From Paludibacteraceae bacterium (GTDB lineage: Bacteria > Bacteroidota > Bacteroidia > Bacteroidales > Paludibacteraceae), in the NCBI GenBank assembly GCA_017464025.1, contig JAFUEI010000057.1, positions 1-37,816 on the forward strand: a stretch of DNA of 37,816 bases, written 5' to 3'. Positions 1-37,816 of the stretch are shown piece by piece (the first letter of the stretch is position 1; each line of letters opens with the position of its first letter). The notes beneath the pieces are model-generated. The model did not search any database and had not been told where the DNA came from. It was given only the letters and a program-made list of their open reading frames with translations. The position numbers and the translations under genes were made by a program.

Positions 1-345
1 CAATCTCTTCGCCCCAACCATTGAACGTGTAAACAGTGCTCTCCGTCATGTAGTCTTCGACAGCAGGTGCACTCGGTACTACATTCCAGTCAACCTGTAC
101 GGTCGTGGCTTCACCCTTCACTATCCAGGTGATGTCGTACTGGCGGACGCTCTCCGTGAATTGAGCCGTGTAGGTCTTGTCGCCGCTGACGGCTACAATC
201 TCTTCGCCCCAACCATTGAACGTGTAAACAGTGCTCTCCGTCATGTAGTCTTCTACAGCAGGTGCACTCGGTACTACATTCCAGTCAACCTGTACGGTCG
301 TGGCCTCACCCTTCACAATCCAGGTGATATTGTATTGGTTGATGT
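1..345 (-). repeat. 195-bp near-identical tandem repeat (65 residues per unit) in the giant surface gene
   Basis: Bases 1-133 recur at 196-328 with only three differences (positions 59, 110 and 122 of the first copy), and similarity fades by about 150/345. The period is 195 bp, exactly 65 codons, so copy-number change keeps the frame. Each unit encodes an InlB/Flg_new-like repeat opening with ITWIVKGEATTVQVDW and closing with YTFNGWGEEI. The array continues off the window, so total copy number is unknown. Confidence 0.93.
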
Positions 346-3300
346 TGTACGTGCCGCTGAAGGTCAGGTTCGTGGCAGGCATCGTGGCAGGTTCTGTTGC
401 ATCCCAGCCGCTGAACGTGTAACCCGTCTTTTCGGCAGGCGTGTACTTCTCTACTTCTGCATTGTAGTCGTAGGTCTTCACTACATCTTCCTCACCTGCC
501 ACCTTATAGGTGATAGTATATTGGTTGATGCTGAACGTAGCATTTACTACGGTGGTGCCGATAATGTTGTCAAAGTCCGCATCCCAGCCTGTGAACGTAT
601 AGCCAGCCTTCTCCGGGTCGGCAGGAGCCGTAGCTCCCGCACCGTAGGCAACGGTCTGTACATCCCCGTATGCCTCACCGTCCACGTAGAAGGTGACGGA
701 GTAGCTATTCACGGTTGCATCATACAGCGCCGTATAGGTCTGCGTCTCGCTGACGGTCGCTGGCAGAGCGGGACTCCACTCGCGGAACGTGTAGGTGTAT
801 TGCGCCGTAGCGGCCTTCACAGGCGTTGCGGGTGCCGTCAGGGCCGTGCCGCACTCTACATCCTTGCGCACCTCGTTCTCCTCGCCGTTCTGGAAGTCGA
901 AGGTGACGGTGTAGGCCAGTTTCTCGAACGCGGCACTTACCACCACGTCCTCACGACCTACCGTGAAGGTGTAAACACCGTCGGTATGACCGATAGCCGT
1001 GCCGTTGGCTGTCAGCGTGCCGGCTGCCAGACCGAAGCAGTCATCGGCCTCGAAGGTAACGGTTATCACCTCGCCCTCGATGGCAGTGGTCTTCGATACC
1101 TCGAAACTCTTGACATTCGTTATCTGCTCATCAATGCTGATAGCATACGTCTTTTCGGCCGGTGCTTCCGTCATGGCCAGTGCAACGGCCTCCGTTCCCG
1201 ACTGACGGATTACTTCCGCCTTGACGGTATAGAGAGCATTTTTCAGAGCCGGAATACCTAACTGATATTTATCGTATATCTTAACCTTTCTCTCACCTAT
1301 CTTGAGGCTGTCGCCATCCGTGAGTTCAACATCGGTGTAAATCACATATTTGTTGTAGTCTTCGACTGTCGGCAGCGCGGTCATCTCCACAGGCGCTACT
1401 GCCTCGCCTTGACTTATCGAAGGAGCTTCCGTCGGGAAGATCTCCGCCTGACCCAAGTAGTCGTTGTAGCGGCCTTTCAGACCTGTCAGAACCGTACCGT
1501 TGGGCAAACCTTCCAACTCGCCGCCCATAATTTCCTTGGTGGCATCATAGATGAGAATCCAGCCGGTCTCGTCCTTCACGTAGGTGTTCTGCCCATTGGC
1601 GTAGGCCACCGTGAGCGGATTCAAGCGGCGAGCCACTGTCGGCGTGTTCTCGTCGGCGATAAACTCGGCTATCGTCATCGGCGGCAGCTCGGCAAACTCG
1701 GCCGTAACTACCACATCGCCCTCCGGCATGAGGAAGCGGCTGTAGTCGGTGGCTACTGTCACGGTGTTCTCACCTTGCTTCACAGAGATGCTCTTCAGCT
1801 CATAGCCGGCATCAATAGGATTGAGCGTGAGCGCCACCTCTTCACCTACCTTCGCCGTCAAAGGCTCTATGGTGATATCACCGTTCACCATCTCACCCTT
1901 GCTGATGCTGTAGGCAGTCTCTTCCATATATACGGTGAACGACATAACGTAGGCTCGATAACCGCCCTCCGGCGTCGCAATGTTGACAGCCGACAGGTCT
2001 GTCTGGCCGTCGTAGGCCACACGCACAGGCACGATGCCGCGGACACCGAAGTCCTTCATATCATATTCGGTCCCGTTCACACTGATGATGCCTTGACCAG
2101 CGGTGTTATAAGCCGCAGCATTCACCACCACGGCTGCGGGTTTCACAGTCTGTGCAAGATTCAGCGTGAGTGAACCTATCTTGGAAGAAGCACCTAACTT
2201 CAGGCCATAGCCTGCACGGGCTTGATATACGTTGGTTATGTCGCTCAGACTCTCCACCCAATCTGCACCACTGCTGATGATATCATCTATTGTCGTACGC
2301 TTGGTGCTGGTGTCGCTCTCTCCACCAGAGTCTTTGAAGGTGATGGTGAACTTGTTGTCCACACTCACTTCACAGGTAGCGGCCGCATTGCCGTCGGTAG
2401 AGGCAACCGTGATCGTAGCCGTACCTTTCTGCTTGGCTGTAAGCAGGACAGAACCGTCATTCTGCAGCTCGGCACCCACAATCTCGTCAGCATTGGACGT
2501 TACCGTATAGGTAGCGTCATCTGCCTCGTCGGCGTTATCCACCGTCACTCCAAGAATGGCTGTCGTCGTCATGAGCATCTGCTTCTCCGTGGCGGAAAGC
2601 GTCAGTCCGCTCACTTTGACAGGAGCCGTGACAGTCAGCGTAACAGGCACATACAAAGTTATCTCGTTCTCTGCATCCTCATCGGCAGCCTCCAGATGGA
2701 GCGTAGCGGTATATTCGCCCGCCTCATCGGCAACAAACTCAACGGTAAGGTTGCCGCCCGTTGCAGGCAGCGATACCTTGCCTTCCGTACTGCCGGTAAG
2801 CGCGAATGCCACGTGCTCGGAGCTGACAGACGTTATCGTAGCGTCAATGCCGTATTCCGCATTCAGGTTCTCGCCGATGATGCTTATCGTCTGCTCGCCT
2901 TCGGCATCCTTCAGCTTCACCGTGCCGAAGTCTATCACTGCCGGCACAGCCGTCAGTTCGGGCTCCGTCTTCTCGACAAAGGCAGCCGTAATCTGCACGT
3001 CAGCCTGAGGCATCTGGAAGGTGTACTGCGTCTGGCCCTTCACAATCTCAAGGGCTGTCCCGTTCCAGGCAAGAGAAGTCAACTTGTAGCCGGTAGCAAC
3101 AGTTACATCAAGCGTTATCTGGGTGCCAGCGGTAGCGGTCGTTGCAGTGGCCTCCACCTTGTTGCCGTTGGCATCGGCCTCAGGAACGGTGATGGTGTAT
3201 TGTTTCTCCACGGGGTCAGCCGTAAGCACCAGCTCGATGATGTCGTTTCCGCCGCTCACGTAGGGCTTCAATATACCTTCCACGGTATATATGTTGCCGG

Positions 3301-6300
3301 CGGTCATATCGAGACCTTGTTGGTAAAGCTGTACATCGTCGTAGATGTAGTAGTTGCCGTTTTCGGTCACTTGCACTTCCGTGAACTTCAGATATTCGTT
3401 GAAGTTGGCCTCGGTCGGCTTCTCCGTCATCGGTTTGGGCAATACAGCCTCACCTTCGCCGGCAACAGGTATTGTTGTCAGTACCAGCTCGGGCTGAACA
3501 TAGTCACCGCGCTGATAGCCGGTATATGTACCTTGCAGACCGCTCAATATGGTTCCGTTGACCAGCGTCAAGGCGGACATCTTCTTGTCCTTGTCATAAA
3601 TCACTATCGAAGCCGTACCGTCGGTTACATATACGTTGGTAGCGCTCTCCACGTAGGTCACCTGTACGTCCTTTATCAAGGTTGCCGTCTCAGGTTTGCT
3701 CTCCAAGAACTCGGCTAACGTTACAGGAGCCAGTACACTCAGACTGATGCTGACCGTCTTCTCTATCGTCTCCGTCTTCTTGTCCTGAGCCGTAAGCGTG
3801 AGCATTGCCGTATAGGTGCCGGCTGCCGCTGCATTGTAGCTGACGGTCAGCTTGCCTTCGCTCAGGGTTCCTACGGAGAATACATCATCACCTGCGAGGG
3901 CAACGGCTATCTCGCCACGCAGATTCTCGCTGCTGATGGTCAGTTCTTCGCTGCCCGTCAGAGCCTCGCCCGTGTAGGTCAGCGTACCGAAGTCAACCTT
4001 GGCAGGAGATACCGTGATGCTGCCCGCATTCGGATCGGGAGCCTTAGCATAGAAACCAAGAGCCTGATTCTTAATATTTGTGGCACTGGTTGCATTATAG
4101 CAACGGAAATCCTGAGCATTATATACTCCTAAATAACGAGCCATTGTAGCAGCTTTCAGATACGGATTGCCATTGGCATCTTCCTCAAATGTAAAGTACT
4201 TGGTATCTCCGGTATTGATGCGTACGCCGTTGTTTGTATTTGTCATTACCAACCATTTGGTTGCATCTCCGTTGGGAGTGAACATATACCCGTTGGTCGC
4301 ATCTTTGACAACATTCCACAACAGATTAGCAGCTACAGGTGCAGCAATTGTATTATTAACAACCGTAACAGCCGTTGCAGCAGGAGCAGCATTAGAAGCT
4401 GCATCATTGCGCATTGCATAAGTACCCGCATAGTCGCCTTCCCTTGTTATCGCTATAACAAACTCCTGACCTTCGGCAATATCGTCAATGTCGGTCAGCA
4501 CATAGCCGTCGGCTGCAGCTTCACCTACTACGATTGTCACTTGTGCTGTCTTGCCATTGGCAGTGGTAGCCGTGGCAGTGATTTCACCTGCCTTGAGTGC
4601 GGTGATATTGCCTTCTGCATCAATGCTTACCACTTCATCCAAACCACTCCACGTAACAGTCTGGTCAGTGGCATCCGAAGGAGTATAGTTCACGGCGATT
4701 GTGGTAGTACCATCAACATCCAAATAGATATAGTCTTTGTCGAGCGCGATGGACTCTACTGCTATTGCCGTTGACGAAACCGTCACGGTGCACTCGGCCT
4801 TCAGTTCGCTGTTCTCCTGCGAGGCGACAGTGATGACGGTCTGTCCTTCGCCCGTAATGGTCATCAGACCGGTTTGGTCGATGGTAGCTACAGTCGGATT
4901 GGACGAGGTCCATTCAACAGCCGGATTGAGAGCATCTGCCGGAGCTACCACAGCCACGAACTGATAGGTAGCTTCATCGGTTGTGAGCGAGAGAGTGGCA
5001 CCTATGCCGCTCAGCGATACGCTTTGTACGGCAATAGCCTCAAACTCGGCACTAACTGTAACTGCACTTGCGGGCATCGTGAAGGTGTACTTGCCCTCGG
5101 TAGCTTCATAAGCCACCGTGTTCTCCGAAGCATCCGTGATAGTAAGCGTGTTAGCCTTCAGCTGATAGTGCTCGGCAGGCGTAACGGTCAGCGTAACCGT
5201 AGCCCCCTCCACAACAGCCGTTGCAGGGTCGGCCACGATAGCACCGTTGGTCAGCGTTGCTACCGTCACATCAAACTTCGGCAGCTCCTCGAACTCAAGA
5301 GCAAGCGTACCGCTTACAGCAGGCATCGGGAAGGTATAGGTATTCTCCTTGCCTTGAACCGCAGCAAGTGTGACGGATGTTTCACCAACCTTAACAGAAG
5401 CAAGATTCAGTTTGTAACCTGCCGAAGGTGTTGCTATCAAAGTAACCTCATCATTTTCAAAGAGGCAGTCAGACGGAGTAGCCGTTACTGCACCATTCGT
5501 GTAAGATTCAGCAACCGTAACACTATACGTCGTTCCCGTCTGTGCCACCAACTGATAAACATTGATTGCATGAGGATAGCTTGTACTACTCAAATTGCTC
5601 GTAGCGTATGCTTTATATGCGTACGAGGTTGCATTTGTAAAGCCTAAGAAGCGATTACCATTACTATTGTTTTGAATAATAACCGTTTCGTCTGTTTGGA
5701 AGGTGAATGACCAGTCGGAACCGCTGGCAGCTGCCGAAACTCCCGTACTACTGGTGTTAGCCAGATACGGATTGTCCTCCAAACTGAGATTCTTCATATA
5801 GAATCCTGTTTCAGCAGTTTCCAATGTCCATATATAGGCCGGAATAGTTTCCGAAATATCAATGCACTTGGTCAGGTAAGCATCTGTTGTCTGCACTGCA
5901 GAAGAAGACACAGTCGTCATCACATGACCATCCTGCTCAAATACGTACATCTTACCTGCTTCTACCGATGTCACTTTCTGCAACTTATATAAATCTACAG
6001 CCGGTGCAGTCTGCTCCCACTTGGCCATATAGGTTATATCTGCCGTGGCGGTAGCATTTGTCAGGTCAACTATCGTTTGTGTTTCGTCAGTCGAGAGATA
6101 CCAACCAAGGAAGGTGGCGTTCTCTTTCTCAAGGTCAGCCGGAACGGTGATGGTAGCATCTTCTACATACGAAGTGCTTGCAATCTCCGTCTCGCCGTCC
6201 ATGAAGCGAACCGTGTAAACCGTGGCAGGCGTGAACTCAATCTTATAGAAGCGGAGCAGATTCTCCGTAGTTGCGATAACAACTTCTCCTGCTGCCACTG

Positions 6301-9300
6301 CCGTAGCCGGTGTGGTACGCTTGGTGGTTCCTACGGCTTCTTCGCCCACTTGTACACCATTGACGGTTACCCAACGATTGCTGTTGCTATTGCCCGTATT
6401 GGAATACGTAATAGTCACCATACCGGATACCGTGGTGTTAAACTTCAGCGAGAGCAACTGGGCCGACGTGTTGTTTCCGTTGGTAGGCCGCTGGCCGTTA
6501 CCCATCAGAGCCGCCGCATTAAAGCCTTCCTTGTAGGTGATGCCTTCTATGTCGGCAAAGTTGAAGTCGGTATTCAGAGCGGGAAGTGTAGTAGCAGTAA
6601 GTGTAAGCTGGCTGCCTACAACGTCCGCCCAATCCCATGTCGTCGCCTCGCTTACCGGCTGCAGCTGGGTGGCGGCAGCACGCGTGAAGGTGAGGGTGTA
6701 GCTGACGGCGGCCTCGGCACCCGACTCGGGTGTTACCGTGAAGGCTGCCACATTGTCGGTTATCTCAATCGTGCCGACCGTGGCGTTATTGTCGGTGGTC
6801 GCAACCACGATGTCTTCCGCAGCAGGCATCGGTTGATAGATGCGGAGCTCATAGGTCTGAGCGGTACCCTCTGTCAGCATCACCTCTGCACCGGCAACCG
6901 TAATCGTCTTCAGCGTGGCATCGGTCGATGCGGTCTGGTTGACGGAGAAGCGGATGGTGTAGGTCATCGTATTGCCCGCTTCGGCGGTCACGGTAATGAC
7001 GGTTGCACCATCAGTAGCAGTATTACCGTTATCGGCTGCCGATGCTTTTTCGTTGTTCTTCTCGTAAGCTATCTCTGGCAGTGTTTCCGTGCCGTAAGAC
7101 AACTGATAGTCGATCGTGAGCTTGGTAGCGTCCTGCTCATCCACTGCAAAGTCGGCAAGGTCAACAGCCTTATCGCCTATGGTCAGGCTCTTGAGCGTTG
7201 CATCGTCAGATAGCACATACGCGGAGAAGAATATCTTGGTCAACTGCAGCGATGCAGCAGGCACGATATAGTGCGTACCGGCTTCCACGGGGATAGTATA
7301 GGTCGTCCCCTTCTCGCCGCCCTGCTGGTCAGCGTCCTCCAAGCCTGTAGCATCTTTATCGGCTGCCACATAGAACATTGCATTGTTGTTCGGAATGACA
7401 TTCAGGTTGACCTTCGCGGCTGTGGTGAACTTCAGGTAGTTGGTTCCCTTTGTGCCGATGGTGACATACGCATTGCTGTTACTATAATACCCTGCACTCT
7501 CCAGAATCTCCAACCCCTCATACGTCTGCACCGTCTTGTTCGAACTCAGTCGGCCCTTGTTGAAGTTGAATTCGTAACCTGCCTCACCGGCCATAGGAAG
7601 CGCCTCACCGCTCTCCACTGCCTTGATTTGCAAGAACTCCAACTTAGTGGCATTACTGGGTGCGTAGAAATAGATAGAGGTATTGACAGCAGTCTCTATC
7701 TGATAGGTAGCCGTGCCGACAGTTTTGCTGATTGCCTTGTAATCGGTGGTGTTCTCAGCCGAATAGTTAGCCATGGTACCGGCTCCATCGCCTGCCTCTT
7801 TAATATAGGCAATCGTATAAGCTATATCAGAGCTATTGTTGGCATAGGTAGTTATCTCGAAGGCTGTCTTTGTTGTCTTCACGTCGTAGCGAATCCAGCG
7901 GTCGGCATTCTTCATATTGCTGCCTGTCAGGCTTGTATTGCCAGCAGGCACGATACCGTTCACGTAGTTCGGGTCCTCATCGCCCAGAACAGCCAGTTTA
8001 GCTGTAGCCTCCTTGCCGGTTTGGAACTCACCGGTAAGCTGATTATCGTTGCCGAACAGGTAGTAGGTGTTCTCGGCGGCGGGAGCTATCTGCGAGAAGC
8101 GGAAGGCAGCCGTCACAGTCACAGCCTCGGCCGGCATCGTGAAAGTATATTCCGTCTGTCCATCCACGAGTTCGATAGCTGTGCCGTTGTAGCGGAGTAC
8201 CGAAGGCAGATAGTCCTCTGCTGCAGCAATGGTGAGCGTAGCCGTCTCCCCGGCTTTTACCCATGCCTCAGCCACGGTTACCGTACCGTTCTGCATCTCG
8301 GCTACCGACACCTTATAATAGTCTTTCTCTACTACGGTATAGTGTCCTTTGCCATCCACATCGCCCGTCAGCTTGTACTCTTTCTTGCCCGTCACAGCCA
8401 GCACATTGGCCGTCTGCTTCATAGCCTCTGTATTGCCATTGTTGAACAGCACGTTAACGCTGGTCACATCGGCGGGGAAGACGTAGGTAAAGTAGTCGCC
8501 CTGACCTTCCTCCAAGTACGAATAGGTCATCTCCTCGCCCGGCCATGTCTCAAAGAGGTTGTCGCTCTCGTTCTGCCATGCCCAGATGCGGGGATTGCCG
8601 CTCCACTCGCTTCCGAACCACTCGGAGGGATAGAGCAGATTGACCACGGCTCCCGGATAGTCGGCCGTCTTCACAAGGGTGACAGCGGCGAGATGAGTGG
8701 TCTCATTGAAGGTGAAGGTAGCGGTATAGACACCTATACCGTCTTGCGGCAGCGGTTCGCTGAAGTTGCCCGGATCAGCGGCCTCGGGGTCGCCGTACCA
8801 AATGTATGAATTCGCTTCGCCGGACGTGATATCCACTACCTTATATTCCATTGCATCGGTGAGCACGATGTTCTCCACAACGGCGGTTATCGTACCTTCC
8901 GTCAATTGGAAGCGCGGTGCCGAAGCGGGTGTCCAGCCTGCCAAAGCGGCGTTGCTGCCCGTTACAACATACACTGCATCCGTAAAGACGGGCACATAGG
9001 TGGCCGCCGCCGTTACGGTAAAGTCGGTCACTATCGTCTGCTCTTCATCTCCCTGCAGAGCCCAGCCTGCGAAACGCTTCATAGTGGTGGAAGCGGGAGC
9101 ATCGGGCGGCGTCACCACCGCGCTCTCAGGATAGTTGCCCGTAACAATTGTCTCGCCTTCTGCATCCAAGAAGCTGACCGCATACGTGGTCAGACCCGAC
9201 AGCACGGTAGCCGTGAAGCTCGACAGGTCAGCTTTCACAACGAAGCGATATTCGGCAGCAGGCAGTTTGTAAGTGTACTCGCCCGCTGTGAGCGCATTGC

Positions 9301-12300
9301 TCTCCGTCAGCGATGCCTCCGTACCATCAGCAGCCGCACCATAGCGGTTGGCGTTCACCACTGACCAATCGCCGCTGAGGGTAGTGATAAAGCTGAAGAA
9401 ACCGTATCCTTCATATTCTGTCAAGGTTGCCTCAATGGTGTAGGTGCACGACTCTGCATCGTAAGTAAACTGCGGTGTCTGAGCCGGCGTCCAATTGTGG
9501 TCTTTAACATTGCCCAACAGGTAGAGCGAACTTACCGTTGCGGTCTGCCACTCGCCCGTGGACTTGGGGTTGGAAGTATCATTATCCACGTACTCATTGT
9601 TGGCATTGCCCCACGCGGTAATGGTATATACTTTTGTCAGGTCATCGGCCAGCGTGGCATCTACGGTCTGGTTCCAGCGGTCGTCCCAGTTGGGTGTGGT
9701 GGCCGTATTGTTCAGGCGTACGATGTTGAAGCCATCGATATTGCCAGGCACGGTCACGATGTAGCGGCCAAGGCAGTCCTGCTCTGAGAGGATGGCATTG
9801 CCTGCCCAAGCACCGATCTCGCCTATCCAGTACCATACGGCAAACTGTGCATCGCCGGTGTTCCATATATCCGGATTGAAGAGGAAGCTGACGTCAGCCA
9901 CCGGCGGAGCCGTAAGCTGCAGTTTGCCGAAGCCGGCATCGCCGCCCTTCGCGGTTTGCTCTATCGAAACGATATTGTTCTTGGTGGGGTCCAGCGTCAA
10001 CGTTGTAGCAACGCCGTTGTTGCCCGTCTTTATCATTTCGTCGGTAACAACACCGTTTACTTTCACTTCCACGGTTCTGTCAGCCACACTGCTGGTAAGC
10101 GTGAGTGAGCTTGCAGGCGGAAGGAACAGGTAGAGACGGTTGATACCGGTGGAGATGCGCTTGTTGGTCTGCAACTCTTGTCCTTGGGCAATACGCATTT
10201 TTCTTGTATCATCCCAAGGATACAATGCAAAGGCATAAGCCGGCACCTCCGTCAAAGTAATCTCGTCAGCCGTAAAGGTCATAGGAGTAATCTCCTGGGC
10301 GATGATGGTGTAGTCCTGATACTTGCCGTCTGCACCGGTGACGCGCAGCAGTTCGCCTTGCATAGCGGCAGTAGCGGTTGATTCGGCATCAACGGATCCT
10401 ACTCCACCGGCATCCCATTTGGTAAAGGCAGCAGAAACAAAGGTCGGCGCATCTTCACCTGCCATGTAAGGAATAGTGATTGTGTATTGCGTGGCATCAA
10501 TAGCGCCCTTCAGCCCGTTCGAGAAGACAACCTCGTACAGGTCTTTCGGCGCATCGGCCACCGTAAACTCTATAATATAGGTCTTGGTTGTCGTTTCGTC
10601 TTCGGCCGTCACCACATAGCGGAACTCGCAGGGGGCTTCCGTCGGTTCGGTCTTGTCCACCGTTGCACCGGCTGCGGGCGTAACCGTCACGGCAGGCAGT
10701 GCCTCGCCGTAGGCCAGCTCATAAGAATAGGTATAAACGCCGGTCTCTGCATCCTCCGCGAAAGCGGTCATCTCAACCGCCGTATTGCCGAGGCTGACAG
10801 CCGTGAGAGTAGCGTCGCTGCTCTTGGCCGAAGCATCCACCGTGACGGAGCAGGTTGCCGTGAACGAACCGTCGGCCGTCGTAACCGTAATCGTGGTGGT
10901 ACCACCTGCTACCGGAGTAACCAGTCCTTCGCTGCTTACGGTGGCTATTGTTTCATCAGCCGAAGTCCACGTCAGCTGCTTGTTGGTGGCATTGGCAGGA
11001 GCTATGGTAGCCGTCAGTTGCTCCGAATCGCTCAGACCTGCCAGCGTAATCTCGCTCTTGTCGAGCGTCACACCGGTAACTGCAATAGTCGGATAGGTAA
11101 GAGCCAACTCATAGAAACTCGAATTGCTGCTTCCTGCATTTACGCAATATACCACAACGGCATATTCTTGAGATGCATCCAGACTGGCCACCGACAATAT
11201 TGCCGGATTGCCCGTGCTATGGTCTTGACCTACGATATCACCCAAAGAAGGTTGCTCCGAAACATCATATTCAATCTTATATACATCTATATAATTATCT
11301 CTATCGGAATTTCCAGCTGTTAAAGCCTGTACTTGGATACAATTCTTTACACGGAACACATTTATTCGTTCCGAAACAGATTTCAATGTGGAATATCTTA
11401 CTTTGTCATCCGTTGTATTCCATTCTTTACTACCGCAGAAGACACTCTCCGACGGAGCAGACCATGTTGCAGTAGCCGAATTGGTACCAACCGCCCATGT
11501 CTGTTCGGCAGTATAGTAAGCCGCATAAGCAGAGAATACATAGACGTTACCTTTCTGCACGTAACCTTTGGTAGTGTTATTGGCAGTCGTCCATACGTCG
11601 CTTGCAAAATCAGGAAGAACCAATGCCGATGCAGGGAGAGTGGTTACATTCTCCTTTACACCGGTTACTGTGCCATGGAAGGTGGCTGCTGTTACCGTGA
11701 GCGTGAAAGCTTCTGACGTGGCGTTGCCGAAATCGTTGCTTGCCTTGACAGTATAAACAAACTCGCCCTGTGCAGCAGGCGTAAAGACATAGGTGGCGCT
11801 GTTGGCACCCGTTATTTCCTCACCGCCTACATACCACTGCCATGCGGTGGCATTGGCAGCCTCGCAGGTGAGCGTCACCTCTGTTCCTTCCTCTACGGAA
11901 GCCGAACCTGAGGTCTCCCCCATCTTTATCACGGCGCTCTCTACGGCGGCCTTGGCATTGACGGTGATGGTCACGGTCTCCTCTACGGCGCAGATGCCGT
12001 TGGTCTCATCAGCAGCTTGCGAGGCAGTGATGGTGTATTCACCTGCTGCGGTGGCGGTGAACTTGCCGTCTGCGATGCTGGCATCGGTTGTCACTTCACC
12101 ATCCTTCTTGATGGTATAAGAAACGGCATTCTCATTGGTAGAAGAGAAAGTGAGAGCCACCTCATCACCAACGTATGCCGTCGCCTCAGCAGAGAAGGTG
12201 ACGGCAGGAGTGGTGCAATCCGGTCCTGCCTTCAGTGCGATTTCGCATATTTGAGCATTGCTTGTAGTACTGCAATACATATATGCGATGTAATCAGTAG

Positions 12301-12808
12301 TGACAGACAAGTCCGAAAACAAAAATTCCGTATAAGTATTCCCTACGGATTTGGTTTCTATAGGAGTTTGGTTCGTTCCATCATACGAATACAATGCTAC
12401 ATATACTGTCCTATTTCCTCCAGATGTCACTAAGAACGAAATATCGGTCGCTCCTGTAAAACGTATTGCTTTGGTTCTTGCAGTAGATTGTACAGTTGTA
12501 ACAGTAGCTGAGTTAAGCGTATAAAACGGAGCAGTAAAACCACTGACATCAGATACGGTTGCACTTGTTGTATTCCATGCTAAAGCCGTAAACCATGTTA
12601 CCCCGGCATTCCTAATATCAGCATTGGGTTGCATGACAATCCAGCCGTCATCATCTGCCTCCATAAATGTCTGCGAAGACATATCCAAAGAAGTCTCTGG
12701 AATGTCAGGCAAGGTCATACCAGAAATCAAGTCAGTCTGGTTGGCCCACGCAGTGGCGAAGCCGACAAGCAGCATCAGCCATAGCGCAAAGAGTTTTTGT
12801 TTTTTCAT
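2..12808 (-). CDS. Giant secreted multi-domain surface protein (Ig-like, BIG2, starch-binding-like, InlB-type repeats), C-terminus outside window
   Basis: One minus-strand frame stays open for 4269 codons from the ATG at 12808 to the window edge. Residues 1-22 are a signal peptide (MKKQKLFALW then a hydrophobic core and AWA). Approximate modules: beta-rich N-terminal module 30-195; two Ig-like domains 198-373; BIG2-like domain 572-657; three cadherin-like beta-sandwich modules opening with DATL at 658-753, 1863-1953 and 1955-2043; starch-binding-like region 977-1493, including a CBM26-like stretch with a WPGEEM motif; divergent InlB B-repeats around 1500, 2425-2590, 3205, 3630 and 3890; two more BIG2 domains 2590-2762; two copies of an OB-fold-like module (about 3022-3202 and 3707-3887); Flg_new/InlB repeats (TGYTFTGWD-type) from about 3962 onward. 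The protein is probably an exported adhesin or glycan-binding surface protein. Its sorting signal, if any, lies outside the window, and the ligand is unknown. Domain names are from pattern recognition only. Confidence 0.88.
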   Translation of the reverse strand, partial: MKKQKLFALWLMLLVGFATAWANQTDLISGMTLPDIPETSLDMSSQTFMEADDDGWIVMQPNADIRNAGVTWFTALAWNTTSATVSDVSGFTAPFYTLNSATVTTVQSTARTKAIRFTGATDISFLVTSGGNRTVYVALYSYDGTNQTPIETKSVGNTYTEFLFSDLSVTTDYIAYMYCSTTSNAQICEIALKAGPDCTTPAVTFSAEATAYVGDEVALTFSSTNENAVSYTIKKDGEVTTDASIADGKFTATAAGEYTITASQAADETNGICAVEETVTITVNAKAAVESAVIKMGETSGSASVEEGTEVTLTCEAANATAWQWYVGGEEITGANSATYVFTPAAQGEFVYTVKASNDFGNATSEAFTLTVTAATFHGTVTGVKENVTTLPASALVLPDFASDVWTTANNTTKGYVQKGNVYVFSAYAAYYTAEQTWAVGTNSATATWSAPSESVFCGSKEWNTTDDKVRYSTLKSVSERINVFRVKNCIQVQALTAGNSDRDNYIDVYKIEYDVSEQPSLGDIVGQDHSTGNPAILSVASLDASQEYAVVVYCVNAGSSNSSFYELALTYPTIAVTGVTLDKSEITLAGLSDSEQLTATIAPANATNKQLTWTSADETIATVSSEGLVTPVAGGTTTITVTTADGSFTATCSVTVDASAKSSDATLTAVSLGNTAVEMTAFAEDAETGVYTYSYELAYGEALPAVTVTPAAGATVDKTEPTEAPCEFRYVVTAEDETTTKTYIIEFTVADAPKDLYEVVFSNGLKGAIDATQYTITIPYMAGEDAPTFVSAAFTKWDAGGVGSVDAESTATAAMQGELLRVTGADGKYQDYTIIAQEITPMTFTADEITLTEVPAYAFALYPWDDTRKMRIAQGQELQTNKRISTGINRLYLFLPPASSLTLTSSVADRTVEVKVNGVVTDEMIKTGNNGVATTLTLDPTKNNIVSIEQTAKGGDAGFGKLQLTAPPVADVSFLFNPDIWNTGDAQFAVWYWIGEIGAWAGNAILSEQDCLGRYIVTVPGNIDGFNIVRLNNTATTPNWDDRWNQTVDATLADDLTKVYTITAWGNANNEYVDNDTSNPKSTGEWQTATVSSLYLLGNVKDHNWTPAQTPQFTYDAESCTYTIEATLTEYEGYGFFSFITTLSGDWSVVNANRYGAAADGTEASLTESNALTAGEYTYKLPAAEYRFVVKADLSSFTATVLSGLTTYAVSFLDAEGETIVTGNYPESAVVTPPDAPASTTMKRFAGWALQGDEEQTIVTDFTVTAAATYVPVFTDAVYVVTGSNAALAGWTPASAPRFQLTEGTITAVVENIVLTDAMEYKVVDITSGEANSYIWYGDPEAADPGNFSEPLPQDGIGVYTATFTFNETTHLAAVTLVKTADYPGAVVNLLYPSEWFGSEWSGNPRIWAWQNESDNLFETWPGEEMTYSYLEEGQGDYFTYVFPADVTSVNVLFNNGNTEAMKQTANVLAVTGKKEYKLTGDVDGKGHYTVVEKDYYKVSVAEMQNGTVTVAEAWVKAGETATLTIAAAEDYLPSVLRYNGTAIELVDGQTEYTFTMPAEAVTVTAAFRFSQIAPAAENTYYLFGNDNQLTGEFQTGKEATAKLAVLGDEDPNYVNGIVPAGNTSLTGSNMKNADRWIRYDVKTTKTAFEITTYANNSSDIAYTIAYIKEAGDGAGTMANYSAENTTDYKAISKTVGTATYQIETAVNTSIYFYAPSNATKLEFLQIKAVESGEALPMAGEAGYEFNFNKGRLSSNKTVQTYEGLEILESAGYYSNSNAYVTIGTKGTNYLKFTTAAKVNLNVIPNNNAMFYVAADKDATGLEDADQQGGEKGTTYTIPVEAGTHYIVPAASLQLTKIFFSAYVLSDDATLKSLTIGDKAVDLADFAVDEQDATKLTIDYQLSYGTETLPEIAYEKNNEKASAADNGNTATDGATVITVTAEAGNTMTYTIRFSVNQTASTDATLKTITVAGAEVMLTEGTAQTYELRIYQPMPAAEDIVVATTDNNATVGTIEITDNVAAFTVTPESGAEAAVSYTLTFTRAAATQLQPVSEATTWDWADVVGSQLTLTATTLPALNTDFNFADIEGITYKEGFNAAALMGNGQRPTNGNNTSAQLLSLKFNTTVSGMVTITYSNTGNSNSNRWVTVNGVQVGEEAVGTTKRTTPATAVAAGEVVIATTENLLRFYKIEFTPATVYTVRFMDGETEIASTSYVEDATITVPADLEKENATFLGWYLSTDETQTIVDLTNATATADITYMAKWEQTAPAVDLYKLQKVTSVEAGKMYVFEQDGHVMTTVSSSAVQTTDAYLTKCIDISETIPAYIWTLETAETGFYMKNLSLEDNPYLANTSSTGVSAAASGSDWSFTFQTDETVIIQNNSNGNRFLGFTNATSYAYKAYATSNLSSTSYPHAINVYQLVAQTGTTYSVTVAESYTNGAVTATPSDCLFENDEVTLIATPSAGYKLNLASVKVGETSVTLAAVQGKENTYTFPMPAVSGTLALEFEELPKFDVTVATLTNGAIVADPATAVVEGATVTLTVTPAEHYQLKANTLTITDASENTVAYEATEGKYTFTMPASAVTVSAEFEAIAVQSVSLSGIGATLSLTTDEATYQFVAVVAPADALNPAVEWTSSNPTVATIDQTGLMTITGEGQTVITVASQENSELKAECTVTVSSTAIAVESIALDKDYIYLDVDGTTTIAVNYTPSDATDQTVTWSGLDEVVSIDAEGNITALKAGEITATATTANGKTAQVTIVVGEAAADGYVLTDIDDIAEGQEFVIAITREGDYAGTYAMRNDAASNAAPAATAVTVVNNTIAAPVAANLLWNVVKDATNGYMFTPNGDATKWLVMTNTNNGVRINTGDTKYFTFEEDANGNPYLKAATMARYLGVYNAQDFRCYNATSATNIKNQALGFYAKAPDPNAGSITVSPAKVDFGTLTYTGEALTGSEELTISSENLRGEIAVALAGDDVFSVGTLSEGKLTVSYNAAAAGTYTAMLTLTAQDKKTETIEKTVSISLSVLAPVTLAEFLESKPETATLIKDVQVTYVESATNVYVTDGTASIVIYDKDKKMSALTLVNGTILSGLQGTYTGYQRGDYVQPELVLTTIPVAGEGEAVLPKPMTEKPTEANFNEYLKFTEVQVTENGNYYIYDDVQLYQQGLDMTAGNIYTVEGILKPYVSGGNDIIELVLTADPVEKQYTITVPEADANGNKVEATATTATAGTQITLDVTVATGYKLTSLAWNGTALEIVKGQTQYTFQMPQADVQITAAFVEKTEPELTAVPAVIDFGTVKLKDAEGEQTISIIGENLNAEYGIDATITSVSSEHVAFALTGSTEGKVSLPATGGNLTVEFVADEAGEYTATLHLEAADEDAENEITLYVPVTLTVTAPVKVSGLTLSATEKQMLMTTTAILGVTVDNADEADDATYTVTSNADEIVGAELQNDGSVLLTAKQKGTATITVASTDGNAAATCEVSVDNKFTITFKDSGGESDTSTKRTTIDDIISSGADWVESLSDITNVYQARAGYGLKLGASSKIGSLTLNLAQTVKPAAVVVNAAAYNTAGQGIISVNGTEYDMKDFGVRGIVPVRVAYDGQTDLSAVNIATPEGGYRAYVMSFTVYMEETAYSISKGEMVNGDITIEPLTAKVGEEVALTLNPIDAGYELKSISVKQGENTVTVATDYSRFLMPEGDVVVTAEFAELPPMTIAEFIADENTPTVARRLNPLTVAYANGQNTYVKDETGWILIYDATKEIMGGELEGLPNGTVLTGLKGRYNDYLGQAEIFPTEAPSISQGEAVAPVEMTALPTVEDYNKYVIYTDVELTDGDSLKIGERKVKIYDKYQLGIPALKNALYTVKAEVIRQSGTEAVALAMTEAPAEKTYAISIDEQITNVKSFEVSKTTAIEGEVITVTFEADDCFGLAAGTLTANGTAIGHTDGVYTFTVGREDVVVSAAFEKLAYTVTFDFQNGEENEVRKDVECGTALTAPATPVKAATAQYTYTFREWSPALPATVSETQTYTALYDATVNSYSVTFYVDGEAYGDVQTVAYGAGATAPADPEKAGYTFTGWDADFDNIIGTTVVNATFSINQYTITYKVAGEEDVVKTYDYNAEVEKYTPAEKTGYTFSGWDATEPATMPATNLTFSGTYNINQYNITWIVKGEATTVQVDWNVVPSAPAVEDYMTESTVYTFNGWGEEIVAVSGDKTYTAQFTESVRQYDITWIVKGEATTVQVDWNVVPSAPAVEDYMTESTVYTFNGWGEEI

Positions 12809-12964
12809 GTTGATTATTGTTTTAAGTTGATATTATAGTTTTATTTCTTCGCTTAAGCATTTCCTTCTTTTAGCAATCAGGCGTATGCGACAGATATTCA
12901 TACTGTTCCACTCTATACAGACATTGCAGTTTGTCCCATACGTACAGGTATGCCTAATCGGGTG

Positions 12965-12972
12965 CAAAGATA
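12965..12972 (-). promoter_or_regulatory. Bacteroidota -7 promoter element (TATCTTTG) for the giant surface gene
   Basis: The minus strand reads TATCTTTG, matching TAnnTTTG. No TTTG or TTG lies 18-21 bases upstream, so the -33 element is weak or absent. If it is used, the mRNA has an unusually long leader of about 150 nt before the ATG at 12808. Confidence 0.5.
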
Positions 12973-13039
12973 GGGCTTTTCCTGCAAGAGCTTGCCTACT
13001 TTTTGACGGAAGTGAAGTTTTCAGGCAGTCAAATACTCC

Positions 13040-13115
13040 ACATTCGCAGCCCCTTACCCATTCGCACACCTCTTCGCAAGCAATCTCCTCTTCGCACACC
13101 TCACCCTTCGCACGT
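13040..13115. repeat. Cluster of five short TGCGAA-type repeats
   Basis: On the minus strand TGCGAA followed by a G-rich run occurs five times at spacings of about 12 to 18 bases, including two copies of TGCGAAGAGG. The copies are imperfect and the spacing irregular, so this is not a CRISPR array. Function unknown; it lies upstream of the presumed promoter of the giant gene. Confidence 0.6.
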
Positions 13116-13291
13116 CATCTATACGGACACGAGACGCGCGTGGCAGAAAATTGGTAAACTTCGAGGAGATTCTTCACACGGGCTTCCCATTACCAACACC
13201 CTATCTTCTCCCTATGCCGATTTAAGAGAAGAGGCTGAGAATGAACAGGATAGGAGTTTACCACTATTTTCATTGATAATCAGCATTGTAG

Positions 13292-13311
13292 AGACGCATG
13301 ACGATGCATCT
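13292..13311 (-). terminator. Possible terminator hairpin after aroB
   Basis: An 8-bp stem (13292-13299 with 13304-13311, one G-U pair) with a four-base loop lies about 50 bases past the aroB stop. No U-rich tail follows, so termination is only suggested by position. Confidence 0.35.
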
Positions 13312-13362
13312 GACAACAACGTGCAAAGGAAGCAGCGTCGTTTTGCAGAAAAAGGGAATGCG

Positions 13363-14439
13363 TCAGAAGTTGAGCAGGAAGTCCAAGGCTTCGCGGATCT
13401 CGCTGTCGGTGCAGGTTTGGTCGAGCCGGTAGTTGCCCACCTGACGAAGGAGGGTGAAACTGATGCGGTCGGGCGACGGGTTCTTCTTGTCGTGGCGCAT
13501 GAGGTCCAGGAGGCGGTCGTAATCGCGGCAGCGGCAGGCGGGACGGCCGTAGTGCTCCCTGACGAAAGCCGCGACCTGCGAGAGCGTCTGCTGCGGGAAA
13601 CCGAGCTTCAGCACAGAGAGATACAGTTCGGCCACGATGCCGTAAGCCACAGCATAGCCGTGCGACAGAACGTCATCTCCGGCAGCGGACGCAGCGGAGA
13701 GTTCTTCCAACGCATGACCTATGGTATGTCCGAAGTTAAGCGTCTTGCGGATGCCCTGCTCTTCGGGGTCCTGCTCGACGATGTACTGCTTGATGTCGAT
13801 GGAGCGCGAGATGAGGTCGGCGAGGAGGGACATGTTCGTCCCTCCAGCGGGGTCTGCCAGGTCTGTGAGCGCCGCCAACGCATTCTCCGAGAGGACGGCC
13901 GCCAACTCCAAGGGCGAAGCGATGAGGGCGTGCTTGAGCATCTCGGCATAGCCGGAGAGCAGTTCCCGCACAGGCAGCGACCTGAGAAACGGCGGATATA
14001 CTATCGTGGCGGCCGGCGGCGCAAAGAGCCCCACCTCGTTCTTCAGACCGCCGTAGTTGATGCCCGTCTTGCCCCCCTGCGCCGCATCGACCATGGCCAG
14101 TAGCGTGGTGGGGATGTTCACGTAGGGGATACCCCGCTTGAAGGTGGATGCGGCCATACCGCCGAGGTCGGACAGCACACCACCGCCGAGCACCAACAGC
14201 ATGGAGCTGCGCGTGGCCCCGCCCGCAATCAGGAAGTCCCAGACACGGCACAGGCCGTCCACACTCTTCGTCTCTTCACCCGCAGGCAAACAGAGGACGT
14301 GGTTGTCCGCCAGCGCAAACGTCTGCCTTACGGCAGGCAGACAATGACGGAGCGTGCTTTCATCGCAAAGCAGATAGAGGCGGTCTGCCGTACGGAGACC
14401 GGCAGCTTCGCGAAGGGAGAGGTCAAGGTCGGAAGTCAT
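13363..14439 (-). CDS. aroB: 3-dehydroquinate synthase
   Basis: AroB converts DAHP to 3-dehydroquinate, the second step of the shikimate pathway, using NAD and a divalent metal in the cytoplasm. The 358-residue length is normal for the family. Visible motifs are the nucleotide-binding LGGGVLSDLGGMAA (about 84-97), NIPTTLLAMVDAAQGGKTG (108-126), GYAEMLKH with a probable metal ligand E166, NFGHTIGHALE with H238, and SHGYAVAYG with H260. The position often occupied by S/A-SVGGKT is AAQGGKT here, a mild variant. I chose the ATG at 14439 because the frame upstream only overlaps phoH and has no AroB-like sequence. It is the last gene of a three-gene operon, 47 bases after phoH, separated by a short run of ATTCCCCA-like repeats. 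Confidence 0.96.
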   Translation of the reverse strand: MTSDLDLSLREAAGLRTADRLYLLCDESTLRHCLPAVRQTFALADNHVLCLPAGEETKSVDGLCRVWDFLIAGGATRSSMLLVLGGGVLSDLGGMAASTFKRGIPYVNIPTTLLAMVDAAQGGKTGINYGGLKNEVGLFAPPAATIVYPPFLRSLPVRELLSGYAEMLKHALIASPLELAAVLSENALAALTDLADPAGGTNMSLLADLISRSIDIKQYIVEQDPEEQGIRKTLNFGHTIGHALEELSAASAAGDDVLSHGYAVAYGIVAELYLSVLKLGFPQQTLSQVAAFVREHYGRPACRCRDYDRLLDLMRHDKKNPSPDRISFTLLRQVGNYRLDQTCTDSEIREALDFLLNF

Positions 14440-14486
14440 ATAGATGGGGAATTGGGGGATTTGGGGAATTGGGGAATCGGTAAGTA
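14440..14486 (-). repeat. Short ATTCCCCA-type tandem repeat between phoH and aroB
   Basis: The 47-base spacer reads on the minus strand as four or so degenerate copies of an ATTCCCCA unit (about 14444-14477) immediately upstream of the aroB start. It is low-complexity and C-rich and leaves no room for a Shine-Dalgarno sequence. Confidence 0.7.
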
Positions 14487-15419
14487 TCAAGCCTGCTTGT
14501 CGTAGGCTTTCAGGATGCGGGTCACAAGGGGGTGGCGCACGATGTCCTTCTCTGAGAAATTGACCACCGAGACGCCTTCCACGCCCTGCAGCACCTCCAC
14601 GGCATCGCGCAGGCCCGACTTCTGGGCCGCCGGCAGGTCCACCTGCGTCAGGTCGCCCGTCACAATCATCTTGCCGCCGATGCCGAGGCGGGTGAGGAAC
14701 ATCTTTATCTGCTGGATGCTGGTGTTCTGCGCCTCGTCGAGAATGACGACAGCGTTGCCCAATGTCCGGCCGCGCATGAAGGCCAAGGGTGCAATCTGAA
14801 TGATGCCCTTCTCCATGTATTCGCCGAGCTTCTGTGCGGGCAGCATCTCCTGCAGGGCATCGTAGAGCGGCTGCAGATAAGGGTCGATCTTCTCCTTCAT
14901 ATCGCCCGGCAGGAAGCCCAGTTTCTCGCCGGCCTCCACAGCGGGACGGCTGAGGATGATGCGCTTCACCTCGCGGTTCTTCAGCGCCTTGACGGCAAGG
15001 GCAATGGCAGTGTAGGTCTTGCCCGAACCGGCCGGTCCGATGGCAAAGAGTAGGTCGCAGGTGCGGAAGTCGCGCACGAGCTGCTGCTGGTGCTCGGTCC
15101 GCGCCAGAATGGGCTTGCCCTGCTGGCCGTACAGGATGAGGTTGTCGGGCTGCTGCTCCTGCGGCCGGTTGCCCTCGATGAGGTCTATCAGCTGGCGCTC
15201 GGTGAGGGTGCCGTGGTCGATGCAGAAGGCCTCGGCTCGGCGCAGCGTATCGGCAAAGCGCCTGAGTTCGTCCTCCGGCCCACTGGCCTTCACCTGCGTA
15301 CCACGGGCAACGATACGCACCTGCGGGAACAGGTTCCTCAGGCAAAGCATATTGCGGTTGTTCACGCCGTAAAACACCTGTGTGTCGAGCGTTTCGTTCA
15401 GTGAAATCAGTTCTTCCAT
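14487..15419 (-). CDS. PhoH-family ATPase
   Basis: This 310-residue cytoplasmic P-loop ATPase of the PhoH family has Walker A GPAGSGKT at 128-135, Walker B VVILDEAQN at 224-232, and the family-typical SRPAVEAGEKLGFLPGD (157-173) and TGDLTQVDLP (254-263). The N-terminal 110 residues carry the small nucleic-acid-binding-like region seen in the YbeZ branch. PhoH proteins are linked to RNA metabolism and ribosome maturation; the exact role in Bacteroidota is not established. It lies 31 bases after the HsdR-N gene and 47 bases before aroB, so it is probably the middle gene of an operon. Confidence 0.93.
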   Translation of the reverse strand: MEELISLNETLDTQVFYGVNNRNMLCLRNLFPQVRIVARGTQVKASGPEDELRRFADTLRRAEAFCIDHGTLTERQLIDLIEGNRPQEQQPDNLILYGQQGKPILARTEHQQQLVRDFRTCDLLFAIGPAGSGKTYTAIALAVKALKNREVKRIILSRPAVEAGEKLGFLPGDMKEKIDPYLQPLYDALQEMLPAQKLGEYMEKGIIQIAPLAFMRGRTLGNAVVILDEAQNTSIQQIKMFLTRLGIGGKMIVTGDLTQVDLPAAQKSGLRDAVEVLQGVEGVSVVNFSEKDIVRHPLVTRILKAYDKQA

Positions 15420-15450
15420 TATGAAGAGGGATAGTTGTCAATAAGAGGAT

Positions 15451-15885
15451 TCAGGGTGTCAGCAGTTCACTGTAGGAGGGAATATGGTCCAAGAAAGCGT
15501 ATCCTTCGTCAGTAACGCGGCAGCACGAGGTGGTTCGGCCGTTGCTCACGATGAAGAAGGGGACCTGCAGACGGCGGTTATAGACGGCCACCTGGTCGAG
15601 CACCCGCTGGCCGAGGGGCACCTGCTCCTGTTTGAACTCGATGATGCAGAGGGGCTGCAGGCGGGGGGAGAACACCACCGCATCGCACCGCTTACGGCAG
15701 TCGCCCACCGTGATGCTGTGCTCCACGGCCATGCGGCCATGCGGATAGCCCTGACAGGTCTCCAGGCTCCACAGCACCTGCTGGCGCACCCACTCCTCGG
15801 GCGTAAGCTTCACCCACCTGCGTCGCCACGGACAAAGGATGCACTCCCTGCCCCTGACGGTCTGTATGCGCGGTTGCCACTCCAT
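15451..15885 (-). CDS. Small protein with type I restriction HsdR N-terminal-like nuclease domain
   Basis: This 144-residue protein resembles stand-alone HsdR_N_2 proteins common in Bacteroidota. The conserved LTPEEWVRQ motif (about 27-35) is followed by a PD-(D/E)xK-like core: D68 in RCDAVVF and E83/K85 in IIEFK. The C-terminal part (VPFFIVSNGRTTSCC) fits the fold. No HsdM, HsdS or helicase domain is encoded nearby, so this is not a restriction system; its job is unknown. It is the first gene of the operon with phoH and aroB. The start at 15885 is supported by homolog-like N-terminal sequence and by a promoter only seven bases upstream, which implies a nearly leaderless mRNA. Confidence 0.85.
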   Translation of the reverse strand: MEWQPRIQTVRGRECILCPWRRRWVKLTPEEWVRQQVLWSLETCQGYPHGRMAVEHSITVGDCRKRCDAVVFSPRLQPLCIIEFKQEQVPLGQRVLDQVAVYNRRLQVPFFIVSNGRTTSCCRVTDEGYAFLDHIPSYSELLTP

Positions 15886-15892
15886 CTGCCTG

Positions 15893-15923
15893 CAAAGTTA
15901 CAACTTTTCTCTGACTCCGCAAA
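15893..15923 (-). promoter_or_regulatory. Bacteroidota promoter of the HsdR-N/phoH/aroB operon
   Basis: On the minus strand TTTG (15920-15923) lies 19 bases upstream of TAACTTTG (15893-15900), an excellent match to the Bacteroidota consensus. Only seven bases separate the -7 box from the ATG at 15885, so transcription would begin at or within a few bases of the start codon. Confidence 0.8.
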
Positions 15924-15987
15924 GATTTGGAACAATTATTGCATATAGTGCAACAGGAATATCCTTCCGTTCAAATTATCCTCCTCT

Positions 15988-17532
15988 ATGAAACAGCAAC
16001 GCATCCTCTGGGCCGACGACGAGATTGACCTCCTCCGTCCCCACATCATCTTCCTTCAGCAGAAAGGCTACGAGGTACGTACCGCCCTGAGCGGCAACGA
16101 CGCCATCGAGCTGTGCAGCAACGAGCCGTTCGACATCGTGTTCCTCGACGAGAACATGCCCGGCCTGAGCGGTCTGGAGACGCTGACGGAGATAAAGAAC
16201 ATGCAGCCCGCCCTTCCGGTTGTGATGATAACGAAATCGGAAGAAGAGAGCATCATGGACCAGGCTATCGGCGAGAAGATAGCCGACTACCTCATCAAGC
16301 CCGTCAACCCGAGCCAGATACTGCTCTGCCTGAAGAAGCACATTCACCAACGTGCCATCGTGCAGGAGCATACCGACTCCGGCTACCGGCAGGAGTTCTC
16401 CGACATCAGCTATATGATTGACACGGCCTCCACCCTTGACGAGTGGATGGCGATACAGCGCACGTTAGTACGCTGGGAGTTGGACCTGCAGAACGCCGAA
16501 TCGGACATGCAGGAGATGCTGCGCATGCAGCGGCGGCAGGCAGACAGCGCCTTCAGCAAGTTCGTGCAGCGCCAGTACGAGCAATGGATTAACGACCCGC
16601 AGCAGCGCCCGCTACTCTCGCCCGACCTCTTCAAGAAGAAACTCTTCCCGATGCTTGACAACGGCGACAAGCTGTTCTTCGTCGTCATCGACAACTTCCG
16701 CTATGACCAGTGGAAGACTATCCAGCCGCTGTTAGCGGAGTTCTTCACGGTGACGGACGAGCAGATGTACTGCTCCATCCTGCCCACCGCAACACAGTAT
16801 GCCCGCAACGCGATCTTCTCAGGCCTGATGCCGCTGCAGATACAGCAGATGTATCCCGACTACTGGGTGGAAGAGGATGACGAGGAGGGCAAGAACCTGC
16901 ATGAGAAAGAGCTGATACAGACCCAGCTCGACCGGTTCCGCAAACGCTACAGCTACACCTACTACAAGATCAACGAGAGCGACTTCTGCGAGAAAGTCAT
17001 CCAGAAGCTGCCCGGCATACAGAGTCCGCTGAATGTAGTGGTAATCAACTTCATCGACATGCTTTCCCACTCGCGCACGGAGAGCAAGATGATGCGCGAA
17101 TTAGCGCACGACGAGGCGGCCTACCGCTCGCTCACGCTCAGCTGGTTCCGCCACTCCCCCACCCTACAACTGCTGCGCCGCATCAGCCAGTTAGGCTACA
17201 AGCTGGTGCTCACCACCGACCACGGCACCGTGCACGTGCAGGCCCCCGTGCTGATTATCGGCGACAAGAACACCAACACCAACCTGCGCTACAAAGTGGG
17301 CAAGTCGCTCAGCTGCAAATCGAAAGACGTGTTCACGATGGACAACCCGAAGCGCTTCGGCCTGCCGGCACCCAACGTAAGCAGCAGCTACGTCTATTGC
17401 ACAGGAAGTGACTTCTTCGGCTACCCCAACAACTTCAACTACTACGCGCAATACTACCGCGACACCTTCCAGCACGGAGGCATCTCCATGGAAGAGATGC
17501 TGGTGCCGCTCATCACATTGGAACCGAAGTAA
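15988..17532 (+). CDS. porX: PorX: response regulator with PglZ alkaline-phosphatase-like effector domain (T9SS regulator)
   Basis: PorX is the response regulator of the PorXY system that controls type IX secretion genes. The 514 residues match the family length. The receiver domain (1-120) shows acidic D10/D11, phosphoacceptor D54 in VFLDENMPG, T82 and K104. A helical linker (about 125-205) leads to a PglZ alkaline-phosphatase-superfamily domain (about 220-514), with probable metal and catalytic residues D235 (VVIDNFRYD), T267/T269, D357 and H361 (NFIDMLSH), D411/H412 (TTDHGT) and H497 (QHGG). The PorX of Porphyromonas gingivalis is reported to be a metal-dependent phosphodiesterase acting on oligonucleotides. 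The gene is divergent from the HsdR-N operon; I see no good TAnnTTTG box upstream. It ends at a strong hairpin shared with the pectate lyase gene. Confidence 0.95.
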   Translation: MKQQRILWADDEIDLLRPHIIFLQQKGYEVRTALSGNDAIELCSNEPFDIVFLDENMPGLSGLETLTEIKNMQPALPVVMITKSEEESIMDQAIGEKIADYLIKPVNPSQILLCLKKHIHQRAIVQEHTDSGYRQEFSDISYMIDTASTLDEWMAIQRTLVRWELDLQNAESDMQEMLRMQRRQADSAFSKFVQRQYEQWINDPQQRPLLSPDLFKKKLFPMLDNGDKLFFVVIDNFRYDQWKTIQPLLAEFFTVTDEQMYCSILPTATQYARNAIFSGLMPLQIQQMYPDYWVEEDDEEGKNLHEKELIQTQLDRFRKRYSYTYYKINESDFCEKVIQKLPGIQSPLNVVVINFIDMLSHSRTESKMMRELAHDEAAYRSLTLSWFRHSPTLQLLRRISQLGYKLVLTTDHGTVHVQAPVLIIGDKNTNTNLRYKVGKSLSCKSKDVFTMDNPKRFGLPAPNVSSSYVYCTGSDFFGYPNNFNYYAQYYRDTFQHGGISMEEMLVPLITLEPK

Positions 17533-17549
17533 GCATCCGGGACAATATC

Positions 17550-17589
17550 ATAAGGGTAGCCTTGAACCAGCGTTCAGGGCTACCCTTAT
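17550..17589. terminator. Bidirectional hairpin between porX and pectate lyase
   Basis: An 18-bp stem (17550-17567 with 17572-17589; one G-T pair) closes on a CAGC tetraloop. It lies between two convergent genes, 17 bases after porX and 24 bases past the pectate lyase stop. There is no long T tract on either side, but stem length and position fit a shared terminator. Confidence 0.75.
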
Positions 17590-17613
17590 ACATGCCAATT
17601 CCGGTTTTCGGCC

Positions 17614-19281
17614 TCAACGCAGGCGCCGGCCGTCGGGAGCAAAGCAACGCCCGTCGGGCAGTACGATCAACAGTCGGCCGTTGTCTATGCGCTTCTGCGC
17701 GGCCGGAGCCGTGCCGGCCAGATGTCCGGCCGCCGTGGGAGCACCCTTGTAGGTGCGGTTGATGCCTAACAGGTAGAGGCCGCTGGCAGAGCTGCCGAAA
17801 AACAACGTCGATGCCGCACCCGTGTATTCGTAGGTAAGACGGTTTACTTCCAAACCTGTTACCCCTTCAAACTGCTTGAGGTTGTTGTTCCACGTGCCGG
17901 CAGCCAGATTGACGGTACGGGCATCCGATTTGCTGGTGCTCAGGCAATAGATGTCGATTGTGCAGGCACCTGTAACGGGGAAACTCACATACCTTCCTGC
18001 ATTGCTCATGCCTCCGCCCAGCTTGATGGCCGCCGTGAAATCCAGGTCGCCATAGCTGTACGATGCAGCCGTGACCTCCACCGTCTTGGAAGAGGAGGCC
18101 GCGATGGTGAGTCCGCGCACCGTCACGTTTGAGGTCAGCGTCCCCAAGGAAGCAATGTCGCTGTCGTCGGCCTTCCATGTCAGGTCGCCTGTAACGGGCG
18201 TCACCGGCTGGTCGGGCACGTCGTCGGTGCAGGAGGCCGAAACAGCGCCTTTCGTGTCAACGACAAGGGTAGCCCCTGCACCGCACGTGCTGTTCGTAAC
18301 AGCCGTTTTGGCGGCCGTATAGCCCAGTGCCGTATAGGTATATGCCGGCACGACCACCGTGCGGTTTGTCACGTTGGTCAGCGCACCGCCCTCATAGTAG
18401 GAATTGACGAAACGCACACCGTTCTTTACCGTCGAGGCGTTGAAGTTCTGATAGAAGATATAGCGGGCCGAAGAGAGTTTGCTGAGATAGCATCCCTCCA
18501 CATAGGCATCCACATTCTCCGGACCAATATAATAGTCGGCAACGGACGATTTCCAGTAACAGTTCAGGAAATGCAGCGAGGCATTGCGGGCTCTTACCAT
18601 CCGCTGCTTGCAGCCTTCGTCCCACCAGCAGTAGGCCCACGTGAAGTTGTAGGTGCCGTCGGCCGGAGCGTCGGAGGCGCCGGAGCCGAGCAGGTTGCTG
18701 AAACGGTGGTCATTGGTCTCGGCTCCCTCCACCGTCTTGGGCGCCTTCAGATAGCGGAAGCGGCACCAAGAGACGGTGATGCTGTCGGTACCGCCCTTGT
18801 TGTCGAAGTTGCCGTCAATACCGTCCTGAAAATCGCAGTGGTCCACCCACGCATCGGTGACATCTTCAAAGCAGAGCAGGTCGTTGCCGTTGATGTCGCA
18901 GGCGCCGGGGCCGATGAAGGTGAGGTTGCGGATGATGAGGTTGTTTACCCGCCGGAAAAACAAGATTCCCGAATTGTCCTTCGTTTCCTCCAAGCTGGTC
19001 AGCGTGACCCCCGGAAGTCCCATCAGCGTCTTGTTGCTCACATCCTTGATGCTGAGTTGCGACGTGAAAGTAAGATTCTTCGTGATGATAACCACGGCGG
19101 GGTCTTTCTTCTTCATCGCCGTTTCCAGTTCGTCAACCGAGCTGACCAATACGGGTGTGGCATCGCCTCCGCCCGTGGCAGCGGCGCCATAGCCGAAGGA
19201 AGCGGTTAAACAATAAGGGACCTGCACCGCCTCAAGACTGATTGAGAGGAGCAGCAACACAAAAAGGACAGTCTTTCTCAT
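17614..19281 (-). CDS. Secreted pectate lyase, polysaccharide lyase family 1, with T9SS-like tail
   Basis: This 555-residue protein starts with a signal peptide (about 1-26). Residues 30-330 form a parallel-beta-helix PL1 pectate lyase: LIIRNLTFIGP (115-125), DAWVDHCDFQDGIDGNFDNK (143-162, calcium/substrate face), SITVSWCRF (167-175) and RMVRARNASLHFLNCYW (227-243), which holds probable catalytic arginines. These enzymes cleave homogalacturonan by beta-elimination. Residues about 365-520 form a beta-rich accessory domain. The last 20 residues (IDNGRLLIVLPDGRCFAPDG plus RRLR) resemble short T9SS sorting tails of Prevotella-like secreted proteins. The first ATG is kept because it gives the signal peptide and lies about 27 bases from the predicted transcription start. 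No SusC/SusD pair is adjacent, so this is not an ordinary polysaccharide utilization locus. Confidence 0.9.
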   Translation of the reverse strand: MRKTVLFVLLLLSISLEAVQVPYCLTASFGYGAAATGGGDATPVLVSSVDELETAMKKKDPAVVIITKNLTFTSQLSIKDVSNKTLMGLPGVTLTSLEETKDNSGILFFRRVNNLIIRNLTFIGPGACDINGNDLLCFEDVTDAWVDHCDFQDGIDGNFDNKGGTDSITVSWCRFRYLKAPKTVEGAETNDHRFSNLLGSGASDAPADGTYNFTWAYCWWDEGCKQRMVRARNASLHFLNCYWKSSVADYYIGPENVDAYVEGCYLSKLSSARYIFYQNFNASTVKNGVRFVNSYYEGGALTNVTNRTVVVPAYTYTALGYTAAKTAVTNSTCGAGATLVVDTKGAVSASCTDDVPDQPVTPVTGDLTWKADDSDIASLGTLTSNVTVRGLTIAASSSKTVEVTAASYSYGDLDFTAAIKLGGGMSNAGRYVSFPVTGACTIDIYCLSTSKSDARTVNLAAGTWNNNLKQFEGVTGLEVNRLTYEYTGAASTLFFGSSASGLYLLGINRTYKGAPTAAGHLAGTAPAAQKRIDNGRLLIVLPDGRCFAPDGRRLR

Positions 19282-19314
19282 AGAATTGCTTATGATGATT
19301 CACAAAAAACGGTA

Positions 19315-19345
19315 CAAAGATACGGCTACTTTCCGGCATGGGCAA
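19315..19345 (-). promoter_or_regulatory. Promoter of the pectate lyase gene
   Basis: On the minus strand TTG (19343-19345) lies 20 bases upstream of TATCTTTG (19315-19322). The leader to the ATG at 19281 would be about 27 nt. The element faces away from the transporter promoter about 60 bases further on. Confidence 0.75.
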
Positions 19346-19406
19346 GTCCGCGAAGCTCCGCCGCATTTTTTTTGACGATAAGTGGCAATTCTTCCCCCTG
19401 CTCCCT

Positions 19407-19436
19407 TTTGCATGTGGGCGAAAAGCAGTAATTTTG
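19407..19436 (+). promoter_or_regulatory. Promoter of the EamA transporter gene, nearly leaderless
   Basis: TTTG (19407-19410) and TAATTTTG (19429-19436) are spaced by 18 bases and fit the Bacteroidota consensus. Only nine bases separate the -7 box from the ATG at 19446, so the transcript has a leader of a few bases at most. This also rules out the upstream in-frame ATG at 19338. Confidence 0.75.
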
Positions 19437-19445
19437 CAGCCCCTT

Positions 19446-20360
19446 ATGTGGATACTGCTTGCCATATTGTCGGCCGTTTGTCTCGGCTTCTACGACGTCA
19501 GCAAGAAAGAGGCCCTTCGGACGGGCGATGTGAGCACCGTTCTATGGCTGTCCGTCTGCTTCTCGGCGGCTTTGCTGCTGCCTGTGCTGCTCGTCTCCCG
19601 CTTCTGCCCTGACGCCTTGTCGGGCACCCTGCTGTATGTGCCGCCCATCGATGCGCGGGCGCATCTGCTGATAGCGCTGAAGGCAGCCATAGTGCTGAGT
19701 TCGTGGTATTTCGCCTACGTGGCGATGAAACATCTGCCCATCACGCTCGTCTCGCCAATGAACGCCACCCGCCCGATGTGGACCCTGATGGGTGCCGTAG
19801 CTGTCTTCGGCGAAACGCTCAACCGCTGGCAGTGGGCCGGCATAGCGGTGGCGTTGGTCTCGTTTTTAGCCTTTTCGCTTCTGGAGCGGGGAAAGGAGCG
19901 CAAGATGAAGCACAGCCGCCACTTCTACGCGCTGATGCTGGCGGTGCTGTTGGGCTCGGCCAGCGGTCTGTACGACAAATATCTGATGCAGCAGCTCGAC
20001 CATAACGCGGTGCAGGTGTGGTACACGCTCTATCAGGCACTGCTCTGGACCAGTGTTGTGCTGGGCAGACGCCTCCTGCAGGGCACGCGCATCGCTTTGC
20101 CCGCCACGCGCAAGGCGCGGCTCTGGATAGCCGGCATCTCGGTGTTTCTCGTCCTGTCCGATTTCGTCTATCTGCTTGCGCTGTCCTATCCCGACAGCCT
20201 GATATCGGTCATCTCCACCGTGCGCCGCAGCGGGGTGGTCATCCCGTTTCTATACGGCAGCCTTGTGCTGCACGACAGCCAGGCCAAAGCCAAAGCCGCC
20301 TGCCTTACCGGTCTGCTGCTTGGCATGGCCCTGCTGCTCATCGGCACACTGGCAGGCTGA
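19446..20360 (+). CDS. EamA/DMT-superfamily inner-membrane transporter
   Basis: The 304-residue protein is almost entirely hydrophobic, with about ten transmembrane helices in two EamA-type halves (roughly 1-145 and 155-304). The first half contains WILLAILSAVCLGFYDVSKK and NATRPMWTLMGAVAVFGETL, the usual EamA helix 4 region; the second contains GSASGLYDKYLMQQ, repeating the motif. Such proteins export or import small metabolites such as amino acids or nucleotide derivatives; the substrate cannot be read from the sequence. I start at 19446 because the frame upstream encodes a charged non-membrane stretch and overlaps the promoter. It converges with ccsBA, leaving 11 bases between the stop codons. 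Confidence 0.88.
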   Translation: MWILLAILSAVCLGFYDVSKKEALRTGDVSTVLWLSVCFSAALLLPVLLVSRFCPDALSGTLLYVPPIDARAHLLIALKAAIVLSSWYFAYVAMKHLPITLVSPMNATRPMWTLMGAVAVFGETLNRWQWAGIAVALVSFLAFSLLERGKERKMKHSRHFYALMLAVLLGSASGLYDKYLMQQLDHNAVQVWYTLYQALLWTSVVLGRRLLQGTRIALPATRKARLWIAGISVFLVLSDFVYLLALSYPDSLISVISTVRRSGVVIPFLYGSLVLHDSQAKAKAACLTGLLLGMALLLIGTLAG

Positions 20361-20371
20361 GAAGCCCTGCA

Positions 20372-22594
20372 TCAGGCGTAGCTGTGCAGTCCGCCGAGAA
20401 TGAAGTTTACACCGAAATAGGTGAAAAGTACGAAAAGGAAAGCCACGACGCTGTACAGATGGAACACCATCGGCCGGCGCAAGAAGCGCAGCGAGCCGGT
20501 GTGTAGCAGGGCGGCATAGACCAGCATCGTGATGAGTGCCCACACCTCTTTGGGGTCCCAGCCCCAGTAGCGTCCCCAACTGATATTGGCCCACACGGCT
20601 CCGATGAAGATGCCGATGGTAAGGCAGAACACCGCCGGATAGAGCAACAGCTGACTGATAAGCTGCAACCGCTTTATCTGCGGCGAGGTGCGGTCGTGCA
20701 GCCACAAGATACCGGCCGTCAGTCCGTTCAGCATGACAAAGGCCAGCAGGCAGTAGGCCAGCATGATGACCACCACATGAACGGTCAGCAGCGGCGACTG
20801 GAGCACTGGCATAAGGTTTGTTATCTGCGGATTGGCACTCGACATCATGCTTACCATCAGCGTCATGCCGCAGACGAGGAAGCCGAAGGGCAGAATCAGT
20901 TGCGGCTGAGCAGCAGAATCCGGTCGGGCGGCGCCGAGCGAGAAGACGGTGGTAAGCAGGGCGCTCACCCATGCCAGAAACTGCATTGTCTCATGCCCGT
21001 TGCTGAGCGGCACATGCCCGCTTATCATCCAGCGCAGGGCGAGTACGCCGGTCAGGAACACGAAGAGGGCCGCCATCAGTCCCGTGAGCGTGAAGTGCAT
21101 CCACGTATCGAGCCGCCTGCCGCGCGCCAGCAACAGAGAGCATACGAAGAAGAGCACCAACCCGAGAGTGGCGCATCCCATCGCGAGGGGACGGACGAAG
21201 TTGAGACTGTTGTAGAACTTCTCAGCCCGGAAGCGCCATTCGGTCGGCAGACTGTCGGCATGCTGCTGCCATGCACGGATTTTCCGGAGCGACTGCTGCG
21301 CCTCGCCGTTGGCATTGCGGGCGATGCAGAGCGACACGTATTCCATCGAACCTTTCACGAACTGCCAGTCCTCGAAGGGCGTGCCCTCAGGCAGGGCGTT
21401 CACCCACGAGTACCAGCTACCGTCCACGGGATAGATGCGGAGCATCGAAGCCGTGCACACCATGCTCACAAGGCGGAACTTCTCGTCGGCCGCCCGCGCG
21501 TCTTTGTCGCCATTCATGAGTGCCGGCTGCAACTTGTAGCGTCCCGCCCCCGTGAAGTCGTTGAGGCAGGCAAATTTGCCCTCTATACCCAGCGTGCGGC
21601 GCGTTGCCTTGCCCTTTATCTTGATGCAAGGTTCCTGTGCCCATTGGTCGTAAAAGAAGAGCCAGCCGCAGAACACCTCCTCAGCCGTCAGGCCGCGATA
21701 GGAGGGTTTGCCGCAGAGTTTGACGGTGAAGTCGCGCGCCAGCGTCTGCAGCGGACATACGCGGTCGTTGTAATACACATACAGGTTGCACAGCTCCGCG
21801 GCCGTCTGCCGGTTCAGCGTAGGCGGCAGCGCAGCAGCACCGTCAGCAGCCTTCGCTGTCAACGGGGCGATGAACAGCAACACAGCTACAGCCGCCACGG
21901 TCTGTCCGCGGAGCTGACGCAACAGCGAACGGAAGCGGGTGCGCTTCTGCAGGAAGAAAAGCAGCATCGAGAGGAGCAGCAGGGCGTAGCCGGTATAGGT
22001 GATACCGATGCCCCACGGGTCGTAGCTGACACGGAGCGTAGTGCCCAAGCCGTCGGTGTCGTAGCGCGACTGGTAGAAGCGCCAGTGGCGGTAGCTGAAG
22101 ATATGATTCATCGACACCTGCCCCTGCGTAGTGAGACCGTTGTCGGTCACCTCCAAACGGCTTATATAGTCCATTGGAGCATGCGTACCCGGATAGTACT
22201 CCACGCTGAAATCCGTCAGCCGGATACCGAAGGGGAGCGCCAGCGAGGCCGTGTCAGCCTCCGCATCAGCCGCTGCAGAGGCAGAAGCCTCCGGCAGACG
22301 CAGATGCACTTCGCCCTGACGGCCGTAGAGGTGGGTCGTCAGCGCTCCGCCCAGAATCACCACAAAGGAGAAATGCAGCAGAGCTGTTACCCACTGCTTA
22401 TAGACCCGTTCCGTCAGCAGATACGCCATGCCGCTCAGGGCAGCCCCCGTCCAAAGCACAATCGTCCACGGAGCGGTATATACGTAACGCACGGCGGCAT
22501 CCGTGCCGAAGAGTTGTTCTACCACACTGCCCGCAATGAGCAGCAGAATAATGACTCCCATCAGGGAAAAACTGAGCGGACGAAGAATACGCAT
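20372..22594 (-). CDS. ccsBA: Fused CcsBA/ResBC system II cytochrome c biogenesis protein
   Basis: System II cytochrome c synthases carry heme across the inner membrane and attach it to CxxCH motifs outside. This 740-residue protein fuses a ResB/Ccs1-like N-terminal part (membrane segments near 10-30, 42-60, 68-88 and 196-216, with the periplasmic stretch FSYRHWRFYQSRYDTDG) to a CcsA/ResC part. The tryptophan-rich WWD heme-handling motif is at about 668-690 (NISWGRYWGWDPKEVWALI), with candidate heme-ligand histidines in LSNGHETM, TVHV and LLHTG. It lies downstream of the di-heme DUF1111 gene, its likely client. A strong terminator-like hairpin (22630-22671) separates the two, so co-expression may be partial. 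No good TAnnTTTG promoter is visible in the 101-base gap. Confidence 0.93.
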   Translation of the reverse strand: MRILRPLSFSLMGVIILLLIAGSVVEQLFGTDAAVRYVYTAPWTIVLWTGAALSGMAYLLTERVYKQWVTALLHFSFVVILGGALTTHLYGRQGEVHLRLPEASASAAADAEADTASLALPFGIRLTDFSVEYYPGTHAPMDYISRLEVTDNGLTTQGQVSMNHIFSYRHWRFYQSRYDTDGLGTTLRVSYDPWGIGITYTGYALLLLSMLLFFLQKRTRFRSLLRQLRGQTVAAVAVLLFIAPLTAKAADGAAALPPTLNRQTAAELCNLYVYYNDRVCPLQTLARDFTVKLCGKPSYRGLTAEEVFCGWLFFYDQWAQEPCIKIKGKATRRTLGIEGKFACLNDFTGAGRYKLQPALMNGDKDARAADEKFRLVSMVCTASMLRIYPVDGSWYSWVNALPEGTPFEDWQFVKGSMEYVSLCIARNANGEAQQSLRKIRAWQQHADSLPTEWRFRAEKFYNSLNFVRPLAMGCATLGLVLFFVCSLLLARGRRLDTWMHFTLTGLMAALFVFLTGVLALRWMISGHVPLSNGHETMQFLAWVSALLTTVFSLGAARPDSAAQPQLILPFGFLVCGMTLMVSMMSSANPQITNLMPVLQSPLLTVHVVVIMLAYCLLAFVMLNGLTAGILWLHDRTSPQIKRLQLISQLLLYPAVFCLTIGIFIGAVWANISWGRYWGWDPKEVWALITMLVYAALLHTGSLRFLRRPMVFHLYSVVAFLFVLFTYFGVNFILGGLHSYA

Positions 22595-22629
22595 AGGGAA
22601 GAAGGTCGAAGGTTAAAACGATAAAAGTT

Positions 22630-22671
22630 AAAAGCCAAAGGCCGTGAAGCGGGTGACGGCCTTTGACTTTT
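22630..22671. terminator. Terminator hairpin between the DUF1111 gene and ccsBA
   Basis: A 16-bp stem with one mismatch (22630-22645 with 22656-22671) has a 10-base loop. The stem ends in A-rich and T-rich arms on both strands (AAAGTC and GGCTTTT on the minus strand), the form of an intrinsic terminator in either direction. It lies 24 bases past the DUF1111 stop. Confidence 0.75.
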
Positions 22672-22695
22672 TATACGGCTTTCGGTGTTGTCACG

Positions 22696-24369
22696 TCAGA
22701 TGGCGTTGATGAAGGCTACTACGGCGTCGCGGTCAGCCTTGGGGAGGTTGTAGAACTTCTCCGTCGGATAGTAGGCGTCGCTCTCGGTGCTGTAGCCGTG
22801 CCACATGATGGCCTCAATCACGTTTCGGGCACGCGTGTCGTGCATGCGGGCTTCGGAAGCGTCACCCGTGGCCTTGCGGTGCAGACCGCGGCCCCAGAGA
22901 GGCGTTGTGCGGCACCAACCGGTGCGGATGTCGTTCTTCATCATCAGCTTGTGCTGCACCATATCGGTGTAGGGCCATATCTTCTGGTTGGGATAGCGGG
23001 GCAGTTCGCCGCCCTTGAAGAAGCCGTTGGGGTCGCGGTAGTCGTCCGGACCGGTGGTCCACGACGGACGGTGACAGTAGTCGCAGCCCAGCTCGCTGAA
23101 GAGCTCTTTGCCGCGGAGCACCTGCGGGTCGTTGATGTTGCGGGCGGCAGGCACGGCCAGACCACGGTGCCATACCATGAACTGCGTGAACTCGGCATCG
23201 GTCATCTCAACCGGCAGGTTCTTGGAGGTGAGGTAGTCGTAGATGTTCTTCTCCATGTCGTCGGTGAACCACTCGGGGTGTTCCTCCTTGGTGGTAATCT
23301 GCGAGATATAGGCCTCAAAGCCGTCCTGCACCTCTTTATCCTTGGAGGCTACGGTGGCGTAGATGGTGCCGTTCATATCCAGATAGTGAGACTTGCGGTC
23401 GCTGCGGGTCACGTTGGTGATGTTCCAGATGGCGTTGGCGCCGGCAGCATCCTGCAGCGGTCCGCGGGTGAGCGCATAGGTGAAGCGCTTGGGACCCCAC
23501 TGCGGGTCGTTCTTGTAGTAGCCGCTCTCCTTGAAGCCGCCGTCGTAGAAAGCGGGGTTCAGGCCGTTCTTGAGTTTGCCGTCGGCAGCCTCTTTGTCAT
23601 ACTGGGCGATGATGTCGGCATCGGTGATGGCATCCAGCAGACCGGTGCCATAAATGCCGATGGTGTTCTCCAGCACCGTCACATAGCCTTCGCTCTGCAG
23701 CAGAGCCAGTTTCTTCTTGCCATCGGGGTCGTCGGTATATCCCTGGTTGTAGATATACACCGCTTCCTTGGGCAGACGCACCTCGGGATATTGGAGTTCG
23801 AAGGCCTCGCCGTCGGGGAAGGGGCTCTTCAGGTTGCTTTCAGGCACAGCCGTACGCCAGGTGACGGTAATCTTCTGCGGGTCGAGCGGGGCCTTGAAGG
23901 GGGCTGTACCGAAGAGTTGGGGCATACCGGCCAGCCAAGGCACATAGCCGTTGTCAGCGGGGTCATATACCACAAGAAGGGTGCCGTTGCCCAGGTTGGC
24001 GGCATCGTAAGTGCCCTCGTCAACCGACTGTCCGTGGCTGTAACCCGGGTGGCAGTGCTGGCAGGAAGCACGCACATAGATGGGGCCGAGGCCGCCGCGG
24101 GTGCCTGCGGGGTTGCTCATAAACGATTTCTCGGCTATCTGGTCGCCCTGGTTGAAGAGCGTCACCTTGCCGGCCTCATCAACAGCCGGTGCGGGCTGCT
24201 CGAAGCAGGTGGAGGTAGCCAAGAACGAAGTGCCAAGCTTGCCGCCGGTGTAGTACCACTCCGGCAGGTCGGTCTCAGGTTCGGTACCCGGCTGACCCGA
24301 GGGGTTGCAGGACACGAGGCCTATTCCGGCAGCCAATGCTGCGAACAGGAAAATGGTTTGATTTTTCAT
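22696..24369 (-). CDS. Di-heme c-type cytochrome lipoprotein, DUF1111 (thiol oxidoreductase/peroxidase-like)
   Basis: This 557-residue lipoprotein has a lipobox LVSC with Cys21 as the acylation site. Two heme-attachment motifs are present, CQHCH at 103-107 and CDYCH at 429-433, as in the DUF1111 family distantly related to di-heme cytochrome c peroxidases. The C-terminal part (LWGRGLHRK, 491-499, and HDTRARNVIEAIMWHG, 510-525) is typical. The protein should sit in the periplasm or on a membrane surface and carry out a redox reaction whose substrate is not established. The family is repeatedly found next to imelysin genes, as here. Its own promoter at 24469-24500 and a hairpin in the leader suggest control separate from imelysin. 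Confidence 0.92.
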   Translation of the reverse strand: MKNQTIFLFAALAAGIGLVSCNPSGQPGTEPETDLPEWYYTGGKLGTSFLATSTCFEQPAPAVDEAGKVTLFNQGDQIAEKSFMSNPAGTRGGLGPIYVRASCQHCHPGYSHGQSVDEGTYDAANLGNGTLLVVYDPADNGYVPWLAGMPQLFGTAPFKAPLDPQKITVTWRTAVPESNLKSPFPDGEAFELQYPEVRLPKEAVYIYNQGYTDDPDGKKKLALLQSEGYVTVLENTIGIYGTGLLDAITDADIIAQYDKEAADGKLKNGLNPAFYDGGFKESGYYKNDPQWGPKRFTYALTRGPLQDAAGANAIWNITNVTRSDRKSHYLDMNGTIYATVASKDKEVQDGFEAYISQITTKEEHPEWFTDDMEKNIYDYLTSKNLPVEMTDAEFTQFMVWHRGLAVPAARNINDPQVLRGKELFSELGCDYCHRPSWTTGPDDYRDPNGFFKGGELPRYPNQKIWPYTDMVQHKLMMKNDIRTGWCRTTPLWGRGLHRKATGDASEARMHDTRARNVIEAIMWHGYSTESDAYYPTEKFYNLPKADRDAVVAFINAI

Positions 24370-24420
24370 ATCTGCATGTATTAGTTATTAGTATTTATCA
24401 TCTCCTTTTCTTAAACGGTT

Positions 24421-24450
24421 GCGGCGGGAGTGCCGAAGCACTCCTGCTGC
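24421..24450 (-). promoter_or_regulatory. UUCG-capped hairpin in the leader of the DUF1111 gene
   Basis: A 13-bp stem (24421-24433 with 24438-24450, two G-T pairs) closes on TTCG on the minus strand, an exceptionally stable RNA tetraloop. It lies downstream of the predicted start near 24462 and upstream of the ATG at 24369. No U tract follows. It could end imelysin transcripts, protect the mRNA 5' end, or act as a regulatory leader. Confidence 0.65.
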
Positions 24451-24468
24451 ACCTAATGATTCTGCGTA

Positions 24469-24500
24469 CAAAGGTACAGATAATTACCCACATACGCAAA
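24469..24500 (-). promoter_or_regulatory. Promoter of the DUF1111 gene
   Basis: On the minus strand TTTG (24497-24500) lies 20 bases upstream of TACCTTTG (24469-24476). It is located in the 144-base gap after imelysin and gives the cytochrome gene a leader of about 90 nt. Confidence 0.78.
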
Positions 24501-24513
24501 TGAGGCTTGATTT

Positions 24514-25707
24514 TTACTCTACCGAAGCCAGTTCCTTCAGCACCTCATCGTTGAGGATGGTCTCCAGCTCGGCCAGTTTGGCGATAGCTGCATCGGCTTC
24601 CGCGCCGCCGGCCGTCTTGGCGAAGGGCTCGGGGATAGCCTTGATAGCGGCAATAGCTTCGTCAATAGCCTTGCGCACCTTGGCGTCGAGGTCAGGATTC
24701 TGTCCTTTCACGAAGGTGGAGATGCTCGCGTTGCCGTCCTTGTTGGTGTAGGCGTTGTACACAGAGGTGATGTTGCCTACGAAGTCGTTCACGGAGTTCA
24801 GGCTGTAGGGCGACTCGATGTACTCGCGGTCGCCTTCAGCCTCACCCTTGATACCACGGTTGGGGTTGCCGATCTTGAGGTTGCCCACCTCGGTAACGAT
24901 ATCGATGGCACCGGCAACAATCTCTTCGGCGGCTTCCTGATAGGTCTTGTAGGACGAACCGCCCTTGCCGGCATTGATCATCTGCCAGCCGTAGCCGTCG
25001 CCCATCTCGCTGTATTCCACTTCAGCCTCTTCCAGCAGGTCGGCCTTCTGTTTGGTCACGTTGTCCAGACCGGCCCAGCAAGCCTCCAAAGCGGTGGCCT
25101 GAACGGCGAGGTCTTGTGCCACAGCGTCGAGATAGACGAGTTGCGGACGCGTGTAGGTGCCTACGGAGTGAGGCTGGCTGGCGTTGCCGTTGTCGGTCAG
25201 CTCGAAGAGGTTGTACTCAACGGCATGGTAGCCAAGCAGACCGTAGCCGAGGTTGTTGAGAATATAGTCGGCACCCATATCCTCAATCTCTTTCATCTGG
25301 GCCTCGTTGTTGAGCATTGCCACCATGGAGCGCAGGTCAAGCGGCCATGAGTCGATGTGCGGGTCGATGTTGTGGTTGCCGGCAGGGCCGTAGAGGAAAG
25401 CCTCGCTCTTCTCCCAGTAGTCACGGCTCTTGTTCCAAGCCTCGCAGGCGGCCTTCACGGTCTCGGCCTTCACGCCACCGTTGTCGAACTCTTCCAGCAT
25501 TTGGCTGCAATAGTCGCTCATCTCGATGGCATAGTCGGCCATACCCTTATAGGCAGGCACTACTACATCGTTTACGTAAGGAGTCATCACGGCCTGGAGA
25601 GCCTTCTCTTTTTTGGACATTTCGTCGGGTTGTGTTCCTGTGTTGCAAGCCGTCATCAGACCGGCTGCCATCACGCCGCAGAGGGCGTAAAAAAGTGTCT
25701 TTTTCAT
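24514..25707 (-). CDS. Imelysin-family (peptidase M75-like) lipoprotein
   Basis: This 397-residue protein begins with a lipoprotein signal (LMTAC, Cys21 acylated). It has the imelysin GxHxxE motif as GYHAVE (H161, E164), preceded by AGNHNIDPHIDSWPLD (109-124), another family hallmark. The helical two-bundle fold continues through the C-terminal repeats. Imelysins are iron-regulated envelope proteins proposed to bind iron or heme ligands, and peptidase activity is doubtful in many members. The gene follows the porin gene by 44 bases with no terminator, so the two are probably one transcript. The spacer contains two copies of GAGGATTT. Confidence 0.92.
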   Translation of the reverse strand: MKKTLFYALCGVMAAGLMTACNTGTQPDEMSKKEKALQAVMTPYVNDVVVPAYKGMADYAIEMSDYCSQMLEEFDNGGVKAETVKAACEAWNKSRDYWEKSEAFLYGPAGNHNIDPHIDSWPLDLRSMVAMLNNEAQMKEIEDMGADYILNNLGYGLLGYHAVEYNLFELTDNGNASQPHSVGTYTRPQLVYLDAVAQDLAVQATALEACWAGLDNVTKQKADLLEEAEVEYSEMGDGYGWQMINAGKGGSSYKTYQEAAEEIVAGAIDIVTEVGNLKIGNPNRGIKGEAEGDREYIESPYSLNSVNDFVGNITSVYNAYTNKDGNASISTFVKGQNPDLDAKVRKAIDEAIAAIKAIPEPFAKTAGGAEADAAIAKLAELETILNDEVLKELASVE

Positions 25708-25751
25708 ATTGTTTGATTTGTTAAATTGAGGATTTGAGGATTTGTTGTATT

Positions 25752-27272
25752 CTATAACCGGAAGAAGCCGGCATATACGATACCTATCGAAACGGCCGGT
25801 TCGTCGTTGTAAATCTTACCGATGGTGCCGTCGTCCAGCACACCCTTGTTGAGGATGGCATAGCCGAACTCCGCCTTCACAGCCACCTCCTTGATGGGGA
25901 AATAGTTGATGCCCACCGTTGCCTTGTGGCGGCCGCAATAGCTGTACATCCAGTCTTTTGCGCCGTCAACCAGCAGACGGCTGTCGTAGAAGTCGTAGCG
26001 CCCGAACACGTAGAAGCGCATCCGCTTCTCGCGCAACCGCTCGTTGAAGTTGAAGAAGTCGTAGCCTACTTCGGCTCCGGCCGCCAGCGCATCGCTGGCT
26101 ACGGGTTCGCGGCTGGAGGGCGACGACTTGGTCATACTCAGGTTATAAGCCGTAATCTGCTTCGAGTCGGACAAATGCCCGTAGGTCACCGAGCCGCGTG
26201 CCACCCAGTTGTGGTCGTTATAGCAGAAATCGAAACTGCCGAGCGAGACGATGCCCTGCACTTCCTTGAACTTGGTCTTCTCCAGCTCCGTATAGCCCCT
26301 GCTGAGGGTGTTGCGGAACGAGTTGCCGCAATAGCCCGAAACAGAGAGCCGCAGCCCCTTGACACCGGTGTAGTCCACGCGGGCCACACCCGCCCAGCAG
26401 TTGGCCAACTTGAACTCATACGGGCTGCCTGCGCCGGGTTTGATCCAGTTCTTCTTGTTGAAGCGGTCGGAGTCCAAACCGGGCACGAGCATCAGCTGAT
26501 AGCGCCACCCCTTGGCCTGTCCCCAGAACGTGAGCGCCACTTCGTGCCACGTGGAAGGCAGGATGGTAAATTCGCCCTCGGGACGATAGACGGTGAAGAA
26601 CTCGGTGGGTTCATGGTGCGCATTCAGGCCGCCCACCGGGATAATCTGCATACCGGCACGGATGCTGGCATAGGGGTTGAAAGTCTTCTGAATCCAGAAC
26701 TGCTCCAGCGCCACCTCGCCGCCGCGTTCCACCTCGCTCTCATACTCGCCGCCTTCTTCCTCCTCTTTCTCAAAAGCCGACTCGGTGCCGCCATGTTCAA
26801 ACTCTATCTCGGTACCCATCGACCAGCCGCGGCCGAAGTCGTAGCCGAGCGAGATGACCACATGCGGCAGGTCCACTTCGCCGTAGTGGTCGCCCTTGTA
26901 TTTCTCAGGGTTGAAATAGCGCAGATAGTTGTGGGAATACATATTATAGCGTGCCATGGCTTCGCCATACCCACCAATAGTGAGCCTATTGTGAACCCAC
27001 GACGGACGCTCTTTGCGCGGCTGTACGGCAGGTGCATACTTGGCGGCACTGTCCGCACTGAGGGCAGTAGCACCCGACACGGCATCCACACGGGGAGTGG
27101 CTTCCGGACGCGACTCGGCAGCAGCCGCTTTCTGCTCAAGCGCCGCAAGACGTTGCAGAATAGACTGATACTCTTCCTGCGTGAGCGTCACTGCTCCTTC
27201 CTGGGCATGCAACGCAAGCGGCAGCAGGGCCGCCATGGAAAGAAGTATAGGAACAAGATATTTCCGAGACAT
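25752..27272 (-). CDS. Outer-membrane porin-like beta-barrel protein with N-terminal coiled coil
   Basis: The 506-residue protein starts with a signal peptide ending near ALHAQ (residue 24). A short coiled coil (about 28-55, EEYQSILQRLAALEQKAAAAE) and a proline-rich linker precede a predicted beta barrel from about 90 on, rich in alternating aromatic strands (TIGGYGEAMARYNM, HVVISLGYDFGRGW, RMRFYVFGRYDF). It ends in aromatic-hydrophobic residues plus RL, fitting an outer-membrane insertion signal. It resembles phosphate-selective or DcaP-like porins, but the substrate is unknown. I use the ATG at 27272, not the one at 27299, because the latter lies inside the -7 promoter box. It is the first gene of the porin-imelysin unit. 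Confidence 0.82.
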   Translation of the reverse strand: MSRKYLVPILLSMAALLPLALHAQEGAVTLTQEEYQSILQRLAALEQKAAAAESRPEATPRVDAVSGATALSADSAAKYAPAVQPRKERPSWVHNRLTIGGYGEAMARYNMYSHNYLRYFNPEKYKGDHYGEVDLPHVVISLGYDFGRGWSMGTEIEFEHGGTESAFEKEEEEGGEYESEVERGGEVALEQFWIQKTFNPYASIRAGMQIIPVGGLNAHHEPTEFFTVYRPEGEFTILPSTWHEVALTFWGQAKGWRYQLMLVPGLDSDRFNKKNWIKPGAGSPYEFKLANCWAGVARVDYTGVKGLRLSVSGYCGNSFRNTLSRGYTELEKTKFKEVQGIVSLGSFDFCYNDHNWVARGSVTYGHLSDSKQITAYNLSMTKSSPSSREPVASDALAAGAEVGYDFFNFNERLREKRMRFYVFGRYDFYDSRLLVDGAKDWMYSYCGRHKATVGINYFPIKEVAVKAEFGYAILNKGVLDDGTIGKIYNDEPAVSIGIVYAGFFRL

Positions 27273-27296
27273 GCGTATTGCTGTTTTTTTACAGCA

Positions 27297-27304
27297 CAAA
27301 AGTA
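27297..27304 (-). promoter_or_regulatory. -7 promoter element (TACTTTTG) for the porin-imelysin transcript
   Basis: The minus strand reads TACTTTTG, matching TAnnTTTG, about 25 bases before the ATG at 27272. The -33 element is weak (TTCG at an 18-base spacing). A GCTGT/ACAGC inverted repeat with a poly-A/T loop sits between box and start codon. Confidence 0.6.
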
Positions 27305-27350
27305 CGCATACCGCAGAAAACCCGAAATCCCCATTTATGGTGAAATTGCG

Positions 27351-28370
27351 CTATTCCCAGGCAGCCTGATAGGCCCGCCACTTGCCGATGAGTGCGGCAA
27401 AGTCGGGTGCCCAGTCAGAGTCGAAGAACATCCGCTCGCCCGTGCGGGGATGAGTAAAGCCGAGGGTCTTGGCGTGAAGGGCCTGGCGCGGGCAGAGGGA
27501 GAAGCAGTTCTGGATATACTGGCGGTATTTCTGCGTAGGCAGTCCTTTGAGAATCTCCATACCGCCGTATTTCTCGTCGGCGAAGAGCGGATGGCCGATA
27601 TGGCGCATGTGGACGCGTATCTGGTGGGTGCGACCCGTCTCCAGGCGGCACTCCACGAGCGTCACGTACGGGAAGCGCTCCAGCACGTGCCAGTGGGTGA
27701 CGGCCTCTTTGGCCAGCGGATTGTCCTCGAGGTCCCATACGCGGTAGATGGTGCGGTCGCGGTTGTCGCGGGCCAGCGCTCCGGTGACGGTGCCCGACTC
27801 GTCGGGAAACGTGCCCCACACAAGGGCGTTGTAGGTGCGCTCCGTCGTATGCTCGAAAAACTGGTGCGCCAGTTCGGCCTTGGCCTCCGGCGTCTTGGCC
27901 ACGAGCAGCAGGCCGCTGGTGTCCTTGTCGATACGGTGCACCAGCCCGATGTCGGGGTTGTTCATGTCGAAGGCACTGTTGTCGCGGAAATACCAGGCAA
28001 GGGCGTTGAGCAGCGTGCCCGTCCAGTTGCCGTGGCCGGGATGGACCACCAGTCCGGCAGGCTTGTTGACAACCAGCAGGTCGGCATCCTCATATACGAT
28101 GTCAAGGGGAATCTCTTCCGGCAGGATGGTGTAGTCGCGCGGCTCATGGTCGAGCAGCACCTGCAGCACGTCGCCGGGCTTGGCCTTGTAGTTGCTCTTC
28201 ACGGCCTTGCCGTTTGCCCATACGTTGCCTGCATCGGCCGCCGTCTGGATGCGGTTGCGCGAAGTGCCGGCCATGTGCTCGGAGAGGTACTTGTCAACGC
28301 GCACCGGCGTCTGCCCTTTGTCCACCACACAGCGGAAGCGCTCGAATATATCGTCGGAAAAAGAATCCAA
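27351..28370 (-). CDS. rluD: Ribosomal large subunit pseudouridine synthase, RluD-like (TTG start)
   Basis: RluD-type enzymes convert uridines to pseudouridine in helix 69 of 23S rRNA. Residues 20-75 are an S4 RNA-binding domain (RVDKYLSEHMAGTSRNRIQ). The catalytic motif is HRIDKDTSG at 145-153 with D148 as the probable catalytic aspartate, followed by RLETGRTHQIRVHM and the C-terminal RQALHAKTLGF. Length 339 is normal. No ATG lies near the N-terminus; the best start is TTG at 28368-28370, 25 bases after the PASTA gene stop, which fits co-transcription. The exact N-terminus is uncertain because the frame stays open a little further upstream without a common start codon. Confidence 0.92.
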   Translation of the reverse strand: MDSFSDDIFERFRCVVDKGQTPVRVDKYLSEHMAGTSRNRIQTAADAGNVWANGKAVKSNYKAKPGDVLQVLLDHEPRDYTILPEEIPLDIVYEDADLLVVNKPAGLVVHPGHGNWTGTLLNALAWYFRDNSAFDMNNPDIGLVHRIDKDTSGLLLVAKTPEAKAELAHQFFEHTTERTYNALVWGTFPDESGTVTGALARDNRDRTIYRVWDLEDNPLAKEAVTHWHVLERFPYVTLVECRLETGRTHQIRVHMRHIGHPLFADEKYGGMEILKGLPTQKYRQYIQNCFSLCPRQALHAKTLGFTHPRTGERMFFDSDWAPDFAALIGKWRAYQAAWE

Positions 28371-28395
28371 GAGCGAAGCGTGAAGAATCAGTTTT

Positions 28396-29238
28396 TCAGA
28401 AGAAGTCCTCCTCGTCGGAATTGGTGCCGGACGAGAGGGCCTTATGCGGGTCGGCGGAGAGATAGAGGTCGATGCGCGAGCCTTCCACTATCCACTGCCC
28501 GCCCGCGGGTTGCTGCCGATAGACGTAGCATACCGTCTCCGCAGGGTCGTCTCCGTCGGCGGTAGCGGCTGCGGCGGCAGGGTCAGAGGGGTCGATGTTG
28601 ACAGCCCCCACCACTAACCGTGCACCCAGCAGCAGTTCGCGGGCCTCACGGAGGGTCTTGCCCGTCAGGTCGGGCACATACACCTGCTCGGTGCCTTTGC
28701 CCTGCCCTACCACCAGCGTCACTCCGCTGCCTTCCGGCAGACGCACACCGGGCTCCAGCGACCCGCCGTCACGGCGCACATCGAGCACGAGGTCGCGGTA
28801 TTCCGACGGCTCATATACCACCTCGTCCACCTTCAGGCCGAGCGCCTGCAGCGTCGCCTCCGCCTGACGGTAGGAGATGTCGTGCAGGTCGGGAACGGGC
28901 ACCTGCCTTATGGAGCGGGCATTCATGATGACATAGATGCTGCGCCCCTCTTTCACATGCGCACCGGCAGGCGGGTTCTGCTCCACCACGGTGCCGAGAG
29001 GCACCTTCTTGGAATAGGTGGAGTCAATCACCTCCAACCGAAGCCCCTGGGCACGCAGAAGCACTTCCGCTTCGGGCACATAGGAGCCGCAGACGTCGGG
29101 CACCTCCGTCTCAATGCCGTGACGGGTGTATTTGCCGAGCCAGAAAAACACGCCGGTCAGCAAAAGCAGCACGATGACGGCAGCTGCCAGCAGCATATAG
29201 AGCACAAAGGCCGTATTTGATTTCTTGAAGTCGGACAT
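28396..29238 (-). CDS. PASTA-domain membrane protein
   Basis: The 280-residue protein has a short cytoplasmic N-terminus, one transmembrane helix (about 11-37) and three extracytoplasmic PASTA domains (about 44-107, 113-180 and 187-262), marked by VPDVCG, VPDLHD and VPDLTG. The third holds an Ala/Asp-rich insertion. There is no kinase or transpeptidase domain, as usual for the stand-alone Bacteroidota form. PASTA domains bind peptidoglycan fragments in other bacteria; the role here is not known. The ATG at 29238 is chosen because the longer frame overlaps the promoter. It is the first gene of a pair with rluD. Confidence 0.92.
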   Translation of the reverse strand: MSDFKKSNTAFVLYMLLAAAVIVLLLLTGVFFWLGKYTRHGIETEVPDVCGSYVPEAEVLLRAQGLRLEVIDSTYSKKVPLGTVVEQNPPAGAHVKEGRSIYVIMNARSIRQVPVPDLHDISYRQAEATLQALGLKVDEVVYEPSEYRDLVLDVRRDGGSLEPGVRLPEGSGVTLVVGQGKGTEQVYVPDLTGKTLREARELLLGARLVVGAVNIDPSDPAAAAATADGDDPAETVCYVYRQQPAGGQWIVEGSRIDLYLSADPHKALSSGTNSDEEDFF

Positions 29239-29265
29239 AGGTGTATCGGATTTCTTATTGCGGTG

Positions 29266-29297
29266 CAAAGGTACGAATAAATATCCAAAGAGCCAAA
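29266..29297 (-). promoter_or_regulatory. Promoter of the PASTA/rluD pair
   Basis: On the minus strand TTTG (29294-29297) is 20 bases upstream of TACCTTTG (29266-29273). The leader to the ATG at 29238 is about 20 nt. Confidence 0.78.
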
Positions 29298-29331
29298 AGC
29301 AGCACCGACGGCGGCATTCTATAAACACAGA

Positions 29332-29356
29332 CACCGTGCTGAGTGCCAGCACGGTG
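29332..29356 (-). terminator. Terminator hairpin at the end of the cobalamin-riboswitch operon
   Basis: A perfect 10-bp stem (29332-29341 with 29347-29356) with a five-base loop lies 26 bases past the stop of the last operon gene. It is followed on the minus strand by a moderately T-rich stretch and then the PASTA promoter. Confidence 0.65.
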
Positions 29357-29382
29357 CCCGATTGGACAGTCAAACTGCAGGA

Positions 29383-32300
29383 TTACTTCAGCAGTTGTCC
29401 CTGTGCATTGTAAACATGGCCGTTGCGGATGATGTAGAGCACACCGTTCTGCATCAGTTTCTCCACCTGCATCGTCCCGTTCCCGCCGTCCAGACCGGTA
29501 GGCGTCTTGGTGCCCGTGATGTGGGTGAGCTCGCCCAAACGGCAGTCTTCCTGTTTGCCGCCGAGGTTGTCAAGGCAGAAGTAAGCCGGCGTGGACATAC
29601 CCCATGCGTTGGCCTTGGTGCTACTGAGGGAGAAGGTCAGTTTGTCCACCTCGCCCAGTTTGCTCAGGTCAACCCACTGCCACTTCTCGGCATAGGTCCA
29701 GTCGTAGGTCGTATTGCTGTCGCGGAAGTCGGCAAGATAGACGTTCACGGCCTGCTCTGCCTTCACCTCGCCTTTATAGCCTTCTATCGTCAGCAGGAGA
29801 TAGTCGCCCTCGCCAAAGGGTTTGCCCGTAGAGCCGTCTTCTTCCACCGACTGACCGTCGCCGTTGCGGATAGCATCTATCACGTAGGTGTTGTTGGTAA
29901 CAGCCATACCGCTTACGGTCTGCGGCTTGGCCAGCGTCACGTAGTCGGCTCCGCCGTAACCCATGTTCCATATCGCATAGTTGTTGCCTTCGGCAGCACC
30001 GCCGGCAGCACTGTAATAAGTGGCATCAGGCAGCATCCAGCTGAAGGCCTGTGTGCTGGTTATGTTGGACATACTGAAGGCCGAGAAGTACCACATTCCA
30101 TAGTCGGAGATGATGGTGTTGAACGTGTAGTCGCCCGAGGTCCATGTGTTTTCGGGACCGGCGGTAAAGTCGGGGTCGTGGGTCCAGGCTGTCTCCTGCT
30201 TCAAGGTGCGCTCCTCGAAGGTGGCGGCACCGGTGAGCGGCTTCAAAGCTACGGATGCATGGAGCACGGTGTCGCTGCTGATGCTGCGGACGGTGTCACC
30301 CTCTGCGTTGTGGTACCAGCCGAGCACATTGTCGAACCACTTCTCGCCAAGCGTCATTGCTTCCGTGTAGTACACTGCCGTATCCCGTCCCTGCTCGATA
30401 TAGGTCACGGCAAAGAGCTTGTGGGCAGAACCTGCTACCGGATAGGGGTCAACACCGATTTGCTGGCCGAGACCGGTGATGTGGGCCAGCGTACCGTCGC
30501 ACATGGCGTCCTGACCCAGCACAACGGTCTTGTTGGCGGCATTGTTCTCGTTGTTGTAACCAAGAGCGGCGTAACCGTTCTCCAGTTTGCCATAGGAAGC
30601 CAAGCCGCAGACAGCACCGATAGTGGTAGCCGTCGTCACACTGCCCCAGGCATTGGTCACGCTGCGCATCTGCAGGGCACCGGCATTATACACGTTCTTG
30701 ATGGTGGTGCTGCCATTGCAGGTGCCTGCTATACCTCCCACAAGACCTGTTCCGCTGACAAACGCCCAGTTGTAGCAGTTGCGAACGGTGTCGGTAGCCA
30801 CATTGACGGTACCGGCAATACCGCCCGTGTTGGAAGCACCGAAGATATAGCCCTCTACGGTAGCTCCCACAACAGCTGCATTAGCTCCATAGACATAGCC
30901 TGCAATACCGGCGGTGTTGTTCTTGTTGGTGTTCACCGTACCAAGGAAGTGGAGGTTCTCCAGACGTCCTGCCTCAACTCCGCCTACGATACCGGCTGCG
31001 TGGGTGGTCGTCGAGGTTACATAGCCGTGAACGGTGAGGTTCTTGATAGTACCTTCTTTCAGTTTGCCGAAGAGCGACTGGTAGGTTTTCGTCGCCGCCA
31101 TATAAAAACCGCTGATGGTGTGGTTCTGTCCGTCGAAGGTGCCGAGGTAGGGTTTGGCGCTGGTGCCTATAGAGGTCCAGTTGTGTCCGCCAAGGTTGAG
31201 GTCAGCTGTCAGGACGGCGTTGAGAGCCACAGTGGCGGTGTCGGTGGCCTGTGCAAGCCATGCCAGTTCGGCCGGAGTAGCAATCTGATATACACTGTCC
31301 ACCATAGTCGGTTCGGTCACGGTGGTACCGTCCCATGCGATGGCGGCAACGGTCATCACGGGCTTCACCACCACGGTGTCGTTCTGCGACATCGAAACGG
31401 TGAAGGCACTGTGCAGCGGAGCGTAGCTCGCAGCTTCCACACTGTAGGTAAAGGCTCCGTAGATGACATCGTAGTTGCCGTTGACATCTGCTTCCAGCGT
31501 GTCCTGAGCGTCATTCATCACATACGTCTTTGCGCCTTCGGGCAGACCGCTGAAAACAACGGTGTGGTGCTTCAGACCCTCCACCTCGATGCTGACATCG
31601 GGCAGGATGCCGAGGTAGGTCTTGTGCGATGGAGCCGCGCCGGAGAACACGCGCCCGTCAATGCGTGAGATGTTACGATGGTTGCCGATGGGGTCGCCAA
31701 AACCGTTGATCTGAATGGTGCCGTCCGTAATGTCTGTCTTGCCGGCGGCATCCAAAGGAATAATGTACTTATAGAGTTGTGCACTCTCCACGGCGGCGAA
31801 GGTGTACTGTCCGGCCGAGCCATATTCGGACGTACCGGCAGGCACGCCGTTGTAGGCCACGTAGGCCGTCATGTTGTAGATACGCGACAGTTTGTTGTTC
31901 GGGTGGAACAGACCGTGATACTGAATAGCTACTTTATCACCGGCACGGAATGCTTCGCCCGGACGGGTGAGGTTGCTGATTTCGCGGGTGCAAGGTTTGG
32001 CGGTGATGACCTGATATTCGGCCACACCCTTTGCGTTGAACATCGCCACAATCTGGCGGCCCTCTTTCAGCGTCAGCGTGTAAGAGCCGTCCTCGTTGGC
32101 CTTCACTTCCTTATACTCTTTGTAGGTGGCGCTGTTGGTGCCGAAAGTCGGATAGGAGATATACACCTGAGCCACGCCTTCGGGTTTGAAGGTGTATTGG
32201 GCTGCGCTGTCTTCGGCCAGATAGTAAATCACGTCGTGCTCGGCATCCAGCGAGTCAGTGGCCAACTTGTGGGTATAGTCGTTCATGCCCTTGTTGGCCC

Positions 32301-33609
32301 ACATGTTGGTCTTGATGCCCGAAGGCTCGTCGCCCACGGTAACGACGAACACGCCGGTGTTCTCCGGCCAGATGGCCGACCAGTCGGCAGGCTTGCCTGC
32401 TTCGCCGCCCATATAGGGAGATACTTTGTCCTTGTCAATCTGCGAGGCCTGCATGGCATCGTAGGTGACCAGCACCACGGCCGTGCCTTTGCCCACAGCG
32501 CTCAGCGTAACCCACGGGTCGGTAGAGGTGGTGTAACGGTCGAACTTCACAACCGAATTGTCTTCCTCGCCCTTGAGGTTGAACACAGTGTAGTGATAGT
32601 CGGGATCCACATACATATTGGCAGTGCTGTTGTTAGTCAGTTGCCATGTACGCAGTGCCAGCACGTCCTTCGTATCGCCCACCTGCATCTTCAGGTGCCC
32701 CTGCGGGTTGATGTTGACAAACACGTCGGCCACGTTGAGGTTGCTGTTGGCCTTGATGTCGTGGTTGATGTACTTGGGCGAAAGGGCTTTCAATGTCTCC
32801 TCGGTATATACGAGGTCTTCCATACCCAGCACCTGGCTGATAGTGCCCGCCTGCGTGCAGAAGCCCTCGCCCCAGATGCGGTACATGAGGGTTGTGCTGC
32901 TGCTCTTGAGATCCATGCCGTAGTGATACACCTTGGTTGCGCCCGACGTAACAACGCTGTCCGGTGCAATCTCCGTAAAGGCCACATAGTCCTTGGTCTT
33001 CGTGGCCAACTGTGCGTATGCCGTGGCCGGCAAGGTGATGGTAAAGTCCTTGTGCTGCGGCAGAGCCACCCAGATGGTCGCATTCGAGTTGTGGGTGCGG
33101 TTTTCGGTATCCTTCCACTCGATGTAACCCTCTGCTGCACGAGCGGCGGTAGGAGTGGCTACGATGCTGGTCTTGGACCCCTTGAAGACAAGGAAAGTCT
33201 TTCTGCCGGCGGTCTTCGAGTCGCCGATAACCGTCTCGTAGGCGTTGCCTTTGGCGTCTTTCAGATTAAGCTCGAGCGTCAGGTCTGTCCCCGGCAAAAA
33301 GCCCGTGTTGGAGAAGCCGAGGGTGGCTGTCTGAATGGTGAACTCGCTGTCGCCTTCCACAACGAGCTCGATACTACCGTTCACGGTCTTGCCGTCGGTG
33401 TCATAGCCGGTCAGCACGTAGGTGCCGTTGTCAACGGTAAAGGTATAGACTTTGTTTGACGGTGTCCCGACTGCCACAGGCGTAGCCGTAGCTTTGTCGG
33501 CAAGCGTCATCGTGGTGCTGACGGTATTCATTGTCACCTTTACGGTGGCGGCATGCATACCCGCTACACTTGCCATCAGAAGGATGGCCGAGAAGAGTAA
33601 TTTTCTCAT
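29383..33609 (-). CDS. Large secreted protein with GLUG-like repeats and C-terminal DUF4465 domain, T9SS-like tail
   Basis: This 1408-residue protein has a signal peptide (1-20, ending GMHA). Residues 21-790 are beta-rich with no family I recognise, with EF-like Asp-rich patches but no clear catalytic motif. About 800-985 hold GLUG-type repeats (GIVGGVEAG, GIAGYVYG, GGIAGTVN, GGIAGTCN), a surface-protein repeat. About 1140-1348 form a DUF4465 domain (DYGMWYFSAFSMSN, GADYVTL, EGDYLLLTI, YFCLDNLGG). The last 45 residues end with NGVLYIIRNGHVYNAQGQLL, like short T9SS sorting tails. It is the last gene of the cobalamin-riboswitch operon, 21 bases after the preceding DUF4465 gene. A corrinoid-binding or surface-handling role is inferred from the riboswitch, and from my recollection that DUF4465 proteins are encoded in Bacteroides B12 loci. 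Confidence 0.85.
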   Translation of the reverse strand: MRKLLFSAILLMASVAGMHAATVKVTMNTVSTTMTLADKATATPVAVGTPSNKVYTFTVDNGTYVLTGYDTDGKTVNGSIELVVEGDSEFTIQTATLGFSNTGFLPGTDLTLELNLKDAKGNAYETVIGDSKTAGRKTFLVFKGSKTSIVATPTAARAAEGYIEWKDTENRTHNSNATIWVALPQHKDFTITLPATAYAQLATKTKDYVAFTEIAPDSVVTSGATKVYHYGMDLKSSSTTLMYRIWGEGFCTQAGTISQVLGMEDLVYTEETLKALSPKYINHDIKANSNLNVADVFVNINPQGHLKMQVGDTKDVLALRTWQLTNNSTANMYVDPDYHYTVFNLKGEEDNSVVKFDRYTTSTDPWVTLSAVGKGTAVVLVTYDAMQASQIDKDKVSPYMGGEAGKPADWSAIWPENTGVFVVTVGDEPSGIKTNMWANKGMNDYTHKLATDSLDAEHDVIYYLAEDSAAQYTFKPEGVAQVYISYPTFGTNSATYKEYKEVKANEDGSYTLTLKEGRQIVAMFNAKGVAEYQVITAKPCTREISNLTRPGEAFRAGDKVAIQYHGLFHPNNKLSRIYNMTAYVAYNGVPAGTSEYGSAGQYTFAAVESAQLYKYIIPLDAAGKTDITDGTIQINGFGDPIGNHRNISRIDGRVFSGAAPSHKTYLGILPDVSIEVEGLKHHTVVFSGLPEGAKTYVMNDAQDTLEADVNGNYDVIYGAFTYSVEAASYAPLHSAFTVSMSQNDTVVVKPVMTVAAIAWDGTTVTEPTMVDSVYQIATPAELAWLAQATDTATVALNAVLTADLNLGGHNWTSIGTSAKPYLGTFDGQNHTISGFYMAATKTYQSLFGKLKEGTIKNLTVHGYVTSTTTHAAGIVGGVEAGRLENLHFLGTVNTNKNNTAGIAGYVYGANAAVVGATVEGYIFGASNTGGIAGTVNVATDTVRNCYNWAFVSGTGLVGGIAGTCNGSTTIKNVYNAGALQMRSVTNAWGSVTTATTIGAVCGLASYGKLENGYAALGYNNENNAANKTVVLGQDAMCDGTLAHITGLGQQIGVDPYPVAGSAHKLFAVTYIEQGRDTAVYYTEAMTLGEKWFDNVLGWYHNAEGDTVRSISSDTVLHASVALKPLTGAATFEERTLKQETAWTHDPDFTAGPENTWTSGDYTFNTIISDYGMWYFSAFSMSNITSTQAFSWMLPDATYYSAAGGAAEGNNYAIWNMGYGGADYVTLAKPQTVSGMAVTNNTYVIDAIRNGDGQSVEEDGSTGKPFGEGDYLLLTIEGYKGEVKAEQAVNVYLADFRDSNTTYDWTYAEKWQWVDLSKLGEVDKLTFSLSSTKANAWGMSTPAYFCLDNLGGKQEDCRLGELTHITGTKTPTGLDGGNGTMQVEKLMQNGVLYIIRNGHVYNAQGQLLK

Positions 33610-33630
33610 GATGAAACGATTTTAGTTATT

Positions 33631-35112
33631 TTATGGAATGATGATTTTGTATGTCCGTTTGTCGGTCAGTACGATATAGATGCCCCTGCTCAGGTGCAGA
33701 CCGGTCCCGACAACTGTGCCGTCGGTGCGATATACGCCGCGCAGGGTCTCTCCTGCTTCAAGGCCGGTCAGCGCGGAGGGCTTGTCAGAGAGTGTGAAAG
33801 CCTCTATCGTGGTGCGGGCCGATTTGTTGCCTGCCGCATCTTCCGCCTCCACGGCAAAGCAGTAGCGTGTGGCGGGGTCAAGCCCCGTCAGGCGGCAGGA
33901 GGTGCCGTTCTTCACGCGCTTCTGCACCTCGCCGTCCACATAGACGCTGTAGCGCACCACACCCACATTGTCGGCGGCGGGCTGCCAGCTCAGCGTCATC
34001 GCCCGCAGTTCGGGCTGCGCCGTCAACCCCTCGGGGGCCGAGGGAGCGGTCAGGTCTGCCGTGGTGACTGCCACCGCCGCCTTGTCAGACGTGCCGCCTG
34101 CGGAAACGGCCTCCACTGCGAGCCGGTATTCCGTACCGGCCTTCAGACCGCGGAAGACGAACAGCGTGTCGGCCGTCGTACCGGCCGGCGTGTCGTTGCA
34201 ATACAGTTTATACGATGCCGCACCGGCGGTCTTGTTCCACGTCAGCACCACCGAGTCTTCCGCACCGGCCGTTGCTTTTAGACCTGTAGGCCGCGAGGGC
34301 ACCTGCTGCTCGGTATAGGGCAGCACCCGCAGCTTGTCCATACAGAAGAACACGGCCGTGTTGGCGCCCCACTTGGCATCTTTGTCGCTGGTCTCCATGG
34401 TGAAATACAGGCCGCTCACCGTGCCGAGTACCGTGAGGTCGAGCCACTGCCAGTCGGCCGACTGCACCAAAGCGCCGTTGCGGTATTCCGCCAGCGCAAG
34501 GCGCACCTCCGTGCCCGTGGACTCGCCCTGCTCGTTCAGGCCGTGCGCCACCAGGCCGAAATAGTCCCCCTCTTTGGTGAACGCACTGGCAAAGCCGTCG
34601 CCGTTCTCGTTGCCGTAGTAGGGCCAGGGGTGGTTGCAGATATATACGCCCACCGCCTTGTGCGGGCGCTTGTCGGTGAAGTCGATGCGCAGACTGTGGT
34701 AGGTTGCGTCGAAGGTCTCGTCCCAATAGCCCCAGTAGGCCACCAGATAGGGGGCACCCGCCTTCACGTTGAACGCGTTGTCCAATCCGCCTCCGGCCAT
34801 ACAGCCCCACTGGCGACTGACCCAGCCGTCGGAGTTGCCGGCACTGCCGTAGTTGGCATTGTCGCCCGATGTGCAGAGCGTGAAGCCGTCCCAATAGCCC
34901 ATGCCGTCGCCCGCATCCAGCGAGCCGGTATGCGAGAAACGGAACAGACCCGCCTCCACGTGCGCGTCGTTGTTATAGGTGTCTTTCCAGCAGCCGTCGG
35001 CCGTCTGCGGATAGCCGGACAGGTAGTTGCCAAGGTCGAGCGTAAGGGTGTCGGCTGCACAAAGCGCCAGCGCATAGCCAAGCAGCGGCAGGAGCAGAAG
35101 CGTTTTTCTCAT
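33631..35112 (-). CDS. Secreted DUF4465 protein with two fibronectin type III domains and T9SS-like tail
   Basis: This 493-residue protein has a signal peptide (about 1-20). Residues about 40-265 form a DUF4465 domain (GYWDGFTLC, GWVSRQWGCMAGGG, APYLVAYWGYW, WQWLDLTVLGTVSGLYFTME, AVFFCMDKL). Two fibronectin type III domains follow (about 272-352 and 357-442), then a tail (450-493) resembling a T9SS type A sorting domain (RGIYIVLTDKRTYKIIIP). The signal peptide lacks a good lipobox (LALC), so it is probably not a lipoprotein and instead uses T9SS anchoring or secretion. Its ATG overlaps the stop of the upstream gene by four bases (ATGA), indicating translational coupling. A corrinoid-binding role is inferred from operon context only. 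Confidence 0.87.
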   Translation of the reverse strand: MRKTLLLLPLLGYALALCAADTLTLDLGNYLSGYPQTADGCWKDTYNNDAHVEAGLFRFSHTGSLDAGDGMGYWDGFTLCTSGDNANYGSAGNSDGWVSRQWGCMAGGGLDNAFNVKAGAPYLVAYWGYWDETFDATYHSLRIDFTDKRPHKAVGVYICNHPWPYYGNENGDGFASAFTKEGDYFGLVAHGLNEQGESTGTEVRLALAEYRNGALVQSADWQWLDLTVLGTVSGLYFTMETSDKDAKWGANTAVFFCMDKLRVLPYTEQQVPSRPTGLKATAGAEDSVVLTWNKTAGAASYKLYCNDTPAGTTADTLFVFRGLKAGTEYRLAVEAVSAGGTSDKAAVAVTTADLTAPSAPEGLTAQPELRAMTLSWQPAADNVGVVRYSVYVDGEVQKRVKNGTSCRLTGLDPATRYCFAVEAEDAAGNKSARTTIEAFTLSDKPSALTGLEAGETLRGVYRTDGTVVGTGLHLSRGIYIVLTDKRTYKIIIP

Positions 35113-36365
35113 AGCTTGATGAACTTGCGGGTTTCACCGTTTGCAGTGCGCAGCAGATACATTCCCTGAGGCAGGCAAGAGCAAGGCAGATACGACGTGC
35201 CGGGATTGGTATTGGCAGAAAACAGGGGTTGGCCGGTCCTATCCAGCACTTGCACCTGCTCAGCCACAGAAGATGTATATATCAAGTTGTCGTGTACCAA
35301 TGTCGTCAGCAGACACAGCCCGCCCTTTCCTTGCTCCATCGGCAGGGCATCTTTGGCAGAGGCGGTGTCGGGCTCGTCGCCGCCCGTCAGATGCAGGTCG
35401 GCGGCACCCAGCACCTCGGTGGAGGTCTCGCCCAACCAGCCGCAATACTGCAGCACGCCGGTATAGACCTTCACGAAGTGGATGCCGGGCAGTTCAACGG
35501 ACTGACCCGTGCTGTCCACCGCCCATTCGATGTTCAGCTTCGAGGCCACGGTGCCGTTGGGCTGGTTGTCGGCATAGCCGTAGCGGTAGGCATACTGCAC
35601 GTAGTAGGAGCCGTTGCCGCTCTCGTCGGTATAGTTGTCAGGCAGGCGCGTGCCTGAGAACACCAAGGAGTCCGCATCGCTCCAGAGCGGCCAGTAGGAC
35701 TGCGTGTGCGAACTGTTGCGGCTGACGTAGCCTGTTCCGCCCTCGGAGTCGCGCCAACGTATGTAGGTAGTATCGGTCAGGTATTTGTAATCGTTGTCAG
35801 GCGTAGCCGTATGATCGGCCGGCGTGCGGTAGTAGGTCACGGTGTAGTGGTGGCGGGTGGCGGGGTTGTCATATTCCGAACCTGCCAGCTCATACCACGG
35901 GTCGTCAGGTTTGCCGTTGGCATTGCTGTCGTAGCTCACCATGACGATGCCCGGCTCGCTGCTGCCGCCCTGCCCCTGCTTGTCGGGATTGGGATTGCTG
36001 TTGGCCACAAAGGCGTTGCCGAGCACCTGCAGGTCCATGAGGCCGGACCGGTTCTCCACCATGTGGTCGAAGCCGAAGACGACGTAACCTCCCCATGAGC
36101 CGAGGCTTATCATCACCTGGGCATCGTCGGCCAGACACTCGTCGGCCTTGACGCGCATCATCGATGGCGAGTCGTCTTCTTCATATTCGGGCAACTCATT
36201 GACAAACTGGCCCGGAGCCGGGCAATACTCCCACACGCGGGCGATGTAGGGCGAGTCGGCGGCGGCCGAAACAGCCGCACCGATGCACAGCAACAGCAAA
36301 GCCGCTCTGCGCACAGCATAGCAACACAACATGGATCGTTTGTTTTTGAACGTTGTATGTCTCAT
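35109..36365 (-). CDS. Secreted surface protein, first gene of the cobalamin-riboswitch operon, T9SS type A-like C-terminus
   Basis: This 418-residue protein has a signal peptide ending near SAAA (about residue 36). The mature part opens with YIARVWEYCPAPGQFVNELP, followed by MISLGSWGGYVVFGFDH (about 85-101), SSEPGIVMVSYD and PDDPWYELAGSEYD, a set I recognise from Bacteroidota cell-surface proteins without assigned enzymatic function. The last 70 residues (VQVLDRTGQPLFSA to GMYLLRTANGETRKFIKL) are a T9SS type A sorting domain. The ATG at 36365 abuts the riboswitch expression platform; an alternative ATG at 36332 would still leave a signal peptide. It is translationally coupled to the DUF4465 gene. 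Family membership in B12-related loci is recollection, not verified. Confidence 0.85.
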   Translation of the reverse strand: MRHTTFKNKRSMLCCYAVRRAALLLLCIGAAVSAAADSPYIARVWEYCPAPGQFVNELPEYEEDDSPSMMRVKADECLADDAQVMISLGSWGGYVVFGFDHMVENRSGLMDLQVLGNAFVANSNPNPDKQGQGGSSEPGIVMVSYDSNANGKPDDPWYELAGSEYDNPATRHHYTVTYYRTPADHTATPDNDYKYLTDTTYIRWRDSEGGTGYVSRNSSHTQSYWPLWSDADSLVFSGTRLPDNYTDESGNGSYYVQYAYRYGYADNQPNGTVASKLNIEWAVDSTGQSVELPGIHFVKVYTGVLQYCGWLGETSTEVLGAADLHLTGGDEPDTASAKDALPMEQGKGGLCLLTTLVHDNLIYTSSVAEQVQVLDRTGQPLFSANTNPGTSYLPCSCLPQGMYLLRTANGETRKFIKL

Positions 36366-36416
36366 CCTGCCTGCCCCAGTCCGCGAGGGCGTGTTAGCAT
36401 TTAACCATCAGGCAGG
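36366..36416 (-). promoter_or_regulatory. Riboswitch expression platform sequestering the start codon region
   Basis: The 3' end of the B12 box (CCTGCCTG on the minus strand, 36409-36416) is perfectly complementary to CAGGCAGG (36366-36373), the eight bases directly before the ATG at 36365. A smaller GCCC/GGGC pairing lies inside. Formation would occlude translation initiation, and it competes with aptamer pairing of the B12 box. There is no U-run, so control is more likely translational than by termination. The direction of the switch cannot be fixed from pairing alone. Confidence 0.65.
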
Positions 36417-36592
36417 TCTTCCGGCTTGTCTCCCCTGTTTCGTGCCTTCCCACCTGCGGTAACAAGCAGTGGCAAAAAGATTTCCGAAACACGGTTAGTA
36501 AGACTTACGGCTGCGGGACAGCGAATGATTCGCACATTCTTCCCTTTTAATTGTCACCCGCCGGCGGCGGGCAACAAACCATAACGGCACAA
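36405..36592 (-). ncRNA. Cobalamin riboswitch
   Basis: The minus strand carries the conserved cobalamin-riboswitch elements in order: AAAAGGGAAGAATGTGCGAA (about 36530-36549), GCTGTCCCGCAGCCGTAAG (about 36505-36523), GCCACTG (about 36468-36474), CAGGTGGGAAGGC (about 36443-36455) and the B12 box AGCCGGAAGACCTGCC (36411-36426). This RNA aptamer binds adenosyl- or other cobalamins and usually represses the downstream genes. It precedes the three-gene secreted-protein operon directly. Ends are approximate. Confidence 0.95.
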
Positions 36593-36610
36593 CTCTTCTG
36601 AATTGCGCTG

Positions 36611-36641
36611 CGAAGGTAGTGTTTTTTCTCGACATGTGCAA
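36611..36641 (-). promoter_or_regulatory. Promoter of the cobalamin-riboswitch operon
   Basis: On the minus strand TTG (36639-36641) is 20 bases upstream of TACCTTCG (36611-36618), one mismatch from TAnnTTTG. Transcription would start near 36604, just before the riboswitch. Confidence 0.6.
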
Positions 36642-36718
36642 GTATTTGGGCAAAAAAGTACGCATGAGTCCGTATTTTGCTTGCGTATTCGGATTTTTTG
36701 TTGTCCCTCTGTCCGTAG

Positions 36719-36841
36719 GCGCACATCGAAGTCTTCCACGGCATGAACCACGGGCAACTCCTCATTGACCACCCCGAAGAGATAGCCAAACGAATTGATA
36801 CGCTTATTTCGAAAACCTTTCGCCTACAAAACCATTGCTGA
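36719..36841 (+). pseudogene. Remnant: 3' end of an alpha/beta hydrolase gene
   Basis: A plus-strand frame just after an in-frame TAG (36716-36718) reads HIEVFHGMNHGQLL, then IDHPEEIAKRIDTLI, and stops at 36841. GMNHGQ surrounds what would be the catalytic histidine of an alpha/beta hydrolase, and HPEEIAKRI is the typical C-terminal helix. Nothing upstream encodes the rest of the enzyme (no nucleophile elbow). About 40 codons remain, so this is a truncated, non-functional fragment left by deletion or rearrangement. Confidence 0.7.
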
Positions 36842-36899
36842 CCTCACCGCTTATCAGGTCGAAATGTTTGAAAACAGGCGGAGTCGGCGAAAGGTTTTC
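36811..36899. repeat. 14-bp perfect inverted repeat
   Basis: GAAAACCTTTCGCC at 36811-36824 is the exact reverse complement of 36886-36899, with 61 bases between. The left arm lies inside the last codons of the hydrolase remnant. It could be an RNA hairpin or a trace of a mobile element. Confidence 0.75.
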
Positions 36900-37277
36900 C
36901 AAATAGGTTCTTCTTTCTTTCTACTTTCGGGGGAAAAGACCAGCGGTTTACCGCACCAACAAGCCGCGAACGTAGAGAGCACCTTATTAAAGGGGGAAAA
37001 GCAAAAAAGATAAGACCGTGAGAGAAACGAACACCTTATAAAAAAAGAAATACTCAAAAGAATACGATATTTTTTTGACATAGGCAAGATTTTCAAAAAA
37101 TAATCGACAGAACGTAGTGGCGGAGGAATAAATATTCCGATTTAGACGGAAATGCAGGGCAAAGGCGGAATACAACGCAAAAATCAATTCATTTCACTTG
37201 AAAATCAAAATTTTATTAGCATATCTCGTGGCAATCGTGCCCTCGTGGTTAAGACGAATTATTGTAGCTTTGTGCGG

Positions 37278-37816
37278 TCAGTTCTGAGGAATGGAGAAGC
37301 GGACGGTCAGGCCGTGAGGACGGGTGAGTTCGGCGGAACAAGTGCCGCCATGCAAGGAAAGTGCGTTTTTGACGATTGCTAGGCCTAATCCCGTGCCGCC
37401 CATATCACGGCTACGGCCTTTGTCCACGCGATAGAAACGCTCAAACAAATGCGGCAGATGCTTCTCATCTATGCCCGTTCCATCATCCGTAATTGCAAAT
37501 TCATACTGCGTATTGCCGGTGACGGAAATCTTTGTGCATCCGCTGTACAATATAGAATTATCGAGAATATTGCGGTAAACGGTATATAGCAGATTATAAT
37601 CGCCCTGTATAGGCAGTTTCGGCGGCATGTCCAAAGCGATGGCAATCTGTTTTTGATCCAGCATTGGGCGCACATCCTCTATAGCCTGACGCGCAATTTC
37701 CACCATGTCCACCGCTTGCTTTTCCGTCAACGCCGTTTGCATGTTGTCCAGACGCGTGAGCGTGGACATGTCGCTCAGCAAGGCGGTCATCCGCTGCGCC
37801 TGCGACATACATTTTC
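37278..37816 (-). CDS. Sensor histidine kinase, C-terminal part (5' end outside window)
   Basis: The frame runs off the window edge and ends at the stop at 37278. About 178 residues are visible. They begin in the second helix of the dimerization domain (ALLSDMSTLTRLD, so the phosphorylated histidine lies beyond the window) and continue through a complete HATPase domain: N box NILDNSILYSG, G1 box DDGTGID, F box LFERFYRVDKG, G2 box GGTGLGLAIVK. The order and spacing fit a PhoR/EnvZ-type kinase. The cognate response regulator and sensed signal are not in view. Confidence 0.92.
   Translation of the reverse strand, partial: KCMSQAQRMTALLSDMSTLTRLDNMQTALTEKQAVDMVEIARQAIEDVRPMLDQKQIAIALDMPPKLPIQGDYNLLYTVYRNILDNSILYSGCTKISVTGNTQYEFAITDDGTGIDEKHLPHLFERFYRVDKGRSRDMGGTGLGLAIVKNALSLHGGTCSAELTRPHGLTVRFSIPQN

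Follow-up and report, generated by a model that had tools for sequence, protein, structure and literature searches.

Studies of how gut Bacteroidota capture B12 have relied in the main on Bacteroides lipoproteins. The 37,816-nucleotide stretch of Paludibacteraceae DNA analysed here (the window) raises the question of what a cobalamin riboswitch does when the genes behind it encode three putatively secreted proteins with tails like those of type IX secretion system (T9SS) cargo. We consider it probable, from the domains and comparative evidence set out below, that the locus functions as a B12-regulated capture unit, whose T9SS-displayed binders would pass corrinoid to a separately encoded BtuB-BtuG.

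Organization of the riboswitch locus

The features of the locus are listed in window coordinates.

36641-36611, minus strand: TTG-n20-TACCTTCG, candidate promoter
36599..36394, minus strand: cobalamin riboswitch aptamer (RF00174), 28 bases 5' of the first start codon
36366..36373, minus strand: CAGGCAGG, the 8 bases immediately 5' of the P1 start codon, candidate expression platform
36365-35109, minus strand: P1 gene, 418 aa; its product (35109..36365) has a signal sequence (Sec-type, by eye), a BtuH-type domain at about residues 35-330 and a type A T9SS tail
35115..35285, minus strand: P1 T9SS type A sorting domain (TIGR04183), residues 362-417
35112-33631, minus strand: P2 gene, 493 aa; its product (33631..35112) has a signal sequence (Sec-type, by eye), a DUF4465 (BtuJ-type) domain, two fn3 domains and a divergent type A-like tail
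34333..34899, minus strand: P2 DUF4465 domain, with Phe in place of the binding-loop Tyr (GANTAVFF)
33609-29383, minus strand: P3 gene, 1408 aa; its product (29383..33609) has a signal sequence (Sec-type, by eye), a large N-terminal module, a repeat region, a DUF4465 domain and a short C-terminal tail
31579..33552, minus strand: P3 N-terminal module, residues 20-677, about 650 residues
29563..30105, minus strand: P3 DUF4465 domain, binding-loop Tyr retained (GMSTPAYF, by eye)
29386..29487, minus strand: P3 short C-terminal tail, of the kind that replaces type A tails in homologues
29360-29328, minus strand: strong intrinsic-terminator-like hairpin of 15 pairs with a T-rich tail, directly 3' of the P3 gene

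The genome yielded a single RF00174 match, the aptamer listed above. It scored 87.3 bits (gathering score 31.5; E 2e-20) and spanned all 189 model positions (1-189), which bears out an earlier, sequence-only reading that had called a full cobalamin riboswitch here. The coordinates also agree with the tight packing described in that reading, with a 4-base overlap between P1 and P2 and a 21-base gap between P2 and P3, and the three-gene operon indeed has no gene for a TonB transporter, nor for BtuG or ABC components. A Sec-type signal sequence, claimed for all three proteins, can be recognized at each N-terminus, although the basis for this is inspection by eye. The promoter fared less well: TTG-n20-TACCTTCG is present and matches the Bacteroides-type consensus, but the window contains the same pattern six times on the minus strand and three times on the plus strand, so that the candidate is plausible and, by itself, weak. 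A sigma-70 scan detected no promoter immediately 5' of the riboswitch on the riboswitch strand. The bases preceding the AUG, CAGGCAGG (36366-36373), are fully complementary to CCTGCCTG (36409-36416) in the 3' strand of the aptamer, a pairing that could in principle reverse the direction of the switch.

B12-binding domains

P1 had been regarded as merely accessory; overlooked in that view was its B12-binding domain of the BtuH type, homologous to the H-domain of BtuH2 and BtuG1 (8blw_B, 5e-67; 7biz_A, which is BtuH2, 2e-37). Six polar contacts with B12 have been described for BtuH2 (PMC8941943). Sequence alignment places Gln333, Asn399, His476, Tyr510 and Trp577 of BtuH2 at Q53, N117, H220, Y254 and W310 of P1, giving five identical contacts of the six; a Tyr replaces the sixth, Trp511, and we count this against the preferred explanation. 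Among 33 aligned relatives, the five residues are conserved in 33, 33, 33, 23 and 30, respectively. Characterised BtuH members are surface lipoproteins, and P1 has no lipobox by pattern.

DUF4465 was assigned correctly to two of the three genes, for PF14717 (gathering score 25 bits) matched P2 at 99.3 bits (E 4e-28) and P3 at 137.6 bits (E 8e-40). Both proteins match structure 9fct, and P2 also matches 9hmu; each structure is a B12 complex. The link between DUF4465 and B12 is in print, binding having been reported in eight members and presented as a trait common to the family (PMC13398666). At the position of the P2 Phe, 18 of 19 aligned proteins carry the B12-binding Tyr, which again counts against the preferred explanation. 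Since P1 has a BtuH domain and P2 and P3 have DUF4465 domains, B12-binding folds are present in all three proteins.

BtuB-BtuG and related operons

The absence of BtuB and BtuG noted in the sequence-only reading applies to the operon but not to the genome, in which btuB lies on a separate contig (G000:C1:919-3042) together with a gene for a BtuG-like lipoprotein; we accordingly rejected the idea of a genome without an outer-membrane B12 transporter. No recognisable riboswitch was found on the btuB-btuG contig. Neither a PF02310 (B12-binding-domain) enzyme nor NrdJ was found in the genome, whose assembly is 89% complete, another observation that we count against the preferred explanation.

A search for similar loci, proposed in the earlier reading, showed that the arrangement has parallels: riboswitch operons with tailed binders and without btuB were recovered repeatedly in the genus, and a few more in other Bacteroidales. 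Within the genus sample of 61 genomes, 32 riboswitch operons encode a binder and no BtuB, and in 19 of these, from 17 genomes, a binder has an HMM-detected tail. Operons were delimited automatically (first gene at most 450 bases from the riboswitch, next at most 260), and the gene-content counts are lower bounds because 5 of 78 riboswitch sites had no called frame and some operons end at contig ends. In three relatives (L051, L054 and the genus member G048), the same gene order occurs inside a btuB operon, with the trio after btuB.

These relatives bear on the likeliest alternative, namely that the trio are soluble or vesicle-borne scavengers, released into the medium to hoard B12 from competitors rather than to feed the cell's own BtuB. 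The uncoupling of the trio from btuB would fit such a role, as would the missing PF02310 enzyme and NrdJ and the report that, in B. thetaiotaomicron, cells obtain B12 from vesicles carrying BtuJ1 or BtuJ2 (PMC12751083). We nevertheless regard it as improbable, given that btuB-btuG is present and that the same gene order shares one operon with btuB in the three relatives.

C-terminal tails and lipoboxes

T9SS-like tails had been claimed for all three proteins. By the model, the claim stands for P1 only, its tail scoring 26.7 bits with TIGR04183 (cut-off 23); P2 and P3 gave no match to this model at E<=0.01, which counts against the preferred explanation. The C-terminal end of P2 does align with the type A tails of its family, whereas P3 ends in a short tail; among homologues, type A and short tails interchange at the same place. 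A profile of 13 tails, including those of P1 and P2, matches 8glk_D and the C-terminal domain of mirolase, but the profile of P3-type short tails matched no solved structure at E<=1, a further point against. The genome encodes T9SS machinery, with SprA/Sov at 2666.8 bits and PorU at 1034.7 bits. Among 14 control genomes, TIGR04183 matches occurred in 3 (above the cut-off in 1) and SprA in none; since such matches occur in genomes without a SprA match, the presence of a tail is not in itself proof of export.

We then compared tails with lipoboxes in three families of sampled relatives, using home-made profiles and patterns. The numbers of distinct complete proteins with both lipobox and HMM-detected tail, tail only, lipobox only and neither are, in that order:

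BtuH: 0, 32, 55, 27
DUF4465: 4, 39, 15, 6
BtuG-type propellers: 1, 36, 85, 11

The two features are nearly mutually exclusive in each family. Fisher p values for the split are too small because the proteins are related, and HMM counts are given first because a loose tail pattern yields some false matches (e.g., in G022). We rejected a real dual anchor for the five HMM-tailed proteins with a lipobox: in four of them, all DUF4465 proteins, the Cys appears, by eye, to lie inside a normal signal sequence, and the fifth, a propeller (L062), is ambiguous. Frequent back-and-forth between lipid and T9SS anchoring was also rejected, for a quick tree of the BtuH domain requires only four changes between tailed and lipoprotein states among 99 labelled rows, and well-supported branches force two of the four; the tree has 123 rows, 24 of which are unlabelled, the labels include the loose tail pattern and the tree carries a long-branch warning.

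More than 70% of DUF4465 proteins have been described as lipoproteins, the remainder being assigned periplasmic targeting signals (PMC13398666, 2026). We sampled 80 distinct, complete DUF4465 proteins, most of them from a single genus and from BtuH loci. No lipobox was present in 59, of which 39 had an HMM-detected T9SS-like tail at the C-terminus, and the same split recurs in BtuH and BtuG-type proteins. A second alternative is that the tails of P1-P3 are not export signals and that the proteins stay in the periplasm, the fate suggested by the published wording for non-lipoprotein DUF4465 members. Although the TIGR04183 misses of P2 and P3 and the tails in control genomes without a SprA match also favor it, we think it quite unlikely in view of the near-exclusion of tail and lipobox in three families, the interchange of type A and short tails, the T9SS machinery and the P1 score above the cut-off. 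The pattern suggests instead that T9SS tails replace the usual lipid anchor, as a second way to display B12-catching proteins on the surface.

The N-terminal module of P3

Residues 20-677 of P3, the N-terminal module, matched no Pfam family. Eleven of the module's 14 copies in the genus sample stand behind cobalamin riboswitches and the remaining three adjoin contig ends; 13 of the 14 are in B12 loci, the context of the fourteenth being unreadable. The module marks out a large family, linked to B12 loci, that has no annotation. Compared with solved structures, the P3 family profile matches a putative IgA1 protease (3n6z) at positions 772-1034, which places this match outside the module; a weak match inside the module has an E of 0.53. 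It is very improbable that P1-P3 serve as surface adhesins of a general kind or as binders of carbohydrate, with B12 domains that take a different ligand, since the P2 fn3 domains and the 3n6z match that would favor this are set against a cobalamin riboswitch, BtuH and DUF4465 homology with mostly conserved contact residues, and the placing of the P3 module in B12 loci.

Discussion

The capture-unit explanation starts from what the DNA itself contains: the riboswitch, the domains, the largely conserved BtuH2 contacts and the tail of P1, the T9SS genes, an unlinked btuB-btuG and the recurrence of the arrangement. From these we infer the switch direction, export, surface location, binding and hand-over, as follows. 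When corrinoid is scarce, the riboswitch would permit expression of the mRNA, as is usual for this class. P1, P2 and P3 would cross the inner membrane by Sec, and the type IX system would recognise their C-terminal tails and move them over the outer membrane, where they would either be fixed to the surface by the PorU sortase or be released into the medium. The BtuH domain of P1 and the DUF4465 domains of P2 and P3 would there catch corrinoid and hand it to BtuB-BtuG, made from the separate locus. The central proposal of the sequence-only reading, that B12-capturing proteins under a cobalamin riboswitch are displayed by the T9SS instead of as lipoproteins, is in this way supported by sequence and comparative evidence.

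A broader possibility, which we offer tentatively and hold somewhat doubtful, is that T9SS-bearing Bacteroidales have a second, lipid-free layer of B12 capture, uncoupled from the transporter and made up of tailed BtuH-, BtuJ- and BtuG-like proteins and a new P3-module family dedicated to the handling of corrinoids; riboswitch control would, in some species, extend to that layer only, and BtuB-BtuG would be made regardless of B12. Functional tails would give the same binders a second route to the surface, with testable predictions as to where B12 is caught, whether the catchers are shed and how BtuB is fed under separate regulation.

The Bacteroides btu loci (btuB-btuG with btuH/J/K/L) likewise place surface corrinoid-binding proteins under a cobalamin riboswitch; the operon described here differs from them in that it encodes neither a TonB transporter nor BtuG or ABC components, with btuB-btuG unlinked and lacking a recognisable riboswitch. 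P1 shares its B12-binding domain and predicted cobalamin riboswitch control with BtuH2 (BT_1956) and the C-terminal domain of BtuG1 (BT_1490) of B. thetaiotaomicron. Known BtuH proteins, however, are lipoproteins with a C-terminal binding domain, whereas in P1 the domain is near the N-terminus and a T9SS tail stands at the end. The P2 and P3 domain is that of BtuJ1 and BtuJ2 (DUF4465, PF14717, IPR027828), which are riboswitch-regulated in B. theta and for which B12-bound structures are available (9fct, 9i2l, 9hmu). BtuJ1 and BtuJ2 are lipoproteins, whereas P2 and P3 lack the lipobox pattern and have extra domains and T9SS-like tails, and the conserved binding-loop Tyr of the BtuJ family (NTPAY) is Phe in P2 and Tyr in P3. 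Type A T9SS cargo (TIGR04183/PF18962) resembles P1 in combining a signal sequence with a C-terminal sorting domain, and the P1 genome has SprA and PorU; in contrast to such cargo, the tail of P3 is shorter and is missed by TIGR04183, and the predicted cargo here is a vitamin-binding set under a riboswitch.

Organization of the riboswitch operon

The sole Rfam match within the window is a complete cobalamin riboswitch (RF00174; 87.3 bits, E 2e-20), which is also the only riboswitch of its kind found in the organism's own genome, an assembly of 71 contigs and 2.11 Mb that is 89% complete. As the sequence-only reading had described, this full riboswitch precedes three tightly packed genes, here designated P1, P2 and P3, with a 4-base overlap between P1 and P2 and a 21-base gap between P2 and P3. 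Because a terminator-like hairpin follows P3, the trio has the look of a self-contained unit.

Features of the operon (window coordinates)
36641-36611, minus strand: candidate Bacteroides-type promoter, by fit to consensus
36599-36394, minus strand: cobalamin riboswitch
36365-35109, minus strand: P1, 418 aa
35112-33631, minus strand: P2, 493 aa
33609-29383, minus strand: P3, 1408 aa
29386-29487, minus strand: P3 short tail, ca. 26 residues, missed by TIGR04183
29360-29328, minus strand: terminator-like hairpin of 15 pairs, directly 3' of P3

The promoter proposed in the same reading fared less clearly: 36641-36611 fits the Bacteroides-type consensus, but the pattern has six matches on the same strand of the window and three on the other. 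The 8 bases preceding the P1 start codon can pair in full with the aptamer 3' strand (36366-36416), and similar pairing precedes a candidate AUG at four more sites in the sampled genus genomes (G012:C1, G016:C21, G039:C5 and G049:C3). Over 78 riboswitch sites, the mean length of the longest complement is 5.0 bases, versus 3.8 in shuffled sequence.

Two other features of the window were recorded. An outer-membrane barrel-like protein is encoded three genes after the trio (25752-27299), and a look-alike with a similar C-terminus, as judged by eye, lies directly after a P3 homologue in another genus genome (G010; L294 271-1785). One reading frame (2-12808, minus strand) stays open for at least 4269 codons and runs off the contig start.

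P1 resembles BtuH, and P2 and P3 carry DUF4465

P1 looked anonymous because no Pfam domain matches it at E<=0.01. It aligns by sequence with the C-terminal region of 8blw_B (annotated "YncE family protein"; 5e-67), which we take to be BtuG1, and with 7biz_A (2e-37). PMC10404256 identifies 7biz_A as BtuH2 and describes an H-domain fusion in BtuG1. The B12 contacts of BtuH2 listed in PMC8941943 (Gln333, Asn399, His476, Tyr510, Trp511 and Trp577) map by sequence alignment onto P1 Q53, N117, H220, Y254, Y255 and W310, taking chain numbering to differ from protein numbering by 100, as deduced from the P1 alignment; five are identical and Trp511 is replaced by Tyr. Of 33 aligned, hand-picked relatives, 33, 33, 33, 23, 23 and 30, respectively, share these residues of P1 (the set comprises P1, 18 with the domain near the N-terminus and 14 of lipoprotein type).

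The earlier assignment of DUF4465 to two of the three proteins was confirmed for P2 and P3. Both have matches among DUF4465 structures, of which 9fct (P2 and P3) and 9hmu (P2) are B12 complexes. PMC13398666 reports B12 binding for eight DUF4465 members and states that 97% of homologues keep a Tyr in the binding loop. Inspection by eye shows that P3 retains this Tyr; P2 has Phe in its place, the sole such case among 19 aligned.

Residues 20-677 of P3 match no Pfam family. This module occurs in 14 copies in 11 of 61 genus genomes, and 11 copies are preceded, on their own contig and strand, by a cobalamin riboswitch over cut-off. The remaining three all sit next to a contig end: one belongs to a btuB operon, one comes after a DUF4465 gene and one is without readable context.

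Sorting tails and secretion machinery

Of the T9SS-like tails ascribed to all three proteins, only that of P1 is recognised by the model: its C-terminus is a TIGR04183 domain (26.7 bits; cut-off 23). The C-terminus of P2 can be aligned to the type A tails found in its family; neither P2 nor P3 matches TIGR04183 at E<=0.01, and the P3 tail is short. A profile of 13 tails, P1 and P2 included, matches the lipase C-terminus 7pzj, 8glk_D and the mirolase C-terminal domain, as well as some chance-looking WD-repeat proteins and one designed-looking protein. One T9SS translocon paper (PMC10994853) contains the term 8GLK.

The P3 tail has the consensus K-x-L-x-N-G-x-x-x-I-L-R-x-G-x-x-Y-N-x-x-G and could be a T9SS sorting signal that has so far escaped recognition. 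Tails of this kind occur instead of a type A tail in P1 homologues and are also found on other secreted proteins.

Short tails of the P3 kind in locus L153
11316-11417
14666-14767
18110-18211

Such tails of ca. 26 residues terminate many of the secreted proteins encoded at the loci covered here.

The own genome encodes SprA/Sov and PorU, and TIGR04183 matches it 25 times at E<=0.01, with 18 of these matches exceeding the cut-off; SprA/Sov is present in 57/61 genus genomes. Among 14 control genomes, SprA was matched in none and TIGR04183 in three (over cut-off in one), which speaks against a simple reading of the tails; since these matches occur where SprA is unmatched, tails may persist without T9SS. 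In Bacteroides nordii, a protein of 1421 residues (L081 12697-16962) has its BtuH domain in the interior and ends in a TIGR04183 tail.

Lipid anchors and tails in related binders

Lipoboxes and tails were tabulated for distinct complete proteins at loci from the genus sample and from a genome collection, of whose 579 confirmed relatives 80 were retained.

Anchor signals as both / tail only / lipobox only / neither, with Fisher p values, which are too small because the proteins are related to each other; loose-pattern-only tails (18 BtuH, 16 DUF4465, 29 propellers) are left out
BtuH: 0/32/55/27; 2e-12
DUF4465: 4/39/15/6; 8e-7
BtuG-type propellers: 1/36/85/11; 1e-21

By eye, the Cys of the four DUF4465 proteins with both signals apparently lies within an ordinary signal sequence; the one such propeller (L062) is ambiguous. 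In 29/32 HMM-tailed proteins, versus 11/82 without any tail, the start of the BtuH domain lies before residue 90, a placement to be expected if tailed and untailed forms are anchored at different ends. A quick BtuH tree requires four changes between tailed and lipoprotein states among 99 labelled rows, two of them forced by well-supported branches. So few changes suggest an old split rather than frequent switching.

Tailed binders recur behind cobalamin riboswitches

Riboswitches over cut-off were found in 41/61 genus genomes (78 sites), and an automatic operon rule, which yielded some operons cut by contig ends, placed a recognised B12 gene behind 57 of them. These operons include btuB in 25 cases, 13 also with an HMM-tailed binder; the other 32 have a BtuH or DUF4465 gene without btuB. 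A binder tail was detected by HMM in 19 of these 32 (17 genomes), rising to 26 (20 genomes) with the loose pattern.

Among named genomes, a riboswitch was found at 14/17 loci scanned; the three others (L056, L098 and L123) begin with a contig end that is close to the operon or within it. The trio recurs beside cobalamin riboswitches in other Bacteroidales, a check proposed with the sequence-only reading: in L051 and L054, riboswitch, btuB and a propeller gene are followed by close-set P1, P2 and P3 homologues, with two further genes in between and a third-protein homologue lacking DUF4465 in L051. L052 and L053 keep this order with gaps of 0.7-1.2 kb, P1 and P2 being fused in L053. Within the genus, G048 has the trio behind btuB, and in G032 a P3 homologue of 57% identity comes after a gene in which P1 and P2 are fused. 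Tailed binders directly follow the riboswitch, without btuB, in L064, L065 and L090. In L061, a cobalamin riboswitch (8550-8755) lies between btuB and propeller-BtuH-DUF4465 genes, with the binders behind it and btuB not.

The transporter locus and B12 use

The btuB of the own genome (contig C1, 919-3042; 52% identical to L051 BtuB) is followed by a BtuG-like propeller lipoprotein gene, and the pair, within G000:C1 1-4232 (L153), starts 51 bases after polA. The first 20 kb of this contig gave no Rfam match even at E 1. Among 14 close btuB orthologues scanned, one lacks upstream sequence; of the 13 with ca. 0.4-1.5 kb upstream, a cobalamin-type riboswitch precedes btuB in six and is absent from seven, the own genome included. 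With a riboswitch before the trio and none recognisable before btuB, B12 appears here to regulate the catchers rather than the transporter.

Despite these uptake genes, neither a PF02310 B12-binding-domain enzyme nor NrdJ was found in the 89%-complete genome; a B12-using gene may sit in the missing tenth. PF02310 matches occur in 45/61 genus genomes (39 over cut-off) and NrdJ in 18/61 (17 over cut-off).

Comparison with known systems

T9SS-exported B12 binders were not described in the titles or abstract beginnings searched, a set without preprints and most subscription papers, and the term T9SS is absent from the main text of the B12 papers examined for it. BtuG and T9SS co-occur in a BAM complex paper (PMC12578637), and the match for cobalamin riboswitch with T9SS concerned a riboswitch before a TonB transporter in Flavobacterium. 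A relay from BtuJ through BtuH to BtuBG has been proposed for B. theta (PMC12751083). The proteins described here would pass B12 along in the same order, BtuJ to BtuH to BtuBG, but from a different anchor.
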